Positions 1 to 64,000 of a stretch of 64,000 nt of DNA are shown in pieces. Origin of the DNA: Fragilaria crotonensis (taxonomy: Eukaryota; Bacillariophyta; Fragilariophyceae; Fragilariales; Fragilariaceae); assembly GCA_022925895.1 (NCBI GenBank), contig JAKSYS010000004.1:186001-250000 (forward strand). The letters are read 5' to 3'. Position 1 is the first letter of the stretch, and each line of letters starts with the position of its first letter. The notes beneath the pieces were generated by a model. The model ran no database searches, was not told the DNA's origin, and saw only the letters and a list, made by a program, of their open reading frames with translations. Both the position numbers and the translations under genes were made by a program.

Positions 1-1668
1 ATGTGGCGACACGCTATTAAGGGGTGATTGAGCTGCAGAAAATGAGTACCGTCTTTCCCAGTCAGGGAGGAATAACTCAAAATGAATTGCATTGCCACTT
101 CCCATTTCAAGGTGGTGAATGGATGTAACGTCTCTCTCCATTTTGAGGTGGTTGAGAAAAGCCACCGCATTGCATGCCAGCAAAAACATTGGTGCATTTG
201 TTTTTGACTTTTCCAAATTCACCAAACCTTATGTTTTGTGGGCTTTCTACAACTAAACTGTCATTTTTCAAGGGATAGATTGTGAGTTCACAGTCAAAAA
301 TGGTGTGGTAACAAGAAGGCTGTCAAGACAACTCCTGAGGAATCATCGCCAATGAGTGTGGACTTAATCAGACTTCTCACAATTGTTCCTACGCTTTTGG
401 ACAGAGGTTCATTGTATGAGTGATCTATCTCAGGCAACAGGCACAATCATGACATGACTTCTGCCTTGTCTTTACTACCCAATCACACAAGTGGCATCCT
501 TTCTTATGGAGAGTTGAGAGATGGAAAGGGGTGTTTTCTGCTCTTTGAAATAGCTTGTTGATTGATGAAAGTTCAAGACTCATCATTGGTGCGCAGTCGA
601 TTTTGACAACACCTTCGTCATATCAGACTTAATTGTTCTAGTAACAGGAGAATATGCTCCCGTCATGCCAATACCAACTTCCATCCCACTACAGCTGCAG
701 AATTGTCACCAGCAATATGACACAAACTGTAAGAGAACAACTCATTCACATGAGCCTCCATTCTTGTTCTGTTCTTACTAAGCCAAAATTATGAATGTTG
801 CTGTTGGTGATCCTGTTTATAAACACCCTCGCTCCACTATAGGCTCATTGTTGCATGGGTTGCAGTCAAGGTGAAGTTCTCTTCTCTTAGTGCGCTGTGA
901 AGCAAGCAACTTATTGTAATCCCTTGCCCATGATTATGATGCATGTTACTTTTGAATATGGCAAACAAAGCAATTAATCAGTGTACTATGGAGCTGTGTT
1001 TTATGCTTTTATTACAAATTTGTTGCCCTCTTGTATTTATGGTCAGGAATGTGGTTTCATTGTTGCCACTGCCAATGTTTGTACACAGCCTTCATACCAG
1101 CATACACTGCCTCCTATCTTTTGACATCAGACGACCTCCACAAATCTGCAAAGCATAACTCAGAGATCAATTTTAATGGAATTATCCATGGCCTTTTTGG
1201 GTGTCATGGTGAGTACTTCAAACCCTCAGAATTTTAAATTCACTTCTTTATCACTATCCCTTTGACTGTCAAAGCTTGTTGGCCATTTTTAACACGGCGT
1301 TGTACGAGAAAAATGCCATGTCACCGTTGTTTTCGGTAGTTTCGCAGACCTTTGGGAAAACCACCGAAAATTAAGAAAAACACGAAGATTATGACGCCTG
1401 CTTGGGACTTGGAGTGATGTACTCCGAACTCCGAGTAGTTGGTACAGACCACAAACGACAGAAAGCCGAAAGACATGTCAGCTGATCAACTCGCAGGCAC
1501 GGCAGGCAACATGCAACATATTCGTGAATTTCTTGTACGGAAAGCCCATACAGCTGCGGACTGAAGGGGAGTACTGAGTATGCATACGTCGAACGTTGGA
1601 AACAACACATTCGAATCGAACTTGTATCATACCGGTAGTGGGTTATTGTGTTATTGTGCTTCCGCACC
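1..1668. other. Gene-free, CpG-depleted block
   Basis: No convincing coding region is seen; all open frames here are short and without recognisable motifs. The sequence is rich in TG and CA and poor in CG: I count 9 CpG in positions 1-600, while host coding sequence here often has 3-4 CpG per 60 bases. This is the pattern left by long-term cytosine methylation and deamination, so I infer old, silenced repeat DNA. Normal CpG density returns at about 1290. Confidence 0.55.
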
Positions 1669-2811
1669 TTACGATAGGTTACTAAACCAGCGACAAAGGC
1701 TCTGTGCATCGTCGACTGCGCACCCCGATTGTTCGCATGGATAGTCAATAGAGCTGTCTCCGGTACATACTTTGTAAGCAAATGAATACATGTTCAAGAC
1801 CGTATCAACAGCATCCACAACAATGAGAACGTCACGCGTTGCTGCAGCGCTCGGTGAAGCATCCAGGGTTGCTGGGGTATCAACGATGTCGCCCCCACTT
1901 TGTTCCAAAGAATCCAATGTTTCTTCAATTACACAGTTAAACGACGATGCGAATCGCGCATCATGTGGCTCCGTTATCTTGTTGATATCGCCGCCGCCAT
2001 CCCGATGCTCAAAGTCCCCTTCAATCTCAAACTCAAGGAAGGACAATTCTTTCTCTTCCCTTCCTCCGTCAAGAAGAGGGCATTCCTGCAGCAGTGAGGC
2101 GACCTCAATAGACTCGTTCAGGAAAGAAGGTTCATCTTCATCGAGGAGTTGCTGTTCCCACTCTCGTTTCATATGGTTGAGGCTTTTCTGAACCTTAGTA
2201 GGATGACCGTCGTATTGAGGGTCGGCACACGCAGGGCTCAATGCCGTCTTGTGCAACGTTTTCGCCGCCCCAGCTGAGACTGGCTTCATATGGTCTGAGT
2301 CGGCGTGCTTTTGCTCTGTCATGGCAGGACGGAAATTCTTCGGAAGACTTCTACCAGCTTCAAGTCGCGCATCGCGAAGCCCATGCCCGACCTTTTTCTC
2401 GGCAATCTCTGGGGACGCTTCAACCCAGACCCCAGTTGAAGATCGGTGAAAAAACCGGCATCCCTTAGCTTGAAGCTTGGAAACCAACAGCTTGACCAAC
2501 GCAGCCTTTTCACTTCGACGTGCTTGATTCCTGTAAAAGATCACGTTTTCCTTGATCAGCTTGCGAAAAATCCTGTTGCCTACGTTGTTATAGCACGTGG
2601 GGCCTCGTCCAAGCATAATGTCTGTCGGCTGGACACAAGCCACGGCGAAAGCCTCACCCCCGCTTGGGCATCGCCCCTCCCAACGGTCTTGACGTTTCAT
2701 CGGAGTGCCAAAATGTAGATTCATTTTTTTTCTATGCATCAACTTTGTTCCACATTTGTACGCTCGAATAGGGCATACGTCGACAACATGATTGGCAAAT
2801 TCCGAAGTCAA
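1669..2811 (-). CDS. DUF6824-domain protein (diatom expanded family)
   Basis: A single-exon 380-aa protein. Residues about 61-150 match the DUF6824 pattern common in diatom genomes: a start like PTDIMLGRG, then a glycine/asparagine segment (NNVGNRIFRKL), a basic helix (YRNQARRSEKAALV), and CRFFHRSSTGVWVEASPEIAEKKVGHGLR. The family is probably nucleic-acid associated and regulatory, but no biochemical role is established to my knowledge. The C-terminal 200 residues are acidic, low in structure and rich in Glu, Asp and Ser, compatible with an activation or interaction tail. The start at 2811 is the most upstream ATG; M25, M30 and M38 are alternatives and all leave the domain whole. It lies alone between two CpG-poor blocks and keeps normal CpG density, so it is probably a live gene. 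Confidence 0.85.
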   Translation of the reverse strand: MTSEFANHVVDVCPIRAYKCGTKLMHRKKMNLHFGTPMKRQDRWEGRCPSGGEAFAVACVQPTDIMLGRGPTCYNNVGNRIFRKLIKENVIFYRNQARRSEKAALVKLLVSKLQAKGCRFFHRSSTGVWVEASPEIAEKKVGHGLRDARLEAGRSLPKNFRPAMTEQKHADSDHMKPVSAGAAKTLHKTALSPACADPQYDGHPTKVQKSLNHMKREWEQQLLDEDEPSFLNESIEVASLLQECPLLDGGREEKELSFLEFEIEGDFEHRDGGGDINKITEPHDARFASSFNCVIEETLDSLEQSGGDIVDTPATLDASPSAAATRDVLIVVDAVDTVLNMYSFAYKVCTGDSSIDYPCEQSGCAVDDAQSLCRWFSNLS

Positions 2812-3590
2812 CGTACATAGATCAAGATTGATCAGTAAGGTACATGGAAGATGGTATTGATGGATCCTCGAGAGTAGTCTGGAAGTAACTGCGAAACAAG
2901 ATCAACTCCTTGTGGGGCTTATCATTCTAATACTCCGGAGTAACTCCGGAGTTTCCGATTGGCTTCCAATCCGGAGAATATTTTTGTCTTTCGTTGATCC
3001 AGTAAGTTTACTTCTGGGTACATAACAGTAGCAAGACTCGATTCGTCAGAGACGTATGCTTGTAAACTGGACCATAATGCGTTCTTAGCTTAGGCCTTAT
3101 ATATTATGTGTGCCATGCCCGGAAAGGTCGGAGAAACCTGTGAAGGATTGGAAGGAATCTCTATGTAGTAAAGGGGGTTAAGTGAATGCTCCATGACGAG
3201 TCCTGCATTATACATGCGTCATGCAAGCCCAAACAGGATCTCACAAGGATCCTATATTTTCTTATGTCGCGTCGGCCTCTCCCCACAGTGGCACAAGGCG
3301 CAGGAAGCAGATGGAGATGTTAGCACGCAAAGGGTGAGTTCGGATTTGCCATGGAATTATGACAAATACATGGTTAGGGCTTATCAAATTACAGGTTGCT
3401 CACGAGCCAAAATGTCATGCACGATTGGAAGTGCTACTTAAAGCTCAAGCGTATGCATACGACGGGACCACGGAGTCTAGTCGCAGTGTCATTTCTCCCC
3501 ATTATCCCCCACTAGCTTTTTGGGGGGGAGGGGTCAGTCAGAGATAATGACCAGTAAAATGCACTTGCGCCAATCAGAATCCGCTGAAAT
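2812..3590. other. Intergenic region with duplicated palindrome ACTCCGGAGT
   Basis: Upstream of the DUF6824 gene. No gene is seen. The perfect 10-bp palindrome ACTCCGGAGT occurs twice in direct succession (2932-2941 and 2943-2952), about 120 bp upstream of the start codon, and could be a dimer binding site. A G-run lies near 3520-3530. Confidence 0.4.
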
Positions 3591-5060
3591 GTCATCGTCC
3601 TTTCGCATCTCTGTATGACAACATTTTCAAGCTTTTCGTACATCCAAAAGTTAAATGAACGTGAACAAGAGAAACGATGGAGTGAGGGTCCTCAACATTC
3701 ATGAACACAAATGATGAAGCAGTGCACACTGCAAGGTCCATGTCTGTAGAGACAGGCAATGCATTGGGTGAGACAATGATTTGTGTCTTGAAATAACAAG
3801 TTTGTAAATAACCAGCAATCATTGCCAGCAGACTGTGAGATACTGGAAAAGCAACTGGGTTCCAATCCAAATGTGGCATTGCATTGTTGTAGAAGATAAA
3901 GATAGCATTATTCCTGACAGCAATGACAATTGAAGATTGTAGGCCACATGATCTTTGTCACTGCAATGCATACTAGTTAACATGCAACAGGAAATCAAGA
4001 ATAGGGGCAATGTGAAGTGCTGAATCGACGATGCTCTGTTAGGTACTAGCTAAGTAACAAATCCAACCTGAACATTGAGGAGTGACAGCACTAATGGATC
4101 AGAAGAAGGAAAAATCTTAGTTTTCCCATCAACAAGGATGGTCCTTATCTTGTGAACTTGTCAAGTACTCCTGTTGTCTGTACACCATGAATTGTCTGGC
4201 ACAGTATTACTAGACAATGCTGACGAATACAACGTCAGAGATAATACCACACAGGAGAAGGACGCCCAGTAGATTTTAAGTTCTTCCTCAATGATGACAG
4301 ATGGATTTCCATTCTCAGGGCAAACACATCGGCAGTCTTGATGGGCACTGCAAGGCACAGAACACAAATGGTCTTGATGATCTGGGAAAAGGAATTTACT
4401 GTTAAACAAATGGCCAAGTATTGGACTTCTACATGCAATACAGATGCTACGGGAAACATGAGCTCTCATCATTGAAGGATACTGAGTTTTGGATTCCATG
4501 TATAAACAAAACAAGCGCATTACCCGTGTAACACACACAGTTATTCATACACCTCATTTGTTTCTTATTTTGTTCAGTTTTCATTGCACAGGTTGTTCCA
4601 CACCATATTTAGATGACTGCCAAACCGTTGCATGCACAGGTTGTTGCTTCCACATGTGTGAATGATTGTCGAACCATTGCATGCGTGCTAAGAGTAGTAG
4701 GTTTTTTCTGCAATTCAAGGTTCAGATGTATAAAATTGATGGCTGCTTGACTAAGGGCATCGTAGCATACCATCATCAATGGCTAAGTTCATCGTTTTCA
4801 ACCGTTTTACTCTACTCAGTTACTTTTTCACAACATCATTCCAGCAGTCACTGTATGCAGCTTTGTACCTATGGGTATCCAAAACAGTCCAACTAAGCAT
4901 AAGTTTCAATAAGATTCCTTGTCAAATGTAGTATTTATTGAGCTATGGACAGAAGGGTTCTGCATTGTTTGGAACATTTTGATGACTAAATGACAACAAG
5001 TTCGTGGTAATGCCTTGCCGTCTCATTTCATGGTTTAACAAGCTCTTGTATGTAGTATCA
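3591..5060. other. Extremely CpG-depleted block, no gene
   Basis: The stretch 3721-4020 contains no CpG at all in 300 bases, while TG and CA are abundant. Short open frames exist but none resembles a protein family. Two imperfect direct copies of a segment of about 55 bp (AGGTTGTT...CCATTGCATGC type) lie at about 4590-4700. I infer a heavily decayed, formerly methylated repeat. The region from 5061 to 6266 has more normal composition and also shows no gene. Confidence 0.55.
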
Positions 5061-6266
5061 TTAATGCTTTTTGGCGGATTCTACGAGAATGTAGCTCTTC
5101 TCCTTCAAAGTCCGTCTGTTCCTCTTCCAGATCATTCTACACGACGTCTAATTCCTCGGATCCCTTAGATGCAGATTCATATAGTAGACCATGGTTGTTT
5201 GCCTTGGAGACCTCCTGAGATGTAGGTTGCATGTATCTATGTTTGAGATTCTTATTGTTCTCTCTCATTACAAAGTCCAGACCTTTCTCACTGCAACGGC
5301 ATTCATGCTCTTGAATTAGATGTGTTTGCATGTTAATATTATGTGTATCTGCCCATCGCCATTATGGATGTCTGATCAACATTTGCAGACATGTTTTGTT
5401 AATGCATTTGTAGGCTGATATAGTTTTTCAGCTCATACTTCAAAACGTTGAGATGGGCATATGGACACAATTGTATATTCATGCATAATGAAAACACCCT
5501 TCTGGGCTTACGCAAATTATGTCCATTTATGTTCCATGAGTCCATGAGTGATTCACTCGCACACAGGGGTTAGCAAATGCGTTTGCGTGAGTTTGCATGA
5601 TTTGGTGTTTCAAATCCTGTTCAATTTACTCTAAGTTTTGATGTCGAATTTTCGACAGTATGCAGTTTGTGGAAACCCTATACGAATTCAACCACCCACA
5701 ACAGGCGGAGCAAATCATTACCTGTCATGAAAATGTATTCTTCTTGCTTCACAATTGAATCCTCCCAGCGTATTATACCCTTGTTGTGCCAAGAAAAGAG
5801 CCAAGTAATCAACGTAGAATACTTGGCAGGAAAACGAGTAGACATAACTACGGTAGTTGTTGAAGCCAAGTACATCACTCCCTAAGATTAGAGTCCTTTT
5901 CACTCTGCTGTGACCTTCATTGTGGTATACCATTCTTCGCATGCGAAGCGTGCTTGAAGGTTACTGCTGCATAAAACACTTGGAAGTGGACTGAACTTGT
6001 TGTATTCGCCAGAAAAAAGCCAGACGTTTCCAAGGACAATAGCTGTTTGTATAAACTAAATTGTACTTCAAAAGGATGGGCGATCTCTTGAGAGTAATTA
6101 CCAGGCTCCATCGTAGACAGTATGCAGCATCGTGACCGGAAATGGGCGACGATACGCTAGCATACCAGACCTTCCAAGTATTCTTCGATGGCTTGTATTC
6201 GACGTATCATCCCAAAGTGATAAAACGAAAAATAAACCAAAGAATAAGCTAGGCGATCGGGCTTGG

Positions 6267-7859
6267 CTAATGTTGGAGGCTTTGATAGTCGGACATGGGA
6301 GCACCTTCCGCTACTTCTGCTCGTTGTTCATGGTTTCGATCCAAGTCCGCAACTTGTGCGTGCTCCAGGGCTGCCTGGTAGTCTCCAACGAAAAAGAGAA
6401 TGACAAAACTTATAAGAAAGTAGGCATTGAGCGTCAATAGCCCAATTCTCATTGAAATGCCCGATTCGTTCATAATAGTAAAGACCAGGGGCGGCAACCA
6501 CGACAAGATTTGACAAGCACAAATGTAGACTCCCATCAGTTCCGCTTCTTGGCCCTTGGGAATTATTGTGCAGTACAACACCTTTTCCGTTGGATACACC
6601 CACCCCGTGGAAAGACCCCATATCGCTGCGAAACAGTAGGCTGACAATTGCTGACCTTGCCCGTGCAGTACGAGGCTTGCAGCAGCCGTTGTCACGATCC
6701 AAAGCAAGAGACAGAGCTGCAAGCTACGAATTGGATTGAAGCGATTGGTAAACATGGAGGCGACTCTGGTACCAGGTATTCCGAATAACAACAAAAGTAG
6801 AATTGCAATGCCATTCTCGGTCGACGAGAAATGAAGGTGATCGGTCATGTAGGTGATGGCAATGGACGAAAATGCTGCAGTAGCTGATTCGGCAAATGCC
6901 ACAGAAATGAGAAACCATTTGATTGCGTCATGATGCGACCAGATTGTTTGCGACGTGGCGTACAGTTTGTTAAAGCCTGCCGTCAGGATTGATTGTCCTT
7001 CAGGCACTTGCTGCGCCGCGGGCCGATCTGGAAAGAGGAGGGTCCACGCGTACCCAAAGAACAGTGTACACACGCCAAAGACAAGAGACTGAGATATCCA
7101 AGATGATGTCAGTACGTCGGCAACATTGAAAACTTCCAGCAGAACCACCATCACAAGCAGAAACACAACGCTCGAAGCATATTGAGAAGCAATGAAACAT
7201 CCAGTATATTTGATAAGTTGGTTCGAATCGTTCGTCAGTTCTGGTAGGTATGCATACAATGCACACAAATGAATGAAATAAGTGAACGCAAGAAAAATTT
7301 GGATGATAGCAGCTCCAAACCACAAGCGCTTCAGTAGTATCACTTGCACAAGAATAAGGGTCGTCAGTATTGACGCCGATGCGCGTCCAACCTGCCGCCG
7401 GTATGTAGTGTGATCAATAATAGACCCCACCAACGGCATGGATGCTGCACTCAGGATTCCAACGATTGTGACAATATTCGTCAACAATGAAGACGGTCTC
7501 ATGCCATAGACTCGACCCGTGCATTCTTCTCCCTCAACACAGCCTGCGGCCTCCCTCGCGAGTTTTAACAGAGCAGTCGAGATGAAGACAGCCCCTCCCA
7601 TAATGACTGTTCCACGAGCCGCTGCATCCAGAGTCCAACTAAAGGGGAAACATACCAAATGAGTCTAAGGCTGGTCATACAGATCCCAATGTGGTGTACA
7701 CGGAGTATCCAGATTTTGAACGTACCCTAGAACAGCGTCTATTGTGCTTGGAGGTTGAGCAAACGTTTCTTTCGTTGTCGTGTCATTCTCATCGTCGTCA
7801 GAGCGAAGGGACACAATCGCCGTGTCGTAGCAGCATGGGAAGTTGAAAAGAGATGTCAT
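6267..7859 (-). CDS. UMF1/Atg22-like major facilitator transporter, two exons
   Basis: Exon 1 is 7859-7726 and exon 2 is 7638-6267, with an 87-nt intron bounded by GT(ACGT) and TTTAG. Splicing restores GWTLDAAARG, the hallmark first-helix motif of the UMF1/Atg22 branch of the MFS, and gives about 501 aa. Exon 1 supplies a cytosolic acidic N-terminus (SDDDENDTTTKE). The rest has about 11-12 hydrophobic helices, the loop PLVGSIIDHTTYRR after helix 2, and a middle cytosolic loop near PDRPAAQQVPEGQS. Relatives in fungi export amino acids from the vacuole; in diatoms the substrate and membrane are unknown. The hydrophilic C-terminus (DLDRNHEQRAEVAEG) is likely cytosolic. Without splicing, the frame would begin at 7658 and lose the family motif, so the two-exon model is preferred. 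Confidence 0.85.
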
Positions 7860-10800
7860 GCTCCATACACAGATGAAGGAACCTTATGAGTACAGTAGTT
7901 ATACCCTCGTTTTCATCCAACGCAAATCAGCATTCCTTGGGTTCGGGTGTCACCATCAGTTTGGAGGCATTCTTTTAGCGATTGCCGACATTTAACGTTT
8001 TAGGATTCGGAGTAGCTACACTCACTCAGTACTTCTCTCCGTATGGCTGGTTTCATCAAGAAACTACATATAGTACAAGTTGTGTAGGAATGGTACAAAA
8101 TCCATTGACGTCATGGAGTGAAATGCGATCCGGCATCCTCGCGCCTCCGAACAACACGAGTGGCACCACACAAAAAAACGATCTTGAGACCATGAGATTG
8201 CAATGACGATTTGATCGTCTTCCAGTCCTCATCAGCCGGACCTTTTTGAACTCAGAGCTCGTTTATCAAGTTGGTTAGGCCCCTGAACTGAAAGGTCCGG
8301 CTGATCGGCCATAATGAACCCACTGCTGATGTCCTTCCGATGATGGCTGTAAACGTTCGCCTCTCGCTCTACAGAATGCATTTCCGGACGCCAATTGGCG
8401 TGGATACGTCCCCTGAAGTGATTCATTTCCAAAGCCAACAAGAAGTGTGTATCCCATACCCAGCAGATTGCATGCAACAACGTAGCTGAATTCCTCAGCA
8501 GGGGTCTTCAGAAAGTTGCTCGACCATAAACACTACCTGACTATGACTATCAGCTATCAGGTGCGGAGTTATACTCAGTCTCGCACTTGAAACATAAGGA
8601 AAGGCTGCTACCCGCTATTTGGAGTTCTCATCATCCCAGCTTGAAGCATCTGAATAAAATGAACGGTATTAGTGAACCAAAAAGTGCTCTGCTTCACTAC
8701 TATTTCACTCGTTGTGTTTAATATTACATGCGATTGTCATTTGTGGTCCTCTCCTGCCTCAATAGGTTGTATGCAGTGGCATAACTTTTGACCACAAAAG
8801 ATTCCACCCACAAAAAGGAGTTTGATAGAAAGCAGACGTTGATGAAGTGGGCATATACTCATGGTCAGCTTGAAATCATCCACGACATTGCTTTGCTGGA
8901 AATTCATTCATCTAGTGTCCATCCTCGGCAACGTCAGAGTACTTGGAGCTTTCAAAGGCTGGAACCTTCATCATCTGATTTTGAACGTTCCTCTTGCACT
9001 CCAGAATGTAGGGTTCGCCGGCAACATGGTTTGACTCAGCTGGTACGTAGCAGGGCTTGCAATGACAGACAGCAATACACAACCCGGCAATAGGAGTCAA
9101 TGACCGTTGCGGAGCTTGCGGTATTGAGCCAAGTATGGCATCTCATGAAAGGCATACTTCATGATAGTCATCATAGTCATGAGGTCAGAGATTAGTCAGG
9201 AACGTTGCTCAGTTTGTTGTTGCATATGACATCAGGTGTAAGTCGCTTCACTTTGCTGCTGCACCATCAAGATTAGGGTCGTGCTGCAAAAGGCCTTCAA
9301 AACAAGGAAGTCAGTGTTAAGAACTTCAGCCATGGCAATCATCGCCTTCAAAAAGTCAGTTCCAATGATGGTGTTCAAGTCGCTGAAGGTCTTCCGAAGG
9401 GTACGAGTCGAAATGCCGATGCCGCAGCATGTGACCGACAACGCTGCACCTTCCTAGTGCCAGTAGAGAAAAAGGCATCGATTTCGATAAAAAGGAACAC
9501 ATTTGAAGGCGTTAGTCAAAGATGCAAAAGCAGGAAGTTCTCACAACCGAGACAGTCCTCCGCAAGTGTTCAAGGCAGGCAAGCGAGAGGGTACGTCGGC
9601 GCATATCATTCATGAGAGCACAAACAGGGCAGATTAAAGCACAAAACTCACCCTTCCGCTAATCGAACGCCGTGTCAAGGCATTTACAACAAATGAAAGC
9701 TGTCAACTTTTGATACAGGCTTTGTTTACGGCTTTGTGCCTACCGCCTACCATGACGGATGGATTGTAACAATTATGACGAACGACGAGGTTGATTCCAA
9801 AACTTTTGCGCCAGATAAATTTTTAGAGTACTGAGTGTACGTGTTGCTACGATATTCAGCCAAAGGATGAAACCAGCCATACGACATATCATACCGCACA
9901 GAGAAATTATACAGAGTCGAGTCCAGTTGATTCGTACTACAGTACTGTGGACTGGGGAATACTAGATGTCGTACGTGTACTGACATACTGACAGATATAA
10001 ATATTTTAGAGCTACTACGGTTGAGTCTTTACTGCTTCTCATGGCTAATGGAGTCATCCAGTACTGTTATACTAAAGTGTACTCGAGTACTGTGGTATTT
10101 GAATAGAGGAGTACTCCAAGTTCTACAAGTTCTACAGTATAAACCGAAGTTCTCATATATTTATATTTTATGTTGTTGATACAAGGTACTGCTGTACTTG
10201 TACTGTCAACTGTCAGGACAACAACAGTGAAGGCAACAGAACGTCGAATGAAGAGAGCTCATGGGGAGTTCTGAAATTTATTTCTGGGTTGGGTTGGTGA
10301 ACAGGTTGTTCGTCATTTTTTTGAAAATTTATTAAAAGATGTAACCGACTTCTTGATATGAGTAAAGGAACAACTTACTAAGCAGACTGACTCTCCAACC
10401 TTATGTATTGTTTAACATCTACTACAGTAGAATTGTCACCTATGCTTTGCTTTCTCCCTTGTCCAATCACAGGAAGAGAGAAGTCAGAGGATTCCACCAA
10501 GCTCATGCCATGCATCACAGACAATGAGGCCATCACAACATTCATTTAGTGCATTGTAATCATGGATTGAACTGGTTCCAATCTCTCATCATCAATCCTT
10601 CACCTTCTTAATCTACCAGGTACCGGTATCCGCATCAACGACACGCAACAGACCATTCGGGCTATTAACCGATTTTTACTGGTTTTCATCTTAAGGCTGC
10701 TGCTGGCAAGAAAATCGGTACTGTAGTCATGGTGTACAACTAGTATTGGTGTTCTACGAGTCTACGAGTACTCCATACTCATCAGTACCGCTACGTCATC

Positions 10801-11093
10801 CATCCACTCGCAGCTCGCAGCTCGCAGTTGTGAACCCAAGGTACGGGCATAGGTGCATCGTACTAGCACTGCAGTACTGAAGTACCTGGTACTCGGAAAA
10901 CTGTACGACAAATCTCAACTCCAAAAGTAGCCCGGAAGTAGGATGTTTGGTACGAGTGAACGTCAGTTTGGAATTCACGAATACGAACCACGGGAACTTC
11001 CAGGAAACGGAAGAAGGGCACCAGTTGTCCATCCCCGGAGCAACACAAAAAAAAAAGCCGATATTCTCGAAAACAATTCAATAAGAATCCACG
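7860..11093. other. Long intergenic region
   Basis: No gene is supported. Open frames around 8788-9093 and 9232-9441 lack homology signs and codon continuity. The part 9800-10210 and 10730-10800 is dense in GTAC, AGTACT and GAGTACT words, a spacer style seen again near 40.5-41.0 kb and 56.9-57.0 kb. One TACCGGTA octamer lies at 10621-10628. A perfect 15-bp inverted repeat sits at 8231-8305. Confidence 0.4.
8231..8305. repeat. Perfect 15-bp inverted repeat (hairpin)
   Basis: ATCAGCCGGACCTTT at 8231-8245 is exactly complementary to AAAGGTCCGGCTGAT at 8291-8305, with a 45-nt loop. It lies about 370 bp upstream of the transporter start codon. It could be a structured RNA, an end pair of a tiny element, or chance; no flanking target duplication was seen. 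Confidence 0.6.
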
Positions 11094-12231
11094 ATGTCCA
11101 TTCCAAACAACAATGATATCGCCCCCGATGTACCACAAATGCGATCTGTACTGATACGATCAGCTGAGGCCCCATCAATTCCATCACGAAGCAGTTTGCA
11201 ATTCAATTCCAAATCAGGGAAGCCTCATTCGAGCCTATCGTACGTGGTACCCAGTATTAAATCGCACGCAGGAAGCTCGTGGAAACCTTGCAATGTTCCC
11301 AAGCTTCCTGAGGTATACATGCTAGAGCGATCACATGTGTCGATCCCAGATGCGGACGCACTTGAGATTGCAGAGCGCATCGCTGAGTGCCTGCGAACGC
11401 AGTCGATCACAGCGAGCTTTGACGATGTAAGTATCCCTCACGCAATTAATGGGACTCCCACACGACTTGGAAAATTTCAATGCAATTTCACTCACCTCTC
11501 TGGTGCTGTTGTTCGTGGATTAGAACAAAGCCGTTGCGGAAACTGCTTGCCACACTCAATTCTATATCAAGCTCTTTGAAGACGACCATCAACTTATCGT
11601 GGAGGTTCAGCGAAGGACTGGATGTTCCTACACCTTTCATCAGTGTTCCAAGGCAGTCTTGAGAGCTGCCAAAGGGGAAGAACCATGTCGTCGTGGTATG
11701 CAACGATTTACCGTTCCTGATGTTATTCGGAATCGCGAGGAAACTACAAAGGTCAATGACGAAGTGATGGAACGTTCCTTCGATTTACTGAAGAGCAACC
11801 GAGTCGATTCTAAACTATTGGGCGTGCAGAATCTCGTCAAGCTGAGTGAAAATGTACCCCTCGGAGATCAATTGACCATTATTATCAATCTTGTCCTTAT
11901 GCGACCTGATGAAGACGATTCATTTGCTACTATGCTCCGCCGCGATGCCCTTACAGTATTGGCAAACTCCTTGGCGTTGAGCCATCCTGCAGACCTGGTA
12001 TCGGACGAGTTGATTCGAACATTGATCGCGGACTTGACCGACAATGATTTGCATACTGCTCACCAAGCGGCGCGTTGTCTGACCTCTGTCTGCCAGTGCA
12101 AAGGGCTCAAGCAACTTGTTGCCAAGATGGGGGCAACCTCCGCTACGTTGCGAGCCCAACAAGAAGGCCACTCACGACACGAGATGTTGGAACGAGAAAC
12201 GCGACTGCTCCAAATGGAGCTGGAGGGATGA
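11094..12231 (+). CDS. Uncharacterised protein with helical-repeat C-terminus, two exons
   Basis: Exon 1 is 11094-11426 and exon 2 is 11524-12231; the 97-nt intron has GTAAGT and GGATTAG ends and falls between codons. The product is about 346 aa. Residues 1-65 are Ser-rich and disordered. Residues about 70-160 include ALEIAERIAECLRTQSI and, across the splice, FYIKLFEDDHQLIVEVQRR then FHQCSKAVLRAAKG, an alpha/beta pattern that recalls KA1-like domains, which sense lipids or regulate kinases; this is a weak resemblance. Residues about 170-320 are amphipathic helices (LLGVQNLVKLSENV, DALTVLANSLALSHP, AHQAARCLTSVCQ) typical of ARM/HEAT repeats. No catalytic motif is seen. A role as a scaffold is an inference. 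Confidence 0.75.
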
Positions 12232-12671
12232 ATAGAAAGGAATCTACACTATGTAACACTAGTGCAAAATTTATTGCGAGAACTTAGAAGGTTCTTGGGT
12301 TTGTTAGAGGATTACCTCCTGGCATCCCGATCGCTAGTGACGACGTCTTCGTCGTGTCGTAATCGCAAGTCTCGAATCGCACCGGACACTTCAATTCGTG
12401 GACATCAGATCGTGGGTTGCTCGAAAAAATGTTGGTGTTCCTGAGCATTCCTTACTTCATTTTTCGACCTCGCAGCGAAGTCATGGAAATATACTTCTGT
12501 TCCACATGGAACTATACGTAAGAGTCCTTTCGGACAAGCATGAGACATGTTTGCATTTGTGTAGACATGTACTACAAGTCCCAGTCACGAGATGCCAGTG
12601 TAGCGCTCCGGGACAGAACCACTCTGCCCGTCGAACCCGAAAGCGAACAAAAAAACGACGAACTCATGACA

Positions 12672-13812
12672 TTTCTAATTTGTCCAGCGTCTTCCAAAAC
12701 ACGAATTCGACACATTTGTTCTCTGGTGATGGTCGGAATGTGTTGACATCAGGCAGTGGAGCAGCAATTGTTCACATTTGTTCCAGATATAACAATCAAC
12801 ACCGAACTACTATAGAGGGTGACAAACAATCGGCCATGGAATTCGAATGAAGTGGTTCCTGAGAAATCGTTGTCAGAATTCGAGTGCCACTTTTCAAATC
12901 ATACGAAGGCCATGCGCTTTAGAGATCCTTCTCATATAGTCGCAGGTCTCCTAAATCAAAAGCATAATCTACTACCGGTAGTACTATCCCAAGTCGTATA
13001 ATACATGATTATAAGATATTGTGTGGAGCTGCGACCCAGTAAAACTAGACACAACGACGAGTGTAAACAGTTGTGACAACTTGCATTCAAGATCACAGGG
13101 TTGCATCTCAACCTACGTCAGCAGCATGCATACTCCAGTAGTTATGATCACTAAGTTTGCCAAAATGACGTGCTACTGTAGTATTTTGACCCACCTGATG
13201 GTATTCGGCGTGCATTAAAGAGGTTTATCATCGTTTTGATCTGTCCAGTGTCTCGAAGAAACGATTTCGACACTAAATTCTCTCGTTGGGGTCGTACAGT
13301 GCTGACAGTACAACAAATGTTCATTGTTGTTCCAGATATTAGATTGAACTCTCATAGAGGGTGACAACTATTTGGCCTTGGAATTCGAATGATGCGGTTC
13401 CTGAGAAGTCTTTGTCTGGATTCGAGTACCATTATCCACTATGCATATCATAAGGCTAAGTTCTAAGAATTCGTGTCACTTGTCGCAACTCATAACTTTA
13501 AAGCAGGGGTCCTCGGAGTGTACTTGTCGACTGTCCCAAGTCGCATAATTAATGATTGTAAGATTGAGACGAGGCGCAACCCAGGAAACGTAGACGCGCC
13601 GTCCAGCGTGGTAAACAGTTGTGAAAACCACTGGCATTCATGATCACAGGGTTGCACCTCAATCTACGTCAGCGGTATAGATACTCCAGTAGTGGCGATG
13701 TTCAACCATTGTATATAGTTTGCCAAAATTTGCGTACCAATAAAGTAGTATTTTGAACTTACCTCGGGGCAGTGGTCGAAGTGCATTCAAGCTTAACCAT
13801 CATTTGCTTGGT
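12672..13812. repeat. Diverged tandem duplication, two units of about 560 bp
   Basis: Unit 1 spans about 12672-13235 and unit 2 about 13236-13812. Matching landmarks in the same order and spacing include TGTCCAG.GTCT (12681 and 13242), ATAGAGGGTGACAA, TGGAATTCGAATGA, GGTTCCTGAGAA, GTAAACAGTTGTGA, GATCACAGGGTTGCA, ATACTCCAGTAGT and GTTTGCCAAAAT. The units differ by many substitutions and small indels, so the duplication is old. No protein frame is kept in both units, which argues against a gene. Confidence 0.75.
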
Positions 13813-14182
13813 ATCCCCTTGGACCCGCTTTCAATTTGATTCGAGGACGACTGGAACCGAAGAACCTAGAATCCATAAAGAAGGATATAGGTTATCATCC
13901 TTGCCTAGAAAGGGGCAGATTACAATCCTTCGGGATTTTCACCGGAACATGCCTCCAAAGACTGCAGACCTTGCTATCCTCTTCTTTAAATTTCAGGGAT
14001 GAAATGATGGGACATGTTAGTAAGAGACTGTGCAGATAATGATACCAATCTCTGGATTTACGTCGAATACAATCATTGTGAATTGTACTCCAGTACCTGT
14101 GCTTTGCGCTATGATGGAGTACAGAGTACAGATTACTACCGGTAGTACTTGTACTAGGAGTTCGTACTGTACGTCGTTGGAC

Positions 14183-15711
14183 CACTACAGAACATTCGGC
14201 ATCTGGAGAGGTGGACAAGTGACTGGTTATGTGCCGCAACTTTATATAAAAAATGTCCCTTGTTTAACTTTCAATCAACGCCTTTCACCGTATGTATTTA
14301 TATAATGACGAAGACAGCATCGACTTTTTTAGATCAGACGTTAAATTTTTTTCTTGCTCTTCTTTCGTGAATTTACTTGTACTGGAGTGCCCCAGTATTT
14401 ATGCTTCGTGTTGTCTTCGCGAGAGATGTTGTGTGTCACCATGCCATCATCCCTAAAATGCCCTCCACAATCTTTCTTCAAGCAACAACAAGAGAAACGT
14501 TGACTATAACATTATCAAGTGTAACATTATACAAGTTATTTGACTGCTGATTATCCGTGTAAATTGTGTTTTGGACGCATGACAATGAGATTGTTGTCGG
14601 TCCAAAGCAACATCGTGTTCACAACACGGTGTTTCACAACGTGCCTGAACGCGAGTTTTGAAGATAAGATTTTCTTCAGAAGTCTACGTCGGAATCAGTA
14701 CAGGTATTTTTTGCATGCCACGTGGAAGTCGATGATCATGCTCAAAGTCGACGATCTTGAAAATCGAAAGTTCGATGCGAACGTGCAACCCATGAGACCT
14801 ACATATAGAAGCAACCTGACATATTGGCCACACGAAGTTTCCAAAATCATATGTATCTCTGTAGGCGAAAATTTCAATTTCTGAATAGGCCATTCGATAC
14901 AGCTTGTTGAGTTTAATCTAAAACATATCTTCACTTTTCATTTTGAATCGACAGATTTTCAATATTTTGAGTACCGTTTTGGGAATCTTGGCCCAAATTC
15001 AAGATGCTGAATTGCTTGGCACCGCGGTGAATTTGCTAGTTAAAAAATTGACACCATCTCATGGTTACCCTGTCACCCAAGTTCATGATTTTATTGCAGA
15101 TTTGGAGAGGAGAGATGCTGTCCTTGAATAATGTCACTAAACAAAACATAAATCAAGCAACTCTTCATTGTGAACTACGATGAAAACAAAGGGAGTATTT
15201 GCGCCTGTAGGTTCTACGTATGGTCATATTGACCGTACGAGCCTAGTACAGTACCTCCTACTATTACTGAGTATGGGAGCAACACAAATCAACGAGGGAC
15301 GAATGAAGGGCGACAGATAAATGTCAATTATTATTGCATAAATGAATAGATCTTCATCAGGGGATTCGAAAGACACCTCTACTTTTGTTGTTGATTATAA
15401 ACTGAACGAGTAAAAAAATAATCAAATCCTACGGGGGTTTCTACAGAGCATATACCACAGCCATTTTGGCCAATATGTAAGATGTCCAATGATGTCAGGT
15501 TGCTTCTACAAGGAAGTCAAAGTTGCACGATCTCATCGTCGTTTCAGGAATTGGTGAAGTTATTGAGTAAAAACCATCCAAAAAAGCCGTTAAAGACTCT
15601 GAAATAAAGAATGATTTATATACTTGCATAAACGCCGATAGTAAAAAACGGCGGAAAACGTCAATCCGTGTTCACTTGTCCACTGCTCCAGAGGCCGAAT
15701 GTTCTGTAGTG
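14183..15711. mobile_element. Candidate non-autonomous TIR element, 1.5 kb
   Basis: Inverted ends of 40 bp at 14183-14222 and 15672-15711 match at 37 of 40 positions and begin CACTACAGAACATTCGGC. The interior is AT-rich and holds no transposase; a 62-codon frame at 14943-15131 is unsupported. The flanks (CGTTGGAC on the left, CGTGGATC on the right) are similar but not identical, so a target duplication is unproven and the superfamily is not assigned. Confidence 0.6.
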
Positions 15712-16004
15712 CGTGGATCGTCGAAATTCGTTCTACGTACGGGTACTACGTATTTTCGCAGTACCAGTACAATAATGCTGTACAGTTGGGACGCCGAAAA
15801 TTCTGAGGTGTTCCGTTTTTCATCGGAAAGCTCCGACTCCAGATGCCATTTTCCGCGATTGAAGCGAAATCTGCAGGCTGCAGTTTTGCGAACGTGTGTG
15901 CGATCCAAAGTCGAAAGTACGTCTCGAAGCGATCAACCACGCTCTGTGACACTTTGTGATCCCTGCCGAGGTGTTGCACGAGTACTAGTGTGCTACATCG
16001 AATC

Positions 16005-16850
16005 ATGCATATGAGGATGAAGGATGCATCTGTTGTTGTCGTGCTCTCACAACTACTGATCTCGCCAGTCTTGAGTTTTGGATCCTCCTTCATTTCCACC
16101 CGAGGAGCTACCCGTGCCAACCATGGAACGAGTCTCAGCCGAAGCACCAATGCTGCAGATGCTTCATCCCATGGTGAATCACTGCTCGCTTGAATCTTGC
16201 CTTCGAAAGATTCGACGCCGCCGATGCTGCCATGAGCGATTTTTTCCTGGCCAATTACGATTGGCATCCCGTCTTTCGCCTCTTGCTGTGGATTCTACCG
16301 TCCCAGCCATGAGCTTTCTTTGAAACTCCGCAGTCGCCGTGGACGACGAAGGGATTCTAGATACATCCGCATTTTTGGCAAGCAGCAGTAGCAGCAGCAC
16401 GTTTCCTTGGAAACGGTTGAGGCCATTCCCTGGCGAGCCCGAGCGCAAGTTGTGGCTGGATTTCTGGATGCCATGCAACAGGCATTGTTGGATATCCCAT
16501 GCGTATCCGAAGAGGATGATGAATTTGATGCGCAATTCATCGAAGAAGGTCGACGCATGTTGGCTGTTTCGCGGTTTCAAGTATTGATGCAAGAATGCGA
16601 ACTGTTTAGTACATGCTGGAATGAATTGTTCGAATTGAAGAGATTAGATCAACCCAATACGGGGTCTTTGATTGTGTTACCGCCAGGATATGACGTGGAT
16701 CAGCTGGAGAGTTTTACGAAAGTCAATCTGGAACAACCTCTTGAATGGTTGGGATTACATACGAGTTTTGAAATTTCCGGTATTACAAGGGGCAATCCAG
16801 CCGTCCGGTTGTTGCATAAATTGTCGGATATCCCAACTCAGGTCGGGTAA
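16005..16850 (+). pseudogene. Broken gene with plastid-type presequence, conserved hypothetical
   Basis: The first ATG is 16005, with further ones at 16011 and 16017. The N-terminus is a hydrophobic signal (VVVVLSQLLISPVLSF) followed at once by GSSFISTRGATR, rich in Ser, Thr and Arg; a Phe at the cleavage point followed by such a tract fits the bipartite presequences of diatom plastid proteins. Coding-like sequence then continues in three frames: SDFFLANYDWHPVFRLLL near 16232, DDEGILDTSAF near 16342, and a final long frame 16407-16850 with PWRARAQVVAGFLDAMQQ, EEGRRMLAVSRFQVL and LDQPNTGSLIVLPPG. I see no GT-AG introns that join them, so at least three frameshifts are implied. It is either a pseudogene or a gene with assembly errors. 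The family is a hypothetical one without known function. Confidence 0.55.
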
Positions 16851-17078
16851 TAATGCAAAAGATCTGCGCTAGGGAGAGTGAGTGAATGTGGCGCTTTACA
16901 TCGGAGCCGTTAACAACATCTGAAGTGTATCTACGACCTACCAGTCACCACCATTAATCCGAATGTTTGTACTTCCGTGAAACAGGCGCTGAACATGCAA
17001 CACTGTCTATGGTTTCTGAGTCCATTTCAGCTTTAGGCAGAGGTCTTCGAGACGTAACCCACCTCCTGGTACCATATA

Positions 17079-17104
17079 CAGTGCAGGACACTTATAAAGA
17101 CCAT
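17079..17104 (+). repeat. Left terminal inverted repeat of the 2.7-kb transposon
   Basis: Begins CAGTGCAGGACACTTATAAA directly after the TA at 17077-17078. It pairs with 19802-19827 with two mismatches near the inner end. Confidence 0.9.
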
Positions 17105-17500
17105 AAATTCCTTAAAATACTTCTCCCTCACCATGGATGAAAATAAATATGTTAATCCGACAACATGCTTCTTAATCTGATTGCTGACTGCTTCCTCGGA
17201 TTAAACATTTATAATTTTTAGAATTGAAAGTTTTATTGAGCTCCGAAGGTGCAACTTTTTTTTGGTATGTTCACTTTTTATTGCATTTCTGGACGATTTA
17301 GAGAAATCTAAAATTCGGTCTCAGAATTTGAAACACTCTTTTTCGGAAAAAAAAAGAAGTTTACAAATCGCTCAAACTCGAACACTGTGTAGGTTCTACA
17401 GGGGCCTCAGTATTACACTAGTTCAACACCTACTGTATCGCACAGTCCATGCTGCATTCGTACATGTATGACGCTACGTCAAGACGATGCATAGACAGTA

Positions 17501-18124
17501 ATGCTTGACAAGCACTACGGTTCCATGCATGTTGTTGACATACATAACCAACAGCAAGCATTTGCTATTGACCATCAACACTCAACATGGGAGACCAAAC
17601 AAAAATCACGGTTGATTGCAAGGAACAGGACTTCTACAGGAACATTTGGATGCACAGGAAGAAAGGAACCTGCTGATGATGAAAGGGGTCTCAGTATCAT
17701 TCTGATGAATCTGACCTCACCAGAAACTCAAAATCGCGATGAAATTCTTGACACGCTTCTTGAAGAAATGGGAGAGAAAGAATTTTCCGCCATGGTCGAA
17801 TCAAACAGAAAAGCTGATTATCCAAAATGGTATGCTCGAGCAAAGGCTACGATGGGAAAGCCGAACATCAATTTGAGGAAGAACAAGAATCGGCAGTTGA
17901 CCTTGAAAGCAGTGCCGATGAGAGGGATTGATACCTACTTTACTAAAGCGATGACGACAGCGCACCAAGCAGTTGATGCATCAGGAGTACCCTTTCTTGT
18001 TGGAACAATGCGGGTGGAGGAGGGAACACCATCACCAACAACGAAACGAGTCAGACGAGCGTCATCACAAATCGCCGAGGATATTGCCAAAGGCCGCCGC
18101 AGCCACGGCAATTCGAGCACATGA
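17501..18124 (+). CDS. Upstream frame of the DDE transposon, 207 aa
   Basis: A 207-aa frame inside the transposon and before the transposase. Visible parts are a helical segment NRDEILDTLLEEMGEKEF, a basic stretch LRKNKNRQLTLKAVP, and a basic C-terminus with TTKRVRRASSQIAEDIAKGRR that resembles a nuclear localisation signal. I do not recognise the family. It may be the first half of the transposase, cut off by decay, or a separate accessory protein that binds DNA. The first ATG is at 17501; M107, in the Glu-rich helix, is a later alternative. Confidence 0.5.
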   Translation: MLDKHYGSMHVVDIHNQQQAFAIDHQHSTWETKQKSRLIARNRTSTGTFGCTGRKEPADDERGLSIILMNLTSPETQNRDEILDTLLEEMGEKEFSAMVESNRKADYPKWYARAKATMGKPNINLRKNKNRQLTLKAVPMRGIDTYFTKAMTTAHQAVDASGVPFLVGTMRVEEGTPSPTTKRVRRASSQIAEDIAKGRRSHGNSST

Positions 18125-18317
18125 TGTGGTGCTACGGCCTTATTGAAGAAATAGTGGCAAAGAATTCCAATTTCTGTCGACGTACGCTGGTACAGTACAT
18201 AACAATCCAGAAATGCTTGGCTTGTCAAATCGATGGGATGGGGAAGGTTGAGTCCGCAAAATAGCAGCTGCGGGTCTTCCGCAGGGAAATGGATATTGTT
18301 CGAGCATAAAGTGTATT

Positions 18318-19718
18318 TTGAATTGGACAAAGGTGTTTCTTGAAACCGAAATGCTACCCGTGTCTGAGCAAGGAAAGCACCAGAAGAGGGCGTCGCTACT
18401 TAGCGACGAAGATGTCTCGAGTCGAATACGTGAGTGGCTACTTCTAACATCAAAAGTCCATCGTACTCCTGACAAGCTCTGCCGATGGATTAATGAATCC
18501 CTGCTCCTCGAGATAACGGGACATGCTGGTCACAATGTTTCAGAGCGTACAGTCAGAAGATGGATGAATACCGTGGGCTACAAGTATGGCGTATGGAAGA
18601 AAGGAATCTTCATCGATGGGCATGAACGCACTGATGTTGTTGAATACAGGAAAGAGTTCTTGTTTCGGATGCTCTCACGATTCAAATACATGCAATGGTG
18701 GGAGGGTGATGACATGCAAACAACATTAAGGCAGGAGTGCGCCTCCGAACCAGAGATTGTGTGGATCTCACATGATGAGTCCATATTCTACTCAAATGAC
18801 GATGGTGGTAAAGGGTGGGGTTCGGAAGATCATCCTGATATCCATAAGAAGGGGAATGGAAGATCTATAATGGTTTCGGACTTCATCTGCCCATGTCATG
18901 GCAGACTGCGCTTGAATGGCATTCCTGTAAGTGTGATCATTGAACCAGGAAAAAATCACGATGGTTACTGGCAAGCCACAGATATACTGAAGCAATTAGA
19001 AGAAAAAGCCATTCCTGCTTTCGACCAGATGCATCCCGACGCTCGAGGTCTTTTTATATTTGATAACAGTACAAACCATGGAGCATATGCAGCAGATGCT
19101 CTTGTGGCTGTGGCGTCAAAGATGAATCTGGGGCCTGGAGGAAAGGTTCCTGTGATGAGGGACACTACATTTGTCAATGGACTGGGTGTTGCAATTGAAC
19201 AAGCCATGCACGAACAAAATGTACCCAAGGGTTTGAAGAAAATTCTGTCAGAAAGAGAATTGTGGATAGAAAAACTCCCAAAACACTGCGGTGCCAAGTT
19301 TGCTATCGGATCAAATCCAGTATGCTGTGCAATACACCGTCTTGGTGCCCAGCCGGACTTCAGAGCCCAGAAGTCAATCCTTTATGAAGCAATTGAAAAC
19401 ACGCCATATTTGTGACTTCCTCCCAAATTTCATTGTGAATTGGCGCCAATTGAAAACTTCTGGGGTTATGCAAAGAAACACACGCGATCAAACTGTGATT
19501 ATTCAATTGTTGCCTTGAGAAAGGCGGTTCCACTTTCACTTGATGCAGTACCTCTGTCATCAATGCGCAAGTACTTTCGTAGGGCGACGCATTTAATGCA
19601 AGCTTATTCCAAAGGATGTACCTATAAGCTTGCTGAGTATGCCCATAAGAAGTACAAGTCTCACAGGCGAATCCTGGACCATCAACTGGATCAGATATTG
19701 CATGAAATAGCGAGCTAA
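18318..19718 (+). pseudogene. DDE transposase (IS630/Tc1-mariner-like), one premature TGA
   Basis: The frame runs 18318-19718 in one phase, broken only by TGA at 19413-19415 (codon 366). Residues about 60-110 form a helix-turn-helix region with SERTVRRWMNTVGYKY and the motif IDGHERTDVVEYR shared with the next element. Catalytic residues by position in the family are D153 (SHDES), D249 (FIFDNS) and E379 (APIENFWG); all three are present, but the last lies after the stop. The segment GRSIMVSDFI and the Cys-containing FKI/CCAIHRLGAQPDF region match a transposase family widespread in fungi and protists. The N-terminus before residue 20 is uncertain because the upstream link is degraded. Confidence 0.85.
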
Positions 19719-19801
19719 AGTTAGTACAGTACAACAGTACACACTGCTAATTGTTGTACAGTACTACAGCACACTAGTTGAGAATTTGAAACAAAGAAAA
19801 A

Positions 19802-19827
19802 ATGGCGTTTATAAGTGTCCTGCACTG
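19802..19827 (-). repeat. Right terminal inverted repeat of the 2.7-kb transposon
   Basis: The reverse complement of the left end with 24 of 26 matches, followed by TA at 19828-19829. Confidence 0.9.
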
Positions 19828-20318
19828 TAGAAGTCGGCGCTGTGGTTCCGTTCCTCTTTATGTCACCAATTTTTCTCAATTCCGGTATCTGTACAGCTGG
19901 TTTTCTGTTCTAAAATCCGGGCGCACGTCCCAGTATTAATTCTACGCTAGACCGATTTCACTGCCAATATGACGTCACGAGGGCGGGACTTTGTCGTGTT
20001 GGAAGCAAGGCTTCCACAATGAGATTTTCAAGCCGTCGTTTGCAACATTTCCATTCTAATCTATAGATTTACCTCCTGCAGTCACCTTCCTATGTAACTC
20101 AGTGAACCTACTGTTGGTGATAAATCTATAGATACAATGGTTGACAAAGGTAAATATGCTATTTTGACTGATGCCGTCATGCTACTTCGAACAGACATCA
20201 CGTATGGTCCGAGATTGTCAAATTGCTGGCTTCCTGCATCAACTTGGGCTGAAGCTTTAGGAGATTTGATGTCAATGCGTCCCTTGGCGTCATTGATGTA
20301 AGAAGGTTCAATACAGGG

Positions 20319-23300
20319 ATGTCCAAGTCGGCTTCTTTCGGAGAATTGATGCACCGATTTGATGGATCAAACACAACAGGAGTGTTCAGAGTCACATACA
20401 AGAACACATTCTATTACTACTTCACAGAGAAATCAAGGCAGATACGGTACCCATGTCCACTTAACAGTGCATGGAACGAAAAAGTAATGGAAGCAGCCGC
20501 AAATGTGCTAGTCATTCCAAGCACAAGATCAAGACCCGCTCTCGACACAATGATAACTACACCTGTCAACACGGAGGCTACAACGGGAGGAAGGATCGGA
20601 GACATTGTTGAGCAATCACCGAGCAAACGAGCAAGGATAGGAGATACTGGTGCGGCCGCTGTAATGATTGCTGCTGATGCTTCTAGCTCAAGTTACTGGC
20701 CATGTAGCCCAGAGGCATACCGAGTGTTCAAACCACCAAAGAAACATGGGACAACGAATTGCGAGGATGGGAATGATACTGATTTCGATTCTGAAACTCC
20801 AATGGAAGCACTTCAGAGAAGGATTGTACTGCTTCAAAGCGTTCATGAGGAAGAAAATAATTGGAGGAATGTTGTGCAAGGTAGAGATATCGACAACGTG
20901 TGTACCAAAGCTGAGATATGCGCTGTCAGGCAAAGGGCGACGTTTCTTTGTTATGCGTACCGATTGGCTCTTGCAAAAATGAATGAATGGACGTGGCAAG
21001 ACTGTTGCACTGAATCTTGTAAGGTATTGAACACTGTTGGTATGACGCAAGCAACCTTCTATAAAACCATCGCAAATTGGAACATTGTGTTCCGTAATTT
21101 TGAATGCTTCCCAAACCCAAACTTGTCTGTTCAGTGTGGAAACGACCTCTTCCTCGAGTTCTCGAAGTGTTTCCATGCGCAAAGGAGCAGATTGTTGCAT
21201 TTGGCGTCGAGAACTTGTCACATCTTTCAATTGAAGCAGTCTATCAATTCGTTCATTCGTCTGTAATCCCAAGGCTGGCTGCGTTGTGGAAACGTGAATC
21301 GGTAGTAGACGAAGATACTGCAGAAACGTCAACATTGAGTACAAGTACTACAGCCATTAATCCTACTAGCAATCCTGTCGATGTCGATCAAGATGAGGAT
21401 GATATTGCGCTATTCCTTCGCGCACATAGACTTAAAAACATGAGCTTCACAACAGCATGGCGCTGGATGCGATTACTCGGATTCAAGTATGATACGAGAA
21501 GGAAGAGCTTCTACGTCGATGGCCATGAACGTGAAGATGTTGTCGCACATCGAAATGCATTCTGCAAGAACTACCTTACCGTGCTTGAGCCACGTTGTCG
21601 GCGTTGGATTCAGCTTCCACTCAGTGAAGCTGCTACGATCAAGACCTTAGACACAGATTTCGGACATCATTACTATGATATTATATCTGATGAGACTCGG
21701 GTTGAGTTTCACGTTGACTATTGGAAGAATTGCATATCAAGAATCAAAAGGGGAGAAGAGGCAGCGCGAGATGTTGAAGCAAAAACAAGCATACGAGTGT
21801 CATCATCAGTCAGGCCCTTGATGATTATTGGTCAAGATGAGTCTGTCTTCGCGCAGTATCTACTGTCCTCCAAACAATGGGTTGGGCCAAAAGGACAAGT
21901 GCCACTTCTGCCCAAGTCGGAGGGCGATGGGTATATGCTTTCTGCGTTCGTGTCACGCGAATTCGGCTTTGGCAGGCAGATGACAGAGGATGAGTTACAA
22001 AGAGTGAATATGGCAAGGCAAACAGCAGCTCTCGGCGGTGGAAATTACCTCGATACAACAGCTGCGATGGAAATCTTGGGAACAACGAGGAAGCCGATTT
22101 TGTTGGAATCCCCCTTCGTAAAATACTTGTTCATCGGAATCAATAATCAGGGTTATTGGAATTCATACCACATGAGTCTTCAGCTTGAGGATGTGGTTGA
22201 TTGCCTACGAATCCTATATCCAAGCTTCGATTTTGTATTTTTGTTCGATCATTCTCAGGGACACGCTCGCAAACGTGATGGTGCACTCAGTGCGATCAAC
22301 ATGCAAAAGAACTTTGGAGGATCAAAACAGCAGATGAGAGACACAGTCATAATGTCACAAGAGGGTTATCTGGGCACACACTCACCAACCCTGGGCATCG
22401 GAGACACACAGTCAATGGTATTCAATACTGACGACTGTGGCCCATGGTATTTGACACCAGAGCAACGTGACTTACAACGTCATGATCGAATAATGGGGAA
22501 AAGAAGCAAGCCAATTGAAAAAACAAAGAAGACCCTTCTTGAAGAGCTCAACGAAAAGGGTGTGACGCTCCAACAAAAACGCGGGTACACTAAAGCCGAA
22601 CTTCAGGAATTGGCAAGAAACAATTCAATCGAAACTCACAAAGAAGTCGACAAAATCCTATCTGGATGGGAAGGAAAATCTAAAGGCATGCTACAAGTTC
22701 TGTGGGAAAGAGGACTGATTGATCCAAGTGAGTTAGATAAATACACTGTCGACGGAAAGAAAGACACAATTTCAGGGAAGATTGACTTACGGTATTCCCT
22801 ACGCCATCTCATCGCAGAGTGTGCTGATTTCAAGGATGAGGAAACGGCACTTCAGTACCTTGGATCTCAGCTGGGCATCACGGTACTTCTAACACCAAAG
22901 TTCCATGCCGAATTAGCAGGGAAGGCATTGAATTTTGCTGGGGTCACGCAAAGGCTTTCTACCGACGGGTTCCTGTATCTCAAAAGAGGGACGAGAGAAT
23001 TTCAAACAACTTGTGAGAGATTCAACGTGTTCAATCAAGGAGTTGACCAAAGAAAGGATGGGAAAGTTTGCTTCGAGAGCACGCGCATATATTTGTACTT
23101 ACCATCATCTTTTGAGAGTCAGCAGAGAATGAGGCAGCAAGGTCGTACCCACAACTTCATCGCCACAAGTATAACAGAAGATCAAGGACTTCTGTACTCC
23201 GAAATCCAACGCCTGATGAAATTGTTCAAGTCTCACAGGTGTGCATTGGACTTCGATCGTGGCTTCGTCAACAGTGCACTCAAAGAAGCAAAGACAAGAA

Positions 23301-23320
23301 ACGAGGAGGACGAGGTGTGA
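20319..23320 (+). pseudogene. Second, divergent DDE transposase with frameshifts
   Basis: Coding sequence in the same direction as the previous element. A 315-aa frame (20319-21266) gives the N-terminus: FRVTYKNTFYYYF, an acidic middle, and helices around TQATFYKTIANWNIVFRNF. The reading then continues in another frame (21104-23320) from about 21140: HTH-like TTAWRWMRLLGFKYD, FYVDGHEREDVVAHR, catalytic D in IGQDESVF, catalytic D in FLFDHSQGH, and a C-terminal part starting KFHAELAG. The third acidic residue (GIEFCWGHAK) sits in a shifted frame near 22930, a third frame follows (22980-23130: FKQLVRDSTCSIKEL), and the original frame resumes with HRCALDFDRGFV. About four frameshifts in all, so the copy is dead. 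It is clearly related to the 18.3-kb transposase but far from identical. TIRs were not found in 19.83-20.3 or 23.3-23.8 kb. Confidence 0.8.
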
Positions 23321-23855
23321 TCATCATGTCGACAGAGATGGATTTTTATGGTCGCAGGAGACAGCTGCTACTAAAACTTGATAAAGGATATGGAAATAAT
23401 ATGCGTGCATGGTACGAATTGTACACAACCTACGTTCGGACGCTTCAACGAAAAACCAGCTGTAGCTCGCAGTCCAAGCGCATGGTACACCGGGAGTCTA
23501 GCTACTAGCTCGTTCAAGTACTATGCTATTTCGATTACCGGCGCACGATTTCCTTCACAGCGCGCCATAATTTCACGTACCGCTCTACTCGTAAGATTAC
23601 CGTAGAGTACGAATTTGTCGAAGATCAAAAACAGGTAAACTCTCTGTCTTGTTGATGACAGGGATTCACACTTCGTCGGATCACTTCCTGGCGCCTGACA
23701 ACGGATCATAATCGCAGTTTGATCGGCTTCTCTACAAAGTCAAGCGTCCTTATTGTTGCTTCACTTTGTAGTTGGCTGTTGGAAGGGACATTGTGCCTCT
23801 AGACAAACACAGAGGTGAACGAGACGAATATCATCCAACCAACACACCTTCCATC

Positions 23856-24726
23856 ATGGCAGGCGGCGCTAAACGAATGTCCAAGGACGAAAAGCGCAAG
23901 GCAGTGTTGGATATTTATCATACGACCAAGCAAGTGTTTACGGAGAAGGAAATACTCTCCTTGGCCTCCAAGGCAGGTGTCAATGCCAATACGTGAGTTT
24001 TTGTTGTTTCCCAACAAGTTTACAAATGTTGCTTCCGTGCATGTCGAGCGCGCGCGTGTATTACACACTCTTCGAATTGGATGGAGCATTGCAACAGAAT
24101 CAAACAACAAACATTTGCGTAGCTTGCATTCACTCACCTATTATTATTGAAACAATCAGTGTTTTGGATATCAATCAATCGCTGGTAGACGATGGTCTCG
24201 TCGACAAGGATAAAATTGGCGGCAGCAACTACTTTTGGTCGTTTCCAGCCAAGAAAGACCGTCAGCTGCAACTTCAACACGAGGCAACACTCCGAGAGAT
24301 TATTGTTCTGAAAGAACAAACAGTGCTCGCGTCTGCCAAACTTGCGGATGCCAAGCGAGGTCGTGAGGATGAGGGTGGTGAACGCGCCGCCAAATTGGCG
24401 CGTCTGGCAGAATTGTCCAAGGAGCATGCCGCATTGCAGATCGAGTATGAAGCATTGAAGGAAAATGATCCGCAAGCTTTAGCCGATTTGCAGAAGGAGC
24501 TGGAATTAGTGAAGAATGCTGCAAATCGATGGACGGACAATGTGTTCAATTGCAAGACCTATCTTGTCAAGAAACGAGGTATGGACAAGAAGGAAGCCAT
24601 CAAGATTTTGGGCATCACGCCAGCTTTTGATTGTAAGTGGCAAGTGAAAATTTCAAACGCATGTTTTACATCATCTCATACACATTGCATTTGTTGTCAG
24701 ACCCAGAAGACAAGATTCCCAAGTAA
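23856..24726 (+). CDS. MND1: Meiotic nuclear division protein 1, three exons
   Basis: Exons 23856-23992, 24160-24632 and 24701-24726; introns of 167 and 68 nt with GTGAGT/CAG and GTAAGT/CAG ends. The product is 211 aa, close to the usual 200-220. The N-terminal winged helix (KRMSKDEKRKAVLDIYH, then SLVDDGLVDKDKIGG and SNYFWSFP) is diagnostic. Residues about 75-155 form a Leu/Lys/Glu coiled coil. The C-terminus has AANRWTDNVFNCKTYL and ends KILGITPAFDYPEDKIPK after splicing; the last exon encodes only eight codons plus stop. MND1 pairs with HOP2 and helps DMC1 and RAD51 in strand exchange during meiosis, in the nucleus. The intact frame suggests a lineage that keeps a sexual cycle. The start at 23856 gives the family N-terminus; further upstream codons in the frame do not fit. 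Confidence 0.95.
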
Positions 24727-25252
24727 GGCATGGTAAGGATGCGTGTTTATATGTCATGTGTCAGCTTGAATACGCATTCGCTTGCGTCGCTGGGGTGGCG
24801 CTACCTACGCAAAGGGGACAGAAGATTTGCATAAAACAATAGTTCAATGGAAGAAGACGAATACTTTAGACATGTAGGGTCCTATTTGTGACCCAAGTAG
24901 GACTGTAATGGAAAAACAAAAGATGCTATACATGGGGCACCGAAAACGCCCGGCCCCAGGATGTGCAAGTCCCAGACAACACCAGCATCGGCATTCAGTT
25001 TACGATTTCAATCCGACGAACTATCGAATGATAAAGGTAGTGGAAGAAAGGTATTGATAATACAAGCACCCTTCGTGGTGGTCCATCACCCTATCCTTTA
25101 CTGGTACTCGGAGTACAAACACCGCTGCCGACGAACTGCCCTGCGACGATAGGTGGCCATTGCCTTATTTACGATTCCAAAACAGTCAGGCCTTCTTGTC
25201 AGCTTTCACCTCAATCTTAATGTTACCGGGCAAGTATCATCCCACACCTCTA
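24727..25252. other. Intergenic region downstream of MND1
   Basis: No gene or clear repeat is seen. The only frames are short. The segment separates MND1 from a convergent gene on the other strand. Confidence 0.4.
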
Positions 25253-25985
25253 TCAAGACGTGAGGAATATCGCAACCAAGATTGTTGGCACGAAGTCAAG
25301 TGAAAGCAAGGAAGTAGAAGTAGGAGGAGGAGCAGCAGAAGGAGGCGCAGTTCTGGTGCATGCCGACGGCAATAATTTGCGTACTCCTTCACAGTCAGCA
25401 GGAAAATCTTCGAATCCAGCAATATTGGTGCAGTTGGCGGCGCTGATCGGCCAGGCCGTATATGTCACAGAAGGTTTGCCGTCGTAGGCGCAACTGCGAC
25501 ATGAACCACATGACTGTCCGTCCACATGCGCTGAACAACTGCATAAGGTAAGGCTTGAGGTTCCGATACCTGAGCAGTATGAAGATACTGTACATTGCTC
25601 GTTTCCGGCAAGGTCAGCTGGAGTGGTGAATTTAGAACAAATATGTTCATGTCCCGTCGGATACCCAGTGGCATACCGCGTTGTCGTCTGCTTGACGGTT
25701 CGACAAATATCACCACAACAGATTTCGCTTCCGGATTGGCAAACCAACGTGTAACTGCTTCCAGAGAATGAGCAATTACAGTTGGGAGTCACCCCAAACA
25801 GGGTGGTGAACATGGTGGTGGCCCGTGACTCAAGAAACGCACACTTATACATGGATTGCAGGGCACGATGCTGCTGCAAGTTGCGATCTCTCCCTGCAAG
25901 AATGCTAGCGGATGGTCGAGGAATGACACCACCAACGCAACTGGTAGTATCCAGGAAAAGTAGGCAAAAGTAAAAGCCTGATCAT
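25253..25985 (-). pseudogene. Cys-rich secreted protein, paralogue with disrupted signal peptide
   Basis: The closest relative is the gene at 26274-26972; both share CNCSFSGSSYTLVCQSGSE-like, SEICCGDIC, VDGQSCGSC and NCTNIAGFEDFPADC segments. The mature part reads without stop to 25253 and ends in a Ser/Pro region and a hydrophobic tail (LSLDFVPTILVAIFLTS), typical of a GPI-anchor signal or a single membrane anchor. The homologous ATG is at 25985 (MIRLLLLP), but one extra base near 25961 puts the signal peptide out of frame with the rest. The next in-frame ATG (25879) would give 208 aa without a signal peptide. So this copy is either a recent pseudogene, or its true start lies in an exon I cannot see, or a base is wrong. 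Confidence 0.65.
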
Positions 25986-26273
25986 GGTTTTTACGAAACA
26001 AGATTCTGATTATTTGTGCGCGAGAGATTGGACCAGAAGACTTGACACTGTTCGGATTAGAGTTCGCGTTTTGTAGTGATTGTAGGGGGCGCTTCGGATT
26101 ATTTTTGGATTGACAGAATAATGTCTAAGGTGAAAGAAGATTCGCCTAACAGAAGAGTTGAAGAATTGAGAAAAGGATGATGATATCTTATGACTGTTTC
26201 TGTAGGTGCCCCCGGACAGCCTGAAGCTCAATTGCTTGAACTAACCTGCCAAGGATCATCATACAGTACAACG

Positions 26274-26972
26274 CTAGGAAGACATGAAGGACATCGCCAC
26301 CAAGATAGTGGATACGATGGCAAGAGAAAGAATGGAACTGGACGTTGGAGCAGAACTGGAGCATGCCAACGAAATGAACCTGTCTGCTTCTGTACAGTCC
26401 GCAGGAAAATCTTCGAATCCTGCCACATTGGTGCAGTTGACGGCGTAAATCGCCCAGGGTTCACTCATTGTGGGTTGCTTGCAAATGCCACAGGACCCAC
26501 AGGATTGTCCGTCCACATTCCCCGAACAACTGCACAAGGATGTACTTCCAACGCCACCACAGTAGACAAATTCAGCACATCGCTCCTGCCCCGCAATGTC
26601 AGCTGGAGAGATGAATTTGGAACAAGTCTGTTCATGGCCTGGGACACTTCCCGACGAATCCAGAGTTGACGTGTGCTTGACTGATCCACAAATATCACCA
26701 CAGCAGATTTCACTTCCTGATTGGCAAACCAACTTGTACACACTTCCAGAGAGGGAGCAATCACAGTTGAAAGTCACACCAAAGAGGGCGTTGAACATGG
26801 GTTCGGCATAACTGTCGAGCGTAAAGCACACATCGGTGGATTGCAGGGCGCTGCGATGCATGGAACGAAGTCGACCAGCAATAAAGCGAGCGGATGGGAG
26901 AGGGCCGACATCACCAGCACAGCCGGTAGTATTCAGGGAAAGGAGACTCAAGATAAGAGCAACTCTGATCAT
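26274..26972 (-). CDS. Cys-rich secreted or GPI-anchored protein
   Basis: A 232-aa, single-exon protein. Residues 1-20 (MIRVALILSLLSLNTTGCAG) are a signal peptide. The mature domain has about 20 cysteines in a regular order: CDC, C, CC, C, C, C, CSC, CGSCGIC, C, C, which implies a disulfide-bonded fold. The C-terminus is a Ser-rich stretch followed by a hydrophobic end (LSLAIVSTILVAMSFMSS), fitting a GPI anchor. It should act at the cell surface or in the wall. I do not recognise the family. It is the upstream member of a tandem pair on the minus strand, with about 290 bp between the two homologous start and stop codons, and it looks intact. Confidence 0.8.
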   Translation of the reverse strand: MIRVALILSLLSLNTTGCAGDVGPLPSARFIAGRLRSMHRSALQSTDVCFTLDSYAEPMFNALFGVTFNCDCSLSGSVYKLVCQSGSEICCGDICGSVKHTSTLDSSGSVPGHEQTCSKFISPADIAGQERCAEFVYCGGVGSTSLCSCSGNVDGQSCGSCGICKQPTMSEPWAIYAVNCTNVAGFEDFPADCTEADRFISLACSSSAPTSSSILSLAIVSTILVAMSFMSS

Positions 26973-27697
26973 GGTTGTATCGAAACAAGGTTCTGATTAT
27001 TTGTGCTTGACAGATTGGACCAACAGCAATACCAGTGTTCGTATTAGAGTTCTCGTTTCTTGTGTGATCGTAGCAGAGGATTCGAATTTCTTCTGGATTC
27101 TCTTCTCGTTGACACAACGGTGCCTTGGCCCAACACAACAATCTGAGGGCGTTTAGGTTTGCAATTCTACTCATTGCTGTAACAGTGGCGCATACGACGG
27201 CTCGTCGTTGTGGCCACCCTCAACCACCAGTCAACAAGATGAAATACAGGGATGTAAACAGATTCTTGCTGGACGCTGCACGACACGAAAGTCGGAAGTG
27301 ACGGCGGCGGTACGTCTGGGTAATCGTCCGCTGCATCTGCGAGGCTCGTACTGAACAGATTACACTTAATATCAAGACTGAAGGATGGCCATCGTGGTTT
27401 TGGGTTCTGGCGGTTTTTGCAGAGGGAATTCTGTATTGTAGCGGTGGTCGTGAGTCGTGAGTCGTGAGAAGTGTGTACAGAAGTACAGGTAGCGTGTACT
27501 GAGTACTGAGTAGCGTCGTGCATAACTGGAAATGTAGGGTAAGTCTGTACGTCTTCAGACTTAGTACGCATTCGACCGATCAGGTACTGTATGTCATACC
27601 AGGTACAAGTATCCCGTTTCCCTCCTCACTGATCACTGATCACTGATCACTGATCACACTTCATGATGTCTGATGTCGAATTGTGTGCACGCATACG
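26973..27697. other. Intergenic region with TGATCAC short tandem repeat
   Basis: Upstream of the Cys-rich gene and before the LTR element. No gene is supported. A 7-bp unit TCACTGA is repeated about four times at 27626-27657, giving a row of TGATCA palindromes. Confidence 0.5.
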
Positions 27698-28200
27698 TGT
27701 CGAGGATAGTAGGCTACTGGATAAGTCCAGTACCGGTGAGACAGTAAATACTGTCGTTGGCGAAGCCGAGAGAGATTCGACGTTTGGACGGAATGTCAGA
27801 TTCGAGTCAGACGTGAACTCGGAATTGAACGCACGACTGAACTGGGATAAAGAATTCGAAATTAATCGAACTACGGATTTCCAAAGAGTCCAACAAACCA
27901 AGATTCCATCGGAGGACGAAAACTATGGAAAGTCAATGAAGAACATTAAACATGTAGGAGATTGGACAGAAGTCCACTATAAAAGAACTGGGAAGAACAA
28001 GAAGGAGACACAAGGAAGGAAGAAGACAGAAGAAGGTTCTGGAGAGACAGAGAAGGGAACCTGGAAGAGGAGTTTAGTTAGAACCTAAACTCATAACTTT
28101 TACTTTGCTGATTTTGTCAAGGCCTGACAACCGCAGTTATCACCCCATAACCAGAGCAAGTACTGTGGTACCGCGCTCACGATATCTGGGATTCTCAACA
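27698..28200 (+). repeat. 5' LTR of the Ty1/copia element
   Basis: 503 bp, starts TGTCGAGGATAG and ends TTCTCAACA. It is almost identical to 33230-33732. Confidence 0.95.
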
Positions 28201-31200
28201 CGTTTTATAAAACGATTGTTTTTGAGAGTTAAGATCTAACGACGACGACGATGGCGAGCGAAGCGACGATGAAGTCGAGTCCGCTCGAGACGATCAAGGT
28301 CATTCCCTTTTGGGGAAATGACAAGACGAAGGGCGGTATGGAACCGCGAGAGTTCTTCAAGAAGGCAGAAGTGTTTGCTGCGTCCAAAGGCTTTGAGAGG
28401 GGCCTGCTGGAAAAGTTGAAGCTGCCAAGCCCAGGGGCTGTGGAGTTGACAAGAGAGGAAGAACAAGCGCAGAAGTGGAACAACGATGCTCGCAATTTTT
28501 TGATTATGTCATGCCAGGGCGACGCATTTGCGATTATTGAGGCCGAAGAGACGGCGAACGACATGTGGAAAGCGTTGAAAAGTCGCTACGATTCGAAGAA
28601 GACGAAAGACCTTGTGAAGGCGACTACGCAATTGGAGAAGTGTTACATGAAGAATGACATGGAGGACCCGCACATGTGGATATTGGAGCTCGAAAGGTTG
28701 AACAGAGAGGTTGGTAAGTGTGAAAATGGAACCATGAGAAGCCAAGAACAGATGCAAGCAACAATTTTGGCACGTTTGCCAAAACGACGATACGAGGCCG
28801 TCATCACTTCGTTGAACGGCAAGATTGGGCGTGAGGGCATGGACCATCAAGACTTCGTTGAGGAGATCGCAGGGCACTATCAGATGTTCATTGAGCCGTT
28901 TAAGGGACGAATTCAAGAAAAGAGAGACGAAAAAGGAGGCGAACGAAATCAGAAGCATTTGGCGCTCACGACGACCGGCGGACGAAACAGCTGGAGGCAA
29001 TTTAAAGGGAAGTGTAACAAGTGTGGAAAACAAGGGCACAAGGCACGAGACTGCAAGAGCAATGAAGAGAGAAATGGAGGCAATGTCAAGAATGGCAATG
29101 GAGTGCAAAATTCGTTTTCGGGAAAATGTTACAAATGTGGCCAAGTTGGGCACCGAGCGCAGCACTGCAAAACTCAAGGAAACGACTCGGGAATGTTTGT
29201 CGGAATGGCTATTCACGAAACGAGAAACAGGGAGGAACCAATGGTACAAAACGACATCGATCTGGACAAGCTTGCCCTGGAGATTCTCAACGACATCGCG
29301 AACGATAACAGGAAACGTAAACCTGATACGGAGTTGGATCGCAAGTACAAGAAATTTGCCGAGACGATTATTGCCCTCGACGTATCGGAACCGGAAGAAG
29401 AATTAATTGGTCAATACTACGATGGGATTGAAAGAACGACGCCGAACTCGAAGAAGATCTCCGAAGGATCAAAAAGCCCGTGAGTTGGGCTGATATGTGA
29501 AACGAGCGATGACGAAAGCAATCACGAAGACAATGACGACGATGACGAAGACGATTTCTGGAACGACGACGAAAAAGACAAGAAAAAGGAATCCGACACG
29601 ACTGAATACCGCATGGACACCCCGCGAGGCCTAAGTAATTGGAAGTGGGACGAAGAAGTTTTCATGGCGAATTCCAGCAAAACTAAGTTTGTTGCTGACC
29701 ATGATGAAGATGGTTTTGAGAACTGGTTGATGGATTCGGGCGCCACTACTCATGTTGCTAAGACCACCAACAACATGTTTAATTTGAAGGCTACTTTGGA
29801 TGGAGAGCATGTCAGAGTTGGGAGCAATGAGACCCTAAAAGCTACAGCTATTGGAGATCTATGTTTGGAGCAAAAACACACCAATAAACGGATGATTTTG
29901 CGAGAAGTGATGGTTATCCCCGACTTCGCTCGAAACCTGATCAGTGTGGGACGTTTGAATGAGAATGGGAACGAGTTTGTGAGCAGGAAAGACGAATCTG
30001 AGCTCAAGAACCCATCTGGTGACACGATGAAATTTGAAAAGGAAACAGACGGGATGACTTATCTGAAAGCGCGACGAGTTTCGTTTGAAAGAGAAGCTTT
30101 TAATGCCGAAGGAATTGCGAAACGAGGCGACGAAACCATCGAGAACGAGAAGAATGAAGCCATGGACATCAATGAGGCGCATCGAAAATTTGGACATGCG
30201 ACGGAAAAAGTGGTTCGGAGCTTGCTTAAAACGCTTGGTATCAAACCTACGGGAGAGTGGGCTGTGTGCGATGGATGCACGTGCGAAAGCTACGCAGAAA
30301 CGAACCAATAAGATCACGACGACCGAGGCTGAAGAACGTGGCGAACGCCTATATATGGATACGAGTGGTCCATACAACGAGACGGTTGCGGGATCACGAT
30401 ACTGGTTCAAGATTGTCGACGACAAAACGAGGAAGTGTGGGATAAAAGCGCACCTTCAAGAACTTCTGGACAAATTGAAGGCGGCTGGTATTGAAGTGAA
30501 GTACGTCCGATGCGACAATGCCGGAGAACACATTTCGGATTTAAAGAAGATGTGCGAAGGACAGTACAATATCAAGATGGAGTATACGGCACCGCACACA
30601 CCACAGCATAACGGAGTTGTTGAACGCATGTTTGCACGAGACGCCAACAGAGCACTGGCTATGATGCTGTCTGCAGGATGGACCAAATTTCTACAAGGAA
30701 AACTGTGGGCGGAAGCGACGAAGACTGCGGCGGTACTCGGGAATACACTACCCAACACCCGCAGTACAGTACCCCCCGACGAACTGTTCTACGGTACCCC
30801 GTGCACGATATACGGTAGCACAGTGGAGTATGGCCGAATTGGCTATGTTACAAACAGAGGGACAATGAGGGGGAAGTTCAAGGAGAAAGCCACCAAAATG
30901 ATCATGGTTGGCTATGCTGAGAACCATGCAAGAGATGTGTACAGGATGTACAATCCTTACAGTGGAAAAATTGTTGAAACAAGAGATATTCATGCATGGG
31001 CTGACTTGACAAAGGCTGAAAATGACATCAGATTGACAATGGACGATGCCTTTGACCGTCAGATGGTCCTAGGCGAAGATCTGGAAGAGGTGGAAGCTGA
31101 ATTGGCGGCAGATGAAGAGGAATTGACTCCCCAAATTCATCTCATTCCAGAGTATGATGAGGAAATCGCGACCATAACTGCAATGCAACCGGCTGAAACT

Positions 31201-33229
31201 CCCATGTCTTCAGCAGGGAGGATAGAGTCGATGATTGAGCGAGAGAGAACGAAAGAAGACGAGGTACACGACGAGAACGAAACGAAAATGGACGTGCCCC
31301 CAACATCAATTCTTTTCGATTCCGACTCCGATGACGACGAAGACGTCATCATATTGCGAAAAGAAGGCGACAGCTTTGAAGAGCGAATCGTGGAGTTGCC
31401 TACAGAACAAACAATCATCGAGAATGCCGAAGAAATGGTCGAGGAACAGCAAAAACAGAGGACAACACCATTGGAAAGAGAATTGAAAAAACTTGGAATT
31501 GAGAGTCCAGTTGTGATCGAAAACGACGAGCCCGGGACGCGTACAAGAAGCAGAACTCGAATTGCGCATCTGGTATTTAATACCATGCTTACGTCGGACC
31601 CAGGCGAACCTAAGACATTTCGTGCAGCTGTGACCGGACCGAAGAAGCAAGAGTGGATACCGTCTGCTAAGTCCGAAATTAATAATTTCATATCACGCGA
31701 CGCATGGAAGAAATTCCCAAGGGACAAGTTGAATGGACGAAAACCGATACCTGTTAAGTGGATTTTCAAGATCAAGGAGGAACAGGACGGCACACTACGG
31801 TACAAGAGCAGAATCGTACTGAAGGGCTACGTGATGGTACCTGGTGTGGACTATACAGAGTCATTTTCACCTGTTGCAACGGATACTACGGTCAGACTCG
31901 CAATTACTATCGCGCTGTACAGGCAAGACGAAGGTTGGACGATTGAGATGATTGACATCGAAGCAGCGTTCTTAAACGCGGAACTTGAAGACGACAAGCC
32001 AGTATTTGCAGAGTGGCCGGAAGGTATTGTTGAATTGGGATATATAACGGAAGACGAATTGAGGCGTTATTGTATTATGTTGACTCGTCCGATGTATGGA
32101 GGAGTGGATGTCCCAAGACTTTTATGAAGACACTACGTAAGTACCTGACGAAGCACATGAAAATGATTCAAAGTCTGGTTGATCCGTGCATGTACTACTG
32201 GAAAGACACGAAAGGGCATATGACCCTCATGGCAGTTGTACATGTGGATGACGTAATTTTGGTTGGATCGAAGAAGGCGATTGAGGAATTCAAGACGAAG
32301 CTTAAGGAACGATTCAATATATCTGATCTCGGAAAGTTGAAGAAGCACTTAGGAGTATGGTACGATTGGAGCGTGGACGAAAATGGAAATGTCATTATCA
32401 CTGCGAAGATGAACAAACTTGAAGATGAAATCGTGGAAACCTACGAGAAGATTACTGGTAAAGAAGTCAAGACCTACGACACGCCCGGATACCCGAACAA
32501 GTACCTAAGTAAAAACGAAGGACCTACGGTTAATATGACGGATTACAGGTCAATGGTTGGAAAGATCATGTATTTAACGACGAAACTGGCACCGGATTTG
32601 GCCAACGCAGCTCGAGAACTGGCACAGCACCTATCAAACCCAGGTGAGGATCACTGGAAGGCATTGGACAGAATGGTCGGTCATATCAAGCTACGACCGT
32701 ACGAGGGACTCACGTACAGAAGACCGAAGGAACTACGACCTATTTCTATGGTGGATTCCGACTATGCCAAGAATACGGACAATCGCAAGAGTATATCTTC
32801 GGGACTGCATACGTTAGGTGGAACGTTGGTACATTGGGAATCAAAGACCCAACACGTCGTTACACTATCGAGTACCGAAGCGGAATATATCAGTTTGGCG
32901 AGAGGTGCATGCGAGAACAAGTTTATCATGATGTTACTCGACGAAGGCATACGAAGACCGGATGAGAAACGTCATATGGGAAAAGTGTACGAGGATAATC
33001 TTGGAGCGATTTATTTGGTCAAGAATCAACATGTCGGAGCCAGAACGAAGCATATCGATGTACGTGCTCATTTTATCCGTGAACTGGAAGATAACGGTTA
33101 TTTGAACGTGCAGTTTATTCGATCGGAAGAGAATGCAGCGGACATATTGAACAAGAACTGTCCTGAGAAATTACATACGAAACACGCGAAGAACATACGA
33201 GATGGAACCCTGGATTGTTGGAGGGAGGA

Positions 33230-33732
33230 TGTCGAGGATAGTAGGCTACTGGATAAGTCCAGTACCGGTGAGACAGTGAATACTGTCGTTGGCGAAGCTG
33301 AGAGAGATTCGACGTTTGGACGGAATGTCAGATTCGAGTCAGACGTGAACTCGGAATTGAACGCACGACTGAACTGGGATAAAGAATTCGAAATTAATCG
33401 AACTACGGATTTCCAAAGAGTCCAACAAACCAAGATTCCATCGGAGGACGAAAACTATGGAAAGTCAAGGAAGAACATTAAACATGTAGGAGATTGGACA
33501 GAAGTCCACTATAAAAGAACTGGGAAGAACAAGAAGGAGACACAAGGAAGGAAGAAGACAGAAGAAGGTTCTGGAGAGACAGAGAAGGGAACCTGGAAGA
33601 GGAGTTTAGTTAGAACCTAAACTCATAACTTTTACTTTGCTGATTTTGTCAAGGCCTGACAACCGCAGTTATCACCCCATAACCAGAGCAAGTACTGTGG
33701 TACCGCGCTCACGATATCTGGGATTCTCAACA
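33230..33732 (+). repeat. 3' LTR of the Ty1/copia element
   Basis: 503 bp, preceded by a purine-rich tract (GAGGGAGGA) that fits a polypurine tract. It ends 81 bp before the start codon of the next gene, so it may supply or disturb that gene's promoter. Confidence 0.95.
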
Positions 33733-33813
33733 CATACGCACAGCGATGGGCCCATGTCTCCATCACATCATCTGCACCTCCAGAACCAGAATCGCGCCAT
33801 CGGCAATCTATCG

Positions 33814-35142
33814 ATGAAGAGATTGGCGACATTCCTACTCCTTACTTCCCCCTGCCTTTCACAATCGTTCGGCATCCACCGAGGGCCGCGTCGTCCGGTG
33901 CGTCGAATGGCAATTGCCGCGACCTTGGTGCCCGAAGAAAATCCAACGGCTGATCCCAACAAATTCTCCAAGTCGGGTGCGAGTTATGCCGCAGTCCTGC
34001 AGGGCCTCCATGAGCTTTACCCTCCGACTGATCTTGCGAAACGCAATGCAGCGAGTCGGACGGATGGTTACTGGCCATTCATTCAAAAGGGACAAGACCC
34101 GCCGAAGCAACTCACGTATGGGGAGTTTGATTTTTATTTCTTTGCCGAACTATTGGACAGGGCGCAAGATCTGTACTACCAAGGCAACAACAAGGATGAT
34201 GACCCTCCATCGTGGAACGGTAAAACATTTTGTGACATTGGTTCTGGAACGGGACGACTTGTACTGGCTGCTGCGGCACTGCATCCAGGTTGGAGACTCT
34301 GTCGGGGTGTCGAATTGCTCAACAGCATTCATGTGGTGGCCGAAGAAACCCTTGCAAAGTGCAATCCGACCAGTAGTGGTATTGGTAGTAGTTTAGAAGA
34401 GAATGATGATCTTGTTTCCAGTTTTGTCGGAGAAGACGATATCTTGAAGCAGTTTGAGGGTAAATTTGTGCTTGACGAAGAGGGCAGAAATGATCAAGAG
34501 CCTTGTGATGACGCTGAGGAGAAAGACGACCCTGCATTAGCATCTGACGTTGCTGCTCACTATCTTCCGTTGTCCAGCGAATCCGACATGAAGATTAAAT
34601 TGGCCCCAATCCACTTTACGTGTGGCTCGTTTGACGATCCGAACGTTTACTTTGGTGACTCTGATTGTGTCTTTGTCTTTTCAAGCTGCATGTCCAAGTC
34701 CATAATATCCAGTTTGAGCAAGGCAATAGGCTATCAGTGCAAGCCTGGAACTATTGTCATCTCCACAGAGTTTCCTCTCGAACTTGAGGGCACGGTAGAT
34801 CCGTCGAATGATCCCGATGAGCTCAGATATTCTCATTGCAACTACGACGGAGATTTTGATGACCCTGACGATTGTGAAGAATGGTATAGGTTCTGTGCAG
34901 AAGAAGGAATCGAAACGAAGCCTTTCAAATTTGAGTTGGTGGAGACTATTGATGGGTACTGTTGGCTCACAGGTGGTGTTTCGACGGCTTACATACATCG
35001 AGTCGTGTCCTCAGCCTGGGAAGAAGGTCGTGGCCCGTCGGATGCCAAAGAAATATCTAATGAAGAAGAGGCAGCCATGGCGTGGATCTATGGATTAAAG
35101 CAGCACACCAGGATTTCTACCGCGATGTACGCAACAATATGA
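33814..35142 (+). CDS. SAM-dependent methyltransferase with plastid-type presequence
   Basis: A 442-aa single-exon protein. I choose the ATG at 33814 because MKRLATFLLLTSPCLSQSFGIHRGPRRPV begins there as a signal peptide with a Phe near the cleavage point and a basic transit region, the diatom plastid pattern; the frame upstream runs into LTR sequence. TYGEFDFYFFAELLDRA at 101-117 and CDIGSGTGRLVLAAAALHPG at 140-159 form the SAM site, followed by RGVELL, where the acidic residue binds the ribose. An acidic insert lies at about 195-245. FVFSSCMSKSI near residue 350 is the motif IV position. The arrangement of YGE motif, DxGSGxG and VFVFSS recalls DOT1-like fold enzymes, but the substrate is unknown. 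It is convergent with the METTL-like pseudogene. The LTR element sits in its promoter or 5' leader. Confidence 0.8.
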   Translation: MKRLATFLLLTSPCLSQSFGIHRGPRRPVRRMAIAATLVPEENPTADPNKFSKSGASYAAVLQGLHELYPPTDLAKRNAASRTDGYWPFIQKGQDPPKQLTYGEFDFYFFAELLDRAQDLYYQGNNKDDDPPSWNGKTFCDIGSGTGRLVLAAAALHPGWRLCRGVELLNSIHVVAEETLAKCNPTSSGIGSSLEENDDLVSSFVGEDDILKQFEGKFVLDEEGRNDQEPCDDAEEKDDPALASDVAAHYLPLSSESDMKIKLAPIHFTCGSFDDPNVYFGDSDCVFVFSSCMSKSIISSLSKAIGYQCKPGTIVISTEFPLELEGTVDPSNDPDELRYSHCNYDGDFDDPDDCEEWYRFCAEEGIETKPFKFELVETIDGYCWLTGGVSTAYIHRVVSSAWEEGRGPSDAKEISNEEEAAMAWIYGLKQHTRISTAMYATI

Positions 35143-35479
35143 TATTCCATGGCTTCTCGAAAAATGGTACACGGATCTGGAAGGATGACCAGTTTGTCGC
35201 TGTTTGTGTTCATCAAGCAACATCGCCAGAAATAGCCACACGAAGAAGGCATTTGCAACCTTCGATCATGAGTATATCGCGGAAGCTTACAAGGCAAGGT
35301 AAAAACATCGATTTGGGTATTCCGCATTGTAGTTCTGAGATCCCTCTCCCAAACCAGGGTGGAACAGCTCCGCAAAAGAACAGTTGCCTTCATCGCAGGT
35401 ACCACCCGTGATTTGCTCTGACTCGCTGACTTCCGGCTGTAGAAGGTGTCGTCCGCCCCGCCAAATCTCGGAGCGCATT

Positions 35480-36334
35480 CAAAAATGGTTCCAGGCGCTC
35501 TTTCCGAACGCCGTGGCGTTCTGAAGCGAAATCCACACGGAGTCAGAGGATCTGCCGATCTCAGCGTCGACGCAAAGGGCTGCCACAAGAATTCTGCAGA
35601 CGCGGAAAATTGACAGTCCGATGCGACAATGGCATGAATTACACCCTTGAACCCAACCACGCAATCTTGGAGTTTTAGTTTCGCCAGAAGGACGGTACCG
35701 TGTCAAAAGGCAAGCTCGGAGGCAAAGCACCGACTCAACTTGTTGGCCTTGATGTTGTCTTGCAGCAAATTCAACGTTTCTGGCAAATCAGTCAGCAATA
35801 CAGTGGCCGTCGGCCATTTTGTGGCGATCCACAGACCGAGTGCGCCAGTACCAGCACCGAGTTCGAGGATGACCTGGTTCGAGAAATCAATCTCAGGACT
35901 GACAGCGAGTGCGTGAGACGCAGCAAAGCGACAGTCTCGATTGTTGGTGTTGTAGAAGTGTAACACGTTCCGGAAAGAACGGTGCACATCGCTGGAGCGC
36001 AGCCCCAGACGACACCACCGGTCCCTTCGATATTGTTGGAATGATTGGGCTGGAGTAGGTCCACAGAAGCCCCACATCCGGACATGCGAACAGTTGGTGC
36101 ATGCGAGCTGATACTGCTCGACGCGTCTCCATCAGGGATTATCAACTGCACAATCTCTCCGCGGTAGTCCGCAGATTCGGCAACGTGGACTTCATGAATG
36201 TGGTCAGGCACAAATATGGGAAGGTCGTCGGCGTCAGATGAGTCATCATCACTCTGACAGAATAATGCGTGCCAATTTGGCATGGAGTTCTCGGCATCGT
36301 TAGACGACGACGACGACGATGAGTTGTACGACAT
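35480..36334 (-). pseudogene. METTL21/FAM86-like lysine methyltransferase, disrupted
   Basis: Reading from 36334: a Ser-rich acidic N-terminus, then NIEGTGGVVWG, the typical entry motif of family-16 methyltransferases. A one-base shift near 36003 moves the frame; it continues as FRNVLHFYNTNNRDC, then VILELGAGTGALGLWIA (SAM motif I) and LLTDLPETLNLLQDNIKANKL (motif post I to II). A TGA at 35705-35703 then breaks the same frame, which resumes with LKLQDCVVGFKGVIHA and IVASDC, the motif before the catalytic turn. The family methylates lysines in chaperones and translation factors. The C-terminal end is unclear. Two lesions plus good conservation elsewhere mean either recent decay or sequence errors. 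The ORF upstream of the first lesion would make a useless 180-aa protein. Confidence 0.7.
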
Positions 36335-37051
36335 GGAGTTCGGCAGATATTTTGAAAAAGATACTGGAGTCGAAGTATAGCGATTTCCGATCAGCTGTCA
36401 TCGTCAACATCTTGCCGGTGGCCGACGCATGCCCGTCTGTCGTGCAGTCATGGTTTGGGCTTTAATGCACTCAAGGTAATTGTGAGTTGGGTGTTGGTCA
36501 TGACGGCATGACTATCATCACAATTACGACAAATGACACACGACACGATATCCATATGCATTGGATGTTATGCATCTGGAGTCTATGTCCCTTTTCTTGC
36601 TTGTACCCGTACTGCCGTGTGCATGTGGCACGTGCACCTTGGCTGTCCCGGTATGCAATATAGCGAAAGCCACTCCCTCAAAACTTACAAAAAGCGACCT
36701 CAACGGAACCATGCGTGTATCACGAGGAGTTTCATCGGAGATCCCTTTGCCGTGACTCGAATCTCATGGCCAACACGACCGTAGTACTCCTACTCAGAGT
36801 ACTACGTTTTTAACATGTGCATTCTGTCTTAGTTTTCAGTCGTGAAGCAAATGTGCATCGTGCAATAAGGGCACAACAACCGAAAAGCAATACCAGCTAC
36901 ACAGTCTACGCAGTCGTCGTGGAGGGATAATGAAATCATGATGTAATCTCGCAACGACGCTTGTAGATTCCTCGTCTGGAGCCACAGGACTGAGACGTCC
37001 ATCATCCTGGAAGAATTGCGACAAGCTCATTAATTTTGAAATCCTTTCAAC
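36335..37051. other. Divergent intergenic region
   Basis: It lies between the METTL-like pseudogene (-) and the ATP-grasp gene (+), so it should hold both promoters. No gene is supported. A GTACT-rich cluster lies near 36780-36805. Confidence 0.4.
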
Positions 37052-38713
37052 ATGTCACCCAACACGAATACAACCGACTCGATAATGATCCTCGTGGACT
37101 CTCCTGATCCTGCACTCGGTCGCCATAGAGTCTCCTCGTCGCTAGATGATTTTACAATGCTGGAACTTGCCGTTCAAGGAGCGGACGCCGCCACGAGGAA
37201 TGTTGGCGACTCGATCGTGCTTCGTGAAGTTGACCTGGCTGAAAGCACGAAGATTCCTCAATCTACACTCGTGATTGTCACAGAAACAGAAAATTTACGC
37301 GAAGATGCATGTGCTGTCGATGGTTCTACATCGTTGCTGCCGATGCTGTCCGACTTCGATATTTCATTTTCGAAACTTAAAGTCAGAGACTGGGATGGCC
37401 AGAAGTTCTACCGATTTTGTCAAGGAGGGGCTGGAATACAACAACAAGGATAATGACAAGATCATTATGCTTTCGAAAGTCCTTCCTCGATTCCTGCGGG
37501 AGGGAACGCCTTCCATAACCACGGTGCGTTGTTAAGTTCCTTGTTAGTTATTCTAGCATTGTTTTGTATACTGATATCCCTCACAACCATCTGCTTCTGT
37601 TCCAACAGCCAAGTTCTGTTCCATGATTGGCCAGCGCCAAAATCAACAAAGGTTAAGGCGATGCTGGGTCCATGCCGATACGCGCTCATGAACGGGTCGT
37701 CCTTTCCGGTTTTTCTACGAGACGGAACGCCACCTAATGGACTCATCGATCATTGGACCAGGACTGTCCCAGATATTCGGGTTCCCACATTCGCATCAAA
37801 GGTAACAGAGGACGATACTGTTTACGCATACCTTCCTGTAGAGCAAATCAGAAACCACGTCAACGATCCGATGATTCATTATCACTTGGCAGGCAAAGAT
37901 TCGATTGTACTCATGACGCAAAAGACAACCAAACTGCTCCCTGATACGCGCACTTCTCGCCCATGTGTTGTCAAGACGACACATTCTATGGGCAGCAAGG
38001 GCATCTTCATCATTCGAAACGACGAGGATGAAGCCCAATTCAAAAAGTATCTCATCGACTCTGGCAACCCGACTTTCGTTGTGACAGATTTCGTCGATAT
38101 CGCTCGTAATGTGGCTTGCCATTTCTTCATGCATCCCAACGGAACTAATGTGACATGGCTTGGATCCAACGAGAACAAACGATTGACTGATGGCACCTTC
38201 AGTTCCGATTCCTACTTGGATTCAAGCGACCAAGAGAGTCTGAAGAGAATGCAGTTGCCATTTGTTGAAGAGGTTGTGAAGTACTGTCATTCACTGGGTT
38301 TCTGGGGATTTTGCGGCATTGATGTACTGTTTGATTCCAAGGGACGTGGCTATCTGGTGGATATCAATCCTCGCGTCACTGGAAGTTGTCCGGCGCTCAT
38401 GACCCTTCACCGCTTCCGACAACACTTTGGCTTCAAGGTCGGTCTCTTCCGTAGAAGCGGTGACATCAACTTCTATGGAAGTTCTGACGATCTATTTGAA
38501 GCAGTGTTGGCATACAACAACGCCAACTCAGGCTCGAGTCGCATTGTGATCCACAGTGTGGTGCAACCCGACCGCCAGAAAGGCGCACCAGTGGTTTGTC
38601 GCATCAATATTGGTGTGTACGGTAACGATATGGACGAGTGCAGAACCGTGTTGAACCGATTCGCGGAGCCCAAACGCAGCGAGGTGCTGCGAGGGAATGA
38701 TAATCCTGCATAG
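37052..38713 (+). CDS. ATP-grasp domain protein, probably two exons
   Basis: Two coding parts: 37052 to about 37527, and about 37614-38713. The best intron keeping frame is 37528-37613 (GTTGTT to CCAAG), joining TTV to LLFHDWPAP; another donor at 37524 and acceptor at 37608 have better sites but break the frame. The N-terminal part also needs a one-base shift near 37400 (RDWDGQKF to TDFVKEGLEY), so this exon carries an indel or an error. The C-terminal part is a clear ATP-grasp fold: CVVKTTHSMGSKGIFII (lysine and glycine-rich loop), FVVTDFVDI, and FWGFCGIDVLFDSKGRGYLVDINPR, with the metal-binding D and N. Such enzymes join a carboxylate to an amine or thiol with ATP. A diatom peptide or amino-acid ligase is possible; the substrate is unknown. 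No signal peptide is seen at 37052. Confidence 0.7.
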
Positions 38714-38861
38714 GTAGCGCAGAGGTATTCATAAATTTAGTATATTACATGTTATCGTATATTCTATTCTTCCCCACAACAAATACCAGCCAGAGAGGAA
38801 GGAAAACGTCCCACTTCCATTGTCTCAGCGGATTTCAAAAGACGTGTCTGCCGCCAAACAT

Positions 38862-40286
38862 TTAATTGTTATTCGGGGCTCTGAGGAACAGGTTTTTCGA
38901 CTTGTTTGGCTTTTTGGTTGGAACCCTCCTTGTTGGTGCACGTGTCGTCGGCCGTGCGGTCGGTGAACGTGTGGGCGCGACGAATCGACCATTTGTGGAT
39001 GGTCCCGTGGCAGCGTTGGTTGGTGCACTCGATAGTCGACTTGTTGGTCGCTTTGTTGGTCGACTTGTTGGTCGATTCGTTGGTGCATTGATGGGCGAAT
39101 TAGTCCGCGCAGCAGACGGAGGAGTTGTCAGTGGACCAAGCACGAATGAACCTTGATCGCTTAGAGCTTGCCCATTCTGTACCCATTGAAGCGTGCGATA
39201 CGACGACGACGGAGATTCGGAGTAAAACGCCTTTGATGGACCTCCAGACATGGTCATGTCCCGCAAGACAACACCGAAAACACCGCCAGATCCTGAAGAC
39301 TGGATACCAACTTCGTGTGGTTGGTTACCTATTGTATTCACGGATCGAATGTTGTTGATATTGATGTTTCGGATGACTTCATCTGGTCGACCATTGAAAA
39401 TGTGGACGGAGCCTTGGCGATCCCACTCTTGATTCTTGTTTGACCGATAAAACAAGCCTCCATTTACTTGTACGTTGCTGACACCGAAGGTATCAAAATA
39501 TGGCTCGCTCCCAACGTACAGTGAGGCGGCGTCACTATCCTCGGCATAGAGATCATTCATGACGATGTCACGGGAACCGACGACTGAAAAGCCTCGACCA
39601 ATCTTTTGCAATCGGAACTTGGGTGACTGCAATACCATGTTGTTGACCTGCGATCCATCCCTCCTGTAGGACACAAATGCTACCCCATCATCTCCCGAGT
39701 TGAATATGCCTGGTCGGACGATAGTTCCAAAACTTGATGCCTCTGTGTTGTGAATGGCATCAGATCGAGTGTTTCTTACAGTCACACGGTCAATGAGATA
39801 ATCGTGGGTGTTGCCGACGTAGATGCCTGCAGCTGCAGCACCTTCGATGGTCACCCCTCGCACCACGATCCCGCGGGAGTTCATCAGTCGCAGCTTCATT
39901 TGTTCGTATCCCATCCACCGTGTTGTGGTGCTCTTCATTTCAAGCACGATGTCATCCATGATGACTCTGTCAGCGTTGATCCAGACTCCAGACCTTGCTT
40001 CGTTTGTCGCCAAAAGGCGACCACCTCCTTTGATTAGTAACGAAGGAACTGTTATCTCAACGATGTCGGAGTGGGCATAGGTTCGACCTGCTGGAATCAG
40101 CAGTGTTGATCCAGGAGGAGCGAGGGAGAAGGCTAAGTTCAGAGCGTCGGTATCATCCGTCACACCATCACCAACAGCACCGTAGGTATCCACCGATACG
40201 GACTGACCTGTGGCTAGCCCGATGAGCAAAGCGACTGTGCAGAGAAGCAGAAGGCGCCATGACGTGGTACTTGATTGGAGCATCAT
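38862..40286 (-). CDS. Secreted right-handed beta-helix protein (pectate-lyase-3-like) with Thr/Pro/Arg tail, copy A
   Basis: A 474-aa single-exon protein. Residues 1-27 are a signal peptide ending LIGLATG. The fold starts at once with VDTYGAVGDGVTDDTDALN and PPGSTLLIPAGRTY, the first coil of the pectate_lyase_3 family, followed by about ten beta-helix turns (VVRGVTIEGAAAAGIYVGN, LIDRVTVRNTR, IVMNDLYAEDSD). The segment NSGDDGVAF keeps a double Asp similar to the GH28 polygalacturonase motif, so a sugar-cleaving role is possible but unproven. Residues about 395-460 are APTNRPTSRPTKRPTS-type repeats, rich in Thr, Pro and Arg, probably O-glycosylated and wall-binding, as in other diatom surface proteins. 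It is divergent from copy B and nearly identical to copy C at 57.8-59.2 kb. Confidence 0.85.
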   Translation of the reverse strand: MMLQSSTTSWRLLLLCTVALLIGLATGQSVSVDTYGAVGDGVTDDTDALNLAFSLAPPGSTLLIPAGRTYAHSDIVEITVPSLLIKGGGRLLATNEARSGVWINADRVIMDDIVLEMKSTTTRWMGYEQMKLRLMNSRGIVVRGVTIEGAAAAGIYVGNTHDYLIDRVTVRNTRSDAIHNTEASSFGTIVRPGIFNSGDDGVAFVSYRRDGSQVNNMVLQSPKFRLQKIGRGFSVVGSRDIVMNDLYAEDSDAASLYVGSEPYFDTFGVSNVQVNGGLFYRSNKNQEWDRQGSVHIFNGRPDEVIRNININNIRSVNTIGNQPHEVGIQSSGSGGVFGVVLRDMTMSGGPSKAFYSESPSSSYRTLQWVQNGQALSDQGSFVLGPLTTPPSAARTNSPINAPTNRPTSRPTKRPTSRLSSAPTNAATGPSTNGRFVAPTRSPTARPTTRAPTRRVPTKKPNKSKNLFLRAPNNN

Positions 40287-40376
40287 GTTGGATTGTTTAA
40301 GGTTGTTTCGACTTTGTGAGAGGTATTAGTTTTATGAGTGAGGCCGTTTGAGTGATGGCCGAAGAATTCGGTGCTT

Positions 40377-40404
40377 AAAAATCTGAAATTCGTGATTCGG
40401 ACAT
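40377..40404 (-). promoter_or_regulatory. Shared upstream motif of gene A
   Basis: Read on the minus strand it is CCGAATCACGAATTTCAGAT followed by T's, about 90-118 bp upstream of the start codon at 40286. The same core lies at a similar distance before genes B, C and D. Confidence 0.55.
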
Positions 40405-41621
40405 GCAATGATATATATACGAGGCAAGGGCTTGACCGTCTACCGGTAGCTTCGTGTTTAAAGTGTCTAAGTCATTTGCGTCGGGCTTGCATGAATTGAA
40501 TAGTTTTTTGTCGTCACAACTCTACCGTAGGATTCAAGACAAAAATATTGTTCGAATATTGCCCGTATATGTAGGTCACGTGGTATACCGTCGTAGTACA
40601 CACCATGTGAAAATGCTCGACCCACTTTCGGTCAAGGACTACCGGTACATGTACTCCACAAGTCTAGTTTGCGATCTCCGCATAATTATGGAAGTCCTTT
40701 CGATCGTTCCCAGGATATTTTCACCCTCGAGTGTATCATAGTACATTTATGGAAGAAACAAACGGCAGATCGGTCATTCTGGGGTTAAGTTATTACTCCG
40801 AGTAGTTCGCATACAGTACATAGCAGGCGCAATTTAAGCTCTGAGACCGAAATGTGTAGGACACACTCAGAACAATTGCATTGTACTGTAGTTGTACTAC
40901 TACCGGTAACACTGGAATACTTTCTCCGTTTGTAGGCTGTACAATTGAGAGTGAAATGTACTACACTATCTACCGGTAGTGCTCGAAGGTAATCCAGTAC
41001 AGAAATGCAAGTAGAACTGGTTTCTGATACTGGTGTACTTGCAGTCTCGGAGTTTCTTCATCAGGAAGGCCTGGTAAAACTCTTGGGTAACGCACCTCTT
41101 TGATTGGTATTATTTGTCTGTAGAACGAACGAGATGTAATCTGATTTTAGAGAGAATTTGCCCACCTTGCAGGTGGACATGGTGGGTATATGCTATATGC
41201 ACTTTCGATATTTCAACGATATAAGCGAAAATGACGAAAAAAATGCCCATTTGCTACAGTGTTCAGACACATATGCCTGGATCTCTGAATCGCAGTTCGC
41301 AGTTCGCAGTCAGCAGTCAGCCTCTCAGATCTCGGACCCATCTCTAGCTTCGCAGTCACGAATTAAAGCATGATCATTATACCGAAGGGGATTTGTACGT
41401 AGAAATGCAGGAGAGTTGAATCTTCACAAGTCACATTTTCTGTACGTTGTCTCATTCATGAGTTGAGAAAGTACTCGAACGACGTTTTTGTCACACATAC
41501 CACATACCACATAATCGATATGATAACAAGTCGATGTAAGTATGCATAGATCATAAATGACCAATGACTGTGACAATTCAAACACGAAGTTTGGACAGTT
41601 AAGCTCCTCGAATATGTTTCT
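40405..41621. other. Spacer between genes A and B, GTAC and TACCGGTA rich
   Basis: No gene. Three TACCGGTA octamers (40441, 40901, 40971) and many GTACT/AGTAC words. Between 41285 and 41340 there are short CGCAGTT and CAGTCAG tandem repeats. Confidence 0.5.
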
Positions 41622-41645
41622 TCGAGTCACGAACTTCAGATTTTT
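41622..41645 (+). promoter_or_regulatory. Shared upstream motif of gene B
   Basis: TCGAGTCACGAACTTCAGAT followed by T's, about 102-125 bp upstream of the start codon at 41748. It aligns with the inverted copy before gene A, so both divergent genes see it in the same orientation relative to transcription. Confidence 0.55.
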
Positions 41646-41747
41646 ACGCAGCACATTCTTCGATCACTAATTCGAAACACTTATCATAAGACTAGTATCG
41701 AGTATCGAGCACGGAGTCGATTAAACGATTGACAGAATCCAACAATC

Positions 41748-44207
41748 ATGTTCGGATCAAGTATCGCTTCATCGCGTCAGCTGATTCTATGCGCATTGGC
41801 TCTGTTCCTCTGTCGCGCAACAGGACAGACTCTCTCCTTGGAGAACTTCGGAGCTGTGGGAGATGGTGTGACGGATGACACCGTCGCCTTGAATTCAGCC
41901 TTCGCTCAAGCTCCTCCTGGTTCAACAATCCTGATTCCAGCAGGTCGAACATACGCCCACAATAACATCGTTCAGATAGGGGTCCCAGACCTTAAAATCA
42001 CCGGTGGAGGTCGCCTTCTTGCAACCAATGAAGGCGGATCGGGAGTCTGGATCAGTGCTGACCGTGTCGTCATGCAAAACATTGTTCTCGAAGTGAAAAG
42101 CACCACGAGTAGGTGGTATACATATGAGTCAATGAAGCTGCGCTTGATGAACTGTCGCGGAGTCGTTGTGCGAGGAGTCACAATTCAAGGGTCAGCATCA
42201 TTGGGCATCCATGTAGCCAACACCTACGATTTCATTCTGGACAAGGTCATCGTGAGAAACACTCGTGCTGGCGCTATTCATATCACTGAAAAGTCTAGCA
42301 ACGGGACTCTTCTCCAACCACAAACATTCAACTCAGGCGATAGCGCCATTGTTATTCAGTCCTCGAGGAAGGACGGAGGCCAGGTAAACAATATTGTGTT
42401 GCAATCCCCAGCAGTTCGACGCGGTACAAAAGGTCTAGCGTACGCAATATTGGGTTCCCGTGACATTGTCATGAATGACATCTATGCTGAAGATAGCGAG
42501 ATGGCCGCACTGTACATATCGGCTGAGAGTTCAACGAATACCTACAGTGTCAGTAACGTGACGGTGAATGGTGGTACGTTGGTTCGTTCAAGCAAGAACC
42601 TAGCAGCCTCCCATGGCTCAATTATGATCTACAACGGCCGGACTGATGAAGTCATCGAAACATCACCATTAACGACGTTCAGTCAGTCAATACCACAAAA
42701 TCTTTACCGTATGAAGTTGGGATTGTATCGTTTGGCTCAGGCGGTGTTTTCTGGGTTGACATTCGAAACATGAAGATGAATAGGGGACCATCACAGGCAC
42801 TGTACTCAGGTCCCTTGTCGTCATACCGCGCATTTCACTGGATCAAAGACGGTCGAGTGCTTAAAGATCTCATCGGATATGGAGGCTTATCCATCCTTCA
42901 CCCCAGAGCAATACGGCGCAGTTGGTGATGGCGTGACTGATGACACCGACGCCTTGAACACATTATTCTCGCAGGCACCCCCAGGAGCTACGATCCGGAT
43001 TTCCTCGGGTAAGACCTATGCCCACAACGACATTGTGGCGATTCGAGTCCCAGCGCTCGTCATCAAGGGGGGTGGTCGCCTTCTGGCGACGAATGAAGCC
43101 AGATCAGGAGTCTGGATCAACGCTGACAGAGTGGTCGTCGACAACATTGTCCTCGAATTGAAAAGCACCACGAAACGTTGGATGGCATACGAGCAAATGA
43201 AGCTGCGCTTGATGAACTCCCGAGGCGTTGTTGTGCGAGGCGTGACCATAGAAGGTGCAGCAGCAGCTGGCATTTTCGTGGGCAACTGCGTTGATTTCAC
43301 AATAGATCGCGTCGTGGTCAGAAACACTCGCGCTTCTGGTATTTACATAACTGAGGGGTCAAGCTCCGGGAACATTCTTCGACCCCAGGTACTCAACTCG
43401 GGTGGAGACGGCGTAGCATTTCTGTCGCAAAAAAGCCACGCAGTACAAGTCAGCAAGATGTTCCTGCAATCGCCTAGGGTCATGTCTTGCCCCTCGGGTC
43501 GAGCCTTCTCTGTTGTGGGTGGCCGAGACATCATCATGAACGATATCTACGCTGAGGATACCGATGCCGCAGCACTGTATATTGCTGCCGAGCCATCAAT
43601 CAACAGCTATGGAGTCAGCAACGTGAAGGTAAACGGTGGTGTGCTCATTCGGTCCAACCAGAATCAAGCAATCGGCCATGGTTCCATCATGGTTTACAAT
43701 GGCCAGCCGTATGACGTCATTGAAAACATCAGCGTCAACAACATTCGGGCGGAGAATACGAAAAACTCACAGCCATGGGAAATGGGGATTATCATGACTG
43801 GGTCGGGCGGTGTGAAGAGAATCGAATTGCGAGACATAATCGCTGTAGGAGGTCCCTCACTGGTTCTCAACGCTCAAAATGATTTGTCAATGTTAAGGAC
43901 GGAGCGAATTGTTCAAGATGGACGAAGACTGGCAGATAAGGTTGGATACAGTGTTGAGTGGACCAGTGCTCCGTCGTATGCACCAACTCGGCCGCCTGTG
44001 CCTGTCTCTCGAGCTGGTCGCCAGCTGTACGTTCGTCGAGGTGCTCGAAATGAGCAGTCACTGAGTGATATGTTCATAGACATCGTCTTATCCTACCCTC
44101 ACAGCTCACCTGAGAATGGAGTACTGCAATGCTGCAATACTATTGAGATTTCGAGGCAACGATACGGCGACAAAGTCCTGTTGTGCACAATAGTTGTCAG
44201 TGTATAA
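41748..44207 (+). CDS. Secreted two-domain beta-helix protein, copy B (indel-disrupted)
   Basis: The signal peptide (MFGSSIASSRQLILCALAL...RATG) is followed by two pectate_lyase_3-like domains in tandem: domain 1 from LENFGAVGDGVTDDTVALN, domain 2 from PEQYGAVGDGVTDDTDALN at about 42900. Compared with copy D it lacks one base near 42656, three near 42810 and two near 42882. The first shift causes a stop at 42771-42773, yet after the third change the original frame is restored and stays open to 44207. Domain 1 has NSGDSAIVI and domain 2 NSGGDGVAF where genes A and C have NSGDDGVAF, so the possible catalytic Asp pair is lost in both. There is no Thr/Pro tail; the C-terminus is short and basic. 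Function may be binding rather than cleavage. The changes sit at or near short runs, so errors are possible. Confidence 0.7.
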
Positions 44208-46831
44208 GAATAGATCGTATGTATGACCAAGGAACTTTTTGTTTTGCATTAATGTGCCATCGCCTTATGTTGTGTATTTGGTTTATGCACTCAGAGGTCA
44301 GAGCATTCGTATCGTTTTGGCCGTGTATCAAAATCTGACCCCAAGGTACAGTACATTCAGGGGCATGGAGCTCGTTGCAGAGTCTGTGTCGAAACGCCGA
44401 GGCATAGCAAACATCGTACACCACTTGGTCCAGAGTCCAGACCCTGACTGAAGTCGTAAAAAAGCTCATTCTCGAGAAACGATCCCGTAGTTTAGAAGCA
44501 AAGTTATATTGACTTTGACCTTGGTCTTAACCAACTCCGTTCGCGCTTCGTACCTCTAGATCTGCACCAGGTTAAGAGCCCTCTAATGTCTATCCTCCCG
44601 AAGGGGTTATTACCCCCGCATTCGCCGATCTCGGATATTCCTTGCCTTATCTTGAACAATGTCCATTGGACTCCATACTTGGCCTTTCTCCTTGGAACAC
44701 TGAAAGGTTTCATGGTTTACATAGGCAATTTCTTAGAATTGTTTTGTAGTTGAGTTATAAAACAAAATCTCAAGCTAAAAACAATGCATGTATTTTTGTC
44801 ATTCAGCATTTTTGACCATGACGTCACATCACGTACAGCTCGCAATGTTCAAATCCAAGTGAGCCCAAAAATGGAAGAAATGATTATCATGACATTGCTG
44901 AAGCAAATGCTGATGACAGTGGGATCCATGCTATCTTGACTATTGGGTAGCCAGAGATGCAACATGAATGTTGATTTCAAAAATGAAACGACAACAAGGT
45001 CTCGAAAAACGGTGACTGTTCACTAAATTTCCCACTCCTTTTGCACCTTTTAAGTTCATTGAGGCCAGAAATATATTAATGAGGCATTAAAAGATCATAG
45101 AAGGTGGCCCACAGGGTGGTATAGAAGATTACATTGAAGTTCTGATGGGCCTTGACCGACACCATTTCTTCAAGCTTTCCCAAATCAGTAGTGCAAGCCA
45201 TTTGGAATTTCAAGCTTGCAGTTCTGCACTTGCTACTTGATAGCTTACTTGTGTAATGGGAGAGGTCCGATCTGGTGTTTTCATTAGCATCAAGATGTTC
45301 ATATTGACCATCATGGTCAACTCTGCTGTCGTTTTTGAGTAGATAGCAGTGATGAACCTATGATGAGGTTAATTAAGGCATATGATGGGCTAAATTAAAG
45401 CAAATCATGGACCATGAGGATAGACACTAGAGTAGAGCAACATGATTACTTTCTGTGAGATCCAGCAGTACACCACAATGTACGCAGGCTGCAAGATTCA
45501 GTAAGTGTCGTGACAAGTGTGAGGATTCGACTATATCAATCTTTATGCATGGCAATTGACCATATTGCTCAAAGCCATTGATATGACCCAGTTTGTATAT
45601 CTTGTAACTGGAGGAAGCAGGGTAGTAGTCTTGGCCATCTAAAGGAGTTCCCCAGTTATGGGTTGGTGCCCAAGGTACTCATCACTGGTTGCTGTGTTGA
45701 GGCAGCACTCAAGAAGGTACTAGCTGAAGAATTTCAAGAGAAACTATTTTACTAAGTCAGTGAGCCGTTCAAGGCTGCAGATTGCATTGCTCAGAGGACT
45801 ATCCCAGATGGAATGCATGGTCAGCAATGCTGAAATCAATACCATCATCATGTTGACCCAGTGAGTGAGGGCATGTTGGGATTTATGAGCTACAGAGATT
45901 GAAATCAGAGTATTGGGTCTAATATAAGATGATATTTCACTTCTTGCTCCTTTTAGTGTCCAAACCAGAACAAAAGATTATATCTTTGTTGCCAATAATG
46001 TGATTTCTCTTCTTGTCTTCATCCCATTCTGTGGTCATGGCCCTGTGATCATGACTCCTCATCCGGATCGCCTTGAGCAGGGCTAGTACATACGTAAAAT
46101 CAACCAGTAGCTAGCTACATACTAGAGAGCACGATCCTTGTCATAGTACGGAAACTCCTGGTAACACATCCGGACCACCATATGATTGCTTCTTTGTAGT
46201 TTCAAAGGGTGACAGCAAGGGCAATACTCTTTGCTTTGGCCCAATACAGTATGTTATTGTGTGATTTGCTCTGTGCTCCCATTCCAAGTTTACCATGGAA
46301 TGCATCAGACCTTTGTATGACATGGCTTGTACTATCTAGACAAATGCTGGTTTTCCTCCTCAAGGTGCTGCTTCAGTGGCTTCCCTGAATAGAAGTGGTA
46401 CTGGAGTATTGCTGTACATTGAGGTTTTGATCATCAACCAAATAGGGAGTAACGTATGGTCAGTTATCTTGACAGACTTTCAGTCGTACAAATAGTTATT
46501 TTCCGATCTCCTCATCCATCCAGGTCTATTTTACAAATTACACATTACTACACAAGTGGACAATAAATCATTTCATAAATACTCGGGAATCAAATCCCAC
46601 TTATCAATTGCAATGATTGTTTTCCTGTTGTTCTTCACTGCAATGACTGTTTTCATGTTGAAACTTAATGAAGATGATCATTTAGTCACCCAACCCCAAC
46701 ACTTGTTTGGCTCACACTGCTCTCTTCAGATGGGCATTTTCTCTGAAACATGCTCTTCAGATGAGCATCATTTCTTTGTGTTTCTGGTGTTCTTCAGAAA
46801 AGGTTGATCACCCATTACACATTGATGACCA
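44208..46831. other. CpG-depleted intergenic block, left flank of the LINE
   Basis: From about 44900 the sequence is poor in CpG: I count 3 in 45061-45480. No protein family is recognised. This looks like an old decayed repeat. The LINE is inserted at its right side, and similar CpG-poor sequence continues after the LINE at 56030-56500. Confidence 0.5.
46818..46831 (+). repeat. Left 14-bp target site duplication of the LINE
   Basis: CACATTGATGACCA at 46818-46831 recurs exactly at 56016-56029, directly after the 3' end of the LINE. Confidence 0.85.
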
Positions 46832-46927
46832 CACAGTTTTCTGGTTTTAGTCTTTGCGCACGTTCTGTACGTCGTTCGTGATTGCGTATCTGGAATAGGA
46901 AGTTGTCGCGTACCCGTAAGCTTGACC

Positions 46928-49479
46928 ATGGCCGACGGAACGGCCCTCATCGCTCCACCGGTAGCCACCCCTGAGGACTGGACGTCCGCGTCCTCTGCTT
47001 ATGGCTTCCATTGCGAGACGTGGCTCGATTCTCCAACTACGAGCGGACCAGATTGGTTTACTCCCGAAGAACGCTCCCGACGCGATGCAAACGAGTATGC
47101 TTATCGTCAGAAAGGGACGAAAGAAAACTGGTATCGTCACATTTCTCTTGGCTTCTTTGTCTTTGAAGACTGTTTCGAATGTGATGAACTTTGGGAGAAG
47201 TTTGAAACCGATCCTCTTCAAGTTCATCGATCGATTTGGTATAATATTCGTTTTCACGTCGATCAAGAAATGAACATTCCACCTAAGTTGAACGACTGGG
47301 CTGTAAACGTGTCCCGAGCCTACCTCTCGCACTTTGATCCCACCACACTCCACGAAACCGATACTCTGGCACATTCCTGGAAGACCATGCCATTCATGAC
47401 ATCTATGGAAGTTGAAGACCACCAGGTAGCTTGGATCCCAGTGCCAGGTCGCCGCCGTTCCAAAAGCCCTCCCACAGAATCTGTCGGTGATTCTCGGTCA
47501 AACAAGTCTACCACATTTCCATCACAGATGCCAGCTCCTGTCAACCTCATTAACCCCAAAATCCTCCAAGATCTGCTGCCAAACAACGTTCACCACCAAA
47601 GAAGCCTCGTCTTTAACAGCAATCTTGGTCGCAAGGATGACAGTGACTGAAGACGATGAGGAGAGCGATGACGGGAAGATACGAGCATCTGACATCCTCG
47701 AGGTTGAAACACTATCCAAGAGTCCCTCTGCAACGCAGTCCAAATCCACTCCTATAAAACAGTGGCAACAAACGACGGCACTCACCGAGTCACAGTCAAG
47801 TGGACGCCACCAGAACGCACTCACAAGTACAAGGGTGATAAGGAAGACTCCATTTATGGGATCATTAGCAATATGATACCATCCGATGTCGGGATACTCT
47901 ACCGCTGGGACAGCAAAGATTTAGTGGCGTCACAATCCGTCAGTGCCATGACTGCATCAGAACTCCGTGATTTCATTTCTCCTGTAGTTGCTTTTCTTCA
48001 CGCTCAGCAAAGGATTGTGTTTCGACTCCGAATCGGGTTCACTACCACACCCGGCCAGTGGATGCGCTCCAAAGCTATGATCACATTCTTTAAGTCCCAA
48101 CAGATAGAAGTTTCTATCTCAAACTCAACGAGCAACAGCGGAAAAATGGTTACGGCAGGTTACGTAGCTACAGTTGAAAGCACCAAACACTACCCATCTC
48201 TCACGCTACACCCAATTCCTGCGCAGTGTTCTCCCAGAAAATGAAAACGTACTTCGACGTTGTGCGACACAAAAAGATGCCAATGGACCAACCGATTCCT
48301 CATCTTCGTATTCAGTGTGGGGAGAAACATGTCACACCCTTGTGTCAAGCGCTACTCCCGGTGTTAACAGGCCATGGTAGTGCTATGTTTATTCCGCGCT
48401 ACGCTCTAGGCACTATGTCCGAAGATAAAATCAAAGGCCATTTTCAATTTCACAAAAAATGGGCACGGTCCCTCAAGGCAATACCAATGTCTCCCCAGGT
48501 TAACCATTTAGACCAACGGCGTACGGAATTCAATGCGGATGGCACCACACGGGAGCGATCTGCGAGAGAGTGGATGTCCACCATTATGGCGCCAGACAAT
48601 TCTTCTCCAGCACTATGCGATGTTGTAAATGGACACCTGGATCATAAAGCATACTTGCTAGTGCCGAGCCACTACTTAGATGTTGCTACCCGCGCGTGGC
48701 GACACTACAAATTGAGCTTGTATCCACCAAGCCATCGAGAAGCCAGCTTTTGTGACAACCTACTGGGGCTACCTGATGTTATTCATATCCAGGCGGAAAT
48801 GCAAGCTCATGTCTCGTTCTTTGAACAATTGTCCGCAGCGTCGGTGTGGCAACAAGCTCCCACGCATACACAACCCCAGTTTACAGGAGGCAGCAAGAAC
48901 GACGATAACGGGCCCACTTCTCTAAAGTTCAGCGACGCTCACCTCCTCGATCCTCTTGGCCGACCCCAGCGGAAAATTCCCAAACTACTCAACCCTGTGG
49001 TGATCATTACAAAGCTGCCAGTTCCACCAGGGAGGGCGGCCGACGTTGATCAACAAAGCGCCAGTGGACATAGCTCCCTCGGTACCAAGGATGGTAGTAC
49101 AGCGTCTACTCACTCGCTCACCCGAGCTTCGAGAACTTCGGTGACGACAGATACGCGATTTCATGAGCATGAGCAATCAGCGCAACGAAAGCTACATGCA
49201 TTAGAGGTCTCTAGCAAGAAGTCAGCCGATCAACTCCTTTCAATGGAACATCAATTGAAGCGGATAGACAATCTGGATCAACAAGTGACTGCCGTTAGTG
49301 ACAAGTTAGACTTCGCAACCGCACAAATGAAGGAAGCAAATCAGACTCAACAACAAATGTCGGTTGATATGGAAAACATAAAGACATATACATCACAACA
49401 ATTTGATGTATTGAACCAACGCCTCTTATCCAATATGGAGAGTCAGCATACGATGTCAGCAACAATACTCGATTTATGA
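46928..49479 (+). pseudogene. LINE ORF1 region
   Basis: The first ATG of the element is 46928 (MADGTALIAPPV). The first frame runs to 47650 with DWFTPEERSRRDANEYAYRQ and a Ser/Pro-rich end. The reading then passes through a second frame (SDDGKIRASDILEVETLSKS, about 47660-47800), returns to the first (VKWTPPERTHKYKGDKEDSI, 47775-48240) and moves to a third (48226-49479), so at least three shifts. The last part ends in a coiled coil of about 100 residues (KSADQLLSMEHQLKRIDNLD, QQVTAVSDKLDFATAQMKEA). It is likely the RNA-binding, multimerising protein, as in other LINEs, but no RRM or zinc knuckle is seen. Confidence 0.7.
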
Positions 49480-50219
49480 GAGCACTTTGCAAAGATGACC
49501 AACACACAGTTGTGCACACGGCCCACATGCAGCGGAGCCTCCCAAGCCACATAGTACCACGCTGGACTAATCTTGCACAACTCCTGTTCGACGAGTAATC
49601 GAGCTCCACTTCAGGGTCCTCGTCTGCGTCTAAAGCATCAGTTCAGTCTACGGCTTCATCAATGGCCCTCCATTCCCCTGAAAACAAGAAATTTTGTTCG
49701 ACTAACAAAGGCGAAGATAAATTCCAGCAGGCATCTTGCGAACAAAAAACCTCCAGTGAGATCGAAGTACCTCCGCGATCAGATTTTATGGATGTATACG
49801 CAAATCTAGAAGACGCCTTCAATCATCAGGATGATACTCAGGTTCAATTGACGCAGGAAGAGCACCCTCTGCCAAACGCCTTGGTCAACCCTTCGGCGGC
49901 TCCTGCACAACACACCCATCAACACACAGCTCACCTAGATCTACAATACAAAATTTCCTTGGATCTAGCTGGAGCGGATGGAGCATGAGCAATCCTCCAG
50001 TAAGCCTCGTTCACACAACCGATGACCCTGCCCTAGTACGGAGCGAGGGCTCAGGACACTGCTGACTCATTGGAAAGAGCCAAAGAACAATGGAAAAACC
50101 TGTTTAGTAGAACCCCGTTGCAATGGGAATCCTCCAGCACAGTCTCTCGCCGACCAAATCGTCTGACAAGAAGAAATCAGCGGGAAAATCACCCATGGGG
50201 GGGGATGTCCTTGCACAGA

Positions 50220-53200
50220 AAGCACAGAACCAGACGCGCATTTATGTTCAAAATGTGAACGGTTTGTCACTCGACCAACGCGGAGGCCAATTGAATGATG
50301 TCTCTCAAGTCGTTCAAGAAACCCAAGCTGACATTTTTTTGTGGTCAAGAGCATAATCTCGATGTCACCAAAATGCGAGTTCGTAGTACCTTATACGACA
50401 CCGTTCAACAGTACTGGGACAACACAAAGTTATCGCGGGCACCACGCCAATTCCATTCTCTACCCAATATAAACCTGGCGGTACGTTGTTATTAACTAGT
50501 CATCTTTCGGGTCGAATTGATAATCAAATCCAAGATCGATGGGGCCGGTGGGTTATACAAGAATTCTCCGGAAGGTCGGGAACCAAGGTAGTCCTCGTGT
50601 CAGCATACCAACCGGTGGAAAAAGAGGCCACGAATGGAACCTCACGGTAGCAGGTCAACACCGCAGCCTCCTCCTGCAATCTCAGGATCCGGTCACTACT
50701 AATCCAAGGTCTGCCTTTCGACGTGACCTTCTATCCACATTACGGAGCTATCAAAGAGAAGGTTATGCTATCCTTCTAGTGGGAGATTTCAACAAATCCT
50801 TTGGTTCAGACCCAGATGGATTACGTTTCGTTGCTGGCGAACTTCATCTGGTCAACCTCGGCCCTTCTCAGCATTCCTCCCAGGTTCCCGCAACGTACTC
50901 CAGAGGCTCCAAATGTCTCGATTATGCACTCGGAAGTTTACGAGTTCGTGACGCCCTGACCTTAATGGGCTACGAATCGTTTAACGCCAGATTGTCATCT
51001 GATCATCGCGGTTTTTCCCTCGACTTTGACACGGCAAAACTCTTCGGGAGCTCTACCCCAGATCTCGTTACACACACTCGCCAAATGTTAAGAGCCAATA
51101 ACGTGCATCAGGTTACAGCGTATATCGATCGCACATACCAACTTCTGGAAGCTCATAATGCATTCGCTAGAAGCCGCCGGTTCACCTTTCCAGGCAACAG
51201 ACATCAATTCGCGGAGCGACTGGACCGCGACGTCCTCGCTGCGAGTCTATCTGCGGAATCCTCCATACCACCGTTCGGTGAGCATGCTTGGTCGAAACAA
51301 TTATCCCGAGCACGACGTCCTCGCGTTCAATCCACTCGGAAATGCCTTTCTGCCATCCGGACTCATTTCGACGTTTCTGGACTTCTTCATGAGTATGCCG
51401 CCGAATTCCCTGAAGACGAAGTTCCACGTACTCAAGGTCAGTGTTCTCGCTTGCTTCGCCTCGCACATTGCGAAATACGTCGCATCGTCAAGGAAAGTTA
51501 CGTCACTCGCGATGCCGAACGTCGACAAAGAATCCAAGAATTGGAGTCTTCGATCCGAGTTTCGGATAAAGAAACCGCACAGCAATTACGTTGACTTCAG
51601 AAAGCAGAAGACATCAAAGCAGTCACCAAGAAGCTTAGAAACGTCCGGGCAAAGAACACTCGGTTGGGTGTCGTACGTCTAGAGATTCCTCTGCATCAGA
51701 GCAACGATCAAAAGACATGTACGCAACGGCAACAAATTGACGTCCCATCGGATATCATTCCTCGTCTCCTCCAAGAAAGAAACCGGCTTCATTTTGGTCA
51801 GGCACAGCATGGGACACCGTTCACTGTCCCCCCATTGTCTGAATTGCTAGGGTATACTGGAATAAGCGCCGCACAATATCAAAAGCTGCGTGGGGAATTC
51901 GATGTAACGGACTACAACGACAGCGTTCAAATGCTTATCCATCACCTTTGATATGCCCACGAGGCATTTCAAGATACTACCCGCCGGCCTATTATGAATG
52001 ATGACGATTTTTGCGCCAAATTGAAACTTTGGTCGAATCAACTACCACCTCCCCATCAGGTATGCGTTTAGGACATTATTATAAATCTCTTATCGCACGC
52101 CACTCGTTTTCCTCCGACGCTTCCGATGAGGATTTGACCCCTGAGTTCAAAGCAAGACGCAACGATTTGGATTTTAAGCAGCGATCTATCCGCACACTGT
52201 GGTTGGAGATTCTCAACTTCGCCCTCGAACGAGGATATTCGTTTCAACGTTGGAAAAAAGTTGTCAATACTATGTTGTTTAAAGATCCAGACAATGTTAG
52301 GCTACATCGAACGCGAGTGATTCACATGTATGAAGCAGACTTCAATTTGTTTCTCTTCAATTTGTTTCTTGGGATTAAGTGGAGAGAAGCGATGCATCAA
52401 GCCGAAGATCTGCGATTGCTGAACGATGGCCAATTTGGTTCTCGCCCATTTCGAAACGCCACCGAGCCGGTCTTCATTGAAGAACTTCAACTCGAAATCT
52501 CCCAAGCAACTCGTAAACCATTGGTTCTCACAACTTACGATGTCACTGCGTGTTACGACCGTATCATTCCTAACCTCGGGATGACCGTCAGTCAGAAATA
52601 TGGTGTTCCTCCGGCTGCCACTGCATGCAATGCGTCTACTCTGGAGCAGGCAGACTTCCATGTGCGCACCGAGCTGGGCATATCTGCCACCGGGTACCAT
52701 CATGAACCTGCGTTCCCATTATACGGCACTGGACAAGGAAGTGCCAACTCTCCAGCCATTTGGTGCTTCCTTTCCAGTACCTTGTTCGATTGCTACGATA
52801 CTCGGGCGCACCGGGCCACGTGTTGGGATACTCACGGACTCGTACAAGCTCTGCTGGGACTTATTGGTTTCGTTGACGGTTGCAATGGACAAACAAATTT
52901 GTTTAGCAGGGATGGATCTCGGGAGACTATGCAAAGCATCGTCGTTTCGCAAGCACAAGAGAATGCTCAATACTGGACAGATGTGTTACACGCAAGCGGG
53001 GGGTCTCTTGAATTAAACAAGTGTTCCAGTCACATACTCCAATGGCAATTTTCTCTGACAGGTGCCCCGGTCTTGGTTCCAGCACATTCATCGAATGATG
53101 TGTCTATCAAAGTATGGGATCGTCAAGCGCAGGAAACCAAAGCCTTGCAAATACTCCCAGCATACACGGCTCACAAGACACTGGGTAATTACAAAGACCC

Positions 53201-55780
53201 TCCGGGGACCCAACAAGAACAATATTGACAGCTGAAGCACAAGAGCATACTCTCACAGAATTCTTGTGGGTGACTCCTCTTACCCGACGGGAGGCGTGGA
53301 CGTTTTACTACGCCTGTTACTTACCCGCAGTGTGTTATCCGCTCGCTTGTTCGTCCCTCACACCGCAGTGTCTCGACAGTGTGCAGCGGAAGGCTATGTC
53401 CATCATCGTTCCTCGATGCGGCTTCAATCGGAACACGAAGAAGGCAATCTTGTTCGGACCTTTGGCTTTAGGCGGAGCTTGTTTTCGGTCTCTTTCAGTC
53501 CAACGAGGTATCTCACAGGTCATGACGTTTATTCGACAGTGGCGGAAACAGTCTACTGCAGGGAAGTTGCTTCACATCACTGTTTCATGGTTTCAGGCAC
53601 AGGTTGGCGTCTCTTTCTCGTTTCTGGATTGCGTTCATGATCCTTTTCCGCACCTTGAATCAAAATGGTTACGTTCTCTGCGTTCGTTTTTGGCGACTAT
53701 CAACGCCAAGCTTCGTCTCGACACTCCATACTTGCCAGAGCTCCAACGATTACATGATTTTTGCATCATGGATGTGATTCTATCCTCGGGGAAATTCACC
53801 TCTGTTGAGATTTGTAAGCTTAACTATTGTCGCTTGTATCTGAAGGCAGTAACGCTGTCGGACCTGACGTGTATAAACGGACGAAAGCTGGACCACAATA
53901 AGACTTCGGGGAATCATTCATGCATCAGTAGCTATACCTGTGGCACATCCATCTATCAAGAGAGACCATCCAAGTCTGCTGCTTGGAAATTGTGGAAGGC
54001 GGCGAATCTCCTTTGGAGTACACGAGACGGCCACCTGATTCAACCCCTAGGTGATTGGGTTCTCCCGCTTCACAAACTATGCCAGCGTCATCCGGCCTAT
54101 CGGTTTTCAGGCCGGTTGTGGGTCCAGATACAAGACAGACATATCAAATGCACCCTGATCTCGGAACGTCTCTTTTGAGAGACACACATCTCCAAGGCTT
54201 GGGTAGAGCTGCCTCCTCAAGCCGTCCCGATGCTAGCGTTCCAACACATGCCACAGCGTTGGAAAATTGTTCATGAAAGTCACACGCTCGAGACTCACAG
54301 CCCACCGATAGCCGGCACGTTTACCCACTATATTGCATCTCTTCCCAGCTGGGAAAAAGAACTTTTGGATCATGTTGAACTGACCGACGATCCGTTTATG
54401 GTCGCAGTCGCGCTCGAGCACGGTATTCGAGCTGTTGGTGACAGTTCGGATTGGCATCAAATTCAAGGTGCTTTTGGTTGGGCACTCAGTACCGATCAGG
54501 GTGAGTGATGCGCTTATGGAATGGGACCTGCCTGTAGTGCGTCCCCTCATGCATACTGCTCTGAGGGTCTCCTATCGCTTTTGTGCTGCCTTCCTTTGTC
54601 GTTTGGCTGAGTTTACGGGAAACATGATCAATGGCTCGGCATCGTAGCAACCGACAGTCAGAGTTTGATTGATACGGTTCAGCAGAAACAAGCCCCAGCA
54701 GCATCTCTGAATGGTGCAACAGTACCCTCTGACACGGACATGGCAACAATCCCCAGTTTCCCATTGGAGCCAACGCTTCCAGAGTGGGATGTTCTCCGGG
54801 GTAGCCAGGCCCTTCTTCACGACATGCCACAACTAGCTCTCCAACACGTCAAAGGTCACCAGGATCGCGACTTTCCTTATCGGCATTTATCCCTCCTCGC
54901 GCAATTAAACGTCGATGCCGATGCTCAAGCCTTGAGATACCAACGCAAATTCGGACAGTTTCGACCAGATGTGTTAATGACCGAATGGGCGGGTGTTCAC
55001 ATAGAATTTCCTAATGGGACAGTTACTACACACTATGAAGTCGCCTTACGATACCAAGCAACGGCGCCCGCGTTACAAGCCCACATTCAGGAGCGCTAAT
55101 CGTGGACACCGCAAACTACTATGGCGGTGGTCAACTGGCATGCTCATGGCAAAGCTATGCAACGACACTAAGCAACACCCACGTGGAAAGCTGGCAGCAC
55201 ATCATCTGTTGTCCCGCGGCATCTCGCTCACGACTCCTGGCGTCAGTCTTTCATTTTGACTGTCGACAAGAAATGCAAGGACTCGGACACCATGCCCCAA
55301 CTCCATGCTTTGTTGCTTAAAGTTATCCGTGAGTGGTGGGCCCACCCACATGCCGAAACAGCTTACCAACTCCACCTTCCCAATGCATCCCCATCGATCC
55401 GAAGATTGGTGTTTCAACAAAATGCCATAGGTTGGAATCATATCGTCTTCTTGGGCCGGTTCAGCCAAGAATCGGGCTCACACCAGGACGAGTACTATGC
55501 GCGCCCAGCCCATACCATTGAAACAAAGCGGTACACAGGCCAGCGATGGCAGATTGCAGTCATTCGCTCCATTTGGCAACAATGGTTTCTCCTCTGGGCT
55601 TTGCGCAATAAGGCTCTCCACGGCGCTGACGCTCGGTTACAAACGCAGGCGGAGCGGCGAGTGGTCGAACGTACGCTAACTGACCTATACGACTACCGGA
55701 ATCAGATGGAACCCAGTGTCCAACAACTATTACATCGCTATCTTGCAGAACATTTCACCAAAACAGTGGCTTATAATTAA
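50220..55780 (+). pseudogene. LINE ORF2 region: endonuclease, reverse transcriptase, RNase H
   Basis: Endonuclease: QNVNGLSLDQRGG near 50250, a frameshift in a T-run near 50335, then ILLVGDFNKS near 50777 and LSSDHRGFSLDF near 50994, the usual N, GDFN and SDHR sites. Reverse transcriptase: frame 52011-53228 with LTTYDVTACYDRIIP (motif A), GTGQGSANSPAIW (motif B) and GFVDGCNGQ (motif C) near 52868, where the second Asp of FVDD is Gly. A thumb/connection domain follows (53225-54178). RNase H near 54470-54930: FGWALS, TDSQSL in a shifted frame, LQHVKGHQD and LNVDADAQA. The C-terminal end (55256-55780) has WFLLWALRNKALHG. Several frameshifts lie between these blocks. Confidence 0.85.
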
Positions 55781-56015
55781 AATTGGCTGGCAGTTCACGG
55801 TCCCTTAATTAAACAGAGCATCAAACGGGCAAAAGCTAAAGCAATTCAAGGGGTCAAGTCCATTCATTCGTACTTCGGTCTCAAGTCTTAACACGGATAC
55901 ACGTGCAAGTATGTTAGCCGCTACCGGCATACGGTGGTAGTGTCTAATCGTGTGGGTCGAGTGTTTTTAATCCGAACACCGCGGCAGCACGTTAAATTAG
56001 ATATGGTTTTTTTTG

Positions 56016-56029
56016 CACATTGATGACCA
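56016..56029 (+). repeat. Right 14-bp target site duplication of the LINE
   Basis: An exact copy of 46818-46831. Confidence 0.85.
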
Positions 56030-57795
56030 ACCAAAATACTCACAATATTTCAACTGGAAATATGTTTAGAAAGCTGCAGGTCATCTCTTCCAATGAACTC
56101 GGATGTATAATTTTACTCACATCATAACTGACCGTGAGACTCATTTTTACCCGCCGTCTGCCATCATCATGGATCATGGTGGTATGATATGCATATGCAT
56201 ACTGTCTTCCAGCCACAGTAGCCTCCTGTGTACTAGTACCCACATGGTGGAAATATGTCAACAGTAGAGACTACCACATAAAAGTGCCTGGAGCCATTTA
56301 TATTAACCCTGTTGGACTAAAGATATCTTGCTCAAAAATGCTTTGATTTCAATTCTGTTTGCTTACAAATACTGTTCAAATGTTCTTGACTACTATCCAG
56401 TGCATTAATCATTCTTGTGCTGAAGCAAGAAATGACAAAGTTGTTGCTCAACTTGCAAAGCTCATTTTTGCATTTATCGGCTCCAGGCACTTCATTTAAA
56501 TGTATACACACCTTACGACTTTTTGGGCTTCGGTTGAGAATTTTTCATCCCAGTTCGTCGATGATTTCTTGTACTTGTTTTCTTCTTGTACTTGTTTTCT
56601 ACTGCTACAGAGTTTTTCCATATTGGTGGTACGCGATCAATGGGGTGAAAACCCCGAGGGCCAAAAATTGCCAACCCTCAACATCTTGTGGCAGCATTCA
56701 CAACCCCAGTTTACTCAGCGGGTTGTTCACCGCTCTAAATGACATCATTTTATATGCATACATATCTGCAGCTTATCCGAGATCAACTCGGCTGTAGCAA
56801 TTTATATCTGCAGCTTATCCGAGATCAACTCGGCTGTAGCAATTTCTGTTGATTTCTTGAAATTGAAGGACTTTCTTTGTATGCGTTTACTCCCAGTTTA
56901 ACGGCTCCAGCGGTCGAAACGGCTCGAGGCACTTTTTTGGTTGTACTCCAGTACCTTGTACCGTACGAGTACTTGTACTACCAAGTACGGAGTACCAAGG
57001 CCAAGGTGTCGTACATAGTCGTAGGTCGCAAAACGTCACCATAGTACCATCAACGCTCCTTCTTGTGCATCTATGCATATCATACATATCATACACATAC
57101 ACATCTTTCCGCTGCAGTGTTCCTCACTCCTCACTCCCTCAGATTTGATACACTCGGAGTTTACAGCGGCGAGAAAATCCTATGCCCACTATGCTTCGCT
57201 ATGTATCGTCACCTGTCGTGTCATTGCTTTGTTTGCCGGCATTGAGCCTTCTGTCATAAAAGTGTTCCTGAAGAATGCTCCACTCGGCGCTGAAGGCCCA
57301 TTGAATGTCTTTTGGCATCCAATCAATTTTTCTTCCCTGAGCAACTTTGGAATATCGTCCCGCATGATCCAATCGGTCCCCTGGTGCACGCTTTGTACCG
57401 TCGGAATCCCAGCTACGCAGAGCTCGAAGTAAAAAGCTTCTCAGATCTGGCCGTGTTTGCTGTCCTCGGCATGTTCTATTCAAGACAATAAACCTCAAAT
57501 TCACACACTTCGCATTTGAGCATATGAAAAAATGATATATTGTGTTTCAGATTCCCCTTTGCTCTCTGGGCACACTTGCAGCCTTTGGTCATTTCGATGT
57601 TGTATTGCATACGTCGGGAGAATGATAATCCTGAAAAACATATGCAGCAGAATACATGTATTGCATTCTATTACATGACTAATCATTACAGCTACATAAC
57701 GACGAGAAAATGGAAACAACACCGCCCTTCCATTGACGCTTCGGTTCTCGCACTCTATGTGTGTCCCCAACATTTCGCTGCTTCAGAGTATATTG
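56030..57795. other. Intergenic region between LINE and second beta-helix unit
   Basis: 56030-56500 is CpG-poor and continues the block interrupted by the LINE. 56762-56845 holds a tandem 42-bp repeat. 56940-57010 is a dense GTAC cluster. 57100-57500 is open on both strands in short frames (for example a minus-strand frame at 57189-57389 with WIMRDDIPKLLREEKLIG) that look protein-like but match no family I know; it may be a gene fragment. Confidence 0.4.
56762..56845. repeat. 42-bp unit repeated twice, with internal palindrome
   Basis: Two identical 42-bp copies in tandem (56762-56803 and 56804-56845). Each contains CCGAGATCAACTCGG, an inverted repeat with a 5-base centre. Confidence 0.9.
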
Positions 57796-59208
57796 TTAAT
57801 TCGTGGGTCTGAGGAACAGGTTTTTCGACTTGTTTGGCTTTTTGGTTGGTACCCTTCTTGTTGGTGCACGTGTCGTCGGCCGTGCGGTCGGTGAACGTGT
57901 GGGCACGACGAATCGACCATTTGTGGATGATCCCGTGGCAGCGTTGGTTGGTGCACTCGATAGTCGACTTGTTGGTCGCTTTGTCGGTCGACTTGTTGGT
58001 CGATTCGTTGGTGCATTGATGGGCGAATTAGTCCGCGCAGCAGACGGAGGAGTTGTCAGTGGACCAAGCACGAATGAACCTTGATCGCTTAGAGCTTGCC
58101 CATTCTGTACCCATTGAAGCGTGCGATACGACGACGACGGAGATTCGGAGTAAAACGCCTTTGATGGACCTCCAGACATGGTCATGTCCCGCAAGACAAC
58201 ACCGAAAACTCCGCCAGATCCTGAAGACTGGATACCAACTTCGTGTGGTTGGTTACCTATTGTATTCACGGATCGAATGTTGTTGATATTGATGTTTCGG
58301 ATAACTTCATCTGGTCGACCATTGAAAATGTGGACGGAGCCTTGGCGATCCCACTCTTGATTCTTGTTTGACCGATAAAATAAGCCACCGTTCACCTGTA
58401 CATTGCTGACACCAAAGGTATCAAAGTATGGCTCACAGTCAACGTACAGTGAGGCGGCGTCACTATCCTCGCCATAAAGATCATTCATGACGATGTCTCG
58501 GGAACCGACGACTGAGAAGCCTCGACCAATCGTTTGCAACCGGAACTTGGGTGACTGCAATACCATATTGTTGACCTGCGATCCATCCCTCCTGTAGGAC
58601 ACAAATGCTACCCCATCATCTCCCGAGTTGAATATGTCTGGTCGAATGATAGTTCCAAAGCTTGATGCCTCTGTGTTATGTATCGCATCAGCACGAGTGT
58701 TTCTCACGGTTACTCGATCTATGAGATAATCGTGGGTGTTGCCGACGTAGATGCCTGCAGCTGCAGCACCTTCGATGGTCACCCCGCGCACCACGATCCC
58801 GCGGGAGTTCATCAGTCGAAGCTTCATCTGCTCCCATGACACCCAACGAGTCGTGGTGCTCTTCATTTCGAGAACGATGTCTTCCATGATGACATTGTCA
58901 GCGTTGATCCAGACTCCCGACCTTGCTTCGTTTGTCGCCAAAAGGCGACCGCCTCCTTTGATGACTAGTGATGGAACTATTATCTCGACGATGTCGGTGT
59001 GGACGTAGGTTCGACCTGCTGGAATCAGGATTGTAGATCCAGGCGGAGCGAGGGAGGCTAAGTTCAAAGCGTCGGTATCATCCGTCACACCATCACCAAC
59101 CGCACCATAGGTATCCACCGATACGGACTGACCTGTTGCGAGTCCGACGAGCAAAGCGAATGCGCACAGAAGTAGTAGGCGCGATGTAACGTTACCTGAG
59201 CCGAACAT
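57796..59208 (-). CDS. Secreted right-handed beta-helix protein with Thr/Pro/Arg tail, copy C
   Basis: A 470-aa single-exon paralogue of gene A, nearly identical over the helix and the tail. The signal peptide differs most (MFGSGNVTSRLLLLCAFALL) and resembles that of genes B and D, which suggests exchange between the divergent genes. It keeps NSGDDGVAF with the Asp pair. Differences from A include one missing residue in the first coil (LNLASLAPP instead of LNLAFSLAPP), GEDSDAA for AEDSDAA, and VDCEPYF for VGSEPYF. The frame is intact and the Thr/Pro tail has the same length. It should be exported to the wall or extracellular matrix. It forms a divergent pair with copy D. Confidence 0.85.
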   Translation of the reverse strand: MFGSGNVTSRLLLLCAFALLVGLATGQSVSVDTYGAVGDGVTDDTDALNLASLAPPGSTILIPAGRTYVHTDIVEIIVPSLVIKGGGRLLATNEARSGVWINADNVIMEDIVLEMKSTTTRWVSWEQMKLRLMNSRGIVVRGVTIEGAAAAGIYVGNTHDYLIDRVTVRNTRADAIHNTEASSFGTIIRPDIFNSGDDGVAFVSYRRDGSQVNNMVLQSPKFRLQTIGRGFSVVGSRDIVMNDLYGEDSDAASLYVDCEPYFDTFGVSNVQVNGGLFYRSNKNQEWDRQGSVHIFNGRPDEVIRNININNIRSVNTIGNQPHEVGIQSSGSGGVFGVVLRDMTMSGGPSKAFYSESPSSSYRTLQWVQNGQALSDQGSFVLGPLTTPPSAARTNSPINAPTNRPTSRPTKRPTSRLSSAPTNAATGSSTNGRFVVPTRSPTARPTTRAPTRRVPTKKPNKSKNLFLRPTN

Positions 59209-59287
59209 GATTGTAGAGTTGTTTTCGGTTTTTGCGCTTTATTTTTTATGAGGTGCCCATCGAATGATCGTTGAAGCGAGATGTTCA

Positions 59288-59314
59288 CAAATCTGAAATT
59301 CGTGACTCGGACAT
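59288..59314 (-). promoter_or_regulatory. Shared upstream motif of gene C
   Basis: On the minus strand CCGAGTCACGAATTTCAGAT, about 80-106 bp before the start codon at 59208. Confidence 0.55.
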
Positions 59315-59982
59315 CCAGCAGGATATTAGGTACTGCGTAGCGCGGGAGCAACTATGATAGTAGGTACAATCGGATTAATATTGAATTTCAAGTTAAATGT
59401 TCGAGGCTTCTTAGTAGTCCCTGGCGTCGCTCTTCCACAAAGGCAATCCTCTTTATAGCAGACGTACACGAAAAGTCGTTCGAGTTATGTCCCGTTTTCC
59501 TTCGCAAATATGCGAAATGACAAATTCACACGTGCTTCAGTAATGCCTTTCCTCATCGGTATAAATGTAGACCACGTCAGAAAAACGATATTTAATGAAA
59601 GTTCTTTCGATCTTTTCCTCGACATTTGATTTGTCCCACACGGTATAAAAGAGACAAAAGGGTGCCACACATCGGGAGTTCACACATGCTGGGTGGCCAG
59701 GCGCTTATTCGCATGTATATTATATGTACAGTATATGTTTTAGACAGTTGACAATAATTCTTCGTCTTCTTCGAAGTCCTTTCGATCTGTTCCAGGACAT
59801 CTTCATCATATACATACATGCGTAGGAGGTATTTTTACTTAAACTGACTTATTCGAAAAACGTACTCGTCACCTTTGAGGACAAAATGCGTCCATTTAGG
59901 CATGCGCGACCCAAACGCTGGCGACAATTTGAAAACGAAGTTTGGACACATAAAGCTCTTCGGTTATACTCGAGTACGTTTG

Positions 59983-60003
59983 AACGAGTCACGAACTTAA
60001 AAG
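59983..60003 (+). promoter_or_regulatory. Shared upstream motif of gene D
   Basis: AACGAGTCACGAACTTAAAA, about 98-118 bp before the start codon at 60101. The inner core GAGTCACGAACTT is kept; the CAGATTT part is lost. Confidence 0.55.
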
Positions 60004-60100
60004 CGTTTGTGCATCACATTTTCACCACTCACTCGATAACATCTCATAATACAGAGATCGAGCAGAAAGTCGAGTACAACGTTGACACAATCCAACAATC

Positions 60101-62404
60101 ATGTTCGGCTCAAGTATAGTATCATCGCGTCAGCTGATTCTATGCGCATTCGCTTTGATCCTCCGTTGCGCAACAGGACAGATTCTCAACCTGGAGAACT
60201 TCGGAGCTGTGGGAGATGGTGTGACGGATGACACAGTCGCCTTGAATTCAGCCTTCTCTCAAGCTCCTCCGGGGTCAACAATCCTGATTCCAGCAGGTCG
60301 AACATACGCCCACAACAACATCGTTCAGATAGGGGTCCCAGACCTTATCGTCACCGGTGGAGGTCGCCTTCTTGCAACCAATGAAGGCAGATCGGGAGTC
60401 TGGATCAGTGCTGACCGTGTGGTCATGCAAAACATTGTTCTCGAAGTGAAAAGCACCACGAGTAGGTGGTATACATATGAGTCAATGAAGCTGCGCTTGA
60501 TGAACTGTCGCGGAGTCGTCGTGCGAGGAGTTACGATTCAAGGGTCGGCAAATTTGGGCATCCATGTTGGAAACACCTACAATTTCATTCTGGACAAGGT
60601 CGTGGTGAGGAACACTCGTGCTGGTGCTATCTACATTGCCGAAAAGTCAAGCAACGGGACTCTTCTCCAACCACAAACATTCAACTCAGGCGATAGCGCT
60701 ATTGTTATTCAGTCCTCGAGACAGGACGGAGGCCAGGTGAACGATATTGTCTTGCAATCCCCAGCAGTTCGACGCGGTACAAAAGGTCTAGCGTACGCAA
60801 TACTGGGTTCCCGTGACATTGTCATGAATGACATCTATGCTGAAGATAGCGAGATGGCCGCACTGTACATATCGGCTGAGAGTTCAACGAATACCTACAG
60901 TGTCAGTAACGTGACGGTGAATGGTGGTACGTTGGTTCGTTCAAGCAAGAACCTAGCAGCCTCCCATGGCTCAATTATGATCTACAACGGCCGGACTGAT
61001 GAAGTCATCCGAAACATCACCATTAACGACGTTCAGTCAGTCAATACCACAAAATCTTTACCGTATGAAGTTGGGATTGTATCGTTTGGCTCAGGCGGTG
61101 TTTTCTGGGTTGACATTCGAAACATGAAGATGAATAGGGGACCATCACAGGCACTGTACTCACAGTCTCCCTTGTCGTCATACCGCGCATTTCACTGGAT
61201 CAAAGACGGTCGAGTGCTTAAAGATCTCATCGGATATGGAGAGGCTTATCCATCCTTCACCCCAGAGCAATACGGCGCAGTTGGTGATGGCGTGACTGAT
61301 GACACCGACGCCTTGAACACATTATTCTCGCAGGCACCCCCAGGAGCTACGATCCGGATTTCCTCGGGTAAGACCTATGCCCACAACGACATTGTGGCGA
61401 TTCGAGTCCCAGCGCTCGTCATCAAGGGAGGTGGTCGCCTTCTGGCGACGAATGAAGCCAGATCAGGAGTCTGGATCAACGCTGACAGAGTGGTCGTCGA
61501 CAACATTGTCCTCGAATTGAAAAGCACCACGAAACGTTGGATGGCATACGAGCAAATGAAGCTGCGCTTGATGAACTCCCGAGGCGTTGTTGTGCGAGGC
61601 GTGACCATAGAAGGTGCAGCAGCAGCTGGCATTTTCGTGGGCAACTGCGTTGATTTCACAATAGATCGCGTCGTGGTCAGAAACACTCGCGCTTCTGGTA
61701 TTTACATAACTGAGGGGTCAAGCTCCGGGAACATTCTTCGACCCCAGATACTCAACTCGGTGGAGACGGCGTAGCATTTCTGTCGCAAAAAGCCACGCAG
61801 TACAAGTCAGCAAGATGTTCCTGCAATCGCCTAGGGTCATGTCTTGCCCTCGGGTCGAGCCTTCTCTGTTGTGGGTGGCCGAGACATCATCATGAACGAT
61901 ATCTACGCTGAGGATACCGATGCCGCAGCACTGTATATTGCTGCCGAGCCATCAATCAACAGCTATGGAGTCAGCAACGTGAAGGTAAACGGTGGTGTGC
62001 TCATTCGGTCCAACCAGAATCAAGCAATCGGCCATGGTTCCATCATGGTTTACAATGGCCAGCCGTATGACGTCATTGAAAACATCAGCGTCAACAACAT
62101 TCGGGCGGAGAATACGAAAAACTCACAGCCATGGGAAATGGGGATTATCATGACTGGGTCGGGCGGTGTGAAGAGAATCGAATTGCGAGACATAATCGCT
62201 GCAGGAGGTCCCTCACTGGTCCTCAACGCTCAAAATGATTTGTCAACGTTAAGGACGGAGCGAATTGTTCAAGATGGACGAAGACTGGCAGATAAGGTTG
62301 GATACAGTGTTGAGTGGACCAGTGCTCCGTCGTATGCACCAACTCGGGCGCCTGTGCCTGTCTCTCGAGGTGGTCGCAAGCAGTACGTTCGTCGAGGAGT
62401 GTGA
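60101..62404 (+). CDS. Secreted two-domain beta-helix protein, copy D (indel-disrupted)
   Basis: A paralogue of gene B. The signal peptide is followed by domain 1 (LENFGAVGDGVTDDTVALN to about 61240) and domain 2 (PEQYGAVGDGVTDDTDALN onward), joined without a linker by YGEAYPSFT. Domain 1 and the junction are intact here. In domain 2, relative to copy B, single bases are missing near 61758 (GGG to GG), 61787 (A run) and 61849 (C run); the first gives a stop at 61772-61774, and after the third the original frame is regained and stays open to 62404. So the two copies are broken at different places, each by changes that sum to a multiple of three. NSGDSAIVI in domain 1 lacks the Asp pair. A truncated 557-aa form would still hold a whole domain 1. 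Confidence 0.7.
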
Positions 62405-62750
62405 GAATGAGCAGTCACTGAATGATACGTTCATAGACATCGGCTTGTCGTACCGTCACAGCTCACAGGAGATTGGAGTACTGCAATTCTGCAATACCAT
62501 TGAGATTACGAGGTTACAATACGGCGACAAAGTCCTGTTGTGCACAATAGTATATGACCAAGGAACTTTTTGTTTTGCATTAATGTGTCATTGCGTTATG
62601 ATGTGTATTTGGTTTATGCACTCAGAGGTCAGAGCATTCGTATCGTTTTGGCGGTGTATCAAAATCTGACCCCAGGGTACATTCAGGGGCATGGAGCTCG
62701 TTGCAGAGTCTGTGTCGAAACGCCGAGGCATAAACCAACTTCCGACAATA

Positions 62751-63726
62751 GGGAGATCCGGGTAGAGTCGTGTTTCCACTACGCTTACCTTACCATAAAT
62801 GAAAATTAGTGGCCGGGAAACTTAAATAAACATCGGACAAAAGAGATCCGGGTTGACATGAAAGAAGGGATTTTCTACTAAATTCCAGAACAAGGATTCC
62901 TACGAAACAACAAGTAAGATTCCTCACCGGTTGCGTTTTCACCTACTACATGACGGAGCTATGTTCTCGGCAGATTTAAATTTCTAAGTAGTGTCGTTTC
63001 TACTGTTGGATTCGCCGTATTATTATTAGTCTCTAGACTAAATGGTGGTTGGTGGTTTATGGGCTGAATTTACGGCATTGCAATCGTCGTCATGGTCGGA
63101 GACCGACGGTATCGTTTTTTGTTGTGTGCGCGCTAGACGAAGCGCGAACTTTTTACTAATCCAGGACAAGGATTCCTCCAAAACATCATCAAGTAAGATT
63201 CCGCGCTAGGTCCCTTAGTCGTTGGTGCTTCGTTCTCGACAGATATGTATCGTTGAGCACTGTCGTTTGTTGCGTTGGATCAGTCATGTGAACATTAGTC
63301 TGATAGGTACCGGTAAAGTGTGGTTCAGGCGCCGAATCACCGGTATTACAATCATCGTCATGGCGGAATGAAACGTGTCATGATGTTGCGTTGATTTCGC
63401 ACATTTCGTTGCGCGAACGTCGACTTATTCGAATGCTTTTGTCAACAGCATCCTCTTTAGATACCAGTGTCTGCTTTGGTGTACATAGATATGGTGCAAC
63501 GTGGAGCTTCGAAGGGATGAAATTGAACACGTGTAACAGAATCTCGACAAGAGAAACTGAGAAGAAACCATCGGCTTCAAATTTCCACTAAAACCCAAAA
63601 ATCGACGATTTTCGGAAATTGTGAAGCAAGATTCCCTATTCTCAGATCCGCTATTGTGTCTCATAACCTGCTCATAACCCGTTCTACAGGAAGGTTAGTG
63701 GAAACACGACTCTACCCGGATCTCCC
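62751..63726. mobile_element. Non-autonomous TIR element (MITE-like), 976 bp
   Basis: Perfect 31-bp inverted ends (62751-62781 and 63696-63726) beginning GGGAGATCCGGGTAGAGTCG, flanked by TA on both sides (62749-62750, 63727-63728), which fits a Tc1/mariner-type target. It has no transposase. Its interior holds two diverged direct units of about 276 bp (about 62872-63147 and 63148-63375), each with CAAGGATTCC, AAGTAAGATTCC and ATCGTCGTCATGG-like words. The perfect ends imply recent activity. Confidence 0.85.
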
Positions 63727-63728
63727 TA

Positions 63729-64000
63729 ATGCTTGCACTTGGAAGTACAGTCTAGTCGCGATATTATGGGCAAAATAGTATGGGCACTCTCGGTAGCAGG
63801 GATTGGAAGTAAATAACCACCGGTACCGGTAACCAAATACCGACGGTATTATACTGTACCACTACTGTGATTTTTAAAATGCCCAATAACTGGTTACCTG
63901 CGAGTTGCAATATACCAACCAGTAACCAGGACCCATGGTTATTTTCTACTGAGTTTAGTCGGTAGTATTTTGAATTCCGGTGTTCGGGAATACCAGCTTG
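63729..64000. other. ACCGGTA-rich terminal stretch
   Basis: No gene. A CCGGTACCGGTAACC cluster lies at 63820-63835 and repeated GGTTA/TAACC words follow up to about 63960. Confidence 0.4.

Follow-up and report, generated by a model that had tools for sequence, protein, structure and literature searches.

Within the window (the whole stretch of 64,000 nucleotides that was analyzed) lie two head-to-head gene pairs, A/B and C/D, that encode beta-helix proteins. Silicon transporters and light-harvesting genes point to a diatom as host, probably Fragilaria crotonensis. Gene A (38862–40286, minus strand) codes for a 474-aa protein with a Pect-lyase_RHGA_epim domain, a signal-like N terminus and a Pro/Thr-rich basic tail, and gene C (57796–59208, minus strand) for a 470-aa paralogue that is 93% identical. 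The frame of gene B (41748–42773, plus strand) comprises the first beta-helix domain and ends at 341 aa, with an ORF for a second domain downstream (42879–44207); that of its paralogue D (60101–61774, plus strand) stops within the second domain, at 557 aa. Both frames are interrupted in the present assembly; in F, a paralogue of gene B located beyond the window, a two-domain frame stays open over 755 aa. In a profile search, PF12708 scores above its curated cut-off of 27 bits in A, B, C and D (40.6, 40.4, 41.5 and 68.9 bits, respectively). The array extends past the window to eight genes in four head-to-head pairs, the additional pairs being E/F and G/H, and a genome-wide search for PF12708 gave 19 matches, each of them in this array or its alternate contigs. 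In the literature, titles and abstract openings contained nothing that we noticed on this beta-helix gene family or on the motif described below.

The exact 13-mer GARTCACGAAYTT precedes each of genes A to D in the sense of its own gene, 87–111 bp before the ATG, which bears out the initial annotation of a motif upstream of four beta-helix genes. It occupies 40386–40398 (minus) in A, 41624–41636 (plus) in B, 59296–59308 (minus) in C and 59986–59998 (plus) in D, and its end lies 99, 111, 87 and 102 bases from the respective ATG. As previously noted for three of the genes, the motif runs on into CAGATTT in A, B and C but not in D, so that the extended element reads GAATCACGAATTT plus CAGATTT in A (40379–40398, minus), GAGTCACGAACTT plus CAGATTT in B (41624–41643, plus), GAGTCACGAATTT plus CAGATTT in C (59289–59308, minus) and GAGTCACGAACTT alone in D (59986–59998, plus). 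A shared leader had likewise been assigned to three genes; AATCCAAC indeed precedes the ATG in A, B and D, and C has ACAATC only. Immediately 5' of the ATG, this leader reads AATCCAACAATC in both B (41736–41747, plus) and D (60089–60100, plus). Gene A also carries a TATATATAT box (40411–40419, minus) that starts 21 bp before the motif. The four copies are the only matches without mismatches in the window. When up to two mismatches are allowed, 10 matches are found versus 8.1 expected, so only the exact form of the 13-mer is special.

The statement that all four beta-helix genes share the motif holds within the window, but not for the array as a whole, where it precedes four of the eight genes on contig C548. 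In the sense of each gene, the best copy within 300 bp of E, F, G or H has at least four mismatches, and 62–70% of shuffles do as well; F additionally has a three-mismatch copy in the opposite sense. The flank of G shows clear homology with the flanks of A, B and D, yet at the place of the motif it retains only TCACG. Given this and the lack of the block in E to H, the block is dispensable for the family. By its coding sequence G is of the A type, but its upstream region groups with those of B and D.

The four flanks form one homologous set over about 200–250 bp. Alignment of the 250 bp upstream of each gene yields scores of 390 (A–B), 308 (A–C), 350 (A–D), 466 (B–D) and 229 (C–D), each above all 200 base shuffles (maxima 181–210, and 195 for A–B). 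The B–C score of 176, equalled by nine of 200 shuffles, is unconvincing by itself. The initial annotation held that the inverted pair of motifs between A and B could not be explained by duplication alone. This argument falls away, because over about 245 bp the two flanks are homologous in inverted orientation, with which an inverted pair of motifs is compatible. Their relationship is visible as a 40-nt inverted repeat whose arms hold the motifs of A (40360–40399, minus) and B (41623–41662, plus) and are 85% complementary. A second inverted repeat lies farther upstream of both genes, with 27-nt arms at 40450–40476 (minus) and 41563–41589 (plus), also at 85%. An inverted duplication of a gene with its promoter, followed by duplication of the pair, would explain all four motif copies. 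In the upstream tree, A and C split from B, D and G with 91% bootstrap support. The grouping of A with C recurs in the coding tree, in which the pairing of B with D is unclear and D joins F and H at 54%. Gene conversion between the promoters of A and B, considered in view of an A–B score above that of A–C, was dropped as the tree test favours A with C and disfavours A with B (p-AU of 0.04 from 2,000 replicates, a number that the program deems too few).

Within this homologous DNA, the invariant columns cluster at the motif. Over 20,000 shuffles of the columns of the four aligned sequences, equally good clusters arose 208 times for a window of 10 columns, 75 times for 13, 24 times for 18 and 173 times for 20, these being all four window sizes used. 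After removal of the block, 329 (10 columns) and 452 (13 columns) of 5,000 shuffles were as good. The motif is thus the best-conserved stretch of the flanks, which suggests constraint, and because it is real and its conservation exceeds that of the surrounding homologous DNA, a role as cis-element is plausible. In one block common to A and C, 25 of 26 bp are identical. The control pairs E–G and F–H, when aligned with gaps, are homologous over about 200 bp (scores of 189 and 235, reached by none of 200 shuffles in either case), and their best ungapped blocks of 37 and 23 bp both lie within 45 bp of the ATG. Over the first 600 coding bases, identity amounts to 93% for E–G, 95% for F–H and 89% for A–C.

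We consider it probable that the block is the best-preserved part of a single ancestral promoter, duplicated together with its gene, and most likely the core promoter. An ancestral beta-helix gene would have been duplicated head to head along with some 200 bp or more of its 5' flank, and the resulting divergent pair would then have been duplicated into A/B, C/D, E/F and G/H, an order of events that we infer, as we do a start-site or factor-binding role of the block. The flanks of A to D would subsequently have drifted, with retention of a block of 13–20 bp some 100 bp upstream of the ATG, most likely through a core-promoter role around the transcription start. The 5' leaders would then measure about 85–110 nt. 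Consistent with such a role, an AT-rich (TATA-like) box starts 12–21 bp upstream of the block in all four genes, and TCAGATT, which matches the initiator pattern YYANWYY, starts 12 bp into the motif, at its last base, in A, B and C, both patterns being loose and without a chance control. Gene D has the AT box and no initiator-like match at the corresponding place.

Alternatively, the block may be the site of a gene-specific transcription factor (e.g., bZIP) that co-expresses A to D apart from E to H, which reduces the previously proposed module to four genes. Its excess conservation, its presence in A to D and absence in E to H, and the GAGTCA at its start in B, C and D, which we take to resemble an AP-1/GCN4 half site, argue for this possibility. 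On the other hand, A carries GAATCA instead, the four 200-bp flanks contain no TGASTCA, no sense TGACTC and no heat-shock-type match to GAANNTTC, and the location beside the AT box fits a core element better. The genome-wide distribution of the motif also bears on this question. The exact 13-mer has 27 matches, versus 8.5 expected for independent bases at 47.4% GC and one for the reversed control. Nine of these belong to array genes and their alternate-contig copies; the other 18 lie in nine contexts unrelated to the family, and 10 of them sit in two dispersed repeats. Nine such contexts are about as many as the sites expected by chance, although the reversed control gives only one. A gene-specific factor site is therefore judged unlikely. 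The module of wall or adhesion proteins originally suggested is not supported either, considering these unrelated contexts and the four array genes that lack the motif, and the anticipated enrichment before beta-helix-type genes in general is not seen, since the nine matches precede a single family.

With up to three mismatches, the longer 20-mer GARTCACGAAYTTCAGATTT has 36 matches genome-wide, against six for the reversed control: seven family copies without mismatches, six in one dispersed repeat and 23 others. D and its copy do not appear among the 36. Among these 23, one has one mismatch, three have two and 19 have three, where chance predicts 0.03, 0.86 and 14.1, respectively. The four with one or two mismatches were inspected individually. 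The one-mismatch match on C76 is the only one that is not easily explained by chance; downstream of it, at 32 bp, is the ATG of a 327-aa ORF for which Pfam gave no match. The matches on C34 and C267 are near-identical copies of one place, and that on C544 lies within an open frame of 354 codons whose start is upstream of the fetched stretch. Neither the exact 13-mer nor the 20-mer at up to three mismatches thus provides genome-wide evidence of a wider regulon.

Plain inheritance, with the block as a functionless chance survivor of duplicated DNA, would agree with the homology of the four flanks over about 200–250 bp and with the interrupted frames of B and D. The alternate-contig copies leave room for it as well: they differ per 250 bp at seven and eight positions for A, two for C and seven for D, the last 180 bp of B are identical and the 13-mer is free of differences throughout, so they are too similar to serve as a test of selection. 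Nevertheless, clustering of invariant columns as tight as that observed is improbable (24–208 of 20,000 shuffles over the four window sizes), and no ungapped block of this kind is seen at the corresponding distance in E–G and F–H, which makes plain inheritance rather improbable. A leader-RNA element, or a dispersed-repeat fragment that landed before the genes, is very improbable: the latter could explain the 10 of 18 exact matches elsewhere that fall in two repeat families, but over 30 bases on the 5' and 32 on the 3' side of the 13-mer these repeats do not resemble the flanks of A to D, a flank sequence model finds just the nine known copies in the 134 kb searched, and DNA searches of the genome with the A and B flanks yield no match outside this array and its alternate copies, albeit with a sensitivity so limited that the A flank missed even B, C and D.

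A further, doubtful reading is that the block is a clade-specific cis-element, selected in both orientations of one pair and its copy (A to D) and lost in E to H, which would divide the array into two regulatory sub-groups. If true, this would represent promoter subfunctionalisation within a tandem array of secreted diatom beta-helix proteins; array and block alone do not demonstrate a new regulatory system. With the block present at a set distance from the ATG in half of the eight paralogues and absent from the other half, and with the alternate-contig copies, the array constitutes a compact natural experiment, and the contrast is useful for finding the core promoter of an araphid diatom or a gene-specific element.

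The proteins themselves are comparable to the pectin-lyase-like beta-helix proteins of PF12708, the nearest solved structures being GH28 polygalacturonases; for A, the nearest solved sequence and fold is Arabidopsis ADPG2, at an identity of about 16% in the fold match. With its mean pLDDT of 56, the structure model of A is a weak one, so that the fold search only supports the designation 'pectin-lyase-like beta-helix'. Compared to such proteins, A, C, E and G add the Pro/Thr-rich basic tail and F is two-domain; the proteins may equally be polygalacturonase-like enzymes or adhesins. Upstream, the arrangement recalls the eukaryotic TATA/initiator core promoter, in that TCAGATT of A, B and C matches the initiator consensus YYANWYY (as given in PMC3599244) 26–35 bp after the start of the AT box, a correspondence of loose patterns. 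It differs in that a canonical TATATA is confined to A and that D is without an initiator match there. The other known system is the INR+FPR supramotif of oomycetes, composed of YCAYTYY, about 2 nt and MWTTTNC. In the four 200-bp flanks, YCAYTYY is absent and MWTTTNC occurs once, in D; according to the same paper, INR+FPR and FPR are apparently missing from the diatom Thalassiosira pseudonana. What the oomycete element described there shares with A to D is a block of about 16–20 nt, located about 50–110 bp from the ATG, in a stramenopile.

The motif GARTCACGAAYTT is present without mismatch before all four beta-helix genes of the window, as the initial annotation had proposed. It lies at 40386-40398 (−) for gene A (38862-40286, −), at 41624-41636 (+) for gene B (41748 onward, +), at 59296-59308 (−) for gene C (57796-59208, −) and at 59986-59998 (+) for gene D (60101 onward, +), i.e., 99, 111, 87 and 102 bases from the respective ATG, and has no further exact site in the window (46.4% GC). 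CAGATTT directly follows it in A, B and C, and the leader AATCCAAC is common to A, B and D, both as previously described. Our verdict is that the observation is true and its explanation mostly ordinary: a promoter that was duplicated and in which one block, missing in half of the gene array, is probably constrained.

The genome searched comprises 62.1 Mb in 881 contigs (the published genome of strain SAG 28.96 is listed at 61.85 Mb, 879 nuclear contigs and 47.4% GC; PMC9476933). At least 35 matches to protein A were obtained (90 of 147 candidates scored), 33 of them on contigs C548, C303 and C215; the other two are weak, lie elsewhere and concern only the Pro/Thr-rich tail. All 19 PF12708 matches found genome-wide fall on the same three contigs. 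C303 and C215 are colinear with C548, which carries the window, in blocks of 4-20 kb with ~97-98.6% identity, and are most simply alternate haplotypes. The C548 array counts eight genes in four head-to-head pairs: A/B and C/D lie in the window, and E/F and G/H follow closely outside it, at C548 ~252-263 kb. Open frames span 434 aa in E, 441 aa in G and 755 aa, with two beta-helix domains, in F; they end at 503 aa in H, 341 aa in B and 557 aa in D. Compared with F, the B-type genes of the window (41748-44207 and 60101-62404) are interrupted, which may reflect a lesion, an intron or an assembly error. Copia-type retrotransposon ORFs (gag, integrase-like, reverse transcriptase) precede the array at window 28251-33617, and an ORF between A/B and C/D (52011-53225) matches RVT_1 at 26 bits, below the curated cut-off of 29.6.

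Proteins A-D combine a signal-like N terminus, judged by eye, with a PF12708 beta-helix, and A and C carry an additional Pro/Thr-rich basic tail. The nearest solved relative of A is a plant polygalacturonase, followed in the fold search by a GH87 glucanase, the surface adhesin PfbA and phage proteins. The proteins would suit an enzyme or an adhesin, indistinguishable here, so the earlier label of wall or adhesion proteins is unproved.

The inverted motif pair between A and B had been taken to go beyond duplication. This argument fails, because an inverted duplication of a gene with its promoter, followed by duplication of the resulting pair, would account for all four motifs. The flanks of A and B (250 bp each) are inverted homologues over ~245 bp, with an alignment score of 390 against a shuffle maximum of 195, and their spacer holds colinear inverted arms (40 and 27 nt; 85%). 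Flank pairs A-C, A-D, B-D and C-D also score above all 200 base shuffles; only the B-C score was reached, by 9 of 200. The upstream tree of five sequences separates A and C from B, D and G (91% bootstrap), and the coding tree separates A, C, E and G from B, D, F and H (100%). For A-D the trees agree; G is A-type by coding sequence but clusters with B and D by its flank. Within the B-type genes, the coding tree gives D only a weakly supported place (with F and H at 54%).

Conservation was assessed by column shuffles of an alignment of the A-D flanks, which has 41 invariant columns among 127 without gaps. Of the 13 motif columns, 11 are invariant, a count reached anywhere by 75 of 20,000 shuffles, and an 18-column block at that place has 14 (24 of 20,000); windows of 10 and 20 columns gave 208 and 173 of 20,000. 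Elsewhere in the alignment, the top-scoring windows are weak (329 of 5,000 shuffles for 10 columns, 452 of 5,000 for 13). A and C are identical at 25 of 26 bases of the block. These four sequences suggest that the block is likely under constraint; the copies on alternate contigs have too few differences to strengthen the test. E-G and F-H are 93% and 95% identical over the first 600 coding bases; their best ungapped upstream blocks (37 and 23 bp) lie near the ATG, and with gaps allowed their flanks are still homologous over ~200 bp. Within 300 bp upstream of E-H, no motif copy in the gene's own sense has fewer than 4 mismatches, a level equalled by 62-70% of shuffles, and F has one 3-mismatch copy in the opposite sense. 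Searching 134 kb with a sequence model of the flank (92 positions) retrieved nine copies (A-D and five alternate copies) and no match at E-H.

Each of the four genes has an AT-rich box that begins 12-21 bp upstream of the block. In A, B and C, TCAGATT, whose first base lies 12 bp into the motif, matches YYANWYY, the initiator consensus, with no such match at this position in D. Judged from sequence, these loose patterns would suit a putative core promoter with 5' leaders of ~85-110 nt. Alternatively, the block may contain a bZIP-like site, given GAGTCA in B, C and D, from which A differs. A shared bidirectional A-B promoter is disfavoured, as the spacer measures 8.6 kb on C303 (1.46 kb on C548) and each gene copy there retains its own motif. 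The extra ~7.2 kb (C303:29287-36510), absent from C548, sits between the start regions of A and B, between the points matching window 41509 and 41568, with an edge ~180 bp upstream of the B ATG; it includes most of a 500-bp piece similar to C548:249794-250295.

Genome-wide, the exact motif has 27 sites and its reversed control 1, with ~8.5 expected by chance assuming independent bases. Nine sites are those of A-D and their alternate copies. The other 18 exceed both expectation and control as raw sites, but represent nine contexts (six in one dispersed repeat, four in a second, two in near-identical copies of a third place and six single), in line with chance. Therefore, the motif marks no wider gene set as far as seen, and the genome-wide scan revealed no larger wall or adhesion group. 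One dispersed repeat holding the 13-mer measures ~400-500 bp, with 95.8-99.8% identity between copies at six of the examined places. On C76 (−), the 20-base block recurs with a single mismatch, 32 bp upstream of the start codon of an unrelated 327-aa ORF; the chance expectation for such sites is 0.03.

The putative core promoter differs from the oomycete INR+FPR arrangement as defined in PMC3599244, whose block was not found in the A-D flanks; that study reports INR+FPR and FPR to be apparently lacking in Thalassiosira. Elsewhere in the genome, 61 matches to light-harvesting proteins and 19 to silicon transporters were found, and at C97:29749-33762 three silicon-transporter units share one 1456-codon open frame, resembling multi-SIT genes reported from Synedra (PMC6114903).
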